From: Candidatus Jettenia sp. AMX2
Lineage (GTDB): Bacteria > Planctomycetota > Brocadiia > Brocadiales > Brocadiaceae
Assembly (NCBI GenBank): GCA_030583665.1
Contig: CP129469.1
Span: 2,967,043 to 3,031,042 of the forward strand
Direction: 5' to 3'
DNA length: 64,000 nt
Positions 1 through 64,000 of this stretch are shown here, piece after piece. The translations under genes were made by a program, and so were the position numbers. Positions within the stretch are counted from its first letter, which is position 1; every line of letters starts with the position of its first letter. A model generated the notes under the pieces. That model did no database searches and was not told the origin of the DNA. It saw only the letters and a program-made list of their open reading frames with translations.

Positions 1-58
1 CAGTTTGAAATTCCTATACATTGAATTAAACCCTCGGCGACTTTGTTTATGCCTCCAC

Positions 59-133
59 GTAAGGGCGAAGCATTTGCCATTGTCCAGCCTGCATGAGATT
101 ATACACTTTGAACAGCAAATGCTTCGCCCCTAC
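59..133. repeat. MITE-like inverted repeat
   Basis: Two 19-base arms (59-77 and 115-133) are complementary with one mismatch and enclose about 37 bases. The arm end GTAGGGGCGA recurs at 2477-2582 and near 6250, so this is a dispersed hairpin family. No target duplication is evident. Confidence 0.5.
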
Positions 134-953
134 AACAAACAAGGCAAAGCCGTTTTGCCTTGCAAAGCCTAATCATGAGGTTGGATTTTAAAAGACAAAA
201 ACCCAACGACCTCTTTGTCATTCCCGGGTGAACGGGAATTCATATAAAAGAGCGCCTGAATTGCACTCCCGTTTTCATGAGGAAGGGATTGTTTGTCCGA
301 CGGAGATACCGTAAAATACTGTGGTAACTGGCAAATACTACTCCCCTGCCATGAAAAATTATATGGATGCTTATAAAAACAAAACTGTTATCCTTTATTT
401 CCCAGTTACCATGTCTTGGATTAATGTCGTACGGTATTTTTGAAAAACTCTCATTGTCTTTTAATCCCGGAGGAATCGTTTTCTAATCCCGAAGGGGTGC
501 CATGATTATAGCAAAAGACAAAGAAAGATTTTAAACCCCGAAGGGGTGACATATTGCAACAAGGTTTTGGTGTCATCCAATCATTTCACCCCTTCGGGGT
601 TATTAGTCTGTGGTTATTCTTTAGCTATAATCATTTCACCCTTTCAGGGTTAAGCACAGGCCAAAAACCGTTTAAATAATAGGTTCGTTAAAATGAAAAT
701 TCCTATACAATCAAGTTGGGGTGGGATTTGATAAGTTGCCACTTTTTTAATCCCGAAGGGATGTTATGATTATAGTAAAAGTACAAAACATAGGTTAAAC
801 CCCGAAGGGGTGACAGAGAATACAGATTCTTCATACTATCCCTTCGGAATTATCGTTGTTTTATACCACCCCATCGGGGTTACCTCATATTTACCCATAA
901 ATTAGACCTTCGGCGACTTTGTTTGTAGCTACACGTAGGGTCGAATGGAAATT

Positions 954-986
954 AACACTGTCAGGGTTCTCAACCCTGACAGTGTT
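954..986. repeat. Perfect 15-bp hairpin
   Basis: Arms 954-968 and 972-986 are perfect complements around a three-base loop. No T tract follows on either strand, and there is no adjacent gene to terminate. A small palindromic repeat is more likely than a terminator. Confidence 0.5.
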
Positions 987-1225
987 CTGATCATGAACTG
1001 GGACAAACACTATCGTATCATATTACCATCACCAACCTTATAACAACACCTCCCCGCAAACCCGCTTCATTAAAATGAAAATTCCTATACGATCAAGTTC
1101 ACGATGTAAATATAAATTCCTATGTAATAAATTTATATACATTTTAAAATGGCAGAACTTATGTTTAGCAGTTCCTTAATATATATCAAAATATACCGGT
1201 ATCATTCACAGAAACGGAGGAAATA

Positions 1226-1345
1226 ATGAAAAAACAAGTCATTTCAATTAAAAGCATTAATGTTGATTTTCAAATGCGAATTGATCGCTGGCCTGAACCC
1301 GGCGAGACCTTTCCCGGAAGAGATATTATCATAACGGGAGCGTGA
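1226..1345 (+). pseudogene. Ribokinase/PfkB-family N-terminal remnant
   Basis: A 39-residue frame with a strong ribosome site (CGGAGG, six bases before the ATG). It encodes the start of a PfkB-family sugar kinase: a first strand followed by NVDFQMRIDRWPEPGETFPG, the usual substrate-loop region of ribokinases. It stops at a TGA straight after DIIITGA, where the family continues into the GGKGANQA motif and about 250 more residues. Sequence beyond the stop shows no continuation. This is a gene start left behind by a deletion or recombination. Confidence 0.65.
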
Positions 1346-1425
1346 ATGCTCAATTCCATGTACCGACAATACAGGTTAAACCGGTTGACAAAACTGGTAC
1401 AGATGATGCAATTGTGGGGTGCATC

Positions 1426-2271
1426 TCATAGTTCCCAGCCTCCGGAAATGCCTGGTTTTGGACCTGCCCATTCTATTTTACTCTTATTTCCTGTGAAACG
1501 GTGCAGGGTGTGTGCCGGTAAGGGAAATTGTTTTTTTGCCAGCAGGCTTTCAACTACCCGGTCAAAAATAATCTTCATTCCTTCTATATCTGCATGATTA
1601 TAAGCAATAAGTTGTTTCAGTGCGGATATGTCACCGCAGCAGTATTTATTCCAAAGGAAGACAGCAGTTTTCCCTTCTACGTGAGAAATATTCTTTGGTC
1701 TTTTTATTTCAAGTAATTTTTCTATCTCTTTTTGTCCCCCTGACAGGCCGGCACGTTTTGCAAAAAAGCGCAGATCGATATGACAGAGTGGGACAGGTAA
1801 ATCGGGAAATTCTTTTCTAAGAAAAGGCAGGTCAAAGAGAGAACCGTTAAAAGTAATGATGATTTTTGCTTTCAATATTGAGGACCGAAGGGCCTTGTCG
1901 CTGTTTCCTTTTATAAAGACACCGTACTCATTGCACAGACTCCAGCCGACCACAGTAATCGTATTGTAATATTTGCTTAGTCCCGTTGTTTCGATGTCTA
2001 AAAATAAGGTTTTTTCAGGAAATGCCAGTGCAATTCTATAATGTTCCCGATTTGGTAAAAACCTTGAGAAAAAGCAGACATCCTCTTTTTCCAAAGCCTT
2101 TTTTGAAGCGCAAAGGAGCGAACCCATCTGCTCGCCCATGGATTTGAATAAGGGGAATTGTTTGGGTTGGCTGGATTCAAAATCATCCCACGAGGCTATG
2201 CCTGACCGCCAGATAGCCTCTTCTTTTTTTGGACTAATGCCTTTTAAATGCAGAAAGGTGCATGAAAGCAT
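1426..2271 (-). CDS. YprB-type RNase H-like exonuclease
   Basis: A 281-residue protein with a DEDD-type 3'-5' exonuclease fold. Exo motif I is LDIETTGL (D92 and E94), motif II is ITFNGSLFDLPFL, and motif III is YNHADIEGM with the final Asp. The N-terminal 35 residues (LKGISPKKEEAIW) resemble the helix-hairpin-helix-like lead-in of YprB family proteins. Family members are thought to act on nucleic acids, but the substrate is not settled. It stands alone, with the ribokinase remnant ending just before its 3' end. Confidence 0.75.
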   Translation of the reverse strand: MLSCTFLHLKGISPKKEEAIWRSGIASWDDFESSQPKQFPLFKSMGEQMGSLLCASKKALEKEDVCFFSRFLPNREHYRIALAFPEKTLFLDIETTGLSKYYNTITVVGWSLCNEYGVFIKGNSDKALRSSILKAKIIITFNGSLFDLPFLRKEFPDLPVPLCHIDLRFFAKRAGLSGGQKEIEKLLEIKRPKNISHVEGKTAVFLWNKYCCGDISALKQLIAYNHADIEGMKIIFDRVVESLLAKKQFPLPAHTLHRFTGNKSKIEWAGPKPGISGGWEL

Positions 2272-2476
2272 ATTGTTTTAGCGATAGCGAAGCAATCTTC
2301 TGTCTTTTCGGAACAACAAATTGCTTCATCGCTTCGCTCCTCGCAATGACATTTTTTTTCCATAGATATTTTACTGAAACGCAACAATTTATTTTGCTGT
2401 GTATAAATAGGGTTTCCATGTGTTTTGTTCATTTGATTTATCATTGGTGTATTTTTGGATCATGCATCATAGTTTA

Positions 2477-2582
2477 GTAGGGGCGAGGTCTCCCCGCTCC
2501 TGAATGAATAGCTAACGAAATATTTTAACAGATTTTGCATGGTACACAGGTGATATTTTGGGCGGGAAGACCCCGCCCCTAC
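2477..2582. repeat. MITE-like inverted repeat near the ABC exporter 3' end
   Basis: Arms 2477-2497 and 2562-2582 match at about 18 of 21 positions after reverse complementing (GTAGGGGCG ends). Immediately upstream, about 2320-2350, is a copy of the common dispersed word built on CGCTTCGCTCCTCGCAATGA, seen again near 45700. The whole 2272-2595 gap is repeat DNA. Confidence 0.5.
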
Positions 2583-2595
2583 AAAAAGGTTTATG

Positions 2596-4404
2596 TCATA
2601 ATGATGTATGGCTCATCAACTCTTCTCTTATATAGATCTTATATAACTTACTATAGAAACCTCCCGTTCTCAGCAGTTCCTCATGGCTTCCCTCCTCAAC
2701 CTTTTCTCCTTTGTTTATTACAATAATTTTATCGCAATGCAGGATGGTAGATAAACGGTGAGCTATAAAGATGGATGTTCTGTCCATGCATATTTTCTGA
2801 ATAGCATTTTGAATGAGAATTTCGGAGAGCGGATCCATACTGGAGGTTGCTTCATCAAGGATCAGCACACGGGGATCATAGAGAATAATCCTGGAAAGCG
2901 ATATAAACTGGCGTTCCCCTGCGGAAAGATTTGCTCCCCGTTCGCTAATTTCCCTGTCTAATCCACCAGACATGCGGTTTATAAAAGGCATTAATCCCAG
3001 CGATTCAATGGTTTCCAATATGTCCGGATCCGGTATGGGCCTGAAGAGCGTAATGTTATCGCGCAGTGTTCCTGCAAACAGGAATACATCCTGACTGACA
3101 AGACCAATAACGTAGCGCAGTCCAATCTTTTCCATATTCCGTATGTCAACCTGGTCCAGCCTAATGGTGCCCTTTTGGATTTCATACAGACGAATGAGCA
3201 CATTTACGATGGATGTCTTGCCGCTGCCGGTTACCCCTACCAGGGCAACAGACTGACCTGGTGTGATTTCAAATGAAATGTCTTTTAATACATAATTCCG
3301 GCCATTATAACTAAACCAGACGTGATCAAATTTTATTGCCCCTTTAAAATCAGCCTTGGGAACCTCTTTCTTTGCGTCGGAGATATAATAGTCAGGTTCT
3401 TCCGGCTCTCCTATAAGGGTAAAGATACGTTCCATAGAGGCAGTGGCTCCCTGAAATATATTGTATTTTTCGACAATGTCCCGTATAGGTTCGAACAGGC
3501 TTTGAATGTAAGCAAGAAATGCTACTAATATTCCGAGGGTCAGAAAACCCTCCATGTACCGCAAAGCACCATACCAGAGGATTATTCCGATCGTTACAGC
3601 GCTTACCAGATTAACAGCAGGCTGGAATAAGGCAAAATAACGCATATACTTTAATTGCTCTCTTAAATAGTCATCGTTTACCTCATCAAATTTATCGTAG
3701 TTCTTTTTTTCCCGGTTGAAGAGCTGGATGGCCTTCATTCCTGTAATATTCTCGTTAAGATAAACATTAATTCGTGCTAACTTGCGCCTGATCTCACGGA
3801 ATGACTTTTTCATACGGTTTCCAAACTGAAGGCCGATTACGATAACAATGGGAAAGAGGGCAAGTGTGATGATTCCAAGTATTGGCTGTAACATAAACAT
3901 CGCAACAAAGATGCCTATAATGATACAGATATCTGCAATCACCACAATGACACCGGCTGAAAAGAGTTCCCCTACAGCCGCAATATCATTCATGAGGCGT
4001 GTTACAACCCGTCCTACCGGAGTCTTGTCAAAAAACGATACTGGAAGTGTTTGAATACGATGAAAAAGTTCCATACGCATATCAAGCATAACCTTCTGCC
4101 CGATGGCCTGGATATTATAACTCTGCGCTACTGCCAGGCATATCCGTAATGTTTCTACCCCCAGCAGGATTAATGCCACTTTGTATATTACCGACTTGTC
4201 ACCTTTGTTTATACCGTAATCGATTGCATATCCGAAGAGGTAAGGACCCAGCAAAAACAGGCCGGTAGTTAACATTACCATAAGTACGGATAAGATGCCT
4301 GATATTTTATAGCGTAAGACATAAGAGAGCAAACGCCCTATAACCGTTCTGTCATACAGTTTCCCGGCCAAAACATCGTCGCTGATAAATTCTTCTCTTT
4401 CCAT
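2596..4404 (-). CDS. ABC exporter half-transporter, canonical ATP site subunit
   Basis: 602 residues: six-helix exporter transmembrane domain (about 25-330) followed by a nucleotide-binding domain (about 365-590). Walker A is GVTGSGKTS, the signature is LSAGERQ and Walker B is LILDEATSSMD with the catalytic Glu intact. The C loop reads LSAGE, not LSGGQ. It starts six bases after the stop of the upstream half-transporter, so the two are co-transcribed. The complementary degeneracy in the partner points to a heterodimeric exporter of the MdlAB/TM287-288 type for lipids or drugs. The substrate is not predictable. Confidence 0.85.
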   Translation of the reverse strand: MEREEFISDDVLAGKLYDRTVIGRLLSYVLRYKISGILSVLMVMLTTGLFLLGPYLFGYAIDYGINKGDKSVIYKVALILLGVETLRICLAVAQSYNIQAIGQKVMLDMRMELFHRIQTLPVSFFDKTPVGRVVTRLMNDIAAVGELFSAGVIVVIADICIIIGIFVAMFMLQPILGIITLALFPIVIVIGLQFGNRMKKSFREIRRKLARINVYLNENITGMKAIQLFNREKKNYDKFDEVNDDYLREQLKYMRYFALFQPAVNLVSAVTIGIILWYGALRYMEGFLTLGILVAFLAYIQSLFEPIRDIVEKYNIFQGATASMERIFTLIGEPEEPDYYISDAKKEVPKADFKGAIKFDHVWFSYNGRNYVLKDISFEITPGQSVALVGVTGSGKTSIVNVLIRLYEIQKGTIRLDQVDIRNMEKIGLRYVIGLVSQDVFLFAGTLRDNITLFRPIPDPDILETIESLGLMPFINRMSGGLDREISERGANLSAGERQFISLSRIILYDPRVLILDEATSSMDPLSEILIQNAIQKICMDRTSIFIAHRLSTILHCDKIIVINKGEKVEEGSHEELLRTGGFYSKLYKIYIREELMSHTSL

Positions 4405-4410
4405 AATTAC

Positions 4411-6177
4411 CTACCTGATAACCTTTTCTTCCAGTGCTTCCTTTGTGTATAAGGAGGTGTATAATCCGTTCAGTTTTATAAGCTCCCCATGTGTGCCTTT
4501 TTCGGCGATCAGACCGTCTTTCATGACGACAATCATATCAAAATCTTTAATTGCAAGCAGCCTGTGGGTTACAACGAGAAGTGTTTTACCCGGAAAACAT
4601 CTTACGATATTTTTCAATATCGTTTCCTCTACCCTTGCATCTACGGCAGAAAGACAATCGTCAAGAATGATGATATCCGGATTAATTGCGAGCGCACGGG
4701 CAATGGTGAGCCGTTGCTTTTGTCCGCCGGAAAGGTTAACACCCCGTTCGCCCAAATAGGTATCAAATTTGTTCGGGAGTTCATCAAGTTCTTTTTCTAT
4801 TGCGACCATACGTGCGAGTTCCTGAACACGATAAGGACTTTGCTTCTGATCTTCTACGCCAAAGAGTATATTATCAGTAATCTTTTCGGAAAAGAGGAAT
4901 GCATCCTGCGGGACAAAGCCTATCATTTTCCGTAATGTCTTGATGTTGATCATATTGATGTCAATACCGCTGAGAAAAAGGCTTTGATCAGGTACGGGTA
5001 TTATCCGCGGAACAAGGTTTACCAATGTTGATTTCCCGCTTCCGATAGTGCCAACGACAGCGATACGCTGCCCTGCGGGGATTTTCAAATTGATGTTCCT
5101 CAGAACCCATTCTTTTTTATTTTCATATTTGATATTTACATTCCTGAATTCGATATCACCATGAAGCACAGAAGTTATACCGTTCTTCGATACAATGTCA
5201 GGCTTTTCATTCATTATCTCGTCGATACGCTTCATGGAGGCTTTTCCACGTTGCAGGAGCGATATGCTCCAGCCGGTGGCAGTCATTGGCCATACCATCA
5301 TTGAAATATAGCGCTGGAAGGCAACGAGTGTCCCCAGGGTAATGGCTTCCTCGATAACCATTTTTCCACCAACAAAAAGCAATATAATAATGCCCATATA
5401 GGTTGTGTATTCAAATACCGGTCCCAGAAGCGACTGCGGAATGGCCAATGATAAATTCTTCCTCATAAAATCCACACACAGTTTCCTGAGGGTTCTTTCT
5501 TCCTGTTGAGATATATTAAAGGATTTCACGACACGTATACCGGATATATTTTCCTGTACCTTTTCGCTGATTCTCGAAAACTGTTCCTGTACACTCCGGA
5601 ATCGCCTGTCAATAACGTGCTTGATCTTATATGCTATAAAAGGTATGAGAGGCATGAATAAAAACGTATAGAGCGACAATTTCGGAGATAAATAAATAAT
5701 AATAGGTGGTATTACAAAGAAATAAAACAACGCATCCAGCCCTATTAATAATCCCGGACCAACGGCCATGCGTACCGCGCTTAAATCATTTGTTGCCCTT
5801 GACATAAGGTCACCTGTCCGGTATTTCTGGAAAAATTTTTCGGAAAGCGACTCAATATGTCTGAAGAAAGCCATACGGAGGTCGTAATCACACCGGAAAG
5901 ATGTTCCGATAAAATACATTCGCCAGATATAACGGCACACCCCCTGAAAAAGGCTTACAAGGATATAGAGAGCAGAAAGTATTGCAATCGTCGTAAGATC
6001 GACTTCTTCGGAGAGGATATCAAATGCTTTCTTTATAATAAGAGGTGGAATGATGTTTAATATATCCACGATAATGAGAGAAAGGGAACCTATCAGAAAG
6101 TATTTTTTATATTTTTTTATAAAAACCCTGTAAACGAGATTCTCTTCCCAAAGCTTCCTTATTCTTTCAAATGACAT
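4411..6177 (-). CDS. ABC exporter half-transporter, degenerate ATP site subunit
   Basis: 588 residues: transmembrane domain (about 20-310) and nucleotide-binding domain (about 345-575). Walker A is GTIGSGKST and the signature is LSGGQKQR. Walker B reads ILDDCLSAVD, so the catalytic Glu is replaced by Asp. In heterodimeric exporters such as TM287/288 and BmrCD the same substitution marks the subunit that forms the non-hydrolysing site. It is first in a two-gene operon with the canonical partner directly downstream. Confidence 0.85.
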   Translation of the reverse strand: MSFERIRKLWEENLVYRVFIKKYKKYFLIGSLSLIIVDILNIIPPLIIKKAFDILSEEVDLTTIAILSALYILVSLFQGVCRYIWRMYFIGTSFRCDYDLRMAFFRHIESLSEKFFQKYRTGDLMSRATNDLSAVRMAVGPGLLIGLDALFYFFVIPPIIIYLSPKLSLYTFLFMPLIPFIAYKIKHVIDRRFRSVQEQFSRISEKVQENISGIRVVKSFNISQQEERTLRKLCVDFMRKNLSLAIPQSLLGPVFEYTTYMGIIILLFVGGKMVIEEAITLGTLVAFQRYISMMVWPMTATGWSISLLQRGKASMKRIDEIMNEKPDIVSKNGITSVLHGDIEFRNVNIKYENKKEWVLRNINLKIPAGQRIAVVGTIGSGKSTLVNLVPRIIPVPDQSLFLSGIDINMINIKTLRKMIGFVPQDAFLFSEKITDNILFGVEDQKQSPYRVQELARMVAIEKELDELPNKFDTYLGERGVNLSGGQKQRLTIARALAINPDIIILDDCLSAVDARVEETILKNIVRCFPGKTLLVVTHRLLAIKDFDMIVVMKDGLIAEKGTHGELIKLNGLYTSLYTKEALEEKVIR

Positions 6178-6456
6178 CGGTATCTCTTTTTGCTGTAATA
6201 ATAAAAAGCCCCTGTTAATGTATGGTTACTCTTCCAAACCGGCAAGTGCTTCGCCCCTACTTTTTCAAAAAACTAAATTGTTATTAAAATTCTTTCTGTT
6301 ATTTTTATACATTTATTTATAAAATAGCAAGATTATCATATACATCCTGAGTTGTATAGGAGTATTTTAATCATACGGGAATTTTCATGAAGGCACAGAA
6401 TATTTTGGCAGGTATATTAAAAATATCAGAAATATTACACTGAAAGAGAAGGAAAA

Positions 6457-8403
6457 ATGATTCGTCTCAATGAAGTCAGATTATCCTTTGGCTCCAGAAC
6501 GATCCTGGATACAATCTCCCTTCAGATCCAGCAGGGAGACCGGATTGGCCTGATTGGTCCCAACGGCACAGGGAAATCCACGGTATTTAAACTTCTTTAC
6601 AGGCTTTTGGAGCCGGATGCAGGCGGGCTCGTTCTTTCGAAAGACATAAGACTTGGTTATCTCCCGCAGGACGGGTTTACATTTAAGAAAAAGACTGTTT
6701 TTCAAGAGGCAAGCTCAGCCTTTGAGGATGTCCTTTCCCTTAAAAATCAAATTGAGATCGTTCACAAAAAATTAGAAAACCCATCTGTGCAGGGAGAGGA
6801 ACATCAGCTCTTATTGGACCAATACGCCCATTTGCAACATCAATTGGATGTGGTAAACGGGGCAAAGGTCCATGCAGAGACAAGCAAGGTCTTAAAGGGC
6901 ATGGGATTTAAGGAATCGGATTTTGAAAGAAACATCGATACCTTCAGCGGCGGCTGGCAGATGCGTGTGGCTCTTGCAAAACTATTACTCCAGGATCCCG
7001 ACCTGCTTCTTCTGGATGAACCAACAAACCACCTTGATATTGATTCCATCATCTGGCTGGAAAATTATCTCCGGGAATTTAAGGGAGGGTTCGTTATCAT
7101 ATCACATGACCGGGCCTTTTTAGATCGAAATGTCACGAAGATTTGGGAACTTGAAAGAGGAAGCATTTCTGAATATCATGGTAATTACTCTTTTTATGAG
7201 ACTGGAAAAAGCAAAAGGACAGAATTACAAATAGCACGCCATGCCAATCAGGAAAAGAAAATCAAAGAGGTAGAGCGTTTTATAGAACGGTTCAGGGCCA
7301 AGAATACAAAGGCTTCCCAGGTACAAAGCCGGATACTTATGCTTGAAAAGATGGAAAGGATAGAACTGCCGCCAACGGCCACAAAACAGGTTAAATTCAG
7401 GTTCCTTACCACAAAGCAAAGCGGTGCAACCGTACTTGAGGGGAAAGGTATATCTCATACCTACAATGGGCATTGTTTGTTTAAAGATATCTGTATCTCC
7501 ATTGAGCGGGGAGAAAAGGTAGCCTTTGTAGGGCAGAACGGATCAGGGAAATCCACCCTGTCACGTATTATAGCCGGCATAGAGAAACCGGATTCAGGCA
7601 CAATCAGGATGGGGCATAATACCTTTTTTGCATATTTTGCCCAGGAACATGCAGAGAAATTAACCGGTAATAACACCGTATTACAGGAAATGGAATCGGA
7701 TGCTCCGTTTGCCATGATCCCTTACATCCGGCATATATTAGGAGCCTTTCTCTTTTCGGATGACGATGTCTTCAAAACGGTCGATGTTTTAAGCGGGGGA
7801 GAAAAGGCCCGCCTGTCTCTTGCCAGGATGCTTCTGAAACCTTCCAATTTCATGATACTTGATGAACCAACCAATCACATTGATATAATCACCAAAAAGA
7901 TTTTGAAAGATGCGTTATTAAACTATCCGGGAAGCCTCATGATTGTATCACATGACAGAGATTTTCTGGACGGCCTGGTTTCCAAGGTTTACGAATTAAA
8001 GGATGGGAGGATACATACCCATTTGTGTGCCTTCAGGGATTTTCTGGAAAAGAAAGCGGCAAGTTTCGATAATGGAAATGCCAATACAAGGGTTAATATG
8101 CCACATCACAAAGCAGAAGAGGACAGTTCACAAAAACAGTATTACCTGCTAAAGAAAGAGCAGAATGCAAAGAAACGAAAGCTCACACGGGAGGTTCAGG
8201 AAATTGAGGAGCATATTACCTTGCTGGAAACCAGGAAGAAGGAAATGGATTCTGTCTTTTCCGACGCAATAGTATATACGGAGAAAGAAAAATCAGCGGA
8301 ATTACATAGGTGCTATAAGGCCACTATCCAGGAATTAAACGCACTTTACAGGAAATGGGAAGCAATTAACACCGAGTTAGAGTCTGTAATAAATAATAAT
8401 TAA
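6457..8403 (+). CDS. ABC-F family ribosome-associated ATPase
   Basis: 648 residues with two ABC domains and no membrane segments. Domain 1 has Walker A GPNGTGKST, signature FSGGWQMR and Walker B LLLDEPTNHLD. Domain 2 has GQNGSGKST, LSGGEKAR and MILDEPTNHID. Between them lies the charged linker (about 240-320) that contacts the ribosomal P/E site in ABC-F proteins. A C-terminal coiled coil (about 565-640) is rich in Lys and Glu, as in Uup and YheS. The ribosome site AGAAGG precedes the ATG. The likely role is rescue or tuning of stalled ribosomes. Nothing links it to a resistance phenotype. Confidence 0.88.
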   Translation: MIRLNEVRLSFGSRTILDTISLQIQQGDRIGLIGPNGTGKSTVFKLLYRLLEPDAGGLVLSKDIRLGYLPQDGFTFKKKTVFQEASSAFEDVLSLKNQIEIVHKKLENPSVQGEEHQLLLDQYAHLQHQLDVVNGAKVHAETSKVLKGMGFKESDFERNIDTFSGGWQMRVALAKLLLQDPDLLLLDEPTNHLDIDSIIWLENYLREFKGGFVIISHDRAFLDRNVTKIWELERGSISEYHGNYSFYETGKSKRTELQIARHANQEKKIKEVERFIERFRAKNTKASQVQSRILMLEKMERIELPPTATKQVKFRFLTTKQSGATVLEGKGISHTYNGHCLFKDICISIERGEKVAFVGQNGSGKSTLSRIIAGIEKPDSGTIRMGHNTFFAYFAQEHAEKLTGNNTVLQEMESDAPFAMIPYIRHILGAFLFSDDDVFKTVDVLSGGEKARLSLARMLLKPSNFMILDEPTNHIDIITKKILKDALLNYPGSLMIVSHDRDFLDGLVSKVYELKDGRIHTHLCAFRDFLEKKAASFDNGNANTRVNMPHHKAEEDSSQKQYYLLKKEQNAKKRKLTREVQEIEEHITLLETRKKEMDSVFSDAIVYTEKEKSAELHRCYKATIQELNALYRKWEAINTELESVINNN

Positions 8404-8466
8404 TAGTTTGATTTTATAAAACGATTTTTATAATATGCTAGGTATATACTTTCGTTATAATATTTT

Positions 8467-9339
8467 ATGGTTATGGATCATATGCAGAAAAAACTGATAA
8501 CGGTACTGATAGTTTTTTTAACGATTTGTATATGCTTTTCTTATCAGGATCTACAGGCAGCCGTCATTTCAGGGGAAAATACCGGTAAGGATTCTGACCG
8601 AAGGCACAACGCAACAAAATGGTTTGAAGACGGGCAGGCAAAATATCGGCAGGCTCAGTTTGATGGCGCTGTGCAGGCATTCACCAATGCTGTTGAATCA
8701 GATCCTGAATACTTTGAGGCCTGGGAAGGCCTGGGAAATTCATTTTACCACCTTGGTAACTATGACATGGCAATACAGGCATATGAAAAAGCATTACACC
8801 TAAGGCCGGATGATTATTCGACTATGGTAAATAAAGGAATTGCCCTGCATAAAAAAGGAAATCCGGAAAAGTCCCTTGAAATTTATCTTGAAATCCTTAG
8901 GGCAGACCCCCATTTTTCGAAAGCCTGGTATAATAAAGGTATTGCCCTTCTTGCATTAAACAGAAACAAGGAGGCGTTGCAGGCATTTGAAAAGGTTTTG
9001 GAAAAAGACCCTCATGACGATTTGGCATTACACGGGAAGGGATATCTTTTAATCTTGTCTGAAAGATATAATGAAGCGCTTCAAATGTTTGCTAGGGTAG
9101 TTCAGGCAAATCCTGACAACACATGGGCATGGAATAATATGGGCATTGCCCTTGACAGGTTATCCATGTATGATGAGGCCATTAAGGCGTTTGATAAGGC
9201 TATCAGCATCGATCCGGAAAACGCAAGAACATGGCATAACAAAGCCAATACTTTGTATAACTTGGGAAGTTATGAAGAGGCATTGAGGGTCTATGACAAG
9301 GCAAGAAGATTAGATCCACTTTTGTATGGAGAACATTAA
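8467..9339 (+). CDS. Exported TPR protein
   Basis: 290 residues. An N-terminal hydrophobic segment (about 7-30) acts as a signal peptide or anchor. Seven tetratricopeptide repeats of 34 residues follow from about residue 49, each with the W/L-G-Y-A-P pattern (for example LGNYDMAIQAYEKALHLRPD). It is probably a periplasmic scaffold. Three in-frame ATGs (8467, 8473 and 8482) lie close together without a clear ribosome site, so the start is uncertain by five codons. The gene for the repeat protein downstream follows after 41 bases in the same direction. Confidence 0.75.
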   Translation: MVMDHMQKKLITVLIVFLTICICFSYQDLQAAVISGENTGKDSDRRHNATKWFEDGQAKYRQAQFDGAVQAFTNAVESDPEYFEAWEGLGNSFYHLGNYDMAIQAYEKALHLRPDDYSTMVNKGIALHKKGNPEKSLEIYLEILRADPHFSKAWYNKGIALLALNRNKEALQAFEKVLEKDPHDDLALHGKGYLLILSERYNEALQMFARVVQANPDNTWAWNNMGIALDRLSMYDEAIKAFDKAISIDPENARTWHNKANTLYNLGSYEEALRVYDKARRLDPLLYGEH

Positions 9340-9380
9340 ATAACCGTATTTCTCAAAATAAGAGGTCAGGAGTTTTTTCA

Positions 9381-10805
9381 GTGAATATACCAAAAGTAAC
9401 ACGTCAGTTCTTATCTGTGCATATTTTGTTGGGTTCTTTGACTATAGGAAGTATGCCACAATTTGCAGCAGCCGCGTGGTCTTCCAGTTCAAAAGGGAAT
9501 ACGGAAATTTGTACCGCAGCGGGCCAACAAAGCTCTCCGCTCATCGTGAGTGATGGTGCTGGTGGCGCTATTATTACCTGGGAAGATGCAAGGAATGTCC
9601 ATTTCGATATCTTTTCCCAGCGTATCGACACTCAGGGAAATACCTTGTGGGCAAAGGACGGGATTCCTGTCTGTACCGCTCCGGAGAACCAAACCCGGCC
9701 AAAGGTTATTAGCGATGGCAACGGTGGCGCTATTATAACCTGGCAGGATATACGAAATGGTTATAATAACTCCGACATTTATGCACAACGTATTGATGCT
9801 GCCGGCAAGCCTCAGTGGATAGAAAACGGCGTTCCGGTCTGTACGGCAGTGAATGCACAGAATAGCCCCTGTATTGCATCAGACGGTGAGGGAGGAGCCA
9901 TCATCATTTGGCAGGATTTCAGGACTAATTATGCAGACCTCTATGCCCAGCGTATTACAAAAGAAGGGGAAGTATTATGGAAAAAAAACGGTGACCTTGT
10001 GTGCGGTGCTTCCGGTGCGCAAAGCGCTCCTGTTGCAGTGGATGATGGTAAAGGCGGCGTTATTTTTGCGTGGCAGGATTTCAGGAGAAGTTTTGCCGAT
10101 ATCTATGCTCAGCGAATCGACAACAGTGGTAAGGTGTTATGGGAAAAAGGCGGTGTTCCCATCTGCACTGCATTAGGGCACGAAAGTTTTCAGGTTATTG
10201 TTGGTAATGGCAGTGAGGGTGCGACCATAGCCTGGATTGATACCCGCAATGGTAATAATGATATCTTTGCACAGCAGATAGATGGAAACGGGAATATCCG
10301 GTGGAAAGTTAACGGCATTCCGGTGTGTAAGAAACCGGGCAACCAGGACTATCCGGTAATAACTGATAACGGGGCGGGTGGCGTTATACTCTCGTGGTGG
10401 GATAAGAGAAGCGGTGCATATGGCATCTATGCACAACATATCGACCGTGATGGCAATGCCTTGTGGGCAGAAGACGGTCTTGCCATTTCTGCTGAAAAAG
10501 GTATTCAGAACAATGTAAATATTGTGAGTAACGGTACAGGTGGTGCTATCCTGACATGGAATGATAACCGGAAAGACCCGGCATTTGATGTCTATGTTCA
10601 GCAGATTGATAAAGACGGGCTTATGCAGTGGATCGGAAGCGGTGTTGCCTGCAGTACGGCACCCGATACACAATGTTTTCCTGTACTGGTAACTGATAGT
10701 GCCGGGGGTGTTATCATCGCATGGCAGGATGCACGCAACAGGGATAGAAGTTACTGGGATATTTATGCCCAAAGGATTAACAAAGAAGGCTCATTGGGAG
10801 AATAG
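9381..10805 (+). CDS. Secreted protein of eight tandem propeller-like repeats
   Basis: 474 residues from a GTG start with CAGGAG nine bases upstream. A signal peptide (about 1-33, ending AAAAW) is followed by eight repeats of about 54 residues. Each begins with a Cys-containing phrase such as VCTA, then GGAIITW, D-R, an aromatic, and QRID..G..LW. The repeats fill the mature protein, so a closed eight-bladed beta-propeller is likely. I do not recognise a named family or activity. The conserved Cys at each repeat start is unusual and could make inter-blade disulfides. It probably shares a transcript with the TPR gene upstream. Confidence 0.7.
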   Translation: MNIPKVTRQFLSVHILLGSLTIGSMPQFAAAAWSSSSKGNTEICTAAGQQSSPLIVSDGAGGAIITWEDARNVHFDIFSQRIDTQGNTLWAKDGIPVCTAPENQTRPKVISDGNGGAIITWQDIRNGYNNSDIYAQRIDAAGKPQWIENGVPVCTAVNAQNSPCIASDGEGGAIIIWQDFRTNYADLYAQRITKEGEVLWKKNGDLVCGASGAQSAPVAVDDGKGGVIFAWQDFRRSFADIYAQRIDNSGKVLWEKGGVPICTALGHESFQVIVGNGSEGATIAWIDTRNGNNDIFAQQIDGNGNIRWKVNGIPVCKKPGNQDYPVITDNGAGGVILSWWDKRSGAYGIYAQHIDRDGNALWAEDGLAISAEKGIQNNVNIVSNGTGGAILTWNDNRKDPAFDVYVQQIDKDGLMQWIGSGVACSTAPDTQCFPVLVTDSAGGVIIAWQDARNRDRSYWDIYAQRINKEGSLGE

Positions 10806-10847
10806 AACACAGAACCCTGAAAGGGTGAAATATTAAAAGTTCTTAAG

Positions 10848-10994
10848 GGGAGCATTCCCGATTTTTTGTAAAAAACAATTATGGGATAATAGTAACTCAA
10901 GCTTCCAGCTTGAGTTGCAAACAGCACAAGCAGGATGCTTGTGATACAATCACCTGTCTGCTTATAAAGGATTACAAAAATCGGGAATGCTCCC
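10848..10994. mobile_element. 147-bp MITE with 9-bp target duplication
   Basis: Terminal inverted repeats of about 23 bases (10848-10871 and 10972-10994, starting GGGAGCATTCCCG) differ by one T in a run. The element is flanked on both sides by GTTCTTAAG (10839-10847 and 10995-11003), a nine-base target duplication. Inside are two perfect small hairpins (10894-10916 and 10925-10943). It encodes nothing, so it is a miniature element mobilised in trans by a transposase not present here. Confidence 0.75.
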
Positions 10995-11046
10995 GTTCTT
11001 AAGTCCTTGATATTGGGTTGGTTTCCTATTTTACCTTGAAAATTAA

Positions 11047-11535
11047 GGCAGGGTGCAAAAGATCGCATCACGATATTGCCAGAGTCACTCAAGACACCGC
11101 TTCGTGAACACTTGGAAAAAGTCAAGGTAATCCATGAGAAAGACCTGTCTGAAGGCTGGGAGGGTGCGTCCAAATGCCCGGCGCGCTCGATTGGAAATAT
11201 CCCAATGCACCGAAGGAATGGCTCTGGCAACGGGTCTTACCGCAGGAAACCCGATGGAAGAACACGGTGGCCGGTGAAGAAGGGCGACATCATACCCACG
11301 AGACGATTCTTCAGCGGGCTGTCAAGGAAGCAATCCGCAAAGCGGGTGTTGTCTCAAGCACGCTGGTTGTCACACATTCCGTCACTCCTTTGCTACGCGC
11401 TTACTTGAGGCTGGTTATGATATTCGCACGATACAGGAACTTCTTGGCCACAAAGACGTCAGCACAACGATGGTCTACACCCATGTCTTGAACAAAGGTG
11501 GTCACGGTGTCCGAAGTCCCATTGATAGGTTGTAG
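11047..11535 (+). pseudogene. Integron-integrase (IntI-like) 3' fragment, two frameshifts
   Basis: Three reading frames joined in order give the C-terminal half of an integron tyrosine recombinase. The first has [21 protein letters not shown] frameshift near 11165-11175 leads to [12 protein letters not shown], the IntI-specific patch region. A second near 11355 leads to [26 protein letters not shown] and YTHVLNKGG, ending RSPIDRL. Catalytic Arg, His and Tyr positions survive, but the N-terminal half is missing and the frame is broken. It points the same way as the cassettes. That inverted layout is known for only a few integrons (Treponema denticola is one). Confidence 0.8.
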
Positions 11536-11570
11536 GTCGGTTTATACAGACTGTATAATCATTGTTAGGC
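11536..11570 (+). other. Probable attI / first cassette junction
   Basis: Just after the integrase stop the DNA reads GTTAGGC at 11564-11570, a perfect match to the integron core site GTTRRRY. Recombination would fall between G11564 and T11565. From here on the base composition rises sharply in GC compared with the host sequence. Confidence 0.65.
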
Positions 11571-11582
11571 CCATGGAACCAG

Positions 11583-12299
11583 ATGTTCGAACTTCTCGTA
11601 CTCTTTGTCGCAGCATTCGCCGCCGCAGCAATTTCCGGTGCTGCGGGATTTGGGGGAGCGCTCCTGCTTCTGCCGCTGCTCGTCGCAACCGTTGGCGTGA
11701 CACAGGCTGTTCCGTTGCTTACCATCGCGCAGCTAATCGGCAATCTCTCAAGGGCTGGATTCGGCTTCACACAGATTCACTGGAAACCGGTAGCGCTTTT
11801 CTTACTCGGGGCCATCCCTCTCAGCGCCTTGGGCGCCTTGTCATTCGTCCAGCTACCGAAGGATTTGGTCACACGCGCGATTGGTGCCGCCATCCTGATA
11901 TTCGTTGCGCTGAAGTATTTCGGTGTATTGAAGCTCAAGGGTGGCTCTACTCTGTTGGTGACGGGCGGAGGGGTGGTTGGATTCCTGTCGGGGGTGGTGG
12001 GCAGCGCAGGGCCTCTTGGCGCCGCTATCTTCCTGTCGCTTGGTTTGCCCCCGGTTGCCTACATCGCCAGCGAGGCCACGACCGCGCTCGCGATGCACGG
12101 CGTGAAGACAGTGGTCTACCAGCAATACATTGCCCTCGATCGGGAGTTTTGGTTTCTGGCTGCGCTGATGGGGGTCGCAATGATTCTTGGAACATGGTCA
12201 GCCAAGCGAGTCATTGAGCGCATGCATCGGGAAATGTTTCAGCGGTTCGTGGCTGTTCTGTTGGTCGCCATAGCCGGTTATATGGTGGTCCATGGGTAG
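11583..12299 (+). CDS. TauE/SafE-family membrane permease (integron cassette 1)
   Basis: 238 residues and almost entirely hydrophobic, with about eight transmembrane helices and the Gly-rich repeats of the TauE/SafE family (SGAAGFGGALLLLPLL near the start, FLSGVVGSAGPLGAAIF in the second half). Members export sulfite or sulfur-containing organic acids. This one could move any small anion. The ATG at 11583 lies 18 bases inside the cassette boundary with no clear ribosome site, as is common for cassettes. GC content and codon use are far higher than in the neighbours, which supports recent acquisition. Confidence 0.8.
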   Translation: MFELLVLFVAAFAAAAISGAAGFGGALLLLPLLVATVGVTQAVPLLTIAQLIGNLSRAGFGFTQIHWKPVALFLLGAIPLSALGALSFVQLPKDLVTRAIGAAILIFVALKYFGVLKLKGGSTLLVTGGGVVGFLSGVVGSAGPLGAAIFLSLGLPPVAYIASEATTALAMHGVKTVVYQQYIALDREFWFLAALMGVAMILGTWSAKRVIERMHREMFQRFVAVLLVAIAGYMVVHG

Positions 12300-12314
12300 C
12301 GGGCAGCACATTGG

Positions 12315-12386
12315 GCCTAACACGGCGCTGCACCGGACGCCAATTCCGCTGCGCTTCATTGCCGCCAGTGAGCTTGGACGTTGTGC
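12315..12386 (+). other. attC recombination site of cassette 1
   Basis: It begins with R'' GCCTAAC (12315-12321) and ends at GTTGTGC (12380-12386). If the cassette circularises, the G at 12380 joins TTAGGC at 11565-11570. This gives R' GTTAGGC, a perfect complement of R''. The interior is imperfectly palindromic, as attC sites are. Cassette 1 is therefore 11565-12380, 816 bases with one gene. Confidence 0.8.
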
Positions 12387-12404
12387 GTTACAGGAGAGAG
12401 AACA

Positions 12405-12806
12405 ATGCTCTTTGGGATTGCACTTAAGGCTCTGTCAGTATGGGCAGGCATTCTGATATTGGCCGTGCTTAACGGGGCGATTCGGGAGGCCATTCTCATC
12501 CCTAAGCTCGGTCCCGCAACTGGCCTTGTGTTGAGTGGTGTATGCCTGACGGCGCTTATCTTAGTCGTGGCTTACCTGTCGTCGCCTTGGTTTGGTGCTC
12601 GCCGCTCCGTTGAGTTCGTTGGAATCGGCCTTGGCTGGCTCGCACTTACGCTCGTCTTCGAATTCTCGCTTGGTCTGTGGCAAGGCAAGACCTGGCGGGT
12701 CATGTTTGAGGCATACACTTTCAAGGGTGGCAACATCTGGCCATTTGTTCTCCTGATTACAGCTCTAGCGCCATACCTTGCCGCTAAGGTCAGGGGTTTG
12801 GCGTAG
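12405..12806 (+). CDS. Small four-helix membrane protein (integron cassette 2)
   Basis: 133 residues with a good ribosome site (AGGAGAGAG) before the ATG. There are four predicted transmembrane segments (about 5-23, 38-58, 70-90 and 112-130), with polar residues in the loops (REAIL, QGKTWR). I do not recognise the family. It starts 24 bases after the attC crossover, is GC-rich like cassette 1 and is the only gene in its cassette. Small membrane proteins of unknown role are common integron cargo. Confidence 0.7.
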   Translation: MLFGIALKALSVWAGILILAVLNGAIREAILIPKLGPATGLVLSGVCLTALILVVAYLSSPWFGARRSVEFVGIGLGWLALTLVFEFSLGLWQGKTWRVMFEAYTFKGGNIWPFVLLITALAPYLAAKVRGLA

Positions 12807-12814
12807 ACTCGGCA

Positions 12815-12890
12815 GCCCCCAACGAACAGTTCAGCTACAGTTGACGCGCATAAAAGCTGCTCGCCTAAAACAAAGGTTGGACGTCTGAAA
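12815..12890 (+). other. Possible degenerate attC of cassette 2
   Basis: CCCCAAC at 12817-12823 pairs in part with GTTGGAC at 12876-12882. The right half, TTGGACGT, is nearly the same as the matching part of the first attC. R'' does not fully match the start of cassette 2 (GTTGTGC), with two of seven bases off, so the site may be degraded. Confidence 0.35.
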
Positions 12891-12981
12891 GCTGGACAGC
12901 ACCTTATTGACGGATTGGGCTTATGACCAGGAGACGTTCAGACCTTTTGGTGCTGGAGTGGATGTATCAAGGAGATTAACC

Positions 12982-13386
12982 ATGAGTTTGCACGATAAGC
13001 GAACCGGGCGCAGGGATCCGCCGTGGGTTGCCCTGTTTACCGGCATATTATCGTTGTTGTTCTGGCCGATCACCGTCCTTCTGGCTGATGAGCCCGCAGG
13101 CGGGAATGCCAACCCGCCTTTTTCAATCGACCTTTCCGTAGAACGCGTCGGCCATGCCAGCATTAATGGCATTGGCACCTCCCTTGCTTTCACGGAATAT
13201 TCTGCCGGCCTGAATTGGCAATTCCTGTTTTCCCGGGCAGAAAACAAGTTGACCGATTATGACATTAAAGACTCTGGGTCCTTTCTGTTCGATGGATGGA
13301 TTCAAATCAGAGGTTTCTTGCTTTTTGTAAAGGCTTGGAACTTTCGTACCCATGTAGAATACGATCTCAATTTCTTCGGAGAATAA
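12982..13386 (+). CDS. Exported protein of unknown function
   Basis: 134 residues from the ATG with AAGGAG nine bases upstream; an upstream TTG (12907) is possible but lacks such a site. A basic N-terminus and a hydrophobic segment (about 15-35) form a signal or anchor. The rest alternates polar and aromatic residues (LAFTEYSAGLNWQFLFS, YDIKDSGSFLFDGW), as in outer-membrane beta strands. The protein looks short for a complete barrel and may be a fragment. Base composition is intermediate between the GC-rich cassettes and the host. I recognise no family. Confidence 0.55.
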   Translation: MSLHDKRTGRRDPPWVALFTGILSLLFWPITVLLADEPAGGNANPPFSIDLSVERVGHASINGIGTSLAFTEYSAGLNWQFLFSRAENKLTDYDIKDSGSFLFDGWIQIRGFLLFVKAWNFRTHVEYDLNFFGE

Positions 13387-13515
13387 TGCCTTACCTTAAT
13401 CTCCGCATACAGGTCTGAGTAAACCTTTTGTCAAATTAAAGAAAACTTGTTAATAATATTGTTAGCCTGTAAATAGGAAATTGAATAAATCTCTAAAATA
13501 ATTTAAAATTCTTTT

Positions 13516-13695
13516 ATGATTATAGATACAATTCCACAATTAAAAAAATTATCCAATACAGAGAAACTTTTACTTATCAATGAGTTATGGGATTCTTTAT
13601 CCTTGCAAGAAGATACTTTACCGGTACCGGAAACTCACAAAAAAATATTGAAAGAAGAAAGAAACACACCTATATTACTAAACGATAGAGATTAA
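13516..13695 (+). CDS. Addiction-module antitoxin, orphan
   Basis: 59 residues, too short for most gene finders. It follows the pattern of the putative addiction-module antitoxin family (PF09720): a helical start QLKKLSNTEKLLLINELWDSL, then a short Glu-rich linker ending in LLNDRD. In this family a RelE-type toxin normally starts within a few bases. Here the next 136 bases carry none, only half of an attC-like site. It is probably a solitary antitoxin left after its toxin was lost. Confidence 0.6.
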   Translation: MIIDTIPQLKKLSNTEKLLLINELWDSLSLQEDTLPVPETHKKILKEERNTPILLNDRD

Positions 13696-13753
13696 TTGGA
13701 TGGTTGATGAAAACTTTGCCAGAGTTCATTTACAATAGATTATGAGTAAATAC

Positions 13754-13777
13754 GCATAACAATTAAAACCAGCGGAC
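13754..13777 (+). other. Half attC-like site
   Basis: GCATAAC (13754-13760) followed by CCAGCGGAC closely matches the left half of the attC-like site at 14319-14378 (CATAAC, then CCAGCGGAC at the same distance). No right half follows. It is a possible remnant of a cassette boundary between the orphan antitoxin and the next toxin-antitoxin pair. Confidence 0.35.
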
Positions 13778-13831
13778 AATTTACATAAAACAATAAATAT
13801 GATAACATTTTAAAAAAGGCGAGGTAAGACT

Positions 13832-14050
13832 ATGACTCAATTACTTAAAAAAGCCTTCAAGGAGGCGACAAAACTGCCTGTTGTCGAACAAAATGCCCTT
13901 GCAAAATGGCTGCTTGAAGAATTAGAGGCAGAGAAAAAATGGGAACTAATGTTCGCAGAATCGGAAGATGTCCTTGACAAACTTGCTGATGAAGCCCTTG
14001 CTGATCACAAAAAGGATAAAACGAGGCCACTGGACATTGACCTTTTATGA
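13832..14050 (+). CDS. Antitoxin of a RelE-like pair
   Basis: 72 acidic residues, mostly helical (KAFKEATKLPVVEQNALAKW, then SEDVLDKLADEALADHKK). This is the usual shape of small antitoxins that precede RelE-type toxins. A GGCGAGG ribosome site precedes the ATG. The stop overlaps the ATG of the toxin by four bases (ATGA), which couples their translation. The toxin is frameshifted, so this antitoxin may have no active target. Confidence 0.65.
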   Translation: MTQLLKKAFKEATKLPVVEQNALAKWLLEELEAEKKWELMFAESEDVLDKLADEALADHKKDKTRPLDIDLL

Positions 14051-14324
14051 ACTCAAGAACAGCGGAGCGTTTCTGGAGGTGCTATACAGAGCTGCCAGAT
14101 CGATCAAAAAGCAGGCAAGAAAGGCCTACAAACAGTTTCAGGAAGACCCATACTATCCGAGTTTACACTTCAAGCAAATCCATTCTACGCGTCCTATATA
14201 TTCGGTAAGAATTACAAAAGACTATAGAGCTGCAGGCATCATTCAGGGAGAAAATATCATTTGGTTCTGGATTGGCAATCATTCGGAATACGATAAGATA
14301 TTAAAACAATTGAGACATACATAA
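14047..14324 (+). pseudogene. RelE-like toxin broken in an A run
   Basis: From the ATG at 14047 the frame reads MNSRTAERFWRCYTELPDRS and then goes out of register. The +1-shifted frame continues KKQARKAYKQF, FKQIHSTRPIYSVRITKDY and ends with KQLRHT. Together they give a complete 92-residue RelE/ParE-fold toxin. The break is at 14106-14110, a run of five A where six would restore the frame. It is either a real inactivation or a homopolymer sequencing error. The antitoxin overlaps at the 5' end, and the attC-like site overlaps the stop. Confidence 0.75.
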
Positions 14325-14378
14325 CAAATCAATCCAGCGGACGGCAAAAAACGCCGCCGCTGATTTCAGACGTTATTT
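14319..14378 (+). other. attC-like site after the toxin-antitoxin pair
   Basis: R'' ACATAAC (14319-14325) and R' GTTATTT (14372-14378) complement at six of seven positions. Inner arms 14335-14345 and 14353-14362 pair perfectly except for one bulged A (14341), and AAATC/GATTT pairs outside them. A single extrahelical base in a 60-base hairpin is the attC signature. This suggests the toxin-antitoxin pair entered as an integron cassette although its GC content is host-like. Confidence 0.6.
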
Positions 14379-14401
14379 GCGACCCGATGTTGCATAATTG
14401 A

Positions 14402-14675
14402 TTGTATAACAAGAAGTATCACCTTGATTATACCAGATGTATTCCCATCAGTACTCTAGGGAGGCATGCTACCATTGCACAGATGATGGGGTGTGGAGTT
14501 AGATTTGTTGAAAAAGGGCATCGGCCAGGTGAAAATGTTTATGCAGCTTTGGGGCAGACCTATAGCGGTCGTTACCTTATTGTTTTTTTTTGTTTATAAA
14601 ACTGATAAACGTGCTTTGATATTATCAGCGCGAGATATGACAAAAACTGAAAGGAAATTATATGAAAAAGCGTAA
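14402..14675 (+). pseudogene. Toxin partner of CopG-type antitoxin, frameshifted
   Basis: The first frame gives [20 protein letters not shown] and RYLIVFF. The second continues [20 protein letters not shown] to RKLYEKA. This is the C-terminal two-thirds of the BrnT-like toxin commonly paired with CopG-family antitoxins. The frames would join if the T run at 14583-14591 had eight T rather than nine. The N-terminal part before about residue 32 does not resemble the family, so the 5' end may also be lost. The antitoxin starts inside its last codons. Confidence 0.65.
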
Positions 14676-14925
14676 AGGCTCAATATCTCAAGCAACATCT
14701 TACAAAGAAACCGGCGAGTTTTGGGATACACATGATTTAGCGGATTTTTGGGATAAAACTAAGGAGGCATCTTTTGAAATTGCTATAGAATCTGAGGTTA
14801 CTTATTATGCTGTTGATAAAATACTTTCCGAAAAGATTCAGGCTATCGCTCAAAAACGTGGAGTTACAGCTGACACTTTAGTTAATCTCTGGGTTCAGGA
14901 AAAACTACAAGAACAAAAGACATAA
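14662..14925 (+). CDS. CopG-family antitoxin
   Basis: 87 residues. The N-terminal segment GEFWDTHDLADFWDKTKEAS is the hallmark of the CopG_antitoxin family (PF12441), which binds the toxin. The C-terminal part (VDKILSEKIQAIAQKRGVTA) is a ribbon-helix-helix DNA-binding domain for autoregulation. It overlaps the end of the broken toxin gene by 14 bases, the standard toxin-first order of this family. It appears intact. Confidence 0.75.
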   Translation: MKKRKGSISQATSYKETGEFWDTHDLADFWDKTKEASFEIAIESEVTYYAVDKILSEKIQAIAQKRGVTADTLVNLWVQEKLQEQKT

Positions 14926-14960
14926 GAGTAAGAAGACATTTATTTAGTTTATAACGTTTT

Positions 14961-15212
14961 TCATTTTCTATTCTCAATCTCTTCGAAGTCTCTTACCTTC
15001 TTCTCCCTGTTTCTCTCTCCGGTACCATTTTGTAACTCAAAAGCTGATGCCCCATTTTCAAATAATATCTTCTGCCAGCGATAAAACACGGAAGGATGAA
15101 GACCGTATTCATCACAGAGATCTGATACCGGTACCTGATCAACAAAATGACGACGCAACATCTTCACTTTCTCCTGACTTGAATAACTCTTTCGTTGTTT
15201 TTTCATATACAT
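14961..15212 (-). pseudogene. Transposase orfA remnant
   Basis: 83 residues with a GGAGG ribosome site six bases before the ATG. KSYSSQEKVKMLRRHF and LHPSVFYRWQKILFENGA form the helix-turn-helix typical of orfA of IS3-like elements. The usual C-terminal leucine-zipper half is replaced by about 20 unrelated residues, and no orfB follows. It marks the right edge of the accessory island that begins at the MITE. Confidence 0.65.
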
Positions 15213-15489
15213 TTCCTCCCCTTTTTCAATCTTAGTTATACTAACATTATATGCTATCTTTTTTTGAGGAAATTCCCAATTCCGTCTGAAGCAAAACATG
15301 TGCAATCTTAAAGAGCAAAGCATATCAAAAAATGATCAAGACAGGCAGGGATTAAAAATCCTTGTCTGCCTTGAAAAATGCTGGTAGAATAGAGCGCTTC
15401 AAAAGCTATCAAAACACATAATTTTTTGCACTCTTCCGACTCGTTCGGCTTAGGTAAAATATTTTCTGAATTTTGTATTGGGAAGTAAG

Positions 15490-15948
15490 ATGACGAAAAG
15501 GCCTTCATGGGACGAATATTTTCTGAGGATTACGAAAGAAGTCGCCCAACGGTCTACTTGTTTGCGCAGGAAGGTGGGAGCTATTCTGGTGAAGGACAAG
15601 CATATTCTGACAACAGGGTATAACGGTGCCCCCAGCGGAATGCAGCATTGTCTGGAAATCGGATGTCTCCGGGAACAGTTAAAGGTGCCGCCCGGGGAAC
15701 GCCATGAATTATGCCGGGGACTCCATGCCGAAATGAACGCCATTATCCAGGCTGCAAATTACAGCACGACAATCTCCGGGGCAACCTTGTACAGTACAAC
15801 ATATCCATGCTCACTGTGCGCCAGAATGCTGGTTAACGCAGGAATAAAACGTATTGTGACCCTTACGGATTATCCGGACCCTTTTGCGAAAGAGATATTT
15901 TCAATGGCAAATATTGATGTGGAGATTATCAAGCTGGAAGATGGGTAA
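15490..15948 (+). CDS. dCMP deaminase / ComEB-like
   Basis: 152 residues. The zinc site is HAEMNAI (H79, E81) with PCSLC (C107, C110), and the NGAPSG loop and Cys24 agree with the dCMP-deaminase/ComEB family. It converts dCMP to dUMP for thymidylate synthesis. I chose the ATG at 15490; a TTG twelve bases upstream is in frame but less likely. It stands alone, with a GGGAAG possible ribosome site. Confidence 0.85.
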
Positions 15949-16062
15949 CAATAACCAATAAAAGGTTTTTCGCTGGTTACTGTTTTTTGTTCTGTGCTTA
16001 ATCCGGAAAGGGTGAAATGGTTATAGTATCCGGCCATGTACGGTGAAAGGAGGGAAAAGGAA

Positions 16063-17130
16063 ATGCAGACAATAAAAATTATTGCGATTGGTTGTTTACT
16101 GGCTTTCGGTAGTATCAGTAACATGACATTGTCGTATACAGATGCAGGCGGCTTGATAGATATGGGGTATGGCAGCAGGGGTGGAAGCATGCTCTCCGAA
16201 TCAGCGCATTCGAAGGAACCTATCCAGCCAATACCAGTCAGTTTTGATTACGACAGGGCAAAGATAGAATTAGGGAAGAAACTGTTCTTCGAACCCAGAT
16301 TATCCAAATCCGGTTGGATAAGTTGTAATTCCTGTCATAATCTTTCGACAGGAGGCGTTGATAATTTACCTGGATCAATCGGGCATAAATGGGTGACAGG
16401 TACAATAAATGCGCCTACCGTACTTAATGCAAAATTCAATCTGGCACAATTTTGGGATGGGCGCGCAAAGGATTTAAAAGAGCAGGCAGGCGGTCCCTTA
16501 ACAAACCCTATAGAAATGGCTTCTACCCACGAAGTTGTTTTGGCCGTCTTACAGTCAATACCGGAATATGTGCAGTGGTTTACAGAGGTTTACGGAGATG
16601 GAGAAATTGACCTTAACCACATCACCGATGCAATTGCAGCGTTTGAAGAGACCTTGATCACACCAAATGCAAGATTTGATTTGTGGCTGAGAGGTTATGA
16701 TAAAATTTCCGGGTATGAAGAAGAAGGATATATGCTTTTTAAGAATAAAGGTTGTACTGATTGTCATAACGGTTTTGGTGCAGGAGGAAACTCTTTTCAG
16801 AAATTCGGAATTGTAAAACCGTACGGTAAAGACACCCATACCCTTGGCAGATACAACGTAACAAGAGACGAGAAGGATAAATATGTATTCAAAGTCCCAC
16901 TGTTAAGAAATATCGCCCTTACGGCTCCCTATTTTCATGATGGAAGTACATGGGGTCTGAGCGAGGCGGTTAAGATTATGGCAGAATGCCAACTTGGAGA
17001 AACGCTTACCGATGAGGAAACGGATAAGATTGTTGCATTTCTCCGGACCTTAACCGGCGATCAGCCCTCGATTATTATTCCAACCCTGCCGCCGTCAACT
17101 TCAACTACCCCGAAGCCAAACCAGAATTGA
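16063..17130 (+). CDS. Di-haem cytochrome c peroxidase, MauG family
   Basis: 355 residues from the ATG with AAAGGAGGG upstream; the ATG at 16036 lies before that site and is rejected. A signal peptide (about 1-26) is followed by two c-type haem motifs, CNSCH (88-92) and CTDCH (231-235), in the order and spacing of bacterial di-haem peroxidases. FFEPRLSKSGWISC and FKVPLLRNIALTAPYFHDG are family landmarks. It acts in the periplasm, reducing peroxide or oxidising a protein partner. The tail is Pro/Thr-rich. It converges with the P460-domain gene. Confidence 0.88.
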   Translation: MQTIKIIAIGCLLAFGSISNMTLSYTDAGGLIDMGYGSRGGSMLSESAHSKEPIQPIPVSFDYDRAKIELGKKLFFEPRLSKSGWISCNSCHNLSTGGVDNLPGSIGHKWVTGTINAPTVLNAKFNLAQFWDGRAKDLKEQAGGPLTNPIEMASTHEVVLAVLQSIPEYVQWFTEVYGDGEIDLNHITDAIAAFEETLITPNARFDLWLRGYDKISGYEEEGYMLFKNKGCTDCHNGFGAGGNSFQKFGIVKPYGKDTHTLGRYNVTRDEKDKYVFKVPLLRNIALTAPYFHDGSTWGLSEAVKIMAECQLGETLTDEETDKIVAFLRTLTGDQPSIIIPTLPPSTSTTPKPNQN

Positions 17131-17153
17131 TACTTATACTTACCAGAAGCCGG

Positions 17154-17197
17154 ATTTCCTCTGTTTCGGCGAAAGGTACCGCTGAAACAGAGGAAAT
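17154..17197. terminator. Hairpin between convergent genes
   Basis: Perfect 14-bp arms (17154-17167 and 17184-17197) with a 16-base loop lie between two convergent genes. There is no long T tract, so the position supports terminator function more than the sequence does. Confidence 0.5.
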
Positions 17198-17239
17198 AGT
17201 GTCATTTAAAAATACTTTCCGGCAGTTTCTGGCAAAACA

Positions 17240-18184
17240 TTATGGAACGTATTTTGAAAAAACATAGTCATTTTTCTTTACGGCTGCATGACATACATAA
17301 CAACCACTGACAGGATCGGCAATCTTTGACTGTAGCGTGTTGCCATCGAATCCGTCGTACATCCATCCTGCAGTTTTCACTGCTTTTGGGTCCTTCTTCA
17401 TTGCCGCATACCAGAGAACATCGCCCTGGGAAATGATATTACCTTCCTGAACAGGATCATAGAACGCAATTACCAGCTGGCTGTCATTTGGGTACATCCC
17501 ACCTGTGCGATTCGCTTCGAATCCGATATCGTTAACATATATCTGTTGAAACCCATACAGCGGGCTGCTTTTATCCAGGATAACCCTTGAATTTGAATGG
17601 TGCCACGACCTGAAGCCGGCCGGGAATGAATAGCTGTCCGGATCAGCTTCTAAAGATTCTTCCTCGGGCAGTGTAATTTCACCTGCAAATTGGGTAAATA
17701 CAAAATCCTTATTCCTTTTAGCTGTATGACAAATATAGCAACCATTAACTGGATCATCTACCGTTGATTGTAGTGTCTTGCCGTCAAAACCATCAAAAAT
17801 CCATCCGCCGGTATTTTGCGCTGTTGAATCTTTCTTCATCGCTGCATACCAGAGAATATCTCCCTGGATAATAGAATTCTCTTCCATTACCGGTTCGTAA
17901 AAACCGATAAGTAAGATACTCCCTTCCGGATAACTGCCGCCTTTTTTATATGTTTCGAGAGCCTTACCGTTAACAAATATTTGCTGAAACCCATAAAGAG
18001 GGCTTGCTTTATCCAAAATAATTTTAGAGGTCCCATGTGCCCAATGTTTGTAATCCTTTGGGAATTCCAGTTGGACAGTCTCTTTTATAACAGGTTCGGT
18101 TTTCTTTGTCACAGTGTCTTTTGTCGTACATCCTATAATGCTACAGGTTACAACAACAGCAAAAACGCATAACATTCTTTGCAT
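17240..18184 (-). CDS. Lipoprotein with two cytochrome P460-like haem domains
   Basis: 314 residues. The N-terminus ends in the lipobox IIGC (Cys19), so it should be a membrane-anchored periplasmic lipoprotein. Two domains of about 120 residues repeat the same plan: a HWAHGTSK or SWHHSNSR start, LYGFQQI(F/Y)VN, ILWYAAMKKD, GWIFDGFDG, and a c-type haem motif near the end (CYICH 149-153 and CYVCH 295-299). This is the cytochrome P460 layout. Single-domain relatives oxidise hydroxylamine or bind NO. The tandem form and the nearby peroxidase suggest a nitrogen-oxide redox or detoxification role, by inference. Confidence 0.78.
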   Translation of the reverse strand: MQRMLCVFAVVVTCSIIGCTTKDTVTKKTEPVIKETVQLEFPKDYKHWAHGTSKIILDKASPLYGFQQIFVNGKALETYKKGGSYPEGSILLIGFYEPVMEENSIIQGDILWYAAMKKDSTAQNTGGWIFDGFDGKTLQSTVDDPVNGCYICHTAKRNKDFVFTQFAGEITLPEEESLEADPDSYSFPAGFRSWHHSNSRVILDKSSPLYGFQQIYVNDIGFEANRTGGMYPNDSQLVIAFYDPVQEGNIISQGDVLWYAAMKKDPKAVKTAGWMYDGFDGNTLQSKIADPVSGCYVCHAAVKKNDYVFSKYVP

Positions 18185-18547
18185 GCCTCCACCCCCTTTC
18201 TTATCGTAAAATAATAAGATTATATTTTACAAACGCATAAAGATGTTACTGTGAATACAACCCCCGCCATTCGTTATAGATAGCCCGTGGCATCGCTATT
18301 CATAATTTATCCCCCCTTTCTCTTATTGGTGATATATGCATAATTAATATGGGCATAATACCACTTTTTTACTATACTTCAAATTATATTTCTTTGTTTC
18401 AGTGAATATATTTAGTAGAGATACGATAGTCAAAACCGATTGGTAATCATATCAGGCAGCATTTTCAAATATTTACGGTAAATGCATCCGGATGCTTGTC
18501 ACATAAAACTTGACAAGAGGATGGCAAAAAAATATAATGGTGAACAT
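18185..18547. other. Divergent intergenic region upstream of lexA
   Basis: 363 bases between divergent genes. It is AT-rich, with polypyrimidine runs near 18195 and 18310. I see no clear LexA operator of a known type and no RNA structure. Promoters for the P460 gene and lexA must lie here, but I cannot place them. Confidence 0.4.
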
Positions 18548-19195
18548 ATGGTCACCAATAAGACAAAGCCTGTAAATTCTGTATTAACGAAAAAACAATT
18601 GGAATTTTTTTCGTTCCTGAAAGAGTATCTTCACGAAAAGGGTTATCCTCCGACGGTGCGGGAAATCATGCAGGGACTCGGACTTTCCAGTACGAATAGT
18701 ATAAAAAAGCATCTTGATATCCTGGAACGCAAAGGATACATCAGGAGGCAGCACAACAGTCCCCGGGCTATTGAGATTGTCGGAACAGCTTCCGGAAATC
18801 CGGAATTCAGGTCAATACCGGTTGTTGGGAGAATCAGGGCAGGCGTTCCTCATCCTGTTGTTGAAGATATTGAAGGCTATCTTTCCCTGGATCAATCGAT
18901 ATGCCGCAGTAATGATACATTTCTATTGCGGGTTGTCGGAGACAGTATGATTGATGCTCACATACAGGAAGGAGACCTTGTCCTCGTTAAACCCCTGCCT
19001 GTTGCTGATAATGGCGATATTGTAGTGGCCTTAATTGATGGCGAAGCTACCCTGAAACGTTTTTACAGGAAAGGGGATACGATACACCTGAAACCTGAAC
19101 ATCCGGCAATGAAACCCATTGTCATCAGCGAAGGCCAGGCAGATGTGCATATTATTGGAAAGGTTACTATCGTAATAAGACAACTGGAGAAATAA
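18548..19195 (+). CDS. lexA: LexA SOS repressor
   Basis: 215 residues from the ATG at 18548. Upstream in-frame ATGs (18482 and 18521) would add an atypical tail. The N-terminal winged helix begins LTKKQLEFFSFLKEY and has the family's PPTVREI. The autocleavage bond is A98-G99 in RAGVP, with catalytic S133 in GDSMID and K170 in ATLKRF, all present. RecA-stimulated self-cleavage would derepress DNA repair genes. A small gene follows after 17 bases, and dinB lies 1.5 kb downstream. Confidence 0.92.
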   Translation: MVTNKTKPVNSVLTKKQLEFFSFLKEYLHEKGYPPTVREIMQGLGLSSTNSIKKHLDILERKGYIRRQHNSPRAIEIVGTASGNPEFRSIPVVGRIRAGVPHPVVEDIEGYLSLDQSICRSNDTFLLRVVGDSMIDAHIQEGDLVLVKPLPVADNGDIVVALIDGEATLKRFYRKGDTIHLKPEHPAMKPIVISEGQADVHIIGKVTIVIRQLEK

Positions 19196-19212
19196 TCATT
19201 TTGGGAATAAGT

Positions 19213-19467
19213 ATGATTACAGAAGTCAACGAACCTGTAAAAGTGGGTGCTATTTTTGGTGATAAGAAAAAGAAACTGAGACCTGTCTGGTTTGTATGGA
19301 GTAACCAGGAGTATCGCATCAGGGAAATCACCTATATCTGGAAAGAAAGGGCAGGGGAAGCCGTAGTATACTATTTTACCGTCACGGACAATGTGAATCT
19401 CTTTACCATCTCATATAATACCGAAACCCTGATATGGACACTTCATTCGATAGAGATGGCTGGGTAA
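19213..19467 (+). CDS. Small protein following lexA, DUF6504-like
   Basis: 84 residues from the ATG; a TTG at 19201 is also possible. RPVWFVWSNQEYRIREITYI followed by a basic W-containing stretch and a C-terminal strand pattern (ISYNTETLIWTLHSIE) resembles DUF6504, small proteins often coded beside ImuB-type or Y-family polymerases. I assign the family with reservation. It starts 17 bases after lexA, so it should be in the same SOS-controlled transcript. Confidence 0.5.
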   Translation: MITEVNEPVKVGAIFGDKKKKLRPVWFVWSNQEYRIREITYIWKERAGEAVVYYFTVTDNVNLFTISYNTETLIWTLHSIEMAG

Positions 19468-19573
19468 TGCTCATTATTTTAAGGCAGGAAGAACATCATA
19501 TGAAGAAAACATTTAAAGAAGAATATCTTGATTTCCTGAATAAATTCCAAATATTACATGAAAAGCAATTCTT

Positions 19574-19989
19574 ATTTGAATGGTTCGATTGATACTATAC
19601 CACCCCTTCGGGGTTAAAAATCTTTTCTGTGGCTTTTACTATAATCATGACATCCCTTCGGGATTAAGCCAATAAATAACGACAGATCAACAATCCTGAA
19701 GGGATAAAATAATTATAACCCGTGAATAATTACAAACCAGAAGCTATCCCAAAACCTATTTTTACATCAGTCGTCCCTTATCAATGCTGAATATTTGCGA
19801 TCCTGGAAGCTTAAAATGGGGACTTTGGGATAGCTTCTAACAACCCCGGATGGGCGAAAGATTCTAATGGCTAATGAATAACCATAAACATCCTCGAAGA
19901 ATATGAATAAATAACCCCAAAGGGGTGGAATTATTATAGTTAACGAACAGCCAAAGACCAGCAACCCCGAAGGGGTGACATGATTGTAG
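19574..19989. repeat. 416-bp direct repeat, left copy
   Basis: It matches 20253-20668 at a constant offset of 679 bases with no gaps and only a handful of substitutions. It contains several copies of the short ACCCC/GGGGT palindrome and one 100-bp inverted-repeat element (arms 19739-19753 and 19824-19838, AGAAGCTATCCCAAA). Its last 78 bases occur a third time at about 20030-20109. No protein-coding potential; open frames here are repeat artefacts. Confidence 0.85.
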
Positions 19990-20252
19990 ATTAAAGAATA
20001 ATCATAAACATCACCGAAGAATATGAACAAATAACCCCGAAGGGGTGGAATGATTATAGTTAACGAACAGCCAAAGACCAGCAACCCCGAAGGGGTGACA
20101 TGATTGTAGGGATGAAATAAAAGAAGCTACGGCCGGGACATACACACAAATATACATACAGACTATATTTGCTGTAAACGGCAGGCTAAATCTGCTGCAA
20201 AAACCCTGGAGTAATGAGGTATTTAAATATATGGCAGGCATCATCAAAAACA

Positions 20253-20668
20253 ATTTGAATGGTTCGATTGATACTATACCACCCCTTCGGGGTTAAAAAT
20301 CTTTTCTGTGGCTTTTACTATAATCATGACATCCCTTCGGGATTAAGCCAATAAATAACGACAGATCAACAATCCTGAAGGGGTAAAATAATTATAACCC
20401 GTGAATAATTACAAACCAGAAGCTATCCCAAAACCTATTTTTACATCAGTCGTCCCTTATCAATGCTGAATATTTGCGATCCTGGAAGCTTAAAATGGGG
20501 ATTTTGGGATAGCTTCTAACAACCCCGGATGGGCGAAAGATTCTAATGGCTAATGAATAACTATAAACATCCTCGAAGAATATGAATAAATAACCCCAAA
20601 GGGGTGGAATGATTATAGTTAATGAACAGCCAAAGACCAGCAACCCCGAAGGGGTGACATGATTGTAG
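20253..20668. repeat. 416-bp direct repeat, right copy
   Basis: Second copy of the block at 19574-19989, including its own 100-bp inverted-repeat element (arms 20418-20432 and 20503-20517). The near identity implies recent duplication or ongoing conversion. The two copies bracket about 260 bases that include the third partial copy. The pair can recombine and change the lexA-dinB spacing. Confidence 0.85.
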
Positions 20669-20739
20669 GATGATCATGGATTTCCTATGTCACCCCTTCG
20701 GGATTAGCCGAAAGAAATCGGGATTTTTACAGGAATATT

Positions 20740-21960
20740 ATGAACGAAAAAATCATTATGCACATCGACATGAATGCCTTCTTTGCCTCCGTAGAGCAAC
20801 AAGTTAATCCAGCCTTAAGAGGAAAACCTGTTGCAGTAATCGGCTCTAATGAAAGAACCGTGGTCACCACTGCTTCGTACGAAGCACGGGCATACGGGGT
20901 TAGGACCGGCATGACTAAATACGAGGCCAGGCGGTTATGTCCCCATATCATCCTTGTTCCGGGCGATACGGGCCGTTATACGGATACCTGCCGCCGGCTC
21001 GTAGAAATATACCGCCACTATACCCCTGTTGTTGAAGTCTATTCGATAGACGAGGCATTTCTCGATATCGCGGGTTCCCTGAAACTATTTGGTAGCGTTG
21101 AAACCATTGCAAAAAAAATCAAGACAGATATTTCTAAAAAACTTGGCAGGCTTACCTGTTCTATTGGTATAGCCCCCAATAAACTTCTGGCAAAGCTGGG
21201 CAGCGATATGAAAAAACCGGACGGACTTGTCATCATACGGCAGGAGGATATTCGCAAATTAATGGAATATTTACCGGTAAAAGAACTTTGCGGTATTGGC
21301 CGGCAGCTTGAAAACCACCTTGCCGCCCTGGGAATTAAAACGTGTGGCGAATTGGGTCGGGCTTCTGCACAAACATTAAAGGAACGGTTTGGGGTTATCG
21401 GGGAGCGCTTAAAGCTCATGGCACAGGGTATTGATGAAAGCCCGGTGATTCCTGTGGAGCTGGAACCCGATGCAAAGTCCGTTGGGCATAGCATGACCCT
21501 TGATACAGACATAAGCGACAGGGAACTATTGGAACGTCATATCCTCCAGTTATCTGAAATGGTTGGCAGACGCTTGCGCCGTGGCGGCTATCTGGGGCGA
21601 ACCGTTGCACTTACCTTGCGTTATGCCGATTTCAGTACATTTACAAGGCGCAGCACTGCAAACATATATACGAATAATAGTATAGATATCTTTATGGCTG
21701 CCAAAACGATATTACATACAATACGGTTACAGCAACCGGTCAGATTGATAGGCATAAGCGTTTATAATCTGACAAGGAATCTGACACAAATACCGCTTTT
21801 CCGTGCAGACAGGGTGAAGCAGGCTGTTGCGCGGACAATGGATGAGATCAATGACCGGTATGGTGATTTTTGTATTACATGGGGTACATTAGCCGAACGT
21901 TATCACCATAAGAGTGTTATTTCTCCATCCTGGAGGCCTGGTGGAATCAAAAAATATTAA
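20740..21960 (+). CDS. dinB: DNA polymerase IV
   Basis: 406 residues. The Y-family palm motifs are IMHIDMNAFFASVEQQ (metal Asp10) and YSIDEAFLDI (Asp and Glu). A thumb with the helix-hairpin-helix GIGRQLENHLAALGIKTCGE and a little-finger domain complete it. It makes error-prone translesion synthesis past DNA lesions and is classically under LexA control. Here it is separated from lexA by a duplicated repeat block. I see no clear operator in the 70 bases upstream. Confidence 0.93.
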   Translation: MNEKIIMHIDMNAFFASVEQQVNPALRGKPVAVIGSNERTVVTTASYEARAYGVRTGMTKYEARRLCPHIILVPGDTGRYTDTCRRLVEIYRHYTPVVEVYSIDEAFLDIAGSLKLFGSVETIAKKIKTDISKKLGRLTCSIGIAPNKLLAKLGSDMKKPDGLVIIRQEDIRKLMEYLPVKELCGIGRQLENHLAALGIKTCGELGRASAQTLKERFGVIGERLKLMAQGIDESPVIPVELEPDAKSVGHSMTLDTDISDRELLERHILQLSEMVGRRLRRGGYLGRTVALTLRYADFSTFTRRSTANIYTNNSIDIFMAAKTILHTIRLQQPVRLIGISVYNLTRNLTQIPLFRADRVKQAVARTMDEINDRYGDFCITWGTLAERYHHKSVISPSWRPGGIKKY

Positions 21961-22106
21961 TCTTTACGATATCTGTTTCAAAATAGGTAGAGAAGCGTTA
22001 CTCCATGCTACATGTTGCATATCAAACTCTGTTTAGGACTTTTTGGACAACCCTCATTGCATTTGTAGCATTTAGCAAGAAATTGAGACTTAAGGAGGAA
22101 ATGACA

Positions 22107-22670
22107 ATGAAAAAACGAAAATGGTTATTCGTGGTGGCCATCTTTATTTCTTGTATCATTATTGCTATACGAATCATTGGTATGAGATCGTATTCTGATT
22201 CAGAAACAAGGATATATACAAAAGCAAAAGAGGGGCATGCCTGGGCGCAGAATATCCTTGGTGTAAGGTTTGCACTTGGTAAAGGTGTACCCCGGGACTA
22301 TGACATTGCAGTGTACTGGTTTCATAAAGCTGCTGAACAAGGATACCCCAGTTCAGAGACCAACCTCGGCGAGATGTATTATGATGGCAAATCTGTGTCG
22401 CAAAGCTATGAAAAGGCTGCGGAGTTGTTTCATAGGGCTGCAGAAAAGGACTATTCCCTGGCACAGTATTACCTTGGACAAATGTACTATGAAGGCGTAG
22501 GTGTTCCACAGGATCTTCTGACTGCTTATAAGTGGTTTAGCATTGCCCGTACTCATTCCCTTTTGGGTGAACCGGAGATTCTTTACACAAAAGAGAAACT
22601 GACCCCGGAGGAAGTAGAAAGGGCCAGGGTGCTTATCGGGGAGTGGTTAGAAGAACATCAGCATCGGTAG
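22107..22670 (+). CDS. Sel1-repeat protein with N-terminal anchor
   Basis: 187 residues from the ATG with AAGGAGG eight bases upstream, which rules out the in-frame ATGs at 22005 and 22101. A membrane segment (about 6-22) is followed by three Sel1-like repeats of 36 residues (for example AQNILGVRFALGKGVPRDYD and AQYYLGQMYYEGVGVPQD). It ends with a charged helix. It is probably a periplasmic protein-interaction scaffold. The gene stands alone beside the old end of the CRISPR locus. Confidence 0.75.
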   Translation: MKKRKWLFVVAIFISCIIIAIRIIGMRSYSDSETRIYTKAKEGHAWAQNILGVRFALGKGVPRDYDIAVYWFHKAAEQGYPSSETNLGEMYYDGKSVSQSYEKAAELFHRAAEKDYSLAQYYLGQMYYEGVGVPQDLLTAYKWFSIARTHSLLGEPEILYTKEKLTPEEVERARVLIGEWLEEHQHR

Positions 22671-22734
22671 AACAAGTGAAATCACTGACCTGATGGAGAA
22701 GAGATTAAGACAATGGTTTTGAACAGTTCAAACT

Positions 22735-22935
22735 TTAATCTTTATATCCCACATGGTTCAGATGAAACCCGCAAATTTTGCATGACGGAGGGTCTTTATC
22801 TTTGTGGATATATTGGTTGTTATATTCGTAGTAATCTCCTACTTTAGAGCAATAGCCAAAGGTACATGGCCGCCCATCTTCCTTGTGGTAGTAGGTATGT
22901 CCGCCGCATTTAAAATCAACCCATCTTTTTCCCAT
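22735..22935 (-). CDS. Small Cys-rich ORF running into a CRISPR repeat
   Basis: 66 residues with a strong ribosome site (AAGGGGG) and a start one base after the stop of the disrupted upstream gene, so the pair was coupled. It has six Cys residues, including CKIC and TFGYC, suggesting metal binding. The last ten residues (FHLNHVGYKD) are coded by the isolated CRISPR repeat. The natural C-terminus was therefore probably lost when the repeat became adjacent. Function unknown. Confidence 0.45.
   Translation of the reverse strand: MGKRWVDFKCGGHTYYHKEDGRPCTFGYCSKVGDYYEYNNQYIHKDKDPPSCKICGFHLNHVGYKD
22740..22768 (-). repeat. Isolated CRISPR repeat 2.3 kb beyond the array
   Basis: One exact copy of the 29-base repeat, in the same orientation as the array at 25061-31709. 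The five bases beside it (TTAAT) also precede the first array repeat. The 2,292 bases between hold the IS3-family element and a small two-gene unit. It is either the former far end of the array or a stray duplicate. Confidence 0.85.
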
Positions 22936-22936
22936 A

Positions 22937-23052
22937 TTATTCCCCCTTTTCTTGATAAAGTGTTTTCTTTACAAATTGTTCTTTAACCCAACCTGATCTC
23001 GTTATATGTTTTCCTTCTAATATTCTTACTTTTACTCTCCTTTCACGGAATG
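22937..23052 (-). pseudogene. 3' part of a gene split by the IS element
   Basis: Outside the IS end the minus strand reads RERRVKVRILEGKHITRSGW then VKEQFVKK, ending at a stop two bases before the next ATG. It resembles the C-terminal SH3-like strand of small membrane-anchored proteins. It continues the reading of the fragment at 24638-25019 on the other side of the element. Confidence 0.6.
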
Positions 23053-23093
23053 TGTCAATGAAAATTAGACATTTTTTTAAAGAATTTAGACTC

Positions 23094-24089
23094 TCACGAT
23101 AGTGTATTTTCCCGTTTTGGTTGATTAATCCATGCAGCCTGTGGTAAACGTGGAGGTTCAGGTACTTTTCCCTTGAACCGTTCCGGATGTTTTTCAAAAG
23201 CGGTCTTTAACACACGGCTTCGTTCTTTCACAATATGATCTGTACGTCCATAATGAACAGATTCGGGAGTAAAGAGTCCGATGCCTGAATGATAGTGTTC
23301 CGTATTGTACCAGAGAAAGAAATTCTTACAGAATATTCTGGAAGATTCAATAGAGGTAAAAAATCCAGGGAATTCAGGATGATACTTAAGGGTTTTAAAC
23401 TGTGATTCAGAATAGGGATTATCATTACTGACGTAAGGCCTGGAGTGGCTTTTTGTAATCCCCAGGTCAGAGAGCAGAAAGGCAACTGGTTTAGAAGTCA
23501 TACTTGATCCCCGGTCAGCATGAATAATCAGTTGTCCAGGTTGAATACCCTGTTTGTTGGCAGTCTCACGTATCAACCTTTCAGCCAGAGCCGCTTGTTC
23601 CCTGTGTGCAACCATCCAGCCGACCACATAGCGACTGAAGATGTCAAGGATCACATAGAGATAAAAATAACTCCATTTTGTTGGCCCTTTCAGTTTTGTG
23701 ATATCCCAGGACCATACCTGATTGGGAGCAGTTGCCAGGAGTTCAGGTTTCTGATATACGGGGTGACGTAACAGGTTTCTTCGTTCCCTTACCTCGTGGT
23801 GTTTTTCCAGGAGACGATACAGAGTTCTTACAGAACACAGATAGACCCCTTCATCCAGGAGGGTTGTATATACTTGCCGGGGAGACTTATCACAAAAACG
23901 CTCAGAGTGTAAGGTATCAAGTATGATGTGTTCCTCCGTGGGAGACAATGCCAGAGGTGGTTTTACCGTGATACGCCTTTGCTGAATATTTTTCTGGTAG
24001 TAGTAATAACTTGCCCGTGGGATGCCCAACGTTTCACAGGCATTTTTCATACGAATCTCTTTGGCAAGTGATTCAACGGCAAGCATCAT
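23094..24089 (-). CDS. IS3-family transposase OrfB (DDE)
   Basis: 331 residues. An N-terminal HTH_21-like region (CETLGIPRASYYYYQK) is followed by the retroviral-type integrase core. The DDE residues lie in WDITKLKG, IHADRGSSMTS and ESQFKTLKYHPEF. It ends with the C-terminal motif YNTEHYHSGIGLFTPESVHYG. It appears intact. It starts in the last four bases of orfA, so a coupled start or frameshift makes the active protein. Confidence 0.9.
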   Translation of the reverse strand: MMLAVESLAKEIRMKNACETLGIPRASYYYYQKNIQQRRITVKPPLALSPTEEHIILDTLHSERFCDKSPRQVYTTLLDEGVYLCSVRTLYRLLEKHHEVRERRNLLRHPVYQKPELLATAPNQVWSWDITKLKGPTKWSYFYLYVILDIFSRYVVGWMVAHREQAALAERLIRETANKQGIQPGQLIIHADRGSSMTSKPVAFLLSDLGITKSHSRPYVSNDNPYSESQFKTLKYHPEFPGFFTSIESSRIFCKNFFLWYNTEHYHSGIGLFTPESVHYGRTDHIVKERSRVLKTAFEKHPERFKGKVPEPPRLPQAAWINQPKRENTLS

Positions 24090-24574
24090 CTGTTTTCTCC
24101 TATCAGAGTGGAATGGATATTCAACATTTCTGAGATTTTTTTTTGAATCTCGATAATGGTTTCAGCCTGTTTGAGCCTTTGCTGAAGAGAATTAATTTCG
24201 CATTCAAGTTCTTTGATACGTCGTGCTGCCGGATCAGATTTTTTCTCCTTTGGTCCGCGTCGTTTTGGAGAAAGCGCCTCCAGGGTGCCACGTTCCAGTT
24301 GACGGCGCCAGGTAGTGAGATTAGACGAATAAAGACCTTCCCTTCTCAAGAGTGCTCCAATCTGCCCGAGATTTGTGCAGGCATCGGCCTCCCGAAGGAT
24401 GCGAATCTTATACTGTGCAGTAAACTTACGTCTTGCTGCTTTTTCTGACACCTCTGGGTCGGGGACACAATTGCCAGCAGGAGCGTTGGTGGAACCTCCG
24501 TTCGCCCTACGGGCTCTCTCCGGTTCCACCAACGCTTGTAAAGTATTTTCTTTGCTTTTCTCATTATTTTTCAT
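24086..24574 (-). CDS. IS3-family OrfA DNA-binding protein
   Basis: 162 residues. A helix-turn-helix domain (RKFTAQYKIRILREADACTN, GLYSSNLTTWRRQ) recognises the element ends. A C-terminal coiled coil (RRIKELECEINSLQQRLKQA) dimerises. A low-complexity N-terminal extension (about 1-45) rich in Glu, Arg and Ala is longer than usual. It precedes and overlaps orfB. Confidence 0.85.
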   Translation of the reverse strand: MKNNEKSKENTLQALVEPERARRANGGSTNAPAGNCVPDPEVSEKAARRKFTAQYKIRILREADACTNLGQIGALLRREGLYSSNLTTWRRQLERGTLEALSPKRRGPKEKKSDPAARRIKELECEINSLQQRLKQAETIIEIQKKISEMLNIHSTLIGENR

Positions 24575-24637
24575 AGTTGTTTTCCTCCTCGCCCTACACT
24601 AAACTATTACAAGGAAAATGTCCAACTATTATAGACA

Positions 24638-25019
24638 CTGAGGGTCATCTCCAAAAAAAAATCCACTTTGTCTTTCAATGACAAGTATTCTCGTTCCAAA
24701 ATCCACTTGAAATACTCTGCCTGATACCGCTAATAATCCTAAGGCGAAATCATCTTTTGTTACATGTAAGTTATGATAGAGTTCCCTGTCTGCTTCTCTA
24801 TCCGCTGCAACATTTATGTCTCTCCCCCATATAGGATGCTTTAAAACGCCTTTTTCTCCTATGGCTACTCTTTCCGATAATGGCTGTCTTGATGTTTTGT
24901 CTGTAGGCACAAGTAATATCATTAAAAAAATCATCACAATTGAGGCAATACCGAAATATAAAAAAATCTTTCCCCAGCTTGCAGGTTTAGCATCTATAAT
25001 ATTGCATATTCTGTTTCAT
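24638..25019 (-). pseudogene. 5' part of the IS-split membrane protein gene
   Basis: An ATG at 25019 with AAAGGA upstream begins MKQNMQYYR. A one-base shift near 24990 leads to DAKPASWGKIFLYFGIASIV, a transmembrane helix (SIVMIFLMILLV), then a periplasmic-type stretch ending GRVFQVDFGTRILVIERQSG at the IS boundary. With the 3' fragment it forms one small membrane-anchored protein of about 150 residues of unknown function. It is broken twice: by the frameshift and by the IS. Confidence 0.55.
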
Positions 25020-25060
25020 GTTATTTTCCTTTCTGTGAAATGTTATAATGTTTCATTAAT

Positions 25061-28000
25061 CTTTATATCCCACATGGTTCAGATGAAACCTAATTCTCCA
25101 ATACTAAATTCAAGTGTCATCTTATCTTTATATCCCACATGGTTCAGATGAAACGCCTTTTTATATTCTTTTTCTATTTCTTCATTACTGGCTTTATATC
25201 CCACATGGTTCAGATGAAACCCGGGGTGTCGGGTTCGCCTTCTACCGTATAAGTAACTTTATATCCCACATGGTTCAGATGAAACGTTTTCGTTATTAAT
25301 ACTGAAATAGAGCTTGTTTTCCTTTATATCCCACATGGTTCAGATGAAACGCTACATTGCGCCCGATATGTATGCTGAAAGAAAAGCTTTATATCCCACA
25401 TGGTTCAGATGAAACGCAAAAATGAGAATTGACGGCGCAATCAAGGATTACTTTATATCCCACATGGTTCAGATGAAACTTGCCGATTGGCTCGCATTTC
25501 AAGCGATGACAAAAATCTTTATATCCCACATGGTTCAGATGAAACGATTAGCGAATTTGGAATATGCGAAGATATCTCATGCTTTATATCCCACATGGTT
25601 CAGATGAAACATGTCCCCTTTGTCAGCCCCAACATTCCCGCAAAACTTTATATCCCACATGGTTCAGATGAAACTGGAAGAAAGAACCGGGCAAGGGGCT
25701 GATCCCTGCAGCTTTATATCCCACATGGTTCAGATGAAACATTGATATTGCTTCCTGGATCTCAACAGACAGAAATACTTTATATCCCACATGGTTCAGA
25801 TGAAACTGAAACAATTAGACCGGTATACTGAAGCAGAATTAACTTTATATCCCACATGGTTCAGATGAAACCCTTTGCCACCGTTCCCATTTTTCAAAAT
25901 CTTCTTCCTTTATATCCCACATGGTTCAGATGAAACTTGTTAAATCTTTGTATATGTACTGACCGCTTGTCTTTATATCCCACATGGTTCAGATGAAACA
26001 TTAAACGAATATTACGCTCGCAGATTTTCAATGACTTTATATCCCACATGGTTCAGATGAAACAGTATTTCCCAGGAGATATAATCAACCGCCTCCATCC
26101 TTTATATCCCACATGGTTCAGATGAAACTGTACAACACATGTTAAGTGTTTTTATTGCGTAATTCTTTATATCCCACATGGTTCAGATGAAACGCGGGCG
26201 AGGAAATCCCTATCAATACACTCGGCAAACTTTATATCCCACATGGTTCAGATGAAACTGGAATGAAGCGCAGAGCAAGAACTTGCCTTATCTACCTTTA
26301 TATCCCACATGGTTCAGATGAAACCGTCTGGATATAAATACAACGGTATGTTCCCATTACTTTATATCCCACATGGTTCAGATGAAACCTTGCCCTGGCC
26401 GAAACTATCAATCAAAAAGTTTCACCTTTATATCCCACATGGTTCAGATGAAACGTTGCCAGTTCTGCCGATGTCATGGAAGCTATTTTACTTTATATCC
26501 CACATGGTTCAGATGAAACCGGTATATCGCCATACCGACGGGCTTACGGCGGTACCTTTATATCCCACATGGTTCAGATGAAACTGGGAAACGCAATAGC
26601 ATTCGGCAGCCTGTCACAACTTTATATCCCACATGGTTCAGATGAAACGAATCCTGAAGGTTGCAGAGTAAGATCTTTTTATTTCTTTATATCCCACATG
26701 GTTCAGATGAAACGCGGGAAGGAATATTGAAAACCAATACTTACACTACTTTATATCCCACATGGTTCAGATGAAACGGGTAGCCCCAGGAGCTGAAGAT
26801 GGCGGCTACGTACTTTATATCCCACATGGTTCAGATGAAACGCAAACCGGAAAGGCGTGGCCGACCTGGAGTTTCCCCTTTATATCCCACATGGTTCAGA
26901 TGAAACTCGGTAATGCGATCCGCTGCGGGACGGATGTAGAGCTTTATATCCCACATGGTTCAGATGAAACGAATCCTGAAGGTTGCAGAGTAAGATCTTT
27001 TTATTTCTTTATATCCCACATGGTTCAGATGAAACGCGGGAAGGAATATTGAAAACCAATACTTACACTACTTTATATCCCACATGGTTCAGATGAAACG
27101 GGTAGCCCCAGGAGCTGAAGATGGCGGCTACGTACTTTATATCCCACATGGTTCAGATGAAACATTCCGGTTTTTTGTTTATAATTAAGTTTTGATAACT
27201 TTATATCCCACATGGTTCAGATGAAACGCAAACCGGAAAGGCGCGGCCGACCTGGAGTTTCCCCTTTATATCCCACATGGTTCAGATGAAACTCGGTAAT
27301 GCGATCCGCTGCGGGACGGATGTAGAGCTTTATATCCCACATGGTTCAGATGAAACGATGTTATGGGAGATAACAAACAGACTAAATTACTCCTTTATAT
27401 CCCACATGGTTCAGATGAAACTTATTGATTTGTATGTGTTTGTTTATCTATCTTCACCTTTATATCCCACATGGTTCAGATGAAACATCGACTTCCTTGC
27501 CCAGGTTTACATCCGTATCCCCCTTTATATCCCACATGGTTCAGATGAAACTTCAGAGAAAAGTACCTCTGCTCCCTCCACTCAAAACTTTATATCCCAC
27601 ATGGTTCAGATGAAACCGAACAATTTTCTCAATGATGCGGTAGGTACAGAGCTTTATATCCCACATGGTTCAGATGAAACGTGGTAAGTGAGTCATATTC
27701 ATCAAGTAATGATACTCTTTATATCCCACATGGTTCAGATGAAACGCAGAAGGGCTGACAATTGCAACACGTCCTTCAGACTTTATATCCCACATGGTTC
27801 AGATGAAACAAGAGATATGAATAAGCGAACTGGATATTATTTTACCTTTATATCCCACATGGTTCAGATGAAACCTTCTACCCCGTAAATTGTAGCCCGT
27901 ATGGCATTATTACTTTATATCCCACATGGTTCAGATGAAACGATGTTAAAAGATTTTACAGAAGCGAGAATGCTAAACTTTATATCCCACATGGTTCAGA

Positions 28001-31000
28001 TGAAACAATCCCTTTGATGATTTTAAATCCGGCGGCAGCGGCCTTTATATCCCACATGGTTCAGATGAAACAGCTCTTTCCGGATGTGCTTCACTGCCAG
28101 ACCAAACTCTTTATATCCCACATGGTTCAGATGAAACGTTGTTACCGGAATCCAAGTCAAATGGCCTGTTTTCCTTTATATCCCACATGGTTCAGATGAA
28201 ACTTAGTCTAATCCCTTGTGTTGCGGTGTCATCTTCCCTTTATATCCCACATGGTTCAGATGAAACCTAGTCACAGAATTCAGGCGCAGAAAATTATTAC
28301 CTTTATATCCCACATGGTTCAGATGAAACTCGAAAAGATGACCATAGCCGCAGCGATCGGCATTCCTTTATATCCCACATGGTTCAGATGAAACTTTCTT
28401 ATGCTTCACTGCATCGATAATCGCCTTATCTTTATATCCCACATGGTTCAGATGAAACGTGCTTCACGAAGACGGCTCGGAGGTTGGGAAATCACTTTAT
28501 ATCCCACATGGTTCAGATGAAACGATAATTTGTATTATAGTAATACTATTTTTATTTAGCTTTATATCCCACATGGTTCAGATGAAACTGTAGGTAGGGT
28601 TTTTGATATACCTTTTAAAGACGCTTTATATCCCACATGGTTCAGATGAAACCAGGCTGAAAAAATTGGTTTTCCCCTCTTGTCTGTACTTTATATCCCA
28701 CATGGTTCAGATGAAACGGTTCAGGCAGCAGTCGAGTATAAACTCCATGGTGACTTTATATCCCACATGGTTCAGATGAAACTATATAGCTATGTTGGCC
28801 AGGCAGGAGTAACTAACGACTTTATATCCCACATGGTTCAGATGAAACGGTTCAGGCAGCAGTTGAGTACAAACTTCATGGTGACTTTATATCCCACATG
28901 GTTCAGATGAAACATATCTTCGGATGATAGTGTAATTTACTTTCAAAACTTTATATCCCACATGGTTCAGATGAAACACAATCATAATCATATATGTAAT
29001 GCAATAAGTAGGGCTTTATATCCCACATGGTTCAGATGAAACAAATATGATGGTTCATGAGGATTAATTTATATGATTCTTTATATCCCACATGGTTCAG
29101 ATGAAACTTATTATACCTTGGCCCATATATATTCCTACATGAGCTTTATATCCCACATGGTTCAGATGAAACTAATATGCGACAGGGGAATAATGGCAGA
29201 AATTACACTTTATATCCCACATGGTTCAGATGAAACTTATTGTCCCTGCTTTGTATCCCCCTTTTATTTCATCTTTATATCCCACATGGTTCAGATGAAA
29301 CATTTTGACCAAAACAAAATAAAACATGTAATTTTGGCTTTATATCCCACATGGTTCAGATGAAACCTGCTGGCTCGGGCGATGGTCAGTTCAATAGCCC
29401 CGACTTTATATCCCACATGGTTCAGATGAAACTCCTCCAATAAGTCTAATTGATTTTTTACCCATCCTTCTTTATATCCCACATGGTTCAGATGAAACTA
29501 TCATTTGTGCTACTAATTTTTCAATTTGTTTTTTCTTTATATCCCACATGGTTCAGATGAAACGGTGATCAATTTTTTGAGTACTATAAAATCCCAAAAG
29601 CTTTATATCCCACATGGTTCAGATGAAACCTTACCCCACACGCCGGCCCTTTTAAAAACATCAAACTTTATATCCCACATGGTTCAGATGAAACTATATG
29701 ATTTGGAAAAGATTGTTGGTTGTTCCGGGGCTTTATATCCCACATGGTTCAGATGAAACCCACCTCGGTCAAACAACCCAATATCTTATAAATAACTTTA
29801 TATCCCACATGGTTCAGATGAAACCTAAATGAGAATAACAGCATTATACAAGTCCTGGAGCTTTATATCCCACATGGTTCAGATGAAACATCTTCTTGCA
29901 TCCTTCCTGAAATTGTTTTTTAAACTTTATATCCCACATGGTTCAGATGAAACAATGATATGGGGTGTGAGCCGAGAGGATGTGGAATACTTTATATCCC
30001 ACATGGTTCAGATGAAACCTCCTCAAGAGCAGATTCTAAATCCGGTCTCTTTACCTTTATATCCCACATGGTTCAGATGAAACTTACCTCCATCCCCACA
30101 TCACTTCCCATATCAAGTATCTTTATATCCCACATGGTTCAGATGAAACCCCTTCAATAGTATCTGCCTTGCTGAAAATTCTTATCTTTATATCCCACAT
30201 GGTTCAGATGAAACATAGATATAATCCCCTTCATCGTCACTCAGGACTTCACTTTATATCCCACATGGTTCAGATGAAACCAAATACTATTTCTACGATA
30301 GCTGCTCAAATAGCTACTTTATATCCCACATGGTTCAGATGAAACTTTTTTCATCTCCGCAATGAGTAAGTGATGCGCAACTTTATATCCCACATGGTTC
30401 AGATGAAACGGACAGGGTGAAACACAACCCGGTCTTTTAGGAATGACTTTATATCCCACATGGTTCAGATGAAACCAGACAAAACACCAGATTGATATTT
30501 ATCAATCTCCCTTTATATCCCACATGGTTCAGATGAAACCTTACTCAAATACCATCATCGTCCGGGAATACAATCTTTATATCCCACATGGTTCAGATGA
30601 AACGAAGAGATTGATAGCTGGTTTGGGACACCATGGAAACACTTTATATCCCACATGGTTCAGATGAAACATGATTATCCCTCCAAGAATATTTCTTAGT
30701 GATGTGACTTTATATCCCACATGGTTCAGATGAAACCTTTTGCTTACAGAAGAAAAGATTTTGACGAATTAACTTTATATCCCACATGGTTCAGATGAAA
30801 CTCTTCAAATGAACAGCTTCCACCAACTGTCAATAATCTTTATATCCCACATGGTTCAGATGAAACTATGATATCAAATATTTCGTGGATAGAGACCTTT
30901 TGCTTTATATCCCACATGGTTCAGATGAAACTAAGCCTATTTCTCCAAAAATACCATTTACACTTTCTTTATATCCCACATGGTTCAGATGAAACCGAGC

Positions 31001-31709
31001 ATCTAAATTTCATTTTAATACTCATAAATATCTTTATATCCCACATGGTTCAGATGAAACGAAGAAAATGTTGGAAAAGGCTGTTGATTTGTATAACTTT
31101 ATATCCCACATGGTTCAGATGAAACAGGGTCTTCCATGACAATGACAGCAAGCATAGTCATCTTTATATCCCACATGGTTCAGATGAAACACAACTCAAT
31201 CAATGCCTCTTTATCAATTTCATCGGACTTTATATCCCACATGGTTCAGATGAAACGGAAATATTTGCTACCACAACCGGGGATATGGTAGACTTTATAT
31301 CCCACATGGTTCAGATGAAACGTAGATAAAAATGTGAGAGACAAACTTGAAAAATTATCTTTATATCCCACATGGTTCAGATGAAACAACACAACTTATG
31401 TATACTCCGTATCCCTTGCTTTCTTTATATCCCACATGGTTCAGATGAAACCCCAAAGACTTCCAATAACATATTGCTCATATGAATCTTTATATCCCAC
31501 ATGGTTCAGATGAAACAAATAAAGGAACTATTTACCCTTTCAAAATATAAAGCTTTATATCCCACATGGTTCAGATGAAACAGAGCATATAAAACAGACG
31601 ATACAGAATATATAGTCTTTATATCCCACATGGTTCAGATGAAACGATGTTATGGCGATATAGCTCGGTAGAATTTATTGCTTTATATCCCACATGGTTC
31701 AGATGAAAC
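25061..31709 (-). CRISPR. Type I-B CRISPR array, about 103 repeats
   Basis: By hand count there are 103 copies of a 29-base repeat and 102 spacers of about 34-37 bases. I noticed no variation among repeats. On the minus strand the repeat begins GTTTCATCTGAACC and ends ATATAAAG. This resembles the 29-base I-B repeat I recall from Clostridioides difficile (same GTTT start, TAAA end) at about two-thirds of positions. I therefore read transcription leftward from a leader at 31710-31915, beside cas2. New spacers should enter at the right end. Spacers include a duplicated block (26649-27327) and wobble variants (28718, 28849). Confidence 0.95.
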
Positions 31710-31915
31710 CCTTACTACCTGTCAATATAAATTGGCTCATTTGCCTTATAATAAGCCGTAATCAAGTCAATTGCATCTTCATATTTTGTATCATAAATCA
31801 GGTGTTTTTGCATTGAACCTTGAATCGTGTATTTTTCTTTTTAAAAAATTCATACATAAGTTTTTCTGCGCATATATCTTATACCTAATAATGTGCAAAT
31901 ACAGGTTTGATGCAA
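31710..31915 (-). promoter_or_regulatory. Probable CRISPR leader
   Basis: 206 AT-rich bases between the end of cas2 and the first repeat in the inferred direction of transcription, with no open frame. This position is usual for I-B leaders. The word TTGACA lies 19 bases before the first repeat and TTGACT further upstream. I cannot assign a promoter with confidence. Confidence 0.55.
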
Positions 31916-32182
31916 CTACAAAATATTTCCTGTCATTTCCTTTTCAATGCCAAGAACAACCTTACGGTAATTCAGCCTGTTTTCCAGGCTGTAAAAATAG
32001 ATGGAATCCTTATCGGTCTCGATAACATCGCGCAGTTCCACCTTACACTGCTCAAGCTTTCCCAGGGTTATATCCCCCTCAAAAACCGAATTTTGTACCC
32101 ACATGAAGTACTTCTTTAGTATTTTCCTTATTTTGTTGACCCTCTCTTCCCCAATATCGTAGGTAACAATTAAATACGGCAT
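31916..32182 (-). CDS. cas2: CRISPR adaptation nuclease-fold protein Cas2
   Basis: 88 residues with a ferredoxin-like fold: strand LIVTYDIG with the conserved Asp9, helix ERVNKIRKILKKYF, then WVQNSVFEG and the SIYFYSL strand. Cas2 dimers bridge two Cas1 dimers in the complex that inserts new spacers. It is the last gene of the cas group before the leader, 89 bases after cas1. Confidence 0.93.
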   Translation of the reverse strand: MPYLIVTYDIGEERVNKIRKILKKYFMWVQNSVFEGDITLGKLEQCKVELRDVIETDKDSIYFYSLENRLNYRKVVLGIEKEMTGNIL

Positions 32183-32271
32183 TCTTCTATCTCCAGCAAG
32201 ATTCAGATGATACGTTCCTGTTTCTCTTAATAGAGGGAATCTACCATTTATCTTTTCCCTTCAATCTGTAT

Positions 32272-33252
32272 TCACCACCATGCCTTAAACGGAACGTAAA
32301 TCTCATCGCCAAGAAAATGTTTTATCAGCTTATAACACTCAAGCCTGATAAGCGTCCTGTACGAGACGTTCCTCTTTAATTTTCTGTGCTTGATAGTAGT
32401 TGTCAGTTTCTGATCAAACTCTTTGAGAAATTTCTTCCGGCCACCCTCATTCAAATAACAGTAATTGACATCTTCCTCAAAATCTTCAAGCTTTACCATA
32501 TTGTTATTCACCAGTTTGAAAATAATGGGATCAACAATAAGCGGCTTAAAAATCTCTGCTATATCAAGGCTCAAAGAGTATCGCCTTTCCCGTGGTTCAT
32601 GCAGATAACTTATTGTGGGGTTAAGCTGCGTGTGGTATATCTCAGAAAGCACGGTTGAATAGATCATGGAATTGCCGAACGATATCAGTGCATTAATGGG
32701 GTTGGTAGGCGGCCTTTTCTCGCGTTTTTCCATTATAAAATCCTCTTTCAGAATAGCATTGAACGCCTGATAATAAACATCTCTCGCCCGTCCTTCGCAT
32801 CCCATAAGTTCACTGATAGTTCTTGACTTGCTTGCATTGGCCTGTTCAGTCTCAATCTGTTTCCGGAAATCTACCGTATTTGAATATTCCCGTAAATTCC
32901 TTGCAATATGGAACATGGCGCCCTCAACAAAGGAAATGGCGACGAAGAAACGGTGTTCTGGATTAAGGTAATGTTCCACCTGCCTGACGGTCAATTCACC
33001 CGACACATTCCTGTCCCTTGGCATAAAACTACCGGCATAGAAACCGTAGTAGTTATAGATATGGACGGTCTTATTCTGCTGTGACAGGAAATTGAGCAGC
33101 TTTGTATTGAGGTCAACCTCTCCAAAGAGGTGGATCGTGTTAACATCCTCCACCGGAATAGCCTTTTTCTCACCCTTATCATTTTCGATATAAAGGGTAT
33201 TTTCCTGTCTTTTAATACGGCCGTTAGAAAATATGTAGTATGATCTGGTCAT
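32272..33252 (-). CDS. cas1: CRISPR integrase Cas1
   Basis: 326 residues. An N-terminal beta domain (about 1-75, with VHIYNYYGFYAGSF) is followed by the helical catalytic domain. The metal-binding residues are E153 (GCEGRAR), H218 (SYLHEPRERR) and D230 (LSLDIAEIFKP), all present. It catalyses spacer integration at the leader-repeat junction. The length is normal for subtype I-B. It lies between cas4 and cas2. Confidence 0.95.
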   Translation of the reverse strand: MTRSYYIFSNGRIKRQENTLYIENDKGEKKAIPVEDVNTIHLFGEVDLNTKLLNFLSQQNKTVHIYNYYGFYAGSFMPRDRNVSGELTVRQVEHYLNPEHRFFVAISFVEGAMFHIARNLREYSNTVDFRKQIETEQANASKSRTISELMGCEGRARDVYYQAFNAILKEDFIMEKREKRPPTNPINALISFGNSMIYSTVLSEIYHTQLNPTISYLHEPRERRYSLSLDIAEIFKPLIVDPIIFKLVNNNMVKLEDFEEDVNYCYLNEGGRKKFLKEFDQKLTTTIKHRKLKRNVSYRTLIRLECYKLIKHFLGDEIYVPFKAWW

Positions 33253-33262
33253 AGTAATTTTT

Positions 33263-33328
33263 AGGCTGAAGGTTTAAGGGTAAAGGCGTATGGTTTAGGT
33301 TGAAGTGAAAACATAAAACCTTCAGCCT
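33263..33328. repeat. Inverted repeat between cas1 and cas4
   Basis: Perfect 13-bp arms (33263-33275 and 33316-33328, AGGCTGAAGGTTT) enclose 40 bases in the 160-base cas4-cas1 gap. A related GCCTAAAGCCCTCCGCCTTC phrase follows. It might modulate read-through into cas1-cas2, but could be a stray repeat. Confidence 0.4.
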
Positions 33329-33413
33329 TTTGCCATATAATCATGTTTCTATAATTTGCCATATATTATTTCCGTCAGCCTAAAGCCCTCCGCCTTCTAT
33401 CATCACCCTATTG

Positions 33414-33932
33414 TTATCCCCAGCAAAATTCGTAATAGGCACATTTTGTACAATAAGGTTTTCGCTGCAGCGCCGGCGGTTTCTCCATTTCCAAAATCTC
33501 TTTCACACGTATCAGTGCCGTTTCTACCTCTTTTTCAGCTTCTGGGGTTAACACGACCTCCTCCCGTTTTCTCATTTTTGGATAATTAAGAACACCCCTC
33601 TTTTCAATACCCAGTTGCCTGAGATAATACAGGTAATAAAGTAACTGGATTCTGTCCGCATGTGCAAGTCTGTTGCTGTACTTAACTTCCCGGATCTCTT
33701 CATCGCCTGCAATATCGATATTAATAAGATTATCGATGAGCAATTCCCTCTTTTCCTCGCGCGGATACGAACTTTCACCAAGCAGCTTTCCCATCAGCAC
33801 CTTATCCGACCTGGATTCCATAGCAATCCCGAGGTCAAAAAGCCAGAGTTTCCGTTCGCAGACATAGAGATAATTGACCTTAATACCTGTGGTCTTCAGT
33901 GTTTGAAAGTCTGCATCTGTATTGGTACTCAT
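33414..33932 (-). CDS. cas4: CRISPR adaptation exonuclease Cas4
   Basis: 172 residues from the ATG with GAGGA upstream; the earlier in-frame ATG lacks a site. RecB-like nuclease motifs are D68, EVKYSNR (E82, K84) and the QLLYYLYYL helix. Four Cys (C25, C161, C164 and C170 in YCTKCAYYEFC) hold an iron-sulfur cluster. Cas4 trims prespacers and selects the PAM. It is separated from cas3 by the nucleotidyltransferase-HEPN cluster, which is unusual. Confidence 0.92.
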   Translation of the reverse strand: MSTNTDADFQTLKTTGIKVNYLYVCERKLWLFDLGIAMESRSDKVLMGKLLGESSYPREEKRELLIDNLINIDIAGDEEIREVKYSNRLAHADRIQLLYYLYYLRQLGIEKRGVLNYPKMRKREEVVLTPEAEKEVETALIRVKEILEMEKPPALQRKPYCTKCAYYEFCWG

Positions 33933-34061
33933 TGAATATCCTCTGCCGTTTTTCCTGTATAGGCACATTTAAAATAATACACTAACCGGTAGAGGGGACT
34001 TTTACTCTACCATCTGAAAAGAGGGGACAAGAATGTATCTCAAGATAACAAATGTTTAGCC

Positions 34062-34415
34062 TCATTTATCATATAAATCAGATAGCATTCTCTGAACTGT
34101 ATTCTCTAAAAGTAATAAATCATCTTCTTTTGTTTGCCAGATAATAGAAAGATCTAGTCCAAAATATTCGTGAATAAGTTTGTTCCTCATGCCAATTATT
34201 TCTTCCCACGGTATCTCTGAATATATCTCACGAATGTGTTTAGGAATCTTGTTTGCTGCTTCTCCGATAATCTCCAGGCATCTCACTACAGCCTTTACTG
34301 TCTTTCTGTCATTTATAAAATTCTCATAGGTCATCCCTTTAGTAAACGCTCTAATATCCATCAACGATTCAATTATGTCATTGAGATAATCCTGAATAAG
34401 CCTTTCTTCAGACAT
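34062..34415 (-). CDS. HepT-like HEPN toxin (pair 3)
   Basis: 117 residues from the ATG at 34415, which overlaps the end of the upstream nucleotidyltransferase gene by eight bases. An all-helical DUF86/HepT protein with the RNase motif RX4HXY intact: R77-NKLI-H82-E-Y84. In the studied HepT-MntA system the Tyr of this motif is AMPylated by MntA, which silences the RNase. All features needed for that are present here with the partner upstream. Confidence 0.82.
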   Translation of the reverse strand: MSEERLIQDYLNDIIESLMDIRAFTKGMTYENFINDRKTVKAVVRCLEIIGEAANKIPKHIREIYSEIPWEEIIGMRNKLIHEYFGLDLSIIWQTKEDDLLLLENTVQRMLSDLYDK

Positions 34416-35172
34416 ATTGAACCTCTTGAAGGATTCTTTTTCCAATATAAGGCTTCAAGGCTTTTTTTGTCACAAGGTCAACTTTTATTCCAAGTAATTC
34501 AGAAATACTATTTTCAAGCTGCATAAATTTTATAAATCCTATAGGCCTTTCAAATTCAACCAGAATATCTACATCGCTACTTTCATCTTGATCATCTCTG
34601 ACATACGAACCAAATATACCTATTTCCTTAATTCCATATTGTTTTTTCAGTTCGTCTTTGTGCTGGCTGATTATCTCTTTAATTTCCTCGAGTGTCTTCA
34701 TTATTACCTGAATATCCTCTCTGTCAAAGGTTCTGTAAAAGAAAATATTGGAAGGCTTCTCTGAATATCTCACAGCTTTCAGAAGTTCAGTGAAAACAAA
34801 TGTCTCAAAAATCGCAACCCTTCCTGCAAGGGTATCCGCTATGTCTTTATATGCCAGTATATTTGTTGAACCTGTCAAAAGGTAGCTCCCGTTCACCCTT
34901 TTCCGGTCTACGTTAAATTTGATCGCACTCAAAAGCTCCGGTACTTTCTGGATTTCATCAATGACAACCGGCTTTTTGAGACTGTTGATAAACAGATGGG
35001 GATCTGTCCGTGCAGAGGCATACACCACAATATCATCAAGGGTTATATAATTATCAAGCCTTGTTAAAGCGAGGGTGGATTTACCGACCTGCCTCGCCCC
35101 GGTCAGAAGGACTACGGGAAAATGCTTCATAGCATCAGAAAGTTGAGAGGAAATAGTTCGCGGGTAAAGCAT
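34408..35172 (-). CDS. Truncated DUF4143 ATPase fused to MntA nucleotidyltransferase (pair 3)
   Basis: 254 residues. Residues 1-150 are the AAA part of a DUF4143-type ATPase: Walker A GARQVGKST, Walker B VVIDEIQ and the sensor LLTGSTNI. The C-terminal DUF4143 domain is missing. Residues 158-254 form a complete MntA-type nucleotidyltransferase with GSX10DXD (GSYVRDDQDESSDVD). An internal ATG (34701) could start the nucleotidyltransferase alone. It is either a read-through remnant from a deletion or a genuine fusion. Translationally coupled to the HepT gene downstream. Confidence 0.8.
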   Translation of the reverse strand: MLYPRTISSQLSDAMKHFPVVLLTGARQVGKSTLALTRLDNYITLDDIVVYASARTDPHLFINSLKKPVVIDEIQKVPELLSAIKFNVDRKRVNGSYLLTGSTNILAYKDIADTLAGRVAIFETFVFTELLKAVRYSEKPSNIFFYRTFDREDIQVIMKTLEEIKEIISQHKDELKKQYGIKEIGIFGSYVRDDQDESSDVDILVEFERPIGFIKFMQLENSISELLGIKVDLVTKKALKPYIGKRILQEVQYV

Positions 35173-35246
35173 TTATACTCCTTGAATTTTTGGTATTATA
35201 ATACCATAATTTATAATACCATGTTCGAGAATGTAAAGGGTGTTTA

Positions 35247-35669
35247 TCACTTTTGGTTTTCAATAATCTCAAGAAGGGTTGTATAGAATTCTTTTATGTC
35301 GGACATCTCATTTGCGAGAATATCATAAAGCATCCCTGTATCTATATGATTATACAAATGAACAATCCTGTTTCTGAACTTAGACATATTTGTATAAACC
35401 TCTACCTTTTCTTTAGGTATATATCCCGCATCGGAAAGTATCTTGATTATCTCAGCATTTGTATTAGGCATTTTTAATCCAAGATTGGCAATTATGTAAC
35501 TTCCGATGTCAAGGAGCGCCTGTATAGATGTCTGCAAAAGGTAAAGAGAAGACGCAACATTCCTGAAGTCAGAGATAAAATCTTCATAATTCTTTTCCCT
35601 TAATATGCTTAATTTATTAAGGTTTTCTACAATAATATCTATCTTTGACTGAATATCTTCCTGTCTCAT
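35247..35669 (-). CDS. HepT-like HEPN toxin (pair 2)
   Basis: 140 residues, all helical, DUF86/HepT family. The motif R99-NRIV-H104-L-Y106 matches RX4HXY exactly. It starts four bases inside the end of the MntA gene upstream (ATGA-type overlap), giving coupled translation. The predicted activity is tRNA or mRNA cleavage unless AMPylated. It follows the same layout as the other pair but is clearly diverged in sequence, so it is not a recent duplicate. Confidence 0.83.
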   Translation of the reverse strand: MRQEDIQSKIDIIVENLNKLSILREKNYEDFISDFRNVASSLYLLQTSIQALLDIGSYIIANLGLKMPNTNAEIIKILSDAGYIPKEKVEVYTNMSKFRNRIVHLYNHIDTGMLYDILANEMSDIKEFYTTLLEIIENQK

Positions 35670-36088
35670 ATTTTTGCCAGTCTATTTTTTATCCCTTGAA
35701 AGTGAAATCTTTTAATAAATCTGATGGTCGGCTCAAAATCGCAGAAATATGAAATAGCTTTTGCAGTAAATTTTGTTCTGAATGCCGGGTCTGCATCATA
35801 TATCAATTTCCCTGTCCTTAAAACATTATATTGAAAAATAAGCCCCTGATTATTGAGTTCTATCAAATCTACTTCTCCTGCTTGTAAGGCGTCTTCAATC
35901 CTGTATGCCAGATAATCCATTTTGTGCATTAATTCCCTTCCCTCCGGGTGCGGCTCTTTGAGCAAAACGGCAATATCCACATCGCTCATCGGCCCTTTTT
36001 TGCCTGTCGCATACGAACCAAAAAGATATGCCGCAGCTATATATGGGTAATCTTTGAATATTGTTTTAAGTCTCTCTAAATCAAGCAT
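35666..36088 (-). CDS. MntA-type nucleotidyltransferase antitoxin (pair 2)
   Basis: 140 residues. GSX10DXD is intact (GSYATGKKGPMSDVD), followed by the third carboxylate region VDLIELN. A minimal nucleotidyltransferase of the MntA family, expected to AMPylate its HepT. The C-terminal 35 residues (IRFIKRFHFQGIKNRLAKI) are longer than the minimal domain. It starts ten bases after the HEPN gene of pair 1. Confidence 0.82.
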   Translation of the reverse strand: MLDLERLKTIFKDYPYIAAAYLFGSYATGKKGPMSDVDIAVLLKEPHPEGRELMHKMDYLAYRIEDALQAGEVDLIELNNQGLIFQYNVLRTGKLIYDADPAFRTKFTAKAISYFCDFEPTIRFIKRFHFQGIKNRLAKI

Positions 36089-36097
36089 TACAAACCT

Positions 36098-36394
36098 CTA
36101 TTCATGCCAATTTTTAAACATTTTATGTAGGCTTGCCGAGTAATGTTTGTCAATTTTCCCTGTTTTAATAAATTCCTTATCGAACAAGGAAATAACACCT
36201 GTATGCTTTGATGTCCTAATGTCAACACCCGTTTTCAGGAAAAGAGCCAACACAGAATAGAACATTGCGTAGTACGCCCTATTGGTAATAGATCGCGGAC
36301 TGAAATTCCCTTCCTGATGCATTCTTACTGCATCCGCAAGAGTTTCCTCAGCCTGTTTAATGCGGTAGAAAAACAGCGATTCTATATCAGTCAT
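36098..36394 (-). CDS. HEPN-domain protein, C-terminally shortened (pair 1)
   Basis: 98 residues of the PF05168 HEPN type: long first helix (YRIKQAEETLADAVRMH), then SITNRAYYAMFYSVLALFL and TSKHTGVISLF. The family usually continues about 25-30 residues beyond LHKMFK, but here a stop follows KNWHE. It overlaps the upstream nucleotidyltransferase by four bases. It may be inactive as an RNase, or this shorter form may act as a cofactor. Confidence 0.72.
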   Translation of the reverse strand: MTDIESLFFYRIKQAEETLADAVRMHQEGNFSPRSITNRAYYAMFYSVLALFLKTGVDIRTSKHTGVISLFDKEFIKTGKIDKHYSASLHKMFKNWHE

Positions 36395-36708
36395 ACCCTG
36401 ATGCCTTCTCTTTCAATATTTTTTACGATAGGAGATACTCTCAGAGGTGATACCTCTATCTCATAACGGGTAAATATAAGCGGTGAAATATATACGGAAT
36501 TTTCAAAACCGACCTCCCAGACAATATCATCTTTTTTATTTTCACATTCCTTATCCATATTTTCTACCTCTATAAATACATCCATATCTGAATACTCGTC
36601 AGCCTCACCCCGCGCCCTGGATCCAAAGACACGGAAATCAACAAGCTGGACAATTTCAGATAACCTTTTCTTTAGCTCCCTTGCAACCTTCAAATCATTC
36701 TCTTTCAT
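36391..36708 (-). CDS. Minimal nucleotidyltransferase (pair 1)
   Basis: 105 residues from the ATG with a GAGG site. GSX10DXD is intact (GSRARGEADEYSDMD), then VFIEVE and a short C-terminal domain. A stand-alone MNT protein, the partner of the HEPN gene downstream. It is the first gene after cas3, 228 bases on, in the same direction. The intervening 36709-36936 has no gene and may hold a separate promoter. Confidence 0.8.
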   Translation of the reverse strand: MKENDLKVARELKKRLSEIVQLVDFRVFGSRARGEADEYSDMDVFIEVENMDKECENKKDDIVWEVGFENSVYISPLIFTRYEIEVSPLRVSPIVKNIEREGIRV

Positions 36709-36936
36709 AAAATACCTCATGAAATCTTTAGCTATTAAATCTTCTCTTTTGCATGTAGAATCGTAATTCCGACAAGTTCCTTATCGTGGTAATGATAAAC
36801 AAAATCATTTTTCTAATAATATACCGGATAACCTCTCAAAACCTTTGTTTGAATTCTCTGTCCAGAGAAACTGAGTTCCTCGACTATTACACTCAAAAGC
36901 AGGAATTTAGGAACAGCCAAAAGCATACTGTTGTCT

Positions 36937-39126
36937 TCATATAATAAATACACCTTCACCCTGCTTATCCGTAAACTCTATTCCCTTCTCAAAAGAATAA
37001 CCAACATCGTGTAATATATAGATGTTATTCTTCGTGCAGTATTCTGAATCAGGTATAGGAGCTAAATATTTTTTAAATTTATCATATAATTGTACAGGAA
37101 CTGTAAATGCTTTTAGCTTGCTCTTGGCAAGGATTCTCTTTTGAATTTCTACATCTTTATTATCAATAATTTTTATCGACTCAGTAATTTCTTTTTCATT
37201 TTCTTCAAAAACAGGGCGGGGTATGACACAATAAGTAAACGAGATGTTCCTGAAGAGTTGTTCTGCCTCCGATTTAGATGCTGCCCTTAAGCCCAATTCA
37301 AGCAGGTCTTTATTCCTTTTATATTTTGCATAATAGTTTGTAGTTTCTATATCTTTGAATATCTCATTTATTGCACTTTGCTTATCATGTTCTGTCATTA
37401 TTTTCCCGTTGAAATTCCGGATCATCATTTTATAGGTTCTATTATTGAGTTCTGTGTCGTAGCCTTTAAAAGGTTCTGTCTTAAATATATGAATATTGGG
37501 AATTTCTCCATGATACTCTCTTTTTCTATAGCACCGGCCAAATCTCTGAAGCAGGCTGTCTATTGGCGAGCATTCAGTAAATAAGACATCGAAATCCAGA
37601 TCCAGGCTTGCCTCCACAACCTGCGTAGCTATCCAAATTATAGGTGGATGTTCGGGTTTATTTACAGCCATTATGCCTGCTGTTCTACTTTCCTTTAGTT
37701 GTCTGTCTTTCTGTATAAACCTTGAATGTATCAGTAAAGGACTAAAGTTTTGTAAAAGTTCATGCATCTCTTGTGCCCTTTTAACAGTATTGCATACAAT
37801 TAACACTTTTTTGCCTAATTTGAAACGTTGAACAATCATTTCCAATACCACATTATTATTAATAAATTCTTCATAGGTTGCAATTCTGTGTCGTTTAGTT
37901 GATGGTAATTCCGGGGCAGGAAATTCCATATTCTCAAGTTCGTTTAATTCATTTTTAATGAAAGGTGGTAATGTGGCTGTCATTAAAAGAAATTTACCAC
38001 CTAGCCTGTGAACCTCTTTAAGAAATACCATAATAGCAGCTATGGAATCTGGTGAAAAACTCTGAATTTCGTCAATCACAATTTTGGAATACGATGCCGT
38101 TAGGTATGGCAATTCAAAGCCATTATATTTAAAGACTGCAGTTACAAGCTGATCAGCAGTTGCAACAGTTATGGGAGCACAGAGTTTTCTTGCGGTTTCA
38201 ATCCGTTCAAAATAGTTTTCATCGGTATCGCCTTGCTCAAAGATATAACTTATTTCACCGTGTAAAAGTGCAACATTATTGCCAAAAATATCTATGAATC
38301 TTCTGTGCATTTCATTAACAGCAGTCCTTAATCCAAGCAGATAAAATGCCTTTTGCCCATTTATCCAATTCATTGAGTATTCTGTTTTTCCCATGCCTGT
38401 AGCTGCTATTAAAACAACATTTTTATTTAATAGTCTTTTCGCTCCATGTTGAAAAGGTCTCATCTCCCAACCCTGTTGAGATAGCCACTTGTTAAAGTCA
38501 GTCTCGTAGTCGCCTTGATAAGTCCTTTCAATCTCGATGCCTGCTGATGCTGTATAATCACACTTATGAAGTATTCCCTTTAAAAAAACTATTAGCTCAA
38601 AATAGTTTTTAAAGTTTGTTTGTGAATCAATTTTCTGCTTTATATCTTTTTTGATGTCATAGTCATAATTTAATGGATACTCAATTTCCAAACTTCCTTT
38701 ATTTTTCTCAAGATCAAAAAAGATAGTTTTTTCAACGGTTTCTTTATCAAAGTGTTTTTCTCTTACATGGTGAAAAGCAATGCAGTATTGGACAAGATCG
38801 GCAAAACGGATATTTTCATTACTAAAACTATTAAAGAACTTTTTGTCAACTTTGGAAATAAAAGCCAAGGACAGCCATTCATGAGGAATTTCAGGGTAGT
38901 CTTTAAGCTCTGGAATAAACCTCTTTTTCTCAATACCAAGTTTATTCTGAAATTTGTGATTCAGTTTGCCGAGGTCATGATAGTAAAGAATTTTCTTAAT
39001 GACTTCGTCGTATTTTCCTACTTTTTCTGAAGGAAGAACTTTCTTTAGTTTTTCATAACCTTCAATAAGTTTACGATTATGTTCTTCAATTGTTTCAACA
39101 GGTTTCGATTTGGCATAAATAGGCAT
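36937..39126 (-). CDS. cas3: Cas3 nuclease-helicase
   Basis: 729 residues. The N-terminal HD nuclease domain (about 1-200) has H16, H50-D51 (YYHDLGKLNHKF), H82, H119-H120 and D190. The superfamily 2 helicase has AATGMGKTE (241-249), VIDEIQSF, MTATLPP, and the C-terminal QVVEASLDLDFD and QRFGRCYRK. It unwinds and degrades DNA recruited by Cascade. The order HD then helicase is standard. It starts eight bases after cas5. Confidence 0.95.
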   Translation of the reverse strand: MPIYAKSKPVETIEEHNRKLIEGYEKLKKVLPSEKVGKYDEVIKKILYYHDLGKLNHKFQNKLGIEKKRFIPELKDYPEIPHEWLSLAFISKVDKKFFNSFSNENIRFADLVQYCIAFHHVREKHFDKETVEKTIFFDLEKNKGSLEIEYPLNYDYDIKKDIKQKIDSQTNFKNYFELIVFLKGILHKCDYTASAGIEIERTYQGDYETDFNKWLSQQGWEMRPFQHGAKRLLNKNVVLIAATGMGKTEYSMNWINGQKAFYLLGLRTAVNEMHRRFIDIFGNNVALLHGEISYIFEQGDTDENYFERIETARKLCAPITVATADQLVTAVFKYNGFELPYLTASYSKIVIDEIQSFSPDSIAAIMVFLKEVHRLGGKFLLMTATLPPFIKNELNELENMEFPAPELPSTKRHRIATYEEFINNNVVLEMIVQRFKLGKKVLIVCNTVKRAQEMHELLQNFSPLLIHSRFIQKDRQLKESRTAGIMAVNKPEHPPIIWIATQVVEASLDLDFDVLFTECSPIDSLLQRFGRCYRKREYHGEIPNIHIFKTEPFKGYDTELNNRTYKMMIRNFNGKIMTEHDKQSAINEIFKDIETTNYYAKYKRNKDLLELGLRAASKSEAEQLFRNISFTYCVIPRPVFEENEKEITESIKIIDNKDVEIQKRILAKSKLKAFTVPVQLYDKFKKYLAPIPDSEYCTKNNIYILHDVGYSFEKGIEFTDKQGEGVFII

Positions 39127-39134
39127 AGTTCTTA

Positions 39135-39848
39135 TTATATAGATAAAAAACTTATCGGATTGCCGTCACTGTCAGTGGTAAGATGGGGATAATCCTGAAT
39201 TTTATTACCTCTTGCAACATAAACGGCATCAACATACCTAAATATTCTTTTGTCATTAAAAGAATTCACAGGCTCATAATAGAAAGGAAGCCTGTAAAAA
39301 GTCCCTTCTATATGCTCATGCTTACAAATTTCAGGTTTGAGATATATGCTGTATTCAAGCCTGCACTCATTGCCTAATGATATAACATCAACAAGTTTTG
39401 TTTCCTCTGAATCCACACGGGCAATATCTTCGTTTCGGCCAAGTACGACGGTCTTTTGACTTACTGCCTCAAACAGTTTATCGTTTAAAGAATCATTATC
39501 AAAGGAAACATGCAGAAGGAGTTCCATATCAACAATTTCATCTACAAACATAACGCCATGAGTTGCAGTCTTTTGAGAGGTTCCGATTATTACATTATAG
39601 GGATTATTTGGCCTTGATGCTCTATCCCTGTCAAATTTGTAGACCTTTTGCATATTTGTGACTACTGATGCATAATTGCCCTGAACAGAAATTTTCATAT
39701 TGTGGTAACTATCTAAATCAAGAATAGCATGTGCCATGCCTTTTATCATAGACGGTGTTGGAAGCGGATATGTCTGTACATAGCCATAGCTCAATTCCAT
39801 TCTATAATTAACCATATTTTGATAAAGCTTTATCCTGACTGCTTTCAT
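39135..39848 (-). CDS. cas5: Cascade subunit Cas5
   Basis: 237 residues. The RAMP-type N-terminus (MKAVRIKLYQNMVNYRMELS), then TYPLPTPSMIKGMAHAIL with the conserved Pro-Ser-Lys-Gly, is characteristic of Cas5 of subtype I-B. It should bind the 5' handle of the crRNA. It overlaps cas7 by four bases at its start. Confidence 0.9.
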   Translation of the reverse strand: MKAVRIKLYQNMVNYRMELSYGYVQTYPLPTPSMIKGMAHAILDLDSYHNMKISVQGNYASVVTNMQKVYKFDRDRASRPNNPYNVIIGTSQKTATHGVMFVDEIVDMELLLHVSFDNDSLNDKLFEAVSQKTVVLGRNEDIARVDSEETKLVDVISLGNECRLEYSIYLKPEICKHEHIEGTFYRLPFYYEPVNSFNDKRIFRYVDAVYVARGNKIQDYPHLTTDSDGNPISFLSI

Positions 39849-40744
39849 TTTTTGACCTTGTAGAATTCGTCAACTTTATTTTTAATATTTCCAAAAAAAT
39901 CTTCTATTGTAAGCTTATTGGAAACATCAATACTCTCAACATTGGAAAACTCACTGTCAAGATAGCCCAAAATAGTTTGGTCTTTAACAGTATTCTCTAA
40001 AGTTTTTATGGTAAGAGTACTATTAATAAGTTTTTCATTAAGTAAAATTTTGTCTTTTGTGAATGAGAGTTTTACTCTGTTATAGAAGAAGGGGTTGCCA
40101 ACATCATATAATCCACCTATTATAAAAAGTGGTGAAAGATTTTCTCTTTTGCCTCTAATATCCCTGTGAAGAAGCTTTATGACATTAAGCAATTTTTTAA
40201 CTCTATCAGATCTTTCTAGTTCAGCTAAGGTTATTTGGTAAACAGTATCTACGCCGATTTCTTCGAGGTTGCAAGTTATGGTATAACAGTAATAAGAACG
40301 ATGGATTTCAGCCTGGAAAATATCATTGCCAATGTTGTTGGGTATCCTATCAGCGAGTCCCTTATTTGTTCCAAATTCCAATTCATTATAGAACGGCTCA
40401 AGACTAACTGCATCAGTAAGCCTGACTACAGCCTTTCTGATTTTATTGCTATCCTTAGTCTTCATATAGCCAAAAAAGTCTATTTCGGGGAAATCTTCAA
40501 TAGTAGCATCTTCAGCAAATTGAATGACACCGGCGTCTTTATTTACGTTGGTAAGTTTACATTTATACAACTCGTCAAGCATCCTCACAATGTCATATCG
40601 TAGTGCCTGTCTGCTTATGTATGAATAGTTTTTGCCCTCTGTTGTTACTTTTTTTAAAGTAAGAATATTTCCAACGCCCTCGCCATAGTTTAAATTTGAA
40701 GCCTTAAAAATAACTGCAAGGTGGAGATATTTATTATCTACCAT
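39845..40744 (-). CDS. cas7: Cascade backbone Cas7 (Cst2/DevR family)
   Basis: 299 residues. The N-terminal strand HLAVIFKASNLNYGEGVGN and SRQALRYDIVRML are typical of the Cst2/DevR group of Cas7. Repeated copies line the crRNA spacer in the I-B effector. It overlaps cas8 by seven bases and cas5 by four, so expression of these genes is tightly coupled. Confidence 0.9.
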   Translation of the reverse strand: MVDNKYLHLAVIFKASNLNYGEGVGNILTLKKVTTEGKNYSYISRQALRYDIVRMLDELYKCKLTNVNKDAGVIQFAEDATIEDFPEIDFFGYMKTKDSNKIRKAVVRLTDAVSLEPFYNELEFGTNKGLADRIPNNIGNDIFQAEIHRSYYCYTITCNLEEIGVDTVYQITLAELERSDRVKKLLNVIKLLHRDIRGKRENLSPLFIIGGLYDVGNPFFYNRVKLSFTKDKILLNEKLINSTLTIKTLENTVKDQTILGYLDSEFSNVESIDVSNKLTIEDFFGNIKNKVDEFYKVKK

Positions 40745-42378
40745 AATTGTTTATTCTCCTTTGTTTTGTTTGTATTTTCATTTTCTGCTGCCTTGGCTTT
40801 ACTCATCAAGCCATTGACAAATGAGTATCCAAACTGTAGAAAATAGTCATAATCAAGCATTTCATCCATACCAAAGAGATTTGGCTGATTGTTAGACATC
40901 ATTATCCTGATATACTTATCAAGGAATTTTTCCCGGTCTGCAATCTTCAGGTCGTTCAAAAAGCCATACACTAAACCATTGATTTGATTTTCTTTATCTT
41001 TTCTCAGTAATTCATTCCGCAGATCAATACCACTTTTGAACCCCTTTTTTACAATCGTTTGCCCTCTTCCTTTATCCATACCTCCCCCTCTTATCCATTG
41101 AATGTATTTAATGAGAAAATCTGCAACCTTGTACAGATTATATTTAACAGAATATCTTTCTGGACTTAAATAATAGATAAAATATATATAAAGCGTTGAA
41201 TAATCGATCTGTCGTTGAATTGCAAGCTTTAAGAGTTCCTCATCAATGCTGCAATAAGTTTTCTTTATCGTATAAGAACCTCTGGGGACACTGTCTGCTT
41301 GAAACTGCAAATCAAGAAATTCTGCAATATCAGGGCTTATATTGTAATTGTAAATATTATATCCTTTGGAGCTTTGTCCAGCCAATATAGGATTGTCAGC
41401 AATCTCAATAAAGTTTATGTTTTGTGTTATCTTCTGAGTCTGTTTAGACCTTATATGTCTGACTGTTTCCTTAACCATTGCATAGAGCAATTCATTACTA
41501 TTTTCAATATTCTCAAGCATGAGATTGAATACTCTTACTGTTTCAAAGAGTCCTTTCACATTTGTGTTTTCATTTGCAAAATAGAAATAATTCAAATAAT
41601 CTCCTTCGATCTTCTTTAAAATATAAGCGAAGGATGCGAAAGAGCAGTTATATATCAATGCACAAAGAGGACATAACTTAAGTTTTGAGGATTTATAGCC
41701 CCATATCCAGTTAGAGTTATCCTTATTAAAACCGATGATGTTAGAAACGGCATTGTTAAATTCATATTCTGCCTTTCTTTCCTGACAGGAAGGACATCGG
41801 TCATTATTTTTTAATTTCTTGGAGTAATCAAGAATTTTGATTCTGTTTATATACTCTGAAATACTGTCATAAGAACAAACGCCTTTAAACTTCCACGCAA
41901 TAAAATTATTCAGCGACTCATTCCCCTCTTGGTTGCATTTTAATGCTTCAAAAATTTGCGCTTTTGTAAAAGTTTTGACAGTATTCACGGCATTCTCAAG
42001 AATAGCTATAAGATCGTCAGTATTCTTATACTCATAAATTGGGATATTTAATAATTCCAAAAAATTTTTATAAGGCGATTTTTCAATATCAGCGATCTTT
42101 TTAGCAAGCTGTTCAGTTTTTATCTTGGATTTTTTATCGTTCAGTTCCTTGATGGATTTTTGTAATCGCTGAAGATACGCCTGAATGCTGAAAAATTTCA
42201 AAAACGCATGTTTTACGAACTTTTCCTCAAAACCTTCAAAAATGGTATTGTCAAATTCAATAAAGTTTTCACCGATAACCAATGATGGAATATTATCAAG
42301 TTCGTCTGATATAGTAGTCAAGAAACCTATAATCCCCGCATTAAAATACCAATTACGCAGGTATATTTTATGCATCAT
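40738..42378 (-). CDS. cas8: Large Cascade subunit Cas8 (Cst1, CXXC-CXXC)
   Basis: 546 residues. The N-terminus YLRNWYFNAGIIGFLTTI is the Cst1 signature, and two CxxC pairs (C195-C198 in CPSCQ, C236-C239 in CPLC) form the zinc site that names the family. It recognises the PAM in I-B Cascade. The start overlaps the end region of a tiny ORF that repeats the same N-terminal motif. The strong site GGAGGTGG precedes the ATG. Confidence 0.9.
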   Translation of the reverse strand: MMHKIYLRNWYFNAGIIGFLTTISDELDNIPSLVIGENFIEFDNTIFEGFEEKFVKHAFLKFFSIQAYLQRLQKSIKELNDKKSKIKTEQLAKKIADIEKSPYKNFLELLNIPIYEYKNTDDLIAILENAVNTVKTFTKAQIFEALKCNQEGNESLNNFIAWKFKGVCSYDSISEYINRIKILDYSKKLKNNDRCPSCQERKAEYEFNNAVSNIIGFNKDNSNWIWGYKSSKLKLCPLCALIYNCSFASFAYILKKIEGDYLNYFYFANENTNVKGLFETVRVFNLMLENIENSNELLYAMVKETVRHIRSKQTQKITQNINFIEIADNPILAGQSSKGYNIYNYNISPDIAEFLDLQFQADSVPRGSYTIKKTYCSIDEELLKLAIQRQIDYSTLYIYFIYYLSPERYSVKYNLYKVADFLIKYIQWIRGGGMDKGRGQTIVKKGFKSGIDLRNELLRKDKENQINGLVYGFLNDLKIADREKFLDKYIRIMMSNNQPNLFGMDEMLDYDYFLQFGYSFVNGLMSKAKAAENENTNKTKENKQLW

Positions 42379-42519
42379 TTACACCACCTCCCCATCATCA
42401 TTTAACCAACTATTAATAATGGTTTCACCTTCAACACTTTCTACAACATTTAAAAATCCAATTACGCCTGCATTATACAACCAGTTTGACGGATACAAGG
42501 TTATCTTATTATCTTCCAT
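42379..42519 (-). CDS. 46-residue truncated second Cas8 N-terminus
   Basis: An open frame with ribosome site GAGGGGAAG codes ITLYPSNWLYNAGVIGFLNV followed by VESVEGETIINSWLNDD. The N-W-x-x-N-A-G-x-I-G-F-L motif is the start of a Cas8/Cst1 protein, here diverged from the neighbouring cas8 (YLRNWYFNAGIIGFL). It ends in a stop whose codon directly precedes the cas8 ATG, so the two are translationally adjacent. It is either a deletion relic of a second cas8 or a small regulatory peptide. Confidence 0.65.
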   Translation of the reverse strand: MEDNKITLYPSNWLYNAGVIGFLNVVESVEGETIINSWLNDDGEVV

Positions 42520-42601
42520 TACTTCCCCTCATTTCCTTTTTCTTACTAAGAACGTTTTAGTGGTTCAAACTGTTTTCTTATTCAGATTTTTTACCAATCC
42601 T

Positions 42602-42847
42602 TCAACGGTTTTTTTCGTTTATCTTTTTCTCGTTGAGCATGAAGACCTTTTCCAACTTAAGCGTGATATCGTTTCCAAAACCAAATTCCTTCATGTTCAA
42701 TAAGCCGTTATAGAGGTTCACGATAAATTGATAATCGGGAGAGCTTACAAAAGCACGCACTATATGTGTGCTTACCTGTACTGCTACAGGACCGTTTAAT
42801 ACATTGGTAAGCATAATTGCACCATGTTCTGTAAATGCATACGGCAA
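42602..42847 (-). pseudogene. Chimera of ORF6N fragment and duplicated cas6 segment
   Basis: The first 32 codons (PYAFTEHGAIMLTNVLNGPV, then IVRAFV) are the end of an ORF6N DNA-binding domain. The frame then crosses into a 137-base copy of cas6 (42616-42752 matches 43921-44057 with about three mismatches). The junction is at SSPDYQF. It is a recombination scar between an ORF6N gene and cas6. Confidence 0.7.
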
Positions 42848-42861
42848 ATTAGGTGGAAACT

Positions 42862-43305
42862 TTACTTTTTTAACCTTTTAACATCTAATAAGTCCTGTTC
42901 TCTGCCTGCTGCCATTTTGTTTTTTATAAGCTGCTCTTTTCCAATAAAATATACTGGAATATCAGAACTGCCGAATACACCCGCAACTTTATTTTCCCAG
43001 ATTTCCTTCCAGGCTACCCCTGTAACAGAGGTTAATATATCGATTCTGTTCGGCTCATACCCAAGCTGAAATACCCACCCTTCCTTATAAAGATCATCCG
43101 CCTTTAATCCCAGAGAACCAAATCCAAACTCATCCAGCGCAGAAATAACCTTTTCTACATTTTCTGTTGTGGTTTCAATAAGAATATCCAAATCTCCCGT
43201 GCCACGGGGTCTTGAATGTATTGCTACGGCATGCGCACCTACTATCACGTAATTAACTTTGTGATAGTTTAACAATCGTAAGAATTCTCTGAAGTCCTTG
43301 CTCAT
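42862..43305 (-). CDS. Nucleotidyltransferase inside the cas operon
   Basis: 147 residues: VIVGAHAVAIHSRPRGTGDL DILI carries the GxxA and DxD motifs of the larger AbiEii/DUF6036-like nucleotidyltransferase family, distinct from the three minimal MNT proteins downstream. It overlaps the small upstream gene by about 50 bases. It may be the antitoxin or toxin half of a two-gene module placed between cas6 and cas8. Confidence 0.7.
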   Translation of the reverse strand: MSKDFREFLRLLNYHKVNYVIVGAHAVAIHSRPRGTGDLDILIETTTENVEKVISALDEFGFGSLGLKADDLYKEGWVFQLGYEPNRIDILTSVTGVAWKEIWENKVAGVFGSSDIPVYFIGKEQLIKNKMAAGREQDLLDVKRLKK

Positions 43306-43459
43306 TAAGGTTAATTCCCCTCATTTCACTATATTGTTTTCTTAATTCTTCAACAGCATCGATTTTTTCTTTTATAGACCTGGATTTCCAAAACCTCAAA
43401 TCGTCTTCTTCCTGTTTTTCAGAATCGGTTAACCTGTATTTTTTTATCACTTTTTCCAT
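43253..43459 (-). CDS. Small partner of the nucleotidyltransferase
   Basis: 68 residues from the ATG at 43459 (MEKVIKKYRL). It is charged and helical, with FWKSRSIKEKIDAVEELRKQ. Small proteins with this pattern commonly precede nucleotidyltransferases of this type. The long overlap (53 bases) with the next gene argues for coupled expression. The activity is unknown. Confidence 0.6.
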   Translation of the reverse strand: MEKVIKKYRLTDSEKQEEDDLRFWKSRSIKEKIDAVEELRKQYSEMRGINLNEQGLQRILTIVKLSQS

Positions 43460-43492
43460 ACAAATTCCTTCTATGAATAATTGCAACTCATG

Positions 43493-44338
43493 TTATCTTA
43501 CCGCATCCACCATCCCGAATCCCTGTCCAGTTCTGAGTCCAATACCCACCTGATACAGGGTCTGGAGGTCTCTCGGGTCTCCTTTCAATATAAAGCAGCC
43601 CTGAAAGGTGGTAAGGGTCATATATGGCTTCCCGGTTTTTTCCCTGAACCCCCGCAAGGTATGTTTTACTACCTGCTTTTTAAGATTCATGGGTATAAAC
43701 TCGATTTCTCTGTATAATCCGTGTCCTTTTTTACCGTTTTCTGCCCTTATATCCTCTAAAATTCTGTTGTGTGTCTCGTTGAAGTGGTTATTAAAATACT
43801 GAAGGTTCAAGGGAGAAGGCTGAGGGATCGACGCCGAAGAATCATGGAATGGCAGTAATGGTTTGCCGTCTTTGTCTTCTATTAATACCGGGGAATTGGT
43901 TCTGAATGTGACTTCATTCCCGTTTATCTTTTTCTCGCTGAGCATGAAGACCTTTTCCAACTTAAGCATGATATCGTTTCCAAAACCAAATTCTTTCATG
44001 TTCAATAAGCCGTTATAGAGGTTCACGATAAATTGATAATCGGGAGAGCTTACAAAAAAAGAGATGAAACTTTCTGAAGTGAAATAAAAGACCGTGTCTT
44101 CGATCTTAAATGTGTCGTCTATTATTATTTTTTCTTTTTTGGAGGTTTTGCCGGAGGGAATGACTACGCTGAATGCAAAGGGTTTTACTTGCTTGGATTT
44201 ATCGGAGCCTTTGTCGGGATAGAGGAGTTGTCTATAACCCGCATCCGACCTGTCCAATGCCTCTTTTATCAGGGCCATAAAACGATGCCGGTAGAGGATG
44301 GGTAATTTACAGGCCTTAAAGGTTACTTTAATCCTAAT
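43493..44338 (-). CDS. cas6: CRISPR RNA endonuclease Cas6, ATT start
   Basis: 281 residues if read from ATT at 44336-44338. GGAGGA lies six bases upstream, and the N-terminal residues RIKVTFKACKLPILYRHRF fit the family start perfectly. The first in-frame ATG (44278) would cut off this strand. The C-terminal Gly-rich loop GIGLRTGQGFGMV is diagnostic. Cas6 cuts the repeat transcript to give crRNAs. An in-frame TAG lies two codons upstream of the ATT, so no longer version exists. It is the first gene of the cas group. Confidence 0.88.
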   Translation of the reverse strand: MRIKVTFKACKLPILYRHRFMALIKEALDRSDAGYRQLLYPDKGSDKSKQVKPFAFSVVIPSGKTSKKEKIIIDDTFKIEDTVFYFTSESFISFFVSSPDYQFIVNLYNGLLNMKEFGFGNDIMLKLEKVFMLSEKKINGNEVTFRTNSPVLIEDKDGKPLLPFHDSSASIPQPSPLNLQYFNNHFNETHNRILEDIRAENGKKGHGLYREIEFIPMNLKKQVVKHTLRGFREKTGKPYMTLTTFQGCFILKGDPRDLQTLYQVGIGLRTGQGFGMVDAVR

Positions 44339-44344
44339 GTTCTA

Positions 44345-44507
44345 TCCTCCGTATGCCGGATATTTATGAGATGGTAATAATTCCAACCCGATAGTTTCAC
44401 CAATTCTATATTTTTCCATTTTATTTTCAATAAAAATCTTTGCAGCTAATTCAGTTTTTATAAAAGTTGGGATAAATACAAAAAGTCCTCCGGCATTTTT
44501 TATCATT
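44345..44507 (-). other. Unassigned minus-strand coding remnant
   Basis: An open minus-strand stretch without a start codon reads GGLFVFIPTFIKTELAAKIF then KMEKYRIGETIGLELLPSHK and stops 7 bases before the cas6 start. It looks like the C-terminal end of a lost upstream gene. I do not recognise the family. Confidence 0.35.
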
Positions 44508-44666
44508 ATGAATGTTTCCAACGATGACGGAAAAACTGGAATTATGGCACAGGAACTACTTGAAGATTACCCTGAATTAGAGCCTGAAGATATTCAAGCC
44601 GTTTTGCTTTATGCGGCAGAATTAGTAAGTGAGGAACGGGTATTTGAAGTTGGTACTGGTACTTAA
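44508..44666 (+). pseudogene. DUF433 antitoxin 3' fragment
   Basis: 52 codons: AQELLEDYPELEPEDIQAVL followed by LYAAELVSEERV is the second helix pair of DUF433 (VapB45-like) antitoxins. The preceding DUF433 helix is missing and the first twelve codons are unrelated. No toxin gene follows. It marks a rearrangement point directly upstream of cas6. Confidence 0.6.
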
Positions 44667-44740
44667 AGGTGGAACAAGAAAACTTAAAATTCATAGCTTC
44701 GAACTACACACCGAATGACGTAAGTCTTTACCCTACATGC

Positions 44741-44776
44741 AGAAAGCCCTTCAACATTATTGCCGAAGGGCTTTCT
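44741..44776. terminator. Rho-independent-like hairpin
   Basis: Perfect 12-bp arms (44741-44752 and 44765-44776, AGAAAGCCCTTC) with a 12-base loop, followed on the plus strand by a short T-rich stretch. It lies within an otherwise uninformative 71-residue open frame that I reject as a gene. Confidence 0.5.
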
Positions 44777-44967
44777 TATTCAAACTGGCTCCCTTTGTTG
44801 GATGAATTTCGCAATTGGCTTTGTTCGGGAGGAGTAAAGATATTCTTTGAATTTGCTAATACTCTGGGATTGGGTCCCGGTTGAAATATAAAATTTATCT
44901 GCTCCACCTTGTGGCGGTTAAACTGGGAAAATATTATATTCTGTTTTTATCCTACAATTATGTTTGT

Positions 44968-45233
44968 TTAATACTTTTTCCCGAAATCCTGGCGGGAAAG
45001 AATTATTACAATGTTAATTTGTGATCCTTTCCATTCAAAGATGATCCGATAATCACCGATTCTTAAGCGGTAAAGGTCTTCATAACCTTTGAGTTTTTTG
45101 ATATGTTTACCGTCAGGAATGGATTGTCTTCAAGTCGTTTGCACCCCTTTACTATGCGGTTAAAGTCATCGTCTGACAAGGTATCTGTATCCTTTTCTGC
45201 CTTATCAGAAAAGACGACTTTAAACTTCTCCAC
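44968..45233 (-). pseudogene. RelE-type toxin, frameshifted
   Basis: From a GTG start the frame gives EKFKVVFSDKAEKDTDTLSD and CKRLEDNPF. It then needs one extra base (CCT where CCCT is expected) to continue DGKHIKKLKGYEDLYRLRIG and DYRIIFEWKG to the stop. Joined, they form a full RelE/ParE toxin of about 87 residues. The antitoxin upstream also carries a nonsense codon, so the module is dead unless the errors are in the sequence. Confidence 0.7.
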
Positions 45234-45423
45234 GTTTAGTCTTCCTCCTGGCTACGAGGTCATTTGGGGATATAACTCTGCCTTCCCTGGTGTCCCTTAT
45301 TCCTTCCTCAATCTTTGCCTTTGTGGTGGGGTCTAACATGATGTAGAGGTCTTCGATTTCATCCTCTATTGTTTTGCGAAGCAGATCTTCAAACTCTTCA
45401 ATCGTTCAATCGGCTACTTTCAT
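45220..45423 (-). pseudogene. Antitoxin with in-frame TGA
   Basis: An ATG with AGGAG upstream gives MKVAD, then TGA at 45406-45408. The same frame then runs on as TIEEFEDLLRKTIEDEIEDL and DPTTKAKIEEGIRDTREG to a stop overlapping the toxin start by 14 bases. One base change in codon six would restore a 67-residue antitoxin. Confidence 0.65.
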
Positions 45424-45516
45424 ACTGAAATCTCCTAATAGGTAAAAAAGCTGGATGGAGGACAAGCTTCTTTCCCCCATGTTCGCTTTTCATAGTCATC
45501 CCTTTGATAAAAAAAA

Positions 45517-45562
45517 CAGGCTTTCAGGATTGTACGCATTTGTGTACAATCCTGAAAGCCTG
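45517..45562 (-). terminator. Strong terminator of tRNA-Asn
   Basis: Perfect 19-bp arms (45517-45535 and 45544-45562) with an eight-base loop are followed on the minus strand by a run of T. It lies eight bases after the 3' end of the tRNA. A textbook intrinsic terminator. Confidence 0.88.
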
Positions 45563-45569
45563 ATAAGAT

Positions 45570-45644
45570 TGGCTCCCCCGGTAGGATTCGAACCTACAAC
45601 CAACCGGTTAACAGCCGGCTACTCTACCATTGAGCTACAGGGGA
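45570..45644 (-). tRNA. tRNA-Asn (GTT)
   Basis: The 72-nt body is 45573-45644, followed by an encoded CCA (45570-45572). The acceptor stem pairs over seven bases (TCCCCTG with CGGGGGA). The anticodon loop is CTGTTAA with anticodon GTT, and the T arm has GGTTCGAATCC. All expected arms are present. Confidence 0.95.
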
Positions 45645-45811
45645 ATTTTTTTGTTCTATTCTCGACTCTGTTACAAGACGCTATGTTCCGCATGGTACTA
45701 AGATCACTTCCTCGCTTCGCTCCTTGCAATGATTGCTGAGAAATGTCATTCCAAGCAGTAAGCAAACCAATCTCTTCCGTATACGCAATATTTAATACAT
45801 TATAGCGTATT

Positions 45812-46630
45812 TTATTTCTCTTGTAAATAGTCTATTAATCTTGATAATTCTTTTCTCATATCCTTACGGTGAACGATGCGGTCCAGAAAACCGTGATCTA
45901 AAAGGAATTCTGCGGTTTGAAATTTCTTGGGAAGCGAGCGTTTTATGGTTTCCTGGATAACCCGTGGGCCTGCAAAACCGATGAGCGCATTTGGCTCTGC
46001 CAGGGTAATATCAGCCAAAGATGCAAAGCTGGCCATAACCCCGCCCAAGGATGGATCGGTCAAGACTGCGATGTATAAACCTCCTGCTTCCCTGAACCTG
46101 GCTATCGCGGCACTCGTTTTTGCCATCTGCATCAGGGAAAATACCCCTTCCTGCATCCGCGCACCGCCGCCTGACCCCGAGATAATTATTAACGGTAATT
46201 TCAATAGGGCGGCCTGTTCTGCAAGGCGTGCGATTTTTTCACCGACTACGGAACCCATGCTTCCCATAATAAAATTGTGGTCTGTAATTCCGATCATTAC
46301 CTCTTTACCCTTAATACACCCTTTGCCAACAATTGCAGCCTCTTTTAACCCTGTTTTTTTCTGCTCCTGGGCTACCCGTTCCAGATAGGTAATCCGGTCA
46401 TGAAAGTTTAACGGATTGTCCGGCTGCATGTTGTCCCACATCTCCTCAAAGCTACCTTCATCCAGGAGGAATTTTAGTCTGTCTTTTCCGGAAATCCGGA
46501 AATGGTGATTGCATTCCGGACAGACTGACATCCTTTCTTCAACGGCTTTTTTATAAACCAGGCAATTGCAGCTTTCGCACCTGGTCCACAAGCCATCGGG
46601 CATATTCTTCTTTTTTCTGAAAAAAACCAT
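45812..46630 (-). CDS. accD: Acetyl-CoA carboxylase carboxyltransferase beta
   Basis: 272 residues from the ATG with GAGG upstream; the ATG at 46645 lies too close to that site. The N-terminal zinc ribbon uses C18, C21, C37 and C40. The crotonase-like core includes [14 protein letters not shown]. With AccA it transfers carboxyl from biotin to acetyl-CoA in fatty acid synthesis. Last of four co-directional genes gap-pgk-rpe-accD. Confidence 0.92.
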
Positions 46631-46699
46631 AAAATCATGCCTCACATCTAAGAGCTATAATCATACCATCCCTTTGGGATTATGTATTTATGATTGCAT

Positions 46700-47395
46700 C
46701 TACATTTGAACTTTGCTGAGCCATTCCCCTTTTACAGCTTGCTCTGCCAACTGCCTCAGGGTCTCAATCGCCTGAGACGGATCTTTTGATTTAAAGATTG
46801 ATGATGCCGCAACAATGATATTTGCACCATGCCTGACTACCTGAACGACCGTTTCTGTAGTGATGCCACCATCTACTTCTATATTCATTTCGGGCGCCCT
46901 GGCACGTAAATTTGCAATCTTGGGCAAGACCCCGGGGATAAATTTTTGTCCGGCAAATCCAGGATTTACGGACATGACAAGCACCATGTCAATCTTATCC
47001 AGCAGGTTTTCTACAGATTCAAGGGGCGTATCCGGATTTAATGAAACGCCTGCCCTTAATCCTGCCTCTTTGATTGAGGAAATAACCTTTTCCGGTTCTT
47101 TTGCAGCCTCGGCATGGAAGGTTATGATGCCCTTGTTTCCGGCAGCTTTTGCAAATGCATGTATGTACCGTTCCGGATGTTCTATCATCAAATGGATATC
47201 GAGAGGTACGTTGGTAACCTGCCTGATACCCTCCACGATAAATGGTCCCATGGTGATATTGGGTACGAAATGGCCATCCATAACATCGATATGGATTAAA
47301 TCAATGTTTGCCTTCTCTATTTTTCTGATTTCTTCCTCTAAACGCATCGGATTGGCAGCCAGGATGGACGCTGAGATTTCTATTTTGGGTTGCAT
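46700..47395 (-). CDS. rpe: Ribulose-phosphate 3-epimerase
   Basis: 231 residues, a TIM barrel. ISASILAAN, HIDVMDGHFVPNIT and VDGGI carry the metal-binding His and Asp residues, and MSVNPGFAGQKF is the phosphate loop. It interconverts ribulose- and xylulose-5-phosphate. It starts five bases after the pgk stop. A short palindromic repeat sits in the gap before accD. Confidence 0.94.
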   Translation of the reverse strand: MQPKIEISASILAANPMRLEEEIRKIEKANIDLIHIDVMDGHFVPNITMGPFIVEGIRQVTNVPLDIHLMIEHPERYIHAFAKAAGNKGIITFHAEAAKEPEKVISSIKEAGLRAGVSLNPDTPLESVENLLDKIDMVLVMSVNPGFAGQKFIPGVLPKIANLRARAPEMNIEVDGGITTETVVQVVRHGANIIVAASSIFKSKDPSQAIETLRQLAEQAVKGEWLSKVQM

Positions 47396-47400
47396 GATTT

Positions 47401-48597
47401 TTACTCTGGTTTATCTAACAACGCTGCAATTCCGGGAAGTTCACTGCCCTCTAATAGTTTTAAAAACGCCCCGCCACCGGTTGACATAAATGATACTTCG
47501 TATGTTTTGCCGGATTTATGGAATGCCATATCGGTGTCGCCACCTCCAACGATGGTTAAGGCATGTGAGTTTGTTACGGCATCCACCATAGCATATGTCC
47601 CACGGCTAAAGGCATCCAGCTCAAAAGCACCCATAGGGCCGTTCCATAAAATTGTCCTTGCATCCTGAAGCGCTTCAGAAAATAATTTGGTAGTAGCCGG
47701 GCCGATATCCAGCGCGATCCACTTATCGGGAATTTCCTGGTAAGGGACTACTTTTGTTTCTGCGCGCCCGTCAAACACTTCGGCAACAACAAAATCTACG
47801 GGAAGGTATAACTTTATACCGTTTTGCCTCGATGTTTCCATTAATTTTTTTACCACATCAATTACACTATCCTCAACCAGAGATTTTCCGGTAGTGAATC
47901 CCTGTGCCTTGAGAAAGGTAAATGCCATAGCGCCCCCAATAAGTATCTTGTCCATTTTTTTGGAAAGGTTATCAATAATCTTTATCTTGTCAGAAACCTT
48001 TGCACCACCAAGAATTGCAACAACAGGCCTCATCGGATTGTTTACTGATTTTTCAAAATAATCTATTTCCTTTTTCAGCAAAAAGCCTGCGGCTGAAGGG
48101 ACAAGTTTGTTAATACCGACCATTGAAGCATGCTTTCTGTGGCAATTTCCGAAAGCATCCTGGATAAATACATCGCATAAACTGGCGAGCTCTTTTGCAA
48201 AGTTGGGGTCGTTTTGTTGTTCACCGGGATGGAATCTTAAATTCTCCAGTAAAAGCACATCGCCGTAGTTCATCTCCTCAATGAGCTTTTTTACCTCAGT
48301 ACCGATGCAGGCATTTGCGGTAATTACCCTTACCTTTTCGTTAAGAAACCGTTGTAACCGCCGTGCAACCGGTTTCATACTATATTTAGGGTTTGCTTTA
48401 CCCTCCGGCCTTCCCAGATGTGAGGCAATGATTACCTTTGCTTTTTCATCCAGCAAATAATCAATCGTCGGCATGGTTGCCCTGATTCTTGTATCATCAG
48501 TAATTCCCCCATCTTCATTTAAGGGTACATTATAATCCGTTCGGACTAAAACCCTCTTTTTTCGTACATCGATATCACGGATAAATAATTTGTTCAT
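47401..48597 (-). CDS. pgk: Phosphoglycerate kinase
   Basis: 398 residues. The N-domain substrate motif is VLVRTDYNVPLNEDGGITDD, with ASHLGRPEG and RFHPGE. The C-domain nucleotide site is ILGGAKVSDKI and GGGDTDMAF. The GGGDT loop normally reads GGGDS or GGGDT, so it is intact. It acts in glycolysis and gluconeogenesis. It starts 30 bases after gap. Confidence 0.95.
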   Translation of the reverse strand: MNKLFIRDIDVRKKRVLVRTDYNVPLNEDGGITDDTRIRATMPTIDYLLDEKAKVIIASHLGRPEGKANPKYSMKPVARRLQRFLNEKVRVITANACIGTEVKKLIEEMNYGDVLLLENLRFHPGEQQNDPNFAKELASLCDVFIQDAFGNCHRKHASMVGINKLVPSAAGFLLKKEIDYFEKSVNNPMRPVVAILGGAKVSDKIKIIDNLSKKMDKILIGGAMAFTFLKAQGFTTGKSLVEDSVIDVVKKLMETSRQNGIKLYLPVDFVVAEVFDGRAETKVVPYQEIPDKWIALDIGPATTKLFSEALQDARTILWNGPMGAFELDAFSRGTYAMVDAVTNSHALTIVGGGDTDMAFHKSGKTYEVSFMSTGGGAFLKLLEGSELPGIAALLDKPE

Positions 48598-48627
48598 AAG
48601 ATTCGGTTGGTTGAAAAGATGTGTGAT

Positions 48628-50243
<1,616 letters not shown>

Positions 50244-51341
50244 TTGGCTCAGGTGTCCATTGGGGACGCCTGCCACAATTCTGCAATGGTTTGCATCAGA
50301 CACCCTCGAACCTCCGCCGTGTGGCCGGGTGCAGTGCAATACCGCATCGGGAGAGAAACCATTTTACAACTTATTGGGACGGATTTATTAAGAACAACGG
50401 AACGTAATGTTAGTATTGAGGAAAAATGTAAATATCATGGCTTAAATCAGTTAAAGATTGAAGACAAGAAAATTTTTGATAAGCATGCAACGGAAGAGGC
50501 TGTAAATCTGTGTGATTATACTTTTGCAAACAATTTTATATGGAAAGGATCTGTTGAGTTACTATGGAAGTTAATAAATGGTAATTTTTGCCTTTTTGGA
50601 TTAACTTCCAAGGGCATGTGCATGATGCTTCCGCCGTTAGGAAAAAATTATATTCAAAATACCCTGAATGAATGTTTTACCCTGATGCGTGATATGAATG
50701 AAGGGTATGGTTCTGAATCATATATTAATTATGTTTATGAAGACTTCCTGAATTTATTTGACAAAAATTCATACCGCATCGTTGAAAGTTATCCTGATTA
50801 CATCTATAAATCATCTGACCTCATAAAGCTTGCCGGCAGAAAATACGAGAAAAAGAGAAACGAAATAAACTCCTTCAAAAAGCTTTATGATGCCTCATTC
50901 GAAAAACTCTCCGCAAGGCATATTGCAGAAGCCCTCCAGGTAATAGATCAATGGAAGGCAGAAAAAATGCAGGAATTAAATCACCGGGAAGCACATTATC
51001 AGTACGGTCTCATCCATGAAACTGAGGCAGCTAAATGCGCTATTATTTTCTCGGAAGAATTGGGATTAAAGGGATCTGTTATTACGATCAATGACCGCAT
51101 TGAAGGTGTTACCTTAGGCGAAAACATTGCTTTGGATACTGCTTCGATACTCATAGAAAAAACAAACAATAACTTTCATGGCATGTCCCAGTTTATTTAC
51201 CAACAGTCTTGCGCAAATAATTTTTCAGACGTATCTTATATCAATGCCGGTGAGGACTGGGGTATTGAGGGTTTAAAAAGAGCAAAGATGTCTTATCATC
51301 CGTGCATGCTGGCAAAGAAATTTTTTATTTATGAGAAATAA
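50244..51341 (+). CDS. DUF2156 (GNAT-fold) protein
   Basis: Up to 365 residues, but the first 65 come from a GC-rich stretch and look unlike protein. The domain itself starts at about LNQLKIEDKKIFDKHATEEA. The fold is a double GNAT as in DUF2156 and the lysyl-transferase domain of MprF: YVYEDFLNLFDKNSYRIV, AGRKYEKKRNEINSFKK, GEDWGIEGLKRAKMSYHP. The true start may be a non-ATG codon near 50410. The substrate is unknown. Confidence is good for the domain, poor for the start. Confidence 0.7.
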   Translation: MAQVSIGDACHNSAMVCIRHPRTSAVWPGAVQYRIGRETILQLIGTDLLRTTERNVSIEEKCKYHGLNQLKIEDKKIFDKHATEEAVNLCDYTFANNFIWKGSVELLWKLINGNFCLFGLTSKGMCMMLPPLGKNYIQNTLNECFTLMRDMNEGYGSESYINYVYEDFLNLFDKNSYRIVESYPDYIYKSSDLIKLAGRKYEKKRNEINSFKKLYDASFEKLSARHIAEALQVIDQWKAEKMQELNHREAHYQYGLIHETEAAKCAIIFSEELGLKGSVITINDRIEGVTLGENIALDTASILIEKTNNNFHGMSQFIYQQSCANNFSDVSYINAGEDWGIEGLKRAKMSYHPCMLAKKFFIYEK

Positions 51342-51397
51342 TGCTAATTCCCCAGATTATATATAGTTACAGTGACATAAATTTATGGCTGCCTGTC

Positions 51398-51445
51398 ATG
51401 CCGGGCCTGACGCCGCCGTGAGCACTCAATCGGACGGCCCGGCAT
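51398..51445. repeat. GC-rich inverted repeat upstream of gdhA
   Basis: Perfect 10-bp arms (51398-51407 and 51436-51445, ATGCCGGGCC) in a GC-rich patch of about 150 bases between two AT-rich genes. A dispersed palindromic element or terminator of the gene before; no T tract. Confidence 0.4.
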
Positions 51446-51577
51446 CCGGCATTTTTCCGGATTCCTGCTTCCCGTTTTCACGAGGTCAAATTTTGTGCGG
51501 ACGGATTCCCGTTTCCGCAGGTTTTTCGTCCGGAAACGGTGAAATGACATTTTCGTATGTGATGAAGGATGTGATAT

Positions 51578-52828
51578 ATGGTTAATAATGATATTCTTTA
51601 CGAGACGGCGCTTAAGCAGTTTGATACCGTTGCAGAGGTATTAAATCTTGATGATGGAATCAGGGAGCGCATGAGGTATCCAAAGCGTTCCCTTATTGTT
51701 TCTGTTCCTGTCAGAATGGATAACGGGAAGATACAGGTATTTAAAGGTTACAGGGTACAGCATGATATTGCCCTTGGTCCTTCCAAAGGTGGTATACGGT
51801 ATCATCCTGATGTCGATCTCAAAGAGGTTTCAGCCCTTGCCATGTTAATGACATGGAAGTGCGCCCTTATGTATATACCCTATGGGGGCGCCAAAGGTGG
51901 TGTACAATGCAATCCCGAAGAAATGTCACAGGATGAACTGGAACGCATGACCCGCCGCTATACTACTGAAATTGTTCAAATCCTGGGACCGGATAAGGAT
52001 ATACCCGCTCCGGATCTTTATACAAATGCTCAGACCATGGCATGGATGATGGATACTTATAGTATGCTGCAGGGCAATACAATTCCTGGCGTCGTTACCG
52101 GTAAACCCTTATTGCTTGGTGGCTCGTTAGGAAGGGCGGAGGGCACAGGAAGAGGGGTCGCTTATATGGTTACGGAAGCGGCAAGGGTTCTGGGTAAGTA
52201 CCTGCGAGGTTTACGGGTAGCTATTCAGGGTATGGGAAATGTTGGTTCTGTAGCTGCCAGGCTTTTATATGAACAAGGATGCAGTATTGTTGCAGTAAGT
52301 GATATCAGTGGCGGCGTTTACTTTCCCAAAGGCCTGCTTGTCCCGTATCTTTTGCATTATATAAAGGAAAATAAACACGTTGCTGGTCTCAGGGATGCGG
52401 ATGCTATTACAAACCGGGAACTTTTTGAATTAGATTGCGATGTTATAATCCCGGCAGCCATAGAAGGTCAAATTACAGAAATGAATGCAGATAAAATAAA
52501 GGCCAGGATTATTGTAGAAGGCGCCAACGGTCCAACGACACCTGAAGCCGATAAGATACTGCAGGATAAAAAGGTGTTTCTCGTACCCGATATCCTTGCT
52601 AATGCGGGAGGTGTAACCGTTTCATATTTTGAATGGGTACAGGATATCCAGTATTATTTCTGGAGCGAAGACGATATTCAAAGAAAATTAAAGGATGTTA
52701 TGGTAAGCGCATTCAACAGGGTGTATGCGTTATCAAACAAAAAGGGTGTGGATATGCGTACCGCTGCATTAATGCTGGGAATCGGCCGTGTTGCAGAAGC
52801 CAAGAAAATACGTGGACTTTATCCCTGA
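51578..52828 (+). CDS. gdhA: Glutamate dehydrogenase
   Basis: 416 residues of the Glu/Leu/Phe/Val dehydrogenase family. The substrate domain has GGIRYHPDVDLKEVSALAML and YGGAKGGV with the catalytic Lys, then APDLYTNAQTMAWM. The NAD(P) domain has IQGMGNVGSVAA. It converts glutamate to 2-oxoglutarate and ammonium, or the reverse. A short palindromic repeat follows its stop. Confidence 0.93.
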   Translation: MVNNDILYETALKQFDTVAEVLNLDDGIRERMRYPKRSLIVSVPVRMDNGKIQVFKGYRVQHDIALGPSKGGIRYHPDVDLKEVSALAMLMTWKCALMYIPYGGAKGGVQCNPEEMSQDELERMTRRYTTEIVQILGPDKDIPAPDLYTNAQTMAWMMDTYSMLQGNTIPGVVTGKPLLLGGSLGRAEGTGRGVAYMVTEAARVLGKYLRGLRVAIQGMGNVGSVAARLLYEQGCSIVAVSDISGGVYFPKGLLVPYLLHYIKENKHVAGLRDADAITNRELFELDCDVIIPAAIEGQITEMNADKIKARIIVEGANGPTTPEADKILQDKKVFLVPDILANAGGVTVSYFEWVQDIQYYFWSEDDIQRKLKDVMVSAFNRVYALSNKKGVDMRTAALMLGIGRVAEAKKIRGLYP

Positions 52829-52930
52829 TGCTATAATAGTAGCATCCCTTCGGGATTAAGGGGAGAATTATATTAATTTTTTTTGCTGTATCAGCATTCC
52901 TGCTAAACAGGGTAAAAGAGATTAGAAAAG

Positions 52931-54147
52931 TTGCTCATTAAAGCGTTCCTTATTTTTGCTCTTACCTATAGCATCATCTCTGCCCAAAAGATGAAATGGC
53001 ACAAATTGGACCGGCCTTCAGGGGCATTGCTTGGCGCTGTATTGATGGTACTAAGCGGCGTATTAACATTAGATGAGGCATACCGGGCTATCGACTTCAA
53101 TACTATCCTGCTCCTGATGAGCATGATGATACTCATTGCTTATCTTAAGATAGCCAATTGCTTCGAATATCTTGCCTATTTGCTGGTTACCCATGCAGGA
53201 AACGCTTTCTTTTTATTGTGTTTTGTATCTGTTTCCAGTGGTATTTTATCTGCTCTCTTTGTGAATGATACAATTTGTCTTATGTTTACACCGCTTCTTA
53301 TTCTTACATTAAAGCAGGTTAAGCTTAATCCTGTTCCTTATCTCATAGCGTTGGCCACATCATCCAATATCGGGAGTGTAATTACCCTGACCGGAAATCC
53401 GCAAAATATGCTTATCGGTATCTTTTCAAAGATACCATATCTGGATTTTACCTTACATCTTATCCCAATTGGGAGTGTAAGCCTGCTGGCAAATATTCTG
53501 ATTATTTATTTGATATTTAAAAAAGATATAACCTTTCAAAGATTGCATTCTATCGAACTCAGAAAACCTGAGATTGATATAAGACTTACGGTAAAGTCCC
53601 TCATAATACTTTTCTGTATCTTTTCAGGGTTTGTTTTTACCGGGAATCTCCCCTTGTCTGCTGTGACAGGCGGGCTTGCACTCATTGTTATCAACCGCAG
53701 CATGCCATGGAAAAGGTAGACTGGACGCTCCTGTTGTTCTTCAGCGGGTTGTTTATCGTTGTGAATGGAATTAGTAAGGCCGGTTTTCTGACCGTGGCAC
53801 ATAACACCCTTGAGCCTTATTGGGGAGATACGGTGTCAGGCCAGATTATCCGTTTTAGTATATTTTCGGTGATTGCTTCCAACATCATATCGAATGTCCC
53901 CTTTGTATTATTATCTGCAGGATGGATTGATAAATGTATCGATCCGAAAACCATGTGGTACGTCCTGGCAATGAGCAGCACCTTTGCTGGTAATTTAACG
54001 ATCATGGGTTCCGTAGCGAATATGATTGTCCTGGAACTTTCGAAGGAATATGCCCATATAGGGTTTTGGGATTTTTTTAAGGTAGGGATTACAACTACTA
54101 TAGTTTCCACCATGATTGGAATATCTATTCTTCTCTATCTGCACTAA
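52931..54147 (+). pseudogene. ArsB/NhaD-type anion permease, frameshifted
   Basis: Two overlapping frames form one permease of about 400 residues. The first (52931-53719, TTG start) has helices with the family motifs NDTICLMFTPLLIL and ATSSNIGSVITLTGNPQN. The second (53707-54147) continues EKVDWTLLLFFSGLF and NIISNVPFVLLSAGW. Reading the second frame back gives PQHAMEKVDW, which fits the family, so a single-base loss near 53695 best explains the split. The substrate could be arsenite, sodium or another ion. Confidence 0.75.
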
Positions 54148-54278
54148 TGTTTTCCTTTTCATGCCAGAGACGTATAGCAATGTATCTCTGTTGTAATTCT
54201 ACAACAAACGTATTTGTGGCAGGCCAGCCGTCCAGGTTGACATCATGATGTTACCTTTTCCCAACGGAACGTTAGATA

Positions 54279-55505
54279 TCAGGTGTGGTATTCGGCATTG
54301 ATGGTGATATACTCATGGGATAAATCACACGTCCAGATAGTATCTGTGTAATCTCCCAATCCAAGTTCCAGAAGAATCCCGATATCCTTATTTTTCATTG
54401 AGGCGCTTATTATGCCGGGGTCATCTGGCACAGGCATTCCTCCGGCAAAGATTTTGGCGCCGTTAATAAAAAGACTGATTTTTGATTCGTCCAACTCTAT
54501 GCCTGCATAACCGGCAGCAGAGATGATGCGCCCCCAGTTGGGATCCTCTCCATGGATTGCTGTTTTTACTAAGGGTGAATTCGCAATTGACCTGGCAATC
54601 TGAGCTGCATCGCTTCGGGATCTTGCACCTGCGACATCGATCCGGATAAATTTTGTAGCACCCTCTCCGTCCATCACAATAGATTTAGCAAGATGGCTCG
54701 TAACGGAATTAAGCCCCTGCTGAAAAATCTGCAAAGATGACCTGTCAGAATTCCCTTTATCGGAAGAGACCTTTACCCCTGATGCCCCATTTGCAATAAT
54801 GGCAATAGTATCGTTGGTACTCATATGGCCATCAATGGTAATACGGTTAAAGGAAGATTCTACGGATTTTTTGAGGCATTCATGGAGAAGGGAGGCAGGT
54901 ACAGAGGCGTCTGTGGTAATAAAACATAACATCGTTGCAAGATTAGGGGCAATCATTCCTGCACCTTTTGTAATACCTCCCAGAATTACCTCTTTGCCTT
55001 CTATGGTTAACGTAACAGCAATTTCTTTTTGTTTTGTATCCGTTGTCATGATAGCCTGTGCCATAGCATTACCGTGCTCCGGAGTATTCCCCATTGATGC
55101 AGATGCTGTCTTAATGCCTGCAGCAACTTTATCCATGGGAAGAGGCCTGCCGATAATCCCGGTAGAGGCAACAAGTACTTCGTCTTCCGAAATTTTCAGG
55201 CATTCTGCCGTGAGCCGAACCATCTCCCTTGCATCACGGTAACCCTTATCCCCCGTACAGGCATTGGCATTGCCACTATTGACAACAATGGATCTTACCT
55301 GTCCTTTTTGTATAATTTTCCTGCTCAGCTTTACCGGCGCAGCACAAATTTGGTTTATCGTAAATAAGGCCGTACCGGTTGAGGGATATTCCGAAAAGAT
55401 AATTCCCAAATCAGGGCTGTCTTTTATGGTTTTTATTCCACAATATGTTGTTCCGGACAGAAACCCTTTGGGGGCAATAATGCATCCTTTGTTTATTACT
55501 TCCAT
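54279..55505 (-). CDS. argJ: Glutamate N-acetyltransferase / N-acetylglutamate synthase ArgJ
   Basis: 408 residues from the ATG at 55505, preceded by AAGGT; an ATG 57 bases upstream is rejected. The autocleavage site lies in KGAGMIAPNLATMLCFITTD with the nucleophilic Thr after Ala. GNANACTGDKGY and the C-terminal DLSHEYITINAEYHT are family marks. It recycles acetyl groups in arginine synthesis. It starts 32 bases after the hemD fusion gene. Confidence 0.93.
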   Translation of the reverse strand: MEVINKGCIIAPKGFLSGTTYCGIKTIKDSPDLGIIFSEYPSTGTALFTINQICAAPVKLSRKIIQKGQVRSIVVNSGNANACTGDKGYRDAREMVRLTAECLKISEDEVLVASTGIIGRPLPMDKVAAGIKTASASMGNTPEHGNAMAQAIMTTDTKQKEIAVTLTIEGKEVILGGITKGAGMIAPNLATMLCFITTDASVPASLLHECLKKSVESSFNRITIDGHMSTNDTIAIIANGASGVKVSSDKGNSDRSSLQIFQQGLNSVTSHLAKSIVMDGEGATKFIRIDVAGARSRSDAAQIARSIANSPLVKTAIHGEDPNWGRIISAAGYAGIELDESKISLFINGAKIFAGGMPVPDDPGIISASMKNKDIGILLELGLGDYTDTIWTCDLSHEYITINAEYHT

Positions 55506-55536
55506 TGAGTACCTTCTTGTTAACCTTTGGTAATTT

Positions 55537-57060
55537 TTACTGTATACAGGCAGAATTCTCAAGAATAGCGTTTACCAGGCCCGGAATCGTGTATTCTGTG
55601 GCCTTAATATCGACCCTGATCCCCAATTCTTCTGCGGTTTGTGTCGTAATGGGTCCGATGCTGGCGTACCGGACTTGTCCATTGAACGAGGCAATGTTTT
55701 TTTCACCAACCATCTGAATGAAATTTCTTACCGTAGAGGAACTCGTAAAGGTAATGATATGTACTTCACCGTTTTTGATCTTATCGGCAAGATTTATATT
55801 CACCGGTTGTGCCATGATGGTCTTATAAGCAACCAGGTCGGTAACCTTTCCTCCAAGTTTCTGGAGTTCTTCAGGGAGGAAGCTTCTTGCAATATCAGCC
55901 CTCGGCAGTAGAAAATTTTTACCTTTTATAACAGTGACTTTTTTTAATTCCTCAACGATTGATTCTGCTACAAATTTGGGTGGTCTGCAATCGACTTTTA
56001 TGTAGTAATTTTTAATTCTTTCTTCCGTTGCCGGGCCGATAGCACAAAAATTAATCCCTTTAAGATCACGTATATCCATTCCCAATTCAAAGAGACGCTG
56101 GAAAAAACTGTCAACTCCGTTAATACTGGTAAAGATAATCCAATGGTAGGTATGAATATTTTTTATGGCCTCGTCCATGGGTTGAATGGCGTCCGGCTTT
56201 GCAATTTCAATAGTCGGGAATTCGATGACACTGGCACCAAGTTCATATAACTGATCAGCGAATTCGCTTGCCTGCTCTCTCGACCGAGTTACAACAATGG
56301 TCTTTGCGAATAATGGTTTTCTTTCAAACCAGTTAAGCTGGTCGCGAAGTTTTACAACTTCCCCGACTATGGTAATTGCAGGGGGTTTTATCTCCTTTGC
56401 CTTTTCTACAATCGTACTTAACGTACCTGTTACGGTTTTTTGCCGGGCAGTCGTTCCCCATCGGATTACTGCAACGGGGGTATCTTTTGAACGTCCGTGT
56501 TTTATGAGCTGTTCGGTGATATGCGGAAGATTTTTAATACCCATATAAAAGGTCAGTGTGCCGATACCGGTACTAATTTTGGCCCAGTCGATTGAACTTT
56601 CATCTTTTGTAGGGTCTTCATGCCCCGTAATGAGTCCAAAGGTAGAGGTATAGTTGCGATGGGTAACGGGTATGCCTGCGTAGTTTGGTGTTGCAATGGC
56701 TGCCGTAATACCGGGGACCACTTCAAACGGTATATGATTTTCATAAAGAACCAATGCCTCTTCACCGCCACGCCCGAAGACATAGGGGTCACCACCCTTC
56801 AGGCGGGTTACCACTTTATCCGCTAATGCCTTTTCCACGAGAAGTCTGTTAATTTCATCCTGTTCGAGGGTATGAGCGCCTCCCTGTTTGCCTACATAAA
56901 TAAATTCTGTATCAGGTTTGGCAACCTTCAGGAGGTCGGTGTTTACGAGATAATCGTAAATAACAACATCGGCTTTTTTAATACATTCAAGCCCTTTTAC
57001 CGTAATAAGGCGCGGGTCGCCCGGACCTGCGCCAACAAGATATACTATGCTGCGTTTCAT
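55537..57060 (-). CDS. cobA-hemD: Uroporphyrinogen-III methyltransferase/synthase fusion
   Basis: 507 residues. Residues 1-245 are the SAM-dependent methyltransferase (YLVGAGPGDPRLITVKG, YAGIPVTHRN). Residues 255-507 are uroporphyrinogen-III synthase (SREQASEFADQLYELGASVI, ITFTSSSTVRNF). The fusion makes uroporphyrinogen III and carries it to precorrin-2 for sirohaem, cobalamin or haem d1. This fits a cytochrome-rich cell. I see no cobalamin riboswitch in the 225 bases upstream. Confidence 0.92.
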   Translation of the reverse strand: MKRSIVYLVGAGPGDPRLITVKGLECIKKADVVIYDYLVNTDLLKVAKPDTEFIYVGKQGGAHTLEQDEINRLLVEKALADKVVTRLKGGDPYVFGRGGEEALVLYENHIPFEVVPGITAAIATPNYAGIPVTHRNYTSTFGLITGHEDPTKDESSIDWAKISTGIGTLTFYMGIKNLPHITEQLIKHGRSKDTPVAVIRWGTTARQKTVTGTLSTIVEKAKEIKPPAITIVGEVVKLRDQLNWFERKPLFAKTIVVTRSREQASEFADQLYELGASVIEFPTIEIAKPDAIQPMDEAIKNIHTYHWIIFTSINGVDSFFQRLFELGMDIRDLKGINFCAIGPATEERIKNYYIKVDCRPPKFVAESIVEELKKVTVIKGKNFLLPRADIARSFLPEELQKLGGKVTDLVAYKTIMAQPVNINLADKIKNGEVHIITFTSSSTVRNFIQMVGEKNIASFNGQVRYASIGPITTQTAEELGIRVDIKATEYTIPGLVNAILENSACIQ

Positions 57061-57285
57061 CAGATAAGATCCTCACTAAAGAGCATGTTTATAAATATAG
57101 GGATTTTCACCTTACAATACCTTGTGCGGTCATTCCGTACAAAACGGGAATTTTGCTATTTGAGATTGCTTCGGTTTTGCCTCACCATGGTAGGTTTGTT
57201 CCTTTTTCCTTTATAAGCTCAGGGTTGGCTTCGTAAAGAATTTGAATCAAAAACCAATGGTAGTAAAAAAGCTTCTCTTAATCAA

Positions 57286-59052
57286 TTATGTTTTTGTGAT
57301 TCTCGCAATAGCTTCATGTATATGCTTCCGTATGTCGTCATCCCGGTGATTCCTGAGGGATTTTAAAGATACAAGGGCTCTGGGATCACCAATTCTACCC
57401 AGCGCCCATGCGGCAGCGCTTACTACGGAAGGTTCTTTGTCGTTCAATGCCCATGTGAGTGCAGTAACAGCGTTTTCGTTTTCTATCCAGCCAAGGGCTT
57501 GTGCTGCGCGCTCCCTTGTCCGGGTGTCTGGGTCGCGGAGTACAATTCTGAGTGAGGGAAGTGCAGGCAGGCCTACCTTTACAAGCGCCCATGTTGCCCT
57601 GATTCTTGTTACCTCTTCATTATCACTCAGGGCGCGGATCAAATGAGGGACTGCTTTTTCACCCATTGATGCTAATACCCATGCGGCCTTTGAGCGTGTC
57701 CATGTAGCCTCCTCACCGGCGTCCGTTACCAGGATATGTGCAAGGTCACTTATGGCTTTGTCGTCACGAATACGGTGTAACGCTCCAACGGCTGCTCCTT
57801 TCAGATGCCAGGACTTTTCCTGCATAAGAATTGTGCGCAAGGTGAAAGCGGCCCTCCGGTCTCCCAGCGTTCCCAAAGTTCTCACAATATCATATCTGAC
57901 ATCTGTGTTGGTTTCAGCGTTAAAGGTTTCAAGAAGTACCGGGACCGACAGTATGTTTCCCAATCTTCCCAGCGTAAGAACAGCCTCCCTGCGTACTTCC
58001 AGGTTCCTTTCTGCAAGGAGAGGATGGATATAATCTGCACTGTCTTTGTCACCACAAAATCCAAGTGCCCAAACAGCGTTTTGTTTTACCAATGGATTCC
58101 TGTTTGTAAGAAGATTTATGAGATGCGGTACGACATATTTCTGTGGTAACACAATCAGTGCAAGAGCGGTAGTTCTTGCCTTTTCAAAATCTCCGCTTTT
58201 TAAAGTCCTCACCAGCGTTTTTATCTCCCTCCGGATAAAATCCGGATTGTTTATATTTTCTTGTTGAAAATTATTTCCTGTTTTTCCAGTAAAACCTCCC
58301 GAAGGGTTTTGGTTCGCAGGTATCCGGCATTTGACACCCAGGATATCAAAAACTACATAGGGATAATCAACGAGGATGACATCCGGTCCGCTTTCCAGGT
58401 ACTTTTTTATCGCTTCCCTGTTATCCGTGTTCAGTATGGTTGAGAATGCATATTTCCTCTCTGCATGAATACGGGCAATTCTTCCTTCTGACAACTCAGC
58501 CGGAGAAACGAATACTAATTCTTTCATGGAAGGCACAGAATCTTCAACATGAATATTTCTTAAGATTCCCCATAAATATACCTGTGAAGACATGTCATGT
58601 GACTCGATAAGATCCAATACCTGCTTTTCCAGGAAGGCTTGTTTGATATCCAATATCAGTTTAAGATTATTGATTTTGCAAAAAAGCAAAACATCGGGAA
58701 GCAGTGGTACCCGTTCATTCTCAAATTCAACGCCACGCCACAAACCTGCATCATATTGTTGTATTTCAGCATAGAGCAATTGGTCTACCCGTCCTTTTCC
58801 GCTGGTGGTCCTGTCAATTGTTTCGTCGTGCATGAGGACAAGCTGGAGATCCTTTGTTCGCCGGACATCAACCTTGATTCCATCGACACCCAACTCTGCA
58901 GCCCTTCTTAATGCAGCAAAGGTATTTTCCGGGACTTCATCCACAATGCCCTGATGAACGAAAATTTCAATTTTCCTGGCTTCTTTTGCAAAAATACCAG
59001 ACGTCAGGAAGAATAAGATGAACAGAGTGCTAATGATTGGAATACAACGCAT
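57286..59052 (-). CDS. GDPD-like domain fused to HEAT repeats, exported
   Basis: 588 residues. A signal peptide (1-22) is followed by a glycerophosphodiester-phosphodiesterase TIM barrel (about 28-250) and about nine HEAT/PBS-lyase-type repeats (about 290-588). Key GDPD residues are altered: HRG becomes HQG, the metal-binding E in ELD becomes K (IKVDV), and a later ExK is DIK. HDETIDRTT is kept. Catalysis is therefore doubtful. It starts 13 bases after the LptC/OstA gene. Confidence 0.78.
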   Translation of the reverse strand: MRCIPIISTLFILFFLTSGIFAKEARKIEIFVHQGIVDEVPENTFAALRRAAELGVDGIKVDVRRTKDLQLVLMHDETIDRTTSGKGRVDQLLYAEIQQYDAGLWRGVEFENERVPLLPDVLLFCKINNLKLILDIKQAFLEKQVLDLIESHDMSSQVYLWGILRNIHVEDSVPSMKELVFVSPAELSEGRIARIHAERKYAFSTILNTDNREAIKKYLESGPDVILVDYPYVVFDILGVKCRIPANQNPSGGFTGKTGNNFQQENINNPDFIRREIKTLVRTLKSGDFEKARTTALALIVLPQKYVVPHLINLLTNRNPLVKQNAVWALGFCGDKDSADYIHPLLAERNLEVRREAVLTLGRLGNILSVPVLLETFNAETNTDVRYDIVRTLGTLGDRRAAFTLRTILMQEKSWHLKGAAVGALHRIRDDKAISDLAHILVTDAGEEATWTRSKAAWVLASMGEKAVPHLIRALSDNEEVTRIRATWALVKVGLPALPSLRIVLRDPDTRTRERAAQALGWIENENAVTALTWALNDKEPSVVSAAAWALGRIGDPRALVSLKSLRNHRDDDIRKHIHEAIARITKT

Positions 59053-59065
59053 ATAGTATTACCGG

Positions 59066-61036
59066 TTAATTTTTTGTTTCCTTGCTGATAAGCTGCCAGT
59101 GTGGCCTGCCTTCCCAGGTAATGCGGTTTTCTGTTATATCAAAATAGATCTTTTCCGAGAATGTTCTCGAATTTTTCTTTCGCAATTCTGCTTTTGGATT
59201 GCCTGTCAGCAGGGCTACGTTTTGAATGAGGTCCCAGGTAAGCAACGTTCCTAATCCTTCTGTGCCTTCCATACTTTCAAGGTCTCCATCTGCAAGTGAA
59301 AAGTAAACGTTATCAGTGGCGATAATCCTGTTCATGGTTTTGTTATCATCAAGATAGGCATCAATTTGGTCACCATTCAACGTACCGCCTCCCCTTGTAG
59401 CCTGTGCCTTTTCATAAAAACTGGCTTTTTTCAGTGTTTCGTTATAGAACATGTGTTTTGTCCAGTTAATCTTTATATCTACCCCTTCTGTGTCTTGATT
59501 GAGGGCCTGGTTATTTCTTTTTTCATATAGGGTTCCCTTGCCTGAACAAAGCACATTATTTTCATTTCCGTAAAATAAAATTCTCGGGGAAAGGATTTGC
59601 CTTGTATTTCCTTCTCTGAGTAAGGCAAAAGGTTGTCCCCGTAAGACAGTGATCCTGGTTTTTTCATTCCATGTCAACTGATCCCCGACAGCTTCGCTGT
59701 ACAGATGGCTTTTTTTATCTACGATATGAATATTTTCTGTTGCTTTGAAGCTATGCAGGGTATAATCCTGATCCATAAATGCTACCGTAAGATTATCGCA
59801 GAACAGGATGGAATCCTTTCTTCTGACCTCAATAGTTTTCTCAAAATGAGCTTCTTTGGCTTCGTTCAGAAAGTTCATTTTTCCTGCCCATTTTATTGTA
59901 ATGGTATTATCTGCCGGGTCTGATTGTGCGGGTGTTTCCTTATTGCCGGCTTTTTGTTTCATACCGGTTTTCAGGCTGCCGGCACCCGGTATATCTATGT
60001 TTCCTGTGGTGTTATAAAAAATCATTTTCCGCGCATCGACATTGAGGTTTTCCTGGATAAATTCTGCCTTGTTGCTATCCTCCAGAACTGCGGTTTGGGT
60101 ATTAATATCCCAGCTGAGAGAATTTCCTCTGGCAATTCTTACTCCTTCGGAGGCAAGTACGTTTCCTGTTGCAATAGCTTGTTTTGTCTTTTTTGTCTCC
60201 GGGTCAAGGAAAATAACCAATTTATCTGAAAAAATATTGGAATCACCCCTCTTCACCACGACAGCGTCATGAAAAGTCATGACGTTTGCATCTGCCTGTT
60301 TGGTTATTATAAGCCTTCCGCTGGAGCGGATAAAGGTTTTTTCTCCTGCCGTTTCATCTTCTGATGATGTTTGTGGGACACCGTCTTCGGACAGGGAAAA
60401 GAGATCGTTATTTGCCCCGTCCATTTCCATTTCCGCATCTTTTTTAATCCACAGTATTTTATTCACAAGGTCTATTTCACAACCGCGGCCTTTGATTATC
60501 AGGCCTTTCCCGTGAATGGTTATGGGGGCATCAGTGTATACACTCTTTTTTTCCGGTAGATACCGTAAAAAATCCGTGTTTAGCTGGGTTTCTTGATCAA
60601 GATGAACCACAACGTTCTCGGACAGGTATCCCTCATTTGAGACGCCGTTCATTTCGGCAATATCAGAGGTAATGAAAATAGACGGCAATCCATCTTCCAT
60701 ATCGGTTTCCGGAGAATCGAGTACCTCAATTTCCGGAAAAAATATTTTGTAAATATCGTTACTCAGCAGCAAGGTACTCTCACCACGCATTATCATAGTC
60801 TGCTCGCCCTTTTCATTATATTTTGGGACAGACAATCCTTCCACCGTTTGCTTTAAAGTCTCATTGTCAGGCACTCCCTGTACCTGTTTTTTTGCAGGTA
60901 GTTTGTCCGTGGCATTGTGAGACTCTTCCCTTTGGTGGTTTTTGCCTTTTTCAGGTTGATAGATAATCAGTGATATGATAATGCTGATTATACAAGCCAA
61001 AGGAATGCTGATAAGTATATATCTTCGTTTAGTCAT
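59066..61036 (-). CDS. LptC/OstA-type LPS transport protein
   Basis: 656 residues. One N-terminal transmembrane helix (about 7-27), then LptC-like beta-jellyroll strands (about 60-200) and several OstA/LptA-like repeats. The lines ITSDIAEMNGVSNEGYLSEN and VVVKRGDSNIFSDKLVIFLD carry the OstA pattern. It should bridge lipopolysaccharide from the inner to the outer membrane. It is much longer than E. coli LptC (about 190 residues), as if LptC and LptA had merged. Lies after kdsC. Confidence 0.75.
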   Translation of the reverse strand: MTKRRYILISIPLACIISIIISLIIYQPEKGKNHQREESHNATDKLPAKKQVQGVPDNETLKQTVEGLSVPKYNEKGEQTMIMRGESTLLLSNDIYKIFFPEIEVLDSPETDMEDGLPSIFITSDIAEMNGVSNEGYLSENVVVHLDQETQLNTDFLRYLPEKKSVYTDAPITIHGKGLIIKGRGCEIDLVNKILWIKKDAEMEMDGANNDLFSLSEDGVPQTSSEDETAGEKTFIRSSGRLIITKQADANVMTFHDAVVVKRGDSNIFSDKLVIFLDPETKKTKQAIATGNVLASEGVRIARGNSLSWDINTQTAVLEDSNKAEFIQENLNVDARKMIFYNTTGNIDIPGAGSLKTGMKQKAGNKETPAQSDPADNTITIKWAGKMNFLNEAKEAHFEKTIEVRRKDSILFCDNLTVAFMDQDYTLHSFKATENIHIVDKKSHLYSEAVGDQLTWNEKTRITVLRGQPFALLREGNTRQILSPRILFYGNENNVLCSGKGTLYEKRNNQALNQDTEGVDIKINWTKHMFYNETLKKASFYEKAQATRGGGTLNGDQIDAYLDDNKTMNRIIATDNVYFSLADGDLESMEGTEGLGTLLTWDLIQNVALLTGNPKAELRKKNSRTFSEKIYFDITENRITWEGRPHWQLISKETKN

Positions 61037-61145
61037 ACATTAATTAATAGATAAAAAAGTTCCTTCTTTCGTTAAATGTTTAGGAATTTCAAACCAGGTA
61101 TTCCTTCCCCTTGGTAGGGGAGGTATTGAAGTAGAGACTGATAAT

Positions 61146-61664
61146 CTATTTAGCATGGGAAGAAAAATACCGCTCCATAATAATATGCCACTTGTCCTGG
61201 AGTTTGATGATCTTTTCTGCAACCTCTCTCACCGCTCCTTCTCCGCCCTTTGCTTTGGTAACATACATTGATTGCTGTTTAACAATGGGCGAGGCATTGG
61301 CAACTGCCACAGGAAACCCTACACGGTGAAGTATAGGGATGTCTATAAGGTCGTCACCAATATAACATATTTCCTTATCCTGCAGGGCATGTTTGTCCCG
61401 TATTTTCAGATAAGCTTCTAATTTTGTATGGTATCCCTGATATACCTCTTCAATTTCCAGTTCTTTTGCCCTGTGAACTACTGCTTTGCTGGTTCTGCCA
61501 CTGAGAATAGCTGTTTTTATGCCAACGCGGTGCAGATATACAATTCCTGTTCCGTCCATAATATTAAATGACTTTGTTTCACATCCGTCCGGATCAATAT
61601 GAACACTGCCATTGGTTAAGACGCCGTCAACATCAATGATAACAAGTTTTATGTTTTTTATCAC
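61146..61664 (-). CDS. kdsC: KDO-8-phosphate phosphatase
   Basis: 172 residues from a GTG at 61664, five bases after the kdsD stop. A longer in-frame ATG inside kdsD would add 42 unrelated residues. HAD phosphatase motifs: IDVDGVLTNG (D11, D13), AILSGRTS and CYIGDDLIDIPIL. It makes KDO for LPS inner core. GGAGG lies 15 bases upstream of the GTG, somewhat far. Confidence 0.88.
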   Translation of the reverse strand: MIKNIKLVIIDVDGVLTNGSVHIDPDGCETKSFNIMDGTGIVYLHRVGIKTAILSGRTSKAVVHRAKELEIEEVYQGYHTKLEAYLKIRDKHALQDKEICYIGDDLIDIPILHRVGFPVAVANASPIVKQQSMYVTKAKGGEGAVREVAEKIIKLQDKWHIIMERYFSSHAK

Positions 61665-61668
61665 AGAG

Positions 61669-62643
61669 TTAAAATCCAACCTCCAGGAAATCCTGCACAT
61701 CGATAATGCCAATAGGGGTATGAGAGTCATCGACCACCGGAATCTGATCGATCTTGCAGTCTTTAAGTATTTTATATGCCTCAGCAGCAAGGCAATTTTT
61801 GTTAATGACTTTTGGTGATTGTGTCATAACCTCTTTTACACTTCGGCGTAAAAACGACAGGTCGTTTTTCAGATATCTCCGGATATCCCCGTCGGTAAAG
61901 AATCCTACCAGTTTGTTATGCTTATTAACGATACTTACGGCACCTGGTTTGCCGGTTGTTTCTGTCATAATGGTAAGGACGTCCTGCACGATCAGATCCT
62001 CGTCTGCAACGGGATTTTCTTCGCCCCGGCGCATTACCATTTCTACCGTAAGCAATTTTCTGCCAAGTTCTCCGCCCGGATGATAGAACGCATAGTCTTT
62101 TTTGCTGAGATTCCGTTTCTTAAATACGGTAAGAGCTAAAGCATCACCCAGGGCAAGCATGGCTGTCGAACTTGCTGAAGGCGCAAGGCCTAAAGGGCAT
62201 GGCTCATCTATTTTCCCAATATCAAGAACGACGTCGCTGTGAAACGCTAAAGATGATTTGCCGTTGCCTGTGATGGCAATTACTTTTGCCCCAATTTGTT
62301 TCACAAAAGGCAGAAGGGCTACCACCTCGGTTTCACCGCTGTTAGAAAGGGCAAGTACGATATCTTCGGTAACGATTCGTCCGAGATCTCCGTGCTTTGC
62401 CTCTGATGAATGAATCCAGTACGAGGGAGTACCTGTGCTGGCAAGTGTTGCAGAAATTTTCTGGCCTATAATTCCCGCCTTACCAATGCCAGTGACTACG
62501 ATCCGGCCTTTGCAGGCAAACACCATATCAATGGTTTTTTGAAAGTTGTGATCCAGCCGGTTCATTAAGTTTTTGATTGCCTCTGATTCAACAAACAATA
62601 TTTCCTTTGCGTAAATGATATCAGTTAAAGATTTTTCTTCCAT
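61669..62643 (-). CDS. kdsD: Arabinose-5-phosphate isomerase
   Basis: 324 residues. An SIS domain (about 40-175) with VTGIGKAGIIGQKISATLAS and ALSNSGETEVV is followed by two CBS domains (about 205-324, MTQSPKVINKNCLAAEAYKI). It converts ribulose-5-phosphate to arabinose-5-phosphate, the first step to KDO. First gene of the LPS row; the upstream 213 bases show no special element. Confidence 0.92.
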   Translation of the reverse strand: MEEKSLTDIIYAKEILFVESEAIKNLMNRLDHNFQKTIDMVFACKGRIVVTGIGKAGIIGQKISATLASTGTPSYWIHSSEAKHGDLGRIVTEDIVLALSNSGETEVVALLPFVKQIGAKVIAITGNGKSSLAFHSDVVLDIGKIDEPCPLGLAPSASSTAMLALGDALALTVFKKRNLSKKDYAFYHPGGELGRKLLTVEMVMRRGEENPVADEDLIVQDVLTIMTETTGKPGAVSIVNKHNKLVGFFTDGDIRRYLKNDLSFLRRSVKEVMTQSPKVINKNCLAAEAYKILKDCKIDQIPVVDDSHTPIGIIDVQDFLEVGF

Positions 62644-62856
62644 AAAAATATTTTACACGTTTTTGTAAGAAAACCAGGGAAATAGTTAATGTGGTTAATT
62701 ATAGTAAGTGCTTTCCTCAATATTCAAGAGAAAAGAATGGTATAATCATGAATAAAGGATTCATTGCCGGTTCTTAGCTTGACTAATTATTCTACAGATG
62801 GTAAGATTAGTGAAATTGAGTATCCGGAAAATCAGAAAGAAAAGAGAAGGTAATTT

Positions 62857-63486
62857 TTGAATATAGATAAATTAATCATTACGATTCCTGCAATATTATA
62901 TGCATTAACCATTCATGAATATTTTCACGGTTGGGCAGCTAATAAGCTTGGCGACCCAACTGCCAGGCTGCAAGGCAGATTAACATTAAATCCGATAGCG
63001 CATATTGATATTCTCGGTGCATTGTGTTTTATCTTCGCCGGTTTCGGATGGGGAAAACCTGTTCCCATAAATCCGTATAATTTCAGGAACGTTCGCAGGG
63101 ATAATATGTTTGTATCCTTTGCCGGGCCTGCGTCAAACTTTGTATCTGCATTCCTTTTCGGTATCCTTTTTCAATTACTGCGTAATGCATCGTTTCTGCC
63201 TTCAGGTATATTGGCATTTCTTTTAAATCTGTTAATTACGGGAATTATTATAAATCTGACACTGGCATTTTTTAACATGATCCCTCTGTACCCTCTGGAT
63301 GGTTCCCATGTCCTTGAGAGTTTATTGCCTTATCCGATGGCCATGAAATACAAAGAGATTGAACGGTACAGCCCATTTATTCTCCTCGGATTAATTCTTT
63401 TGGGAAATTATGCAGGCATTCCTGTTTTACGTATGATAATCGGGCCACCTATTTATTTCTTTCTAAGGTTGTTTGCGAGCTTTTAA
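62857..63486 (+). CDS. Site-2-type M50 membrane protease
   Basis: 209 residues from a TTG with GAAGG upstream. HEYFH (H20, E21, H24) lies in the first helix and NMIPLYPLDG is the second zinc-ligand motif. Four or five other helices follow, with no PDZ domain. The family is the YwhC/Rip-type group 3 site-2 proteases, which cut membrane-bound substrates. The next gene scpA begins 123 bases downstream. Confidence 0.87.
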   Translation: MNIDKLIITIPAILYALTIHEYFHGWAANKLGDPTARLQGRLTLNPIAHIDILGALCFIFAGFGWGKPVPINPYNFRNVRRDNMFVSFAGPASNFVSAFLFGILFQLLRNASFLPSGILAFLLNLLITGIIINLTLAFFNMIPLYPLDGSHVLESLLPYPMAMKYKEIERYSPFILLGLILLGNYAGIPVLRMIIGPPIYFFLRLFASF

Positions 63487-63609
63487 GACAGTGCTGTGGA
63501 GTTGGAGAAAGACAAACCAGAGTAAAGATTTGCTCTGTCTTCATCTCTGCCGGGTTGCATCGTCTCCGGTAATGGAAAAAATGAATTGTTAAAAATTCAA
63601 CTTTCTCCT

Positions 63610-64000
63610 ATGAAAAATGAATACAAAGTAAACCTTGATGTATATAATGGACCGGTCGATTTGCTTCTCTATCTTATACGGAAAGAAGAGGTAAGTATCT
63701 ACGATATCCCCATTGCCAGAATTGCAGATCAATACCTGCAGTATGTGGAGACGCTTCAGGATCTGGACATGAGCACGATAGGGGACTTTCTGGTAATGGC
63801 GGCAACGCTTATGTATGTAAAATCCTATATGCTTCTTCCTCCCACAACGGAACAGGGGGATGGAGACGATGATGTTTTGGATCCACGGGTATCATTGGTA
63901 AAGCAGTTGCTGGAATACAAGCGGTATAAAGAGAGTACTTTCATCCTGGAGACACGGGCTGCCAAATGGGAAAAACGAGTAAAACGGATATACAGGGAAC
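63610..64000 (+). CDS. scpA: Segregation and condensation protein A, partial
   Basis: The first 130 residues are present and the window ends inside the gene. VNLDVYNGPVDLLLYLIRKE is the classic ScpA N-terminus, followed by ARIADQYLQYVE and FLVMAATLMYVKSYMLLP. It is the kleisin subunit of the SMC-ScpAB condensin. The M50 protease-scpA order is widespread in bacteria. Confidence 0.92.
   Translation, partial: MKNEYKVNLDVYNGPVDLLLYLIRKEEVSIYDIPIARIADQYLQYVETLQDLDMSTIGDFLVMAATLMYVKSYMLLPPTTEQGDGDDDVLDPRVSLVKQLLEYKRYKESTFILETRAAKWEKRVKRIYRE

What the first reader, a model, noticed from the sequence alone, without database searches (positions are those of the whole stretch)
28718..28884. Two spacers record synonymous variants of one phage gene
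Spacers 28718-28753 and 28849-28884 differ at three positions. All are C/T changes at the third base of codons in one frame, which in both reads VQAAVEYKLHG. The locus therefore sampled the same coding site from two related phages. The shared peptide can be used to find the phage protein.
Basis: seen in the sequence. Interest (0 to 1): 0.6.

Follow-up and report, generated by a model that had tools for sequence, protein, structure and literature searches.

The report
Two CRISPR spacers, one viral site
An anammox bacterium's immune memory holds two near-identical snippets that look like two variants of the same viral gene site; this is an ordinary but well-recorded trace of repeated attack, and other snippets in the same memory match a provirus in a related bacterium.

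Summary
Observation confirmed. Spacers 28718-28753 and 28849-28884 (nos. 57 and 59 of 102) of a type I-B CRISPR array differ at exactly three sites, all third-codon C/T changes; only one of six frames is open and synonymous (VQAAVEYKLHG). Alone this is weak: 5-9% of random triple changes would pass. Independent evidence makes the reading credible: three other spacers match a complete prophage in a same-family genome at 83-86% identity (490 controls: at most 73%), each with a 5'-CCN PAM, and 16 of their 17 differences are synonymous. So the array samples coding DNA of a temperate phage lineage whose sites drift silently. Duplication followed by mutation is unlikely: all 103 repeats are identical. 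The pair is best read as two acquisitions of one PAM-fixed site from two variants of a mobile element, probably such a phage. The differences lie outside the seed (crRNA positions 9, 15, 21). The protospacer itself was not found: the 11-residue peptide has no exact match in the viral or genome collections, and partial matches point to unrelated proteins, so it does not identify the gene. The kind of observation is known (Heidelberg 2009). The host carries hydrazine synthase, hence is an anammox bacterium.

The parts
28718..28753 (-). Spacer 57 from the left (C-T-C variant), the older of the pair; crRNA sense is the minus strand
28849..28884 (-). Spacer 59 (T-C-T variant), acquired two spacers later
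28783..28819 (-). Spacer 58, between the two; target unknown
25061..31709 (-). CRISPR array: 103 identical 29-nt repeats, 102 spacers
25286..25321 (-). Spacer 4: matches the portal gene of the G168 prophage, 30/36 nt, 12/12 residues, PAM CCG
28330..28365 (-). Spacer 51: matches a head-region gene (phrog_24071) of the G168 prophage, 31/36 nt, PAM CCA, 4 synonymous and 1 Ile/Thr difference
28395..28429 (-). Spacer 52: matches the gene before the large terminase of the G168 prophage, 29/35 nt, 11/11 residues, PAM CCT
31710..31915 (-). Presumed leader between cas2 and the newest repeat
   Evidence: position beside cas2; altered repeats at the far end in the sister locus; PAM side
31916..32182 (-). 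cas2
32272..33252 (-). cas1 (type I-B)
33414..33968 (-). cas4
36937..39126 (-). cas3
39135..39848 (-). cas5
   Evidence: Cas5b model below its cut-off, general Cas5 model above
39845..40744 (-). cas7 (Cst2/DevR)
40738..42378 (-). cas8b1 (Cst1)
43493..44278 (-). cas6

Best explanation
The two spacers are separate acquisitions by a type I-B CRISPR-Cas system of one PAM-fixed 36-bp site in a protein-coding gene of a mobile element, most likely a temperate phage lineage that repeatedly infected this anammox bacterium. Between the two events the site had changed at three wobble positions. Because spacers are added at the cas2 side, the C-T-C variant (28718) entered first and the T-C-T variant (28849) two acquisitions later. 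Shown here: the array, its type, the two variants, the CCN PAM of three other spacers and their silent divergence from a real prophage. Inferred: the leader side (two agreeing lines of evidence), that the pair comes from the same kind of phage, that frame +2 is the gene, and that the older crRNA protected only in part, so that the variant was sampled again.
For: Identical spacer boundaries and three third-position synonymous transitions in the only frame that stays open. 103 identical repeats leave little room for three mutations in one spacer copy. Three of 98 distinct spacers match a complete same-family prophage at 83-86%, all with 5'-CC, against at most 73% in 490 controls; 16 of 17 differences synonymous, 0 of 20,000 random placements reach that. 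Spacers 51 and 52, both on that prophage, stand six places before the pair.
Against: The pair's own protospacer was not found in any collection searched, nor in the G168 prophage. The frame test alone has a 5-9% chance level. Same-site resampling is expected only if much of the array comes from one lineage or the site is preferred. No read data were available to exclude an assembly error.
Confidence: 0.83

Rival explanations
1. One acquisition, then duplication of the spacer inside the array and mutation of one copy.
For: A real block duplication of five spacers with one base difference exists in the same array.
Against: Three changes in 36 nt against zero in 2987 nt of repeats: P about 8e-6 at the upper 95% rate; 0.0012 with the rate of the duplicated spacers, 0.074 at that rate's upper bound. 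The copy would also have to skip one spacer, and mutation in an array has no reason to be synonymous.
Confidence: 0.06
2. Two acquisitions from variants of a non-coding site or another frame, the third-position pattern being chance.
For: 5-9% of random triple changes pass the test in some frame.
Against: Three of three placed spacers lie in genes and drift silently.
Confidence: 0.07
3. The two variants come from a plasmid or another mobile element and not from a phage.
For: The pair itself has no placed target; the peptide is unknown to the viral collection searched.
Against: All three placed spacers are on a prophage; the plasmid collection gave only one CRISPR-like region.
Confidence: 0.12
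4. The target is the hicB antitoxin gene of a phage related to the G168 prophage.
For: Best peptide counterpart in 80 kb, IQEAVECHLEG followed by E, 7 of 11, in a PF15919 protein of the prophage.
Against: Score 27 against 25 for the next match; 23 of 35 nt; no CC PAM at that place; K and H fit the family's helix poorly.
Confidence: 0.12

Closest known systems
Synechococcus mat CRISPR spacers against a viral lysozyme/lysin gene (Heidelberg et al. 2009, PMC2612747; abstract and passages read)
   Same: Spacer sites in a viral gene vary by silent or conservative changes, read as evasion of CRISPR with the protein kept.
   Different: There the variants were seen in virome reads; here they are two spacers of one array, and the viral gene is not known.
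Legionella type I-C primed acquisition (PMC5071653; passages read)
   Same: Two independently acquired spacers took the same protospacer.
   Different: An experiment with an identical plasmid template; no sequence variants.
Candidatus Kuenenia stuttgartiensis type I-B array (PMC7709395; abstract and section 11 read)
   Same: Long type I-B array in an anammox bacterium with growth at the leader end; spacers without outside match.
   Different: 30-bp repeat; none of 210 spacers had a perfect outside match; section 11 names no variant spacer pair and no prophage target.
Thermotoga maritima type I-B1 system (PMC13199841; passages read)
   Same: Cas8b1-type system; pyrimidine-rich PAM (YYD there, CCN in three of three cases here).
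   Different: Biochemistry of another host; the seed and mismatch tolerance are carried over by analogy only.

Membership tests
Type I-B CRISPR-Cas | Cas8b with Cas7, Cas5 and Cas3 of the subtype | tested here: met
   TIGR01908 Cas8b1 75.1 bits (cut-off 19.4), TIGR02585 Cas7 203.7 (72.75), Cas3 core 246.9 (102.45); the Cas5b model is below its cut-off (81.3 against 96.7), the general Cas5 model above
Type I-B CRISPR-Cas | Adaptation genes cas1, cas2, cas4 and processing gene cas6 | tested here: met
   all above cut-off; Cas1 is the I-B model at 470.1 bits (cut-off 304.1)
Type I-B CRISPR-Cas | Consistent PAM 5' of the protospacer | tested here: met
   CCA, CCG, CCT in three of three placed protospacers
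Spacer pair from variants of one protospacer | Same boundaries, few differences, not part of a block duplication | tested here: met
Spacer pair from variants of one protospacer | Both variants seen as protospacers in an element | tested here: not met
   no protospacer in any collection searched; the right metagenomes were not available
HicB antitoxin as target | Peptide fits the helix of the prophage HicB | tested here: inconclusive
   7 of 11 residues, small margin, PAM absent
Active interference and priming | Older crRNA acts on the newer variant | not testable with these tools
   needs an experiment

The most novel reading that the evidence does not exclude
The second spacer is a memory update: the older crRNA, which matches the variant throughout its seed but mismatches it at positions 9, 15 and 21, still engaged the escaping phage and primed adaptation, and the system re-took exactly the same protospacer in its new form. 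If the array came from many phages, same-site coincidence would be rare (0.001 to 0.06 expected pairs when 3-25% of 97 acquisitions are from one lineage), so a preferred site or targeted resampling would be needed.
Probability: 0.2. Interest if true: 0.55.

Novelty: new member of a known kind. Interest (0 to 1): 0.33.

Why it matters
Anammox bacteria do much of the nitrogen removal in some treatment plants, and as far as I recall their phages are hardly known. This array ties an anammox host to a concrete temperate phage lineage, gives the PAM (CCN) and strand of its CRISPR system, and suggests that the lineage was met more than once while its proteins stayed the same. That is a handle for recognising anammox phages in reactor metagenomes. 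The pair itself is a small example of silent change at a target followed by renewed immunity.

Tried and rejected
Peptide scans. Full 32-nt degenerate pattern: 0 in viral contigs, 0 in genome contigs, only the two array copies in the own genome. VQAAVEYK: 0 viral. VEYKLHG[DE]: 1 viral. EYKLHG[DE] with CTN leucine: 10 viral, none in the family of that first hit. QAAVEYK: 10 viral, 0 continue with LHG. A looser pattern, hydrophobic residues and K/R allowed to vary: 0 viral. VEYKLHG[DE] in genome contigs: 23 loci, 6 of them one Verrucomicrobial protein reading MV[HR]A[AG]VEYKLHGE.

Candidate genes dropped: (1) a small phage protein with N-terminal [ILV]EYK[LM]H (L003 and relatives; 57 loci): by my own estimate a single hit is about what chance gives for that pattern length. 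(2) The Verrucomicrobial protein: no Pfam match, no match in 33 of 33 same-family genomes nor in the phage records. (3) HicB of the G168 prophage: suggestive, not significant. (4) Hits with 3 mismatches in G151 and G302, and with 1 mismatch of the looser pattern in G302: the first in a 36-codon frame, the second in a 424-codon frame that I did not identify. With a CCN PAM the pair predicts VQAAVEYKLHG[DE]G; none of candidates 1-3 has that glycine.

Other dead ends: the whole array against phage records gave only E of 2 or worse; plasmids gave one CRISPR-like region. BLAST screens of same-family genomes are insensitive to 83% matches: whose query held spacers 51 and 52, did not list their known G168 sites among the rows shown, so BLAST negatives say little. 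The sister array in G153 shares no spacer.

Full report
Setting. Window 25061-31709 is a CRISPR array of 103 identical 29-nt repeats and 102 spacers. The cas operon to its right on the minus strand is type I-B: cas6, cas8b1, cas7, cas5, cas3, cas4, cas1, cas2. The genome is one contig of 3.46 Mb and encodes hydrazine synthase alpha twice (96.4 bits each, cut-off 26.6; 0 of 14 control genomes ring), so the host is an anammox bacterium; its species was not determined.

Orientation. A same-family genome, G153, has a sister locus with cas2-cas1 at 82% identity, a repeat one base different, and altered repeats at the end away from cas2. I therefore take the leader to be at 31710-31915, new spacers to enter at the right, and crRNA to be read from the minus strand. 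The PAM data below agree independently.

The pair. Spacers 57 (28718-28753) and 59 (28849-28884) differ at three of 36 positions, all transitions and all third-codon positions of frame +2, VQAAVEYKLHG in both. Counted from the PAM side of the crRNA the differences are at 9, 15 and 21, outside the seed; in the Thermotoga maritima I-B system the seed is positions 1-5 and 7, with 8 as boundary, and a mismatch at 9 bound like a full match (PMC13199841, passages read). The frame test is weak alone: 635 of 7140 triple transitions pass it in some frame, 5.2% when transversions are mixed in.

Not a mutated copy. The array has one real duplication, five spacers repeated with one difference in 177 nt and one extra spacer. 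Against zero changes in 2987 nt of repeats, three changes in 36 nt have P of about 8e-6 at the upper 95% rate; with the rate of the duplicated spacers P is 0.0012, and 0.074 at that rate's own upper bound. Repeats might be homogenised by recombination, so the first figure may flatter the case.

Protospacers for other spacers. A BLAST of the array against 33 same-family genomes gave a 36-nt match of spacer 4 in G168, which lies in a portal gene. I fetched 80 kb around it and compared all 98 distinct spacers. Three stand out: spacers 51 (86%), 4 (83%) and 52 (83%); the next best is 69% and the best of 490 control queries (98 reversed, 392 shuffled) is 73%. The three have CCA, CCG and CCT immediately 5' in crRNA sense; the other nine of the twelve rows printed do not have CC there. 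Within genes 16 of 17 differences are synonymous and one is Ile/Thr; random placement gives 4.4 on average and at most 12 in 20,000 trials. The region is a complete-looking prophage with an S24 repressor, primase, late activator, a hicA-like gene and hicB, large terminase, portal, cement protein, tape measure, tail proteins and a tyrosine integrase (the hicA label is recalled, not from a call). Its portal protein was found in 1 of 33 same-family genomes, with distant relatives in 6 phage records, the best at 35% identity. So this array recorded a temperate phage lineage more than once (spacer 4, later 51-52), and its sites vary silently. That is what the pair shows.

Search for the pair's own target. 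It was not found: viral contigs and genome contigs for the full peptide; 294 genomes of the phylum, 33 of the family and 75 of the class with up to three pattern mismatches (overlapping sets); 62 of the order with a looser pattern; the looser pattern in viral contigs. Outside the array these genome searches hit only G151 and G302, once each, neither convincing. Shorter peptide scans gave scattered matches in unrelated proteins. The best counterpart in the G168 prophage is the helix of HicB, IQEAVECHLEG followed by E (7 of 11), top of the list by a small margin; it is a lead and no more. The CCN PAM sharpens the prediction to VQAAVEYKLHG[DE]G.

How likely is hitting the same site twice? A 38.7-kb phage like this one has 4711 CC sites on both strands; 97 acquisitions all from one such lineage would give about one same-site pair, a quarter of them 0.06, three of 97 only 0.001. 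Shifted overlaps of 15 nt or more would be expected 5.1 times if all were from one lineage and 0.32 times for a quarter; none was seen with a score of 15 or more. So either a good share of the array comes from one lineage, or the site is preferred, or the older spacer primed its own renewal. The data do not decide.

Known or new. Silent variants in protospacers and repeated acquisition of one protospacer are both described (PMC2612747, abstract and passages; PMC5071653, passages). For anammox bacteria, section 11 of the Kuenenia study reports type I-B arrays with none of 210 spacers perfectly matched outside. My six literature searches showed no title or opening of an abstract that reports prophage targets of anammox CRISPR arrays; that is a statement about those listings only. 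This is a new instance of a known kind; the useful by-product is the link to a phage lineage and the PAM.

Noticed in passing
window 26649-27327: Block duplication of five spacers (26649-26941 = 26971-27327), with one extra spacer (27164-27198) in the second copy and one T/C difference (spacers 26842 and 27228).
   Followed up: partly
window 22740-22768: A single exact repeat 2.3 kb left of the array, forming the 3' end of a small minus-strand frame; an IS3-like transposase pair (23094-24574) lies between it and the array.
   Followed up: partly
window 34062-36720: Several nucleotidyltransferase and HepT-like genes (MNT/HEPN type) sit between cas3 and cas4.
   Followed up: no
window 26064-26099 and 29695-29730: Two spacers whose translations align as WRRLIISPG and WKRLLVVPG (score 38; best of three shuffled sets 32): perhaps one protein site from two diverged elements.
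   Followed up: no
L003 1217-1492 and 57 IMG/VR loci: A family of small phage proteins (about 90-115 aa) with N-terminal [ILV]EYK[LM]H and W[IV]EDGGYF; members tested had no Pfam or PHROG match.
   Followed up: partly
L026 (G153 C7:28000-47900): Sister type I-B locus with a repeat one base different, a short array of 8 spacers and scattered single repeats to its left.
   Followed up: partly
window 29367-29403: Spacer with translation AGSGDGQFNSP resembling an NHL-repeat-like site of the G168 prophage (AGSGNGQFNTL, 8 of 11 residues, 21 of 37 nt), without a CC PAM there.
   Followed up: no
G000 C1:383159-383473 and C1:1143185-1143499: Two copies of a hydrazine synthase alpha domain with equal scores in the host genome.
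   Followed up: no

Follow-up and report, generated by a model that had tools for sequence, protein, structure and literature searches.

The effector and adaptation genes of a type I-B CRISPR-Cas operon in Candidatus Jettenia sp. AMX2 are separated by three mutually unrelated gene pairs, each encoding a minimal nucleotidyltransferase (MNT) and a HEPN protein. We consider it probable that this boundary is a hotspot for mobile, type VII-like toxin-antitoxin modules, and that one of them, pair 1, belongs to a lineage with a preference for cas loci that also occurs elsewhere. The arrangement is real and unusual, and a search of the open-licence literature yielded no report of MNT-HEPN genes between cas3 and cas4.

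The window, i.e., the whole 64,000-nucleotide stretch of DNA that was analysed, is part of a single-contig 3.46-Mb chromosome. It contains everything that defines a type I-B system (cas8b-cas7-cas5-cas3-cas4-cas1-cas2 with cas6 and an array). The genes lie on the minus strand in the order cas6 (43493-44278), cas8b1/Cst1 (40738-42378), cas7/Cst2 (39845-40744), cas5 (39135-39848), cas3 (36937-39126; TIGR01587 3e-73, PADLOC Cas3b 5e-185), the six pair genes, cas4 (33414-33968; TIGR00372 6.8e-20), cas1b (32272-33252; TIGR03641 3.8e-141), and cas2 (31916-32182; TIGR01573 5e-12), and the CRISPR array of 103 identical 29-nt repeats is found on the plus strand at 25061-31709. Cas3 is the last effector gene upstream of the pairs, and cas4 is the first gene of the adaptation module. 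The operon had been described in the initial annotation as otherwise standard, a description that does not hold because the gap between cas6 and cas8b also carries inserts, namely a DUF6036 nucleotidyltransferase (42862-43305), its small partner (43253-43486), and an ORF6N-like remnant (42602-42847), all on the minus strand. A cas6 segment of 137 bp is duplicated in the same gap, and the edge between cas6 and the effector genes is a second insertion site.

All six pair genes run in the cas direction on the minus strand, and the partners overlap by 4, 4, and 8 nt in pairs 1, 2, and 3, respectively. Pair 1 consists of MNT1 (36391-36720; PF01909 2.4e-12) and HEPN1 (36098-36394; PF05168 9e-8), and pair 2 of MNT2 (35666-36088) and HEPN2 (35247-35669; PF01934 1e-24). 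Pair 3 consists of MNT3, the C-terminal part of ORF 34408-35172 (34408-34704; PF01909 4e-18, ORF residues 168-254), and HEPN3 (34062-34445 as listed; PF01934 1.9e-29), for which an alternative ATG near 34415 gives the 8-nt overlap. Every MNT matches Pfam NTP_transf_2/Polbeta (E 2e-12 to 3e-21) and retains GSX10DXD (GSRARGEADEYSDMD, GSYATGKKGPMSDVD, GSYVRDDQDESSDVD), and RX4HXY is present in HEPN2 (RNRIVHLY) and HEPN3 (RNKLIHEY) and absent from HEPN1. Domain matches and coordinates thus agree with the initial annotation on the number, position, direction, overlap, and motifs of the pairs. Because the domain matches are strong and only eight HepT-like matches exist in the entire 3.46-Mb genome, two of them at the cas3-cas4 gap, chance assignment of the pairs is excluded.

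Pairs 2 and 3 resemble type VII HepT-MntA systems (Shewanella oneidensis SO_3166/SO_3165; PDB 5yep, 6m6u), in which a GSX10DXD nucleotidyltransferase is likewise followed by an overlapping RX4HXY HepT: MNT2 and MNT3 carry the first motif, and HEPN2 and HEPN3 combine the second with the expected HEPN families (PF01934/PF08780). MNT2 also scores above the NCBIfam equivalog cutoff for MntA (NF047752, 90.7 bits; cutoff 60) and matches PDB 5yep and 7ae2_B, whereas sequence identity to the type VII systems is low, HEPN3 falls below the HepT equivalog cutoff (41.7 bits; cutoff 60), and the pairs described here lie inside a cas operon. The best solved relative of HEPN2 is the HEPN toxin of the HEPN toxin/MNT antitoxin structures PDB 7ae2, 7ae6, and 7ae9 (Songailiene et al. 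2020), of cyanobacterial origin; the RNR.VH.Y motif aligns (7ae9, 1e-6), but the relationship is distant (about 30 bits). Judging from their motifs, HEPN2 and HEPN3 would be growth-arresting RNases that MNT2 and MNT3 hold inactive through AMPylation of the RX4HXY tyrosine. In HepT this tyrosine is AMPylated by MntA, a covalent modification of which the reversal is unknown (PMC7641770). The earlier remark that the cluster did not arise by simple amplification was correct; none of the pairs is related to another, and their chromosomal relatives differ, which rules out multiplication of a single pair. In the fetched set, the closest relative of pair 3 (MNT3 72% and HEPN3 70% identical) lies at 3.42 Mb in genome G024, at a distance from the cas1 genes there, the best relative of pair 2 is 35% identical, and relatives of both pairs are scattered with no close cas-linked ones among them.

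Pair 1 is of a different kind. HEPN1 belongs to PF05168, a family distinct from the HepT family of HEPN2 and HEPN3 (PF01934), and in addition to lacking RX4HXY it is truncated, so it falls outside type VII. Its intact relatives belong with the HEPN-T (PF05168/UPF0332) modules that are paired with MNTs (AF0298, PDB 2hsb; PDB 9xbd/9xbc) and share an R...DY segment with them. The window copy differs in having no such segment, and the pair-1 clade differs in being enriched in cas loci. The tyrosine of this segment varies between the PDB relatives (DY in 9xbd, DF in 9xbc), and a comparison of the deposited sequences suggests that it was mutated as a functional site. By alignment, HEPN1 has 98 aa as compared to 130-135 aa in intact relatives, the missing portion being the C-terminal R...DY segment. 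Homology stops near residue 93, about 30 nt before MNT2, and we therefore place the junction with pair 2 inside HEPN1; the stop codon is 9 nt ahead of MNT2. The pair-1 toxin is thus probably inactive in the window genome. Short versions of HEPN1 occur in G005:C2 (102 aa) and G039:C74 (88 aa) as well, as would be expected of a toxin that is repeatedly disarmed. We considered whether pairs 2 and 3 had been inserted into HEPN1 as a single block and rejected this, as the lost C-terminus was not found downstream. Decay is also seen in pair 3, where MNT3 lies in frame behind an AAA_14 domain (ORF residues 19-127) and a sliver of DUF4143 (residues 120-158, covering positions 108-145 of the 160 in the profile). 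On this domain structure, the upstream portion (34724-35172, minus strand; PF13173 3.5e-22, then DUF4143; PDC-S01 3.7e-51) is an ATPase remnant with an internal deletion, and translation of MNT3 likely starts at an internal ATG.

The history of pair 1 is illuminated by a sister locus in G022, a genome of another genus in the same family. Its cas4-cas1-cas2 products are 89-91% identical in amino acid sequence to those of the window, and MNT1 (83%), cas6 (72%), and HEPN1 (68%) are also conserved; cas3 is only 34% identical, cas7 gives a weak match, and no match was reported to cas8b and cas5 of the window. Pair 1 is intact in G022, where it lies between cas3 and cas4 and ends 18 nt ahead of cas4. 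Because the effector genes differ while the adaptation genes and pair 1 match, pair 1 travels with the adaptation genes, and these comparisons point to it as the oldest resident of the gap, co-inherited with the adaptation module. Conservation extends to the 106-nt leader upstream of MNT1 (36731-36836, minus strand), about 103-106 nt of which are 88-90% identical at the nucleotide level at the same place in G022; a promoter, or the 3' end of a gene that has been lost, may lie within this leader.

The gap between effector and adaptation modules is occupied by comparable genes in other genomes. In sister genomes of the family, we found a MntA-HepT pair and a second MntA in G008, an MNT3-like-HepT pair adjoining pair 1 in G005:C2, an AbiEii-like gene together with an MNT-HepT_2 pair adjoining pair 1 in the type I-D locus G006:C62, Fic/Doc genes in G010 and G020, a lone MNT in G003, and a HEAT/SEC-C gene in G005:C4, G017, G012, and G008; L031, which has the closest cas3 relative, carries a UPF0149/SEC-C gene there. 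A precedent outside defence loci is the Thermus thermophilus HB8 lysine operon, which has received an MNT-HEPN module (PMC2701414), the same kind of module in a host operon, although there as a single insertion. The effector genes inside the module overlap or abut, and insertions may simply survive nowhere but at module edges, in which case position alone need not concern CRISPR. Also to be set against the hotspot interpretation, defence islands cluster toxin-antitoxin and cas genes in any event, and all of the pairs run in the cas direction, which is not required of a pure passenger.

We surveyed the pair-1 lineage by running a profile of five HEPN1 sequences over whole genomes and identified 18 copies in 839 genomes of three phyla, of which seven were in cas loci (types I-B, I-D, and I-E) and 11 were elsewhere; two further phyla (35 and 195 genomes, 230 in all) contained no copy. 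Among 98 relatives, eight copies scored at least 180 bits, with the next scores down at 130. Five of these eight were cas-linked, in the window, G022, and G011 (type I-B), in G005:C2 (a Csh2-type I-B locus with a different Cas1), and in G006:C62 (type I-D, with Csc1, Csc2, and Cas3'), and three were elsewhere. The phylum of L033, a Spirochaetota record, contributed three copies in 345 genomes, one between cas1 and cas2 of a type I-B locus and two elsewhere, and the phylum of L031 contributed seven in 396 genomes, one cas-linked and six elsewhere. The cas-linked copy in the latter phylum directly follows cas6e of a type I-E effector operon and precedes its array; no recognised cas1 was present in the stretch read. 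For six of the seven cas-linked copies, the site is the downstream edge of the effector module, and each of the seven is co-directional with the cas genes. Because the Cas1 proteins of G000, G022, G011, G005:C2, and G429 are only 23-55% identical (except for G000 and G022, at 91%), the association was not simply passed down within a single cas lineage. The 11 copies elsewhere are inconsistent with an obligate cas accessory, which would be found in cas loci only. A single cas-only clade was not adopted either, as the tree intermingles copies from cas loci with copies from elsewhere, but it is poorly supported, and cas monophyly is not rejected by an AU test (p 0.31). A phage origin of pair 1 found no backing in one IMG/VR scan, a weak negative based on two short patterns, in which no relative was detected.

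The frequency of cas linkage exceeds what would be expected by chance. When the window copy (the seed) and the Spirochaetota, which were scanned because a cas-linked copy was already known there, were omitted, 5 of 14 copies were cas-linked (P about 2e-7 at 1% per copy); this background was estimated from about 47 cas1 loci in 13 genomes, the sequence within 5 kb of which amounts to 1%. This and the following P values are approximate, and the clade was partly defined from cas-linked copies. Further omitting G022, which represents the same locus, left 4 of 13 (P 7e-6), and among copies outside the profile the figure was 2 of 13 (P 0.007). HepT genes as a whole were also more frequent than expected within 5 kb of cas1 (5 of 50 versus 0.5 expected; P 1.6e-4), with two of the five being those of the window itself. 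Defence-island clustering can account for part of this enrichment, and one could go further and regard the arrangement as coincidental, toxin-antitoxin genes being abundant and the locus a defence island, with no cas preference at all. MNT-HEPN modules are among the commonest of their type and insert into operons, toxin-antitoxin systems have no strong link to CRISPR loci according to the same authors (PMC2701414), the relatives of pairs 2 and 3 are scattered, and only one of the seven pair-1 copies in the phylum of L031 is cas-linked. We nonetheless consider this unlikely as a general explanation, and for pair 1 it is already disfavoured by the enrichment and by recurrence in unrelated cas contexts (those with divergent Cas1 proteins, plus the type I-E locus). 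The random scatter without cas preference against which the initial annotation had weighed its proposal therefore describes the relatives of pairs 2 and 3, and the pair-1 clade, with 7 of 18 copies in cas loci, does not conform to it.

The cas preference of pair 1 gives some real support to a CRISPR-linked role. One such role would be that of a guard, in which, owing to the pairs, the cell would pay for loss or failure of the CRISPR locus and Cascade or the integrity of the locus would silence the toxins, as a protein counterpart of the RNA-based CreTA. Toxins residing in cas operons have a precedent in CreTA, which occupies gaps in those of types I-B and I-F (PMC10097628), the pair-1 lineage recurs at the effector edge of type I-B, I-D, and I-E loci, always with the orientation of the cas genes, and pair 1 was kept when the effector module was swapped. 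However, CreTA is repressed by Cascade via a CRISPR-like RNA, whereas the modules described here consist of two proteins, and no CreA-like degenerate repeat was found in the pair region (best match 18/29; shuffle maxima 17-20), on which ground CreTA-like control of the pairs was rejected. Across the operon, the top-scoring match (21/29, at 32185) is just before cas2 and outside the pairs. Self-targeting of the pairs by spacers was likewise rejected, as spacer matches in the window spanned only 13-18 nt, at chance level. Moreover, the pair-1 toxin is truncated in both the window and G005:C2, 11 of 18 clade copies are outside cas loci, and because AMPylation is covalent and its reversal unknown (PMC7641770), losing the antitoxin gene is not in itself enough to release the toxin. 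We thus regard a guard function as doubtful, and we are similarly hesitant about its narrower form, in which the pair-1 lineage would be a two-protein addiction or guard module, analogous to CreTA, with a specialisation for CRISPR loci; it would move between type I-B, I-D, and I-E systems, occupy the boundary at which effector modules are swapped, and make loss of the adjoining cas genes costly.

A second CRISPR-linked role would be abortive infection, with the HepT RNases triggered when interference fails and inducing dormancy. Immunity and dormancy are coupled according to an established hypothesis (PMC3506569), many defence systems employ HEPN RNases (PMC3710099), and the PADLOC candidate defence genes include MNTs of this type (PDC-S09), but we found no sensor domain, CARF fusion, or link to a phage signal, and pairs of these kinds are abundant at sites remote from cas genes; we consider this role very unlikely. 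The initial annotation had offered guarding or dormancy on the one hand and a toxin-antitoxin hotspot on the other. The hotspot is the better supported of the two, given the unrelatedness of the pairs, the truncation of HEPN1 by the next pair, the ATPase debris, and the toxin-like genes in sister junctions; no sign of CRISPR control over a toxin emerged.

Under the hotspot interpretation, the cas3-cas4 gap, as the boundary between the effector (cas6-8b-7-5-3) and adaptation (cas4-1-2) modules, would tolerate insertion and would have repeatedly received mobile two-gene toxin-antitoxin modules, here in three separate arrivals. Pair 1, of a lineage that settles preferentially at the edge of cas effector modules, would have come first. 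Pair 2 (MntA-HepT) would then have joined inside HEPN1, removing its C-terminus, and an ATPase and MNT3-HepT3 would also have arrived, with subsequent decay of the ATPase; the relative order of pairs 2 and 3 is our conjecture. The pairs would be mainly passengers that lean on cas transcription, presumably in a shared transcript, and may secondarily stabilise the locus.

Toxin-antitoxin genes found in CRISPR loci may be passengers, may act as stabilisers, or may take part in the immune response. Because one MNT-HEPN lineage occurs at the effector edge of type I-B, I-D, and I-E loci and is intact or broken depending on the genome, it provides natural comparisons for telling these possibilities apart. 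Exchange of effector and adaptation modules likewise takes place at the boundary it occupies, and toxin-antitoxin modules may mark or favour such exchange.

The leader upstream of MNT1 (window 36731-36836) is at least as conserved as the adjoining genes, and among the loci compared it is present only in the window's genome and in G022, the sister-genus genome with an intact pair 1. One reading frame within this leader gives KNDFVYHYHDKELVGITILHAKEKI, which is perhaps the remaining end of a lost gene. Immediately 5' of the ATPase remnant lie the palindrome GGTATTATAATACC and a second, partial copy of it (window 35173-35246), a region that could possibly be the remnant unit's own promoter or operator.

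In the related genome G011, a second, broken MNT1 copy lies between HEPN1 and cas4 (L080 5014-5816), followed by a stretch that looks like AbrB-type antitoxin debris. At a type I-E locus, pair-1 relatives (L176 2601-3301) separate cas6e from the array, and the 13 kb read there contained neither a recognisable cas1 nor a recognisable cas2.

The window's CRISPR array contains four spacers that are each present twice through a segmental duplication (26620-27358), and a lone perfect repeat lies 2.3 kb away from the array (22740-22768). The spacer at 25155-25190 matches the different cas3 of G022 at 24 of 26 nt (L073 10294-10319), with an E value of 4e-4 per spacer that is marginal across 102 spacers.

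The gap between cas6 and cas8b holds a DUF6036 nucleotidyltransferase, a small partner gene and an ORF6N-like remnant (window 42602-43486). Because a 137-bp cas6 segment is present twice at 98% identity (42616-42752 and 43921-44057), with one near-identical copy in this gap, we conclude that the insertion there came with a duplication of cas6 sequence.
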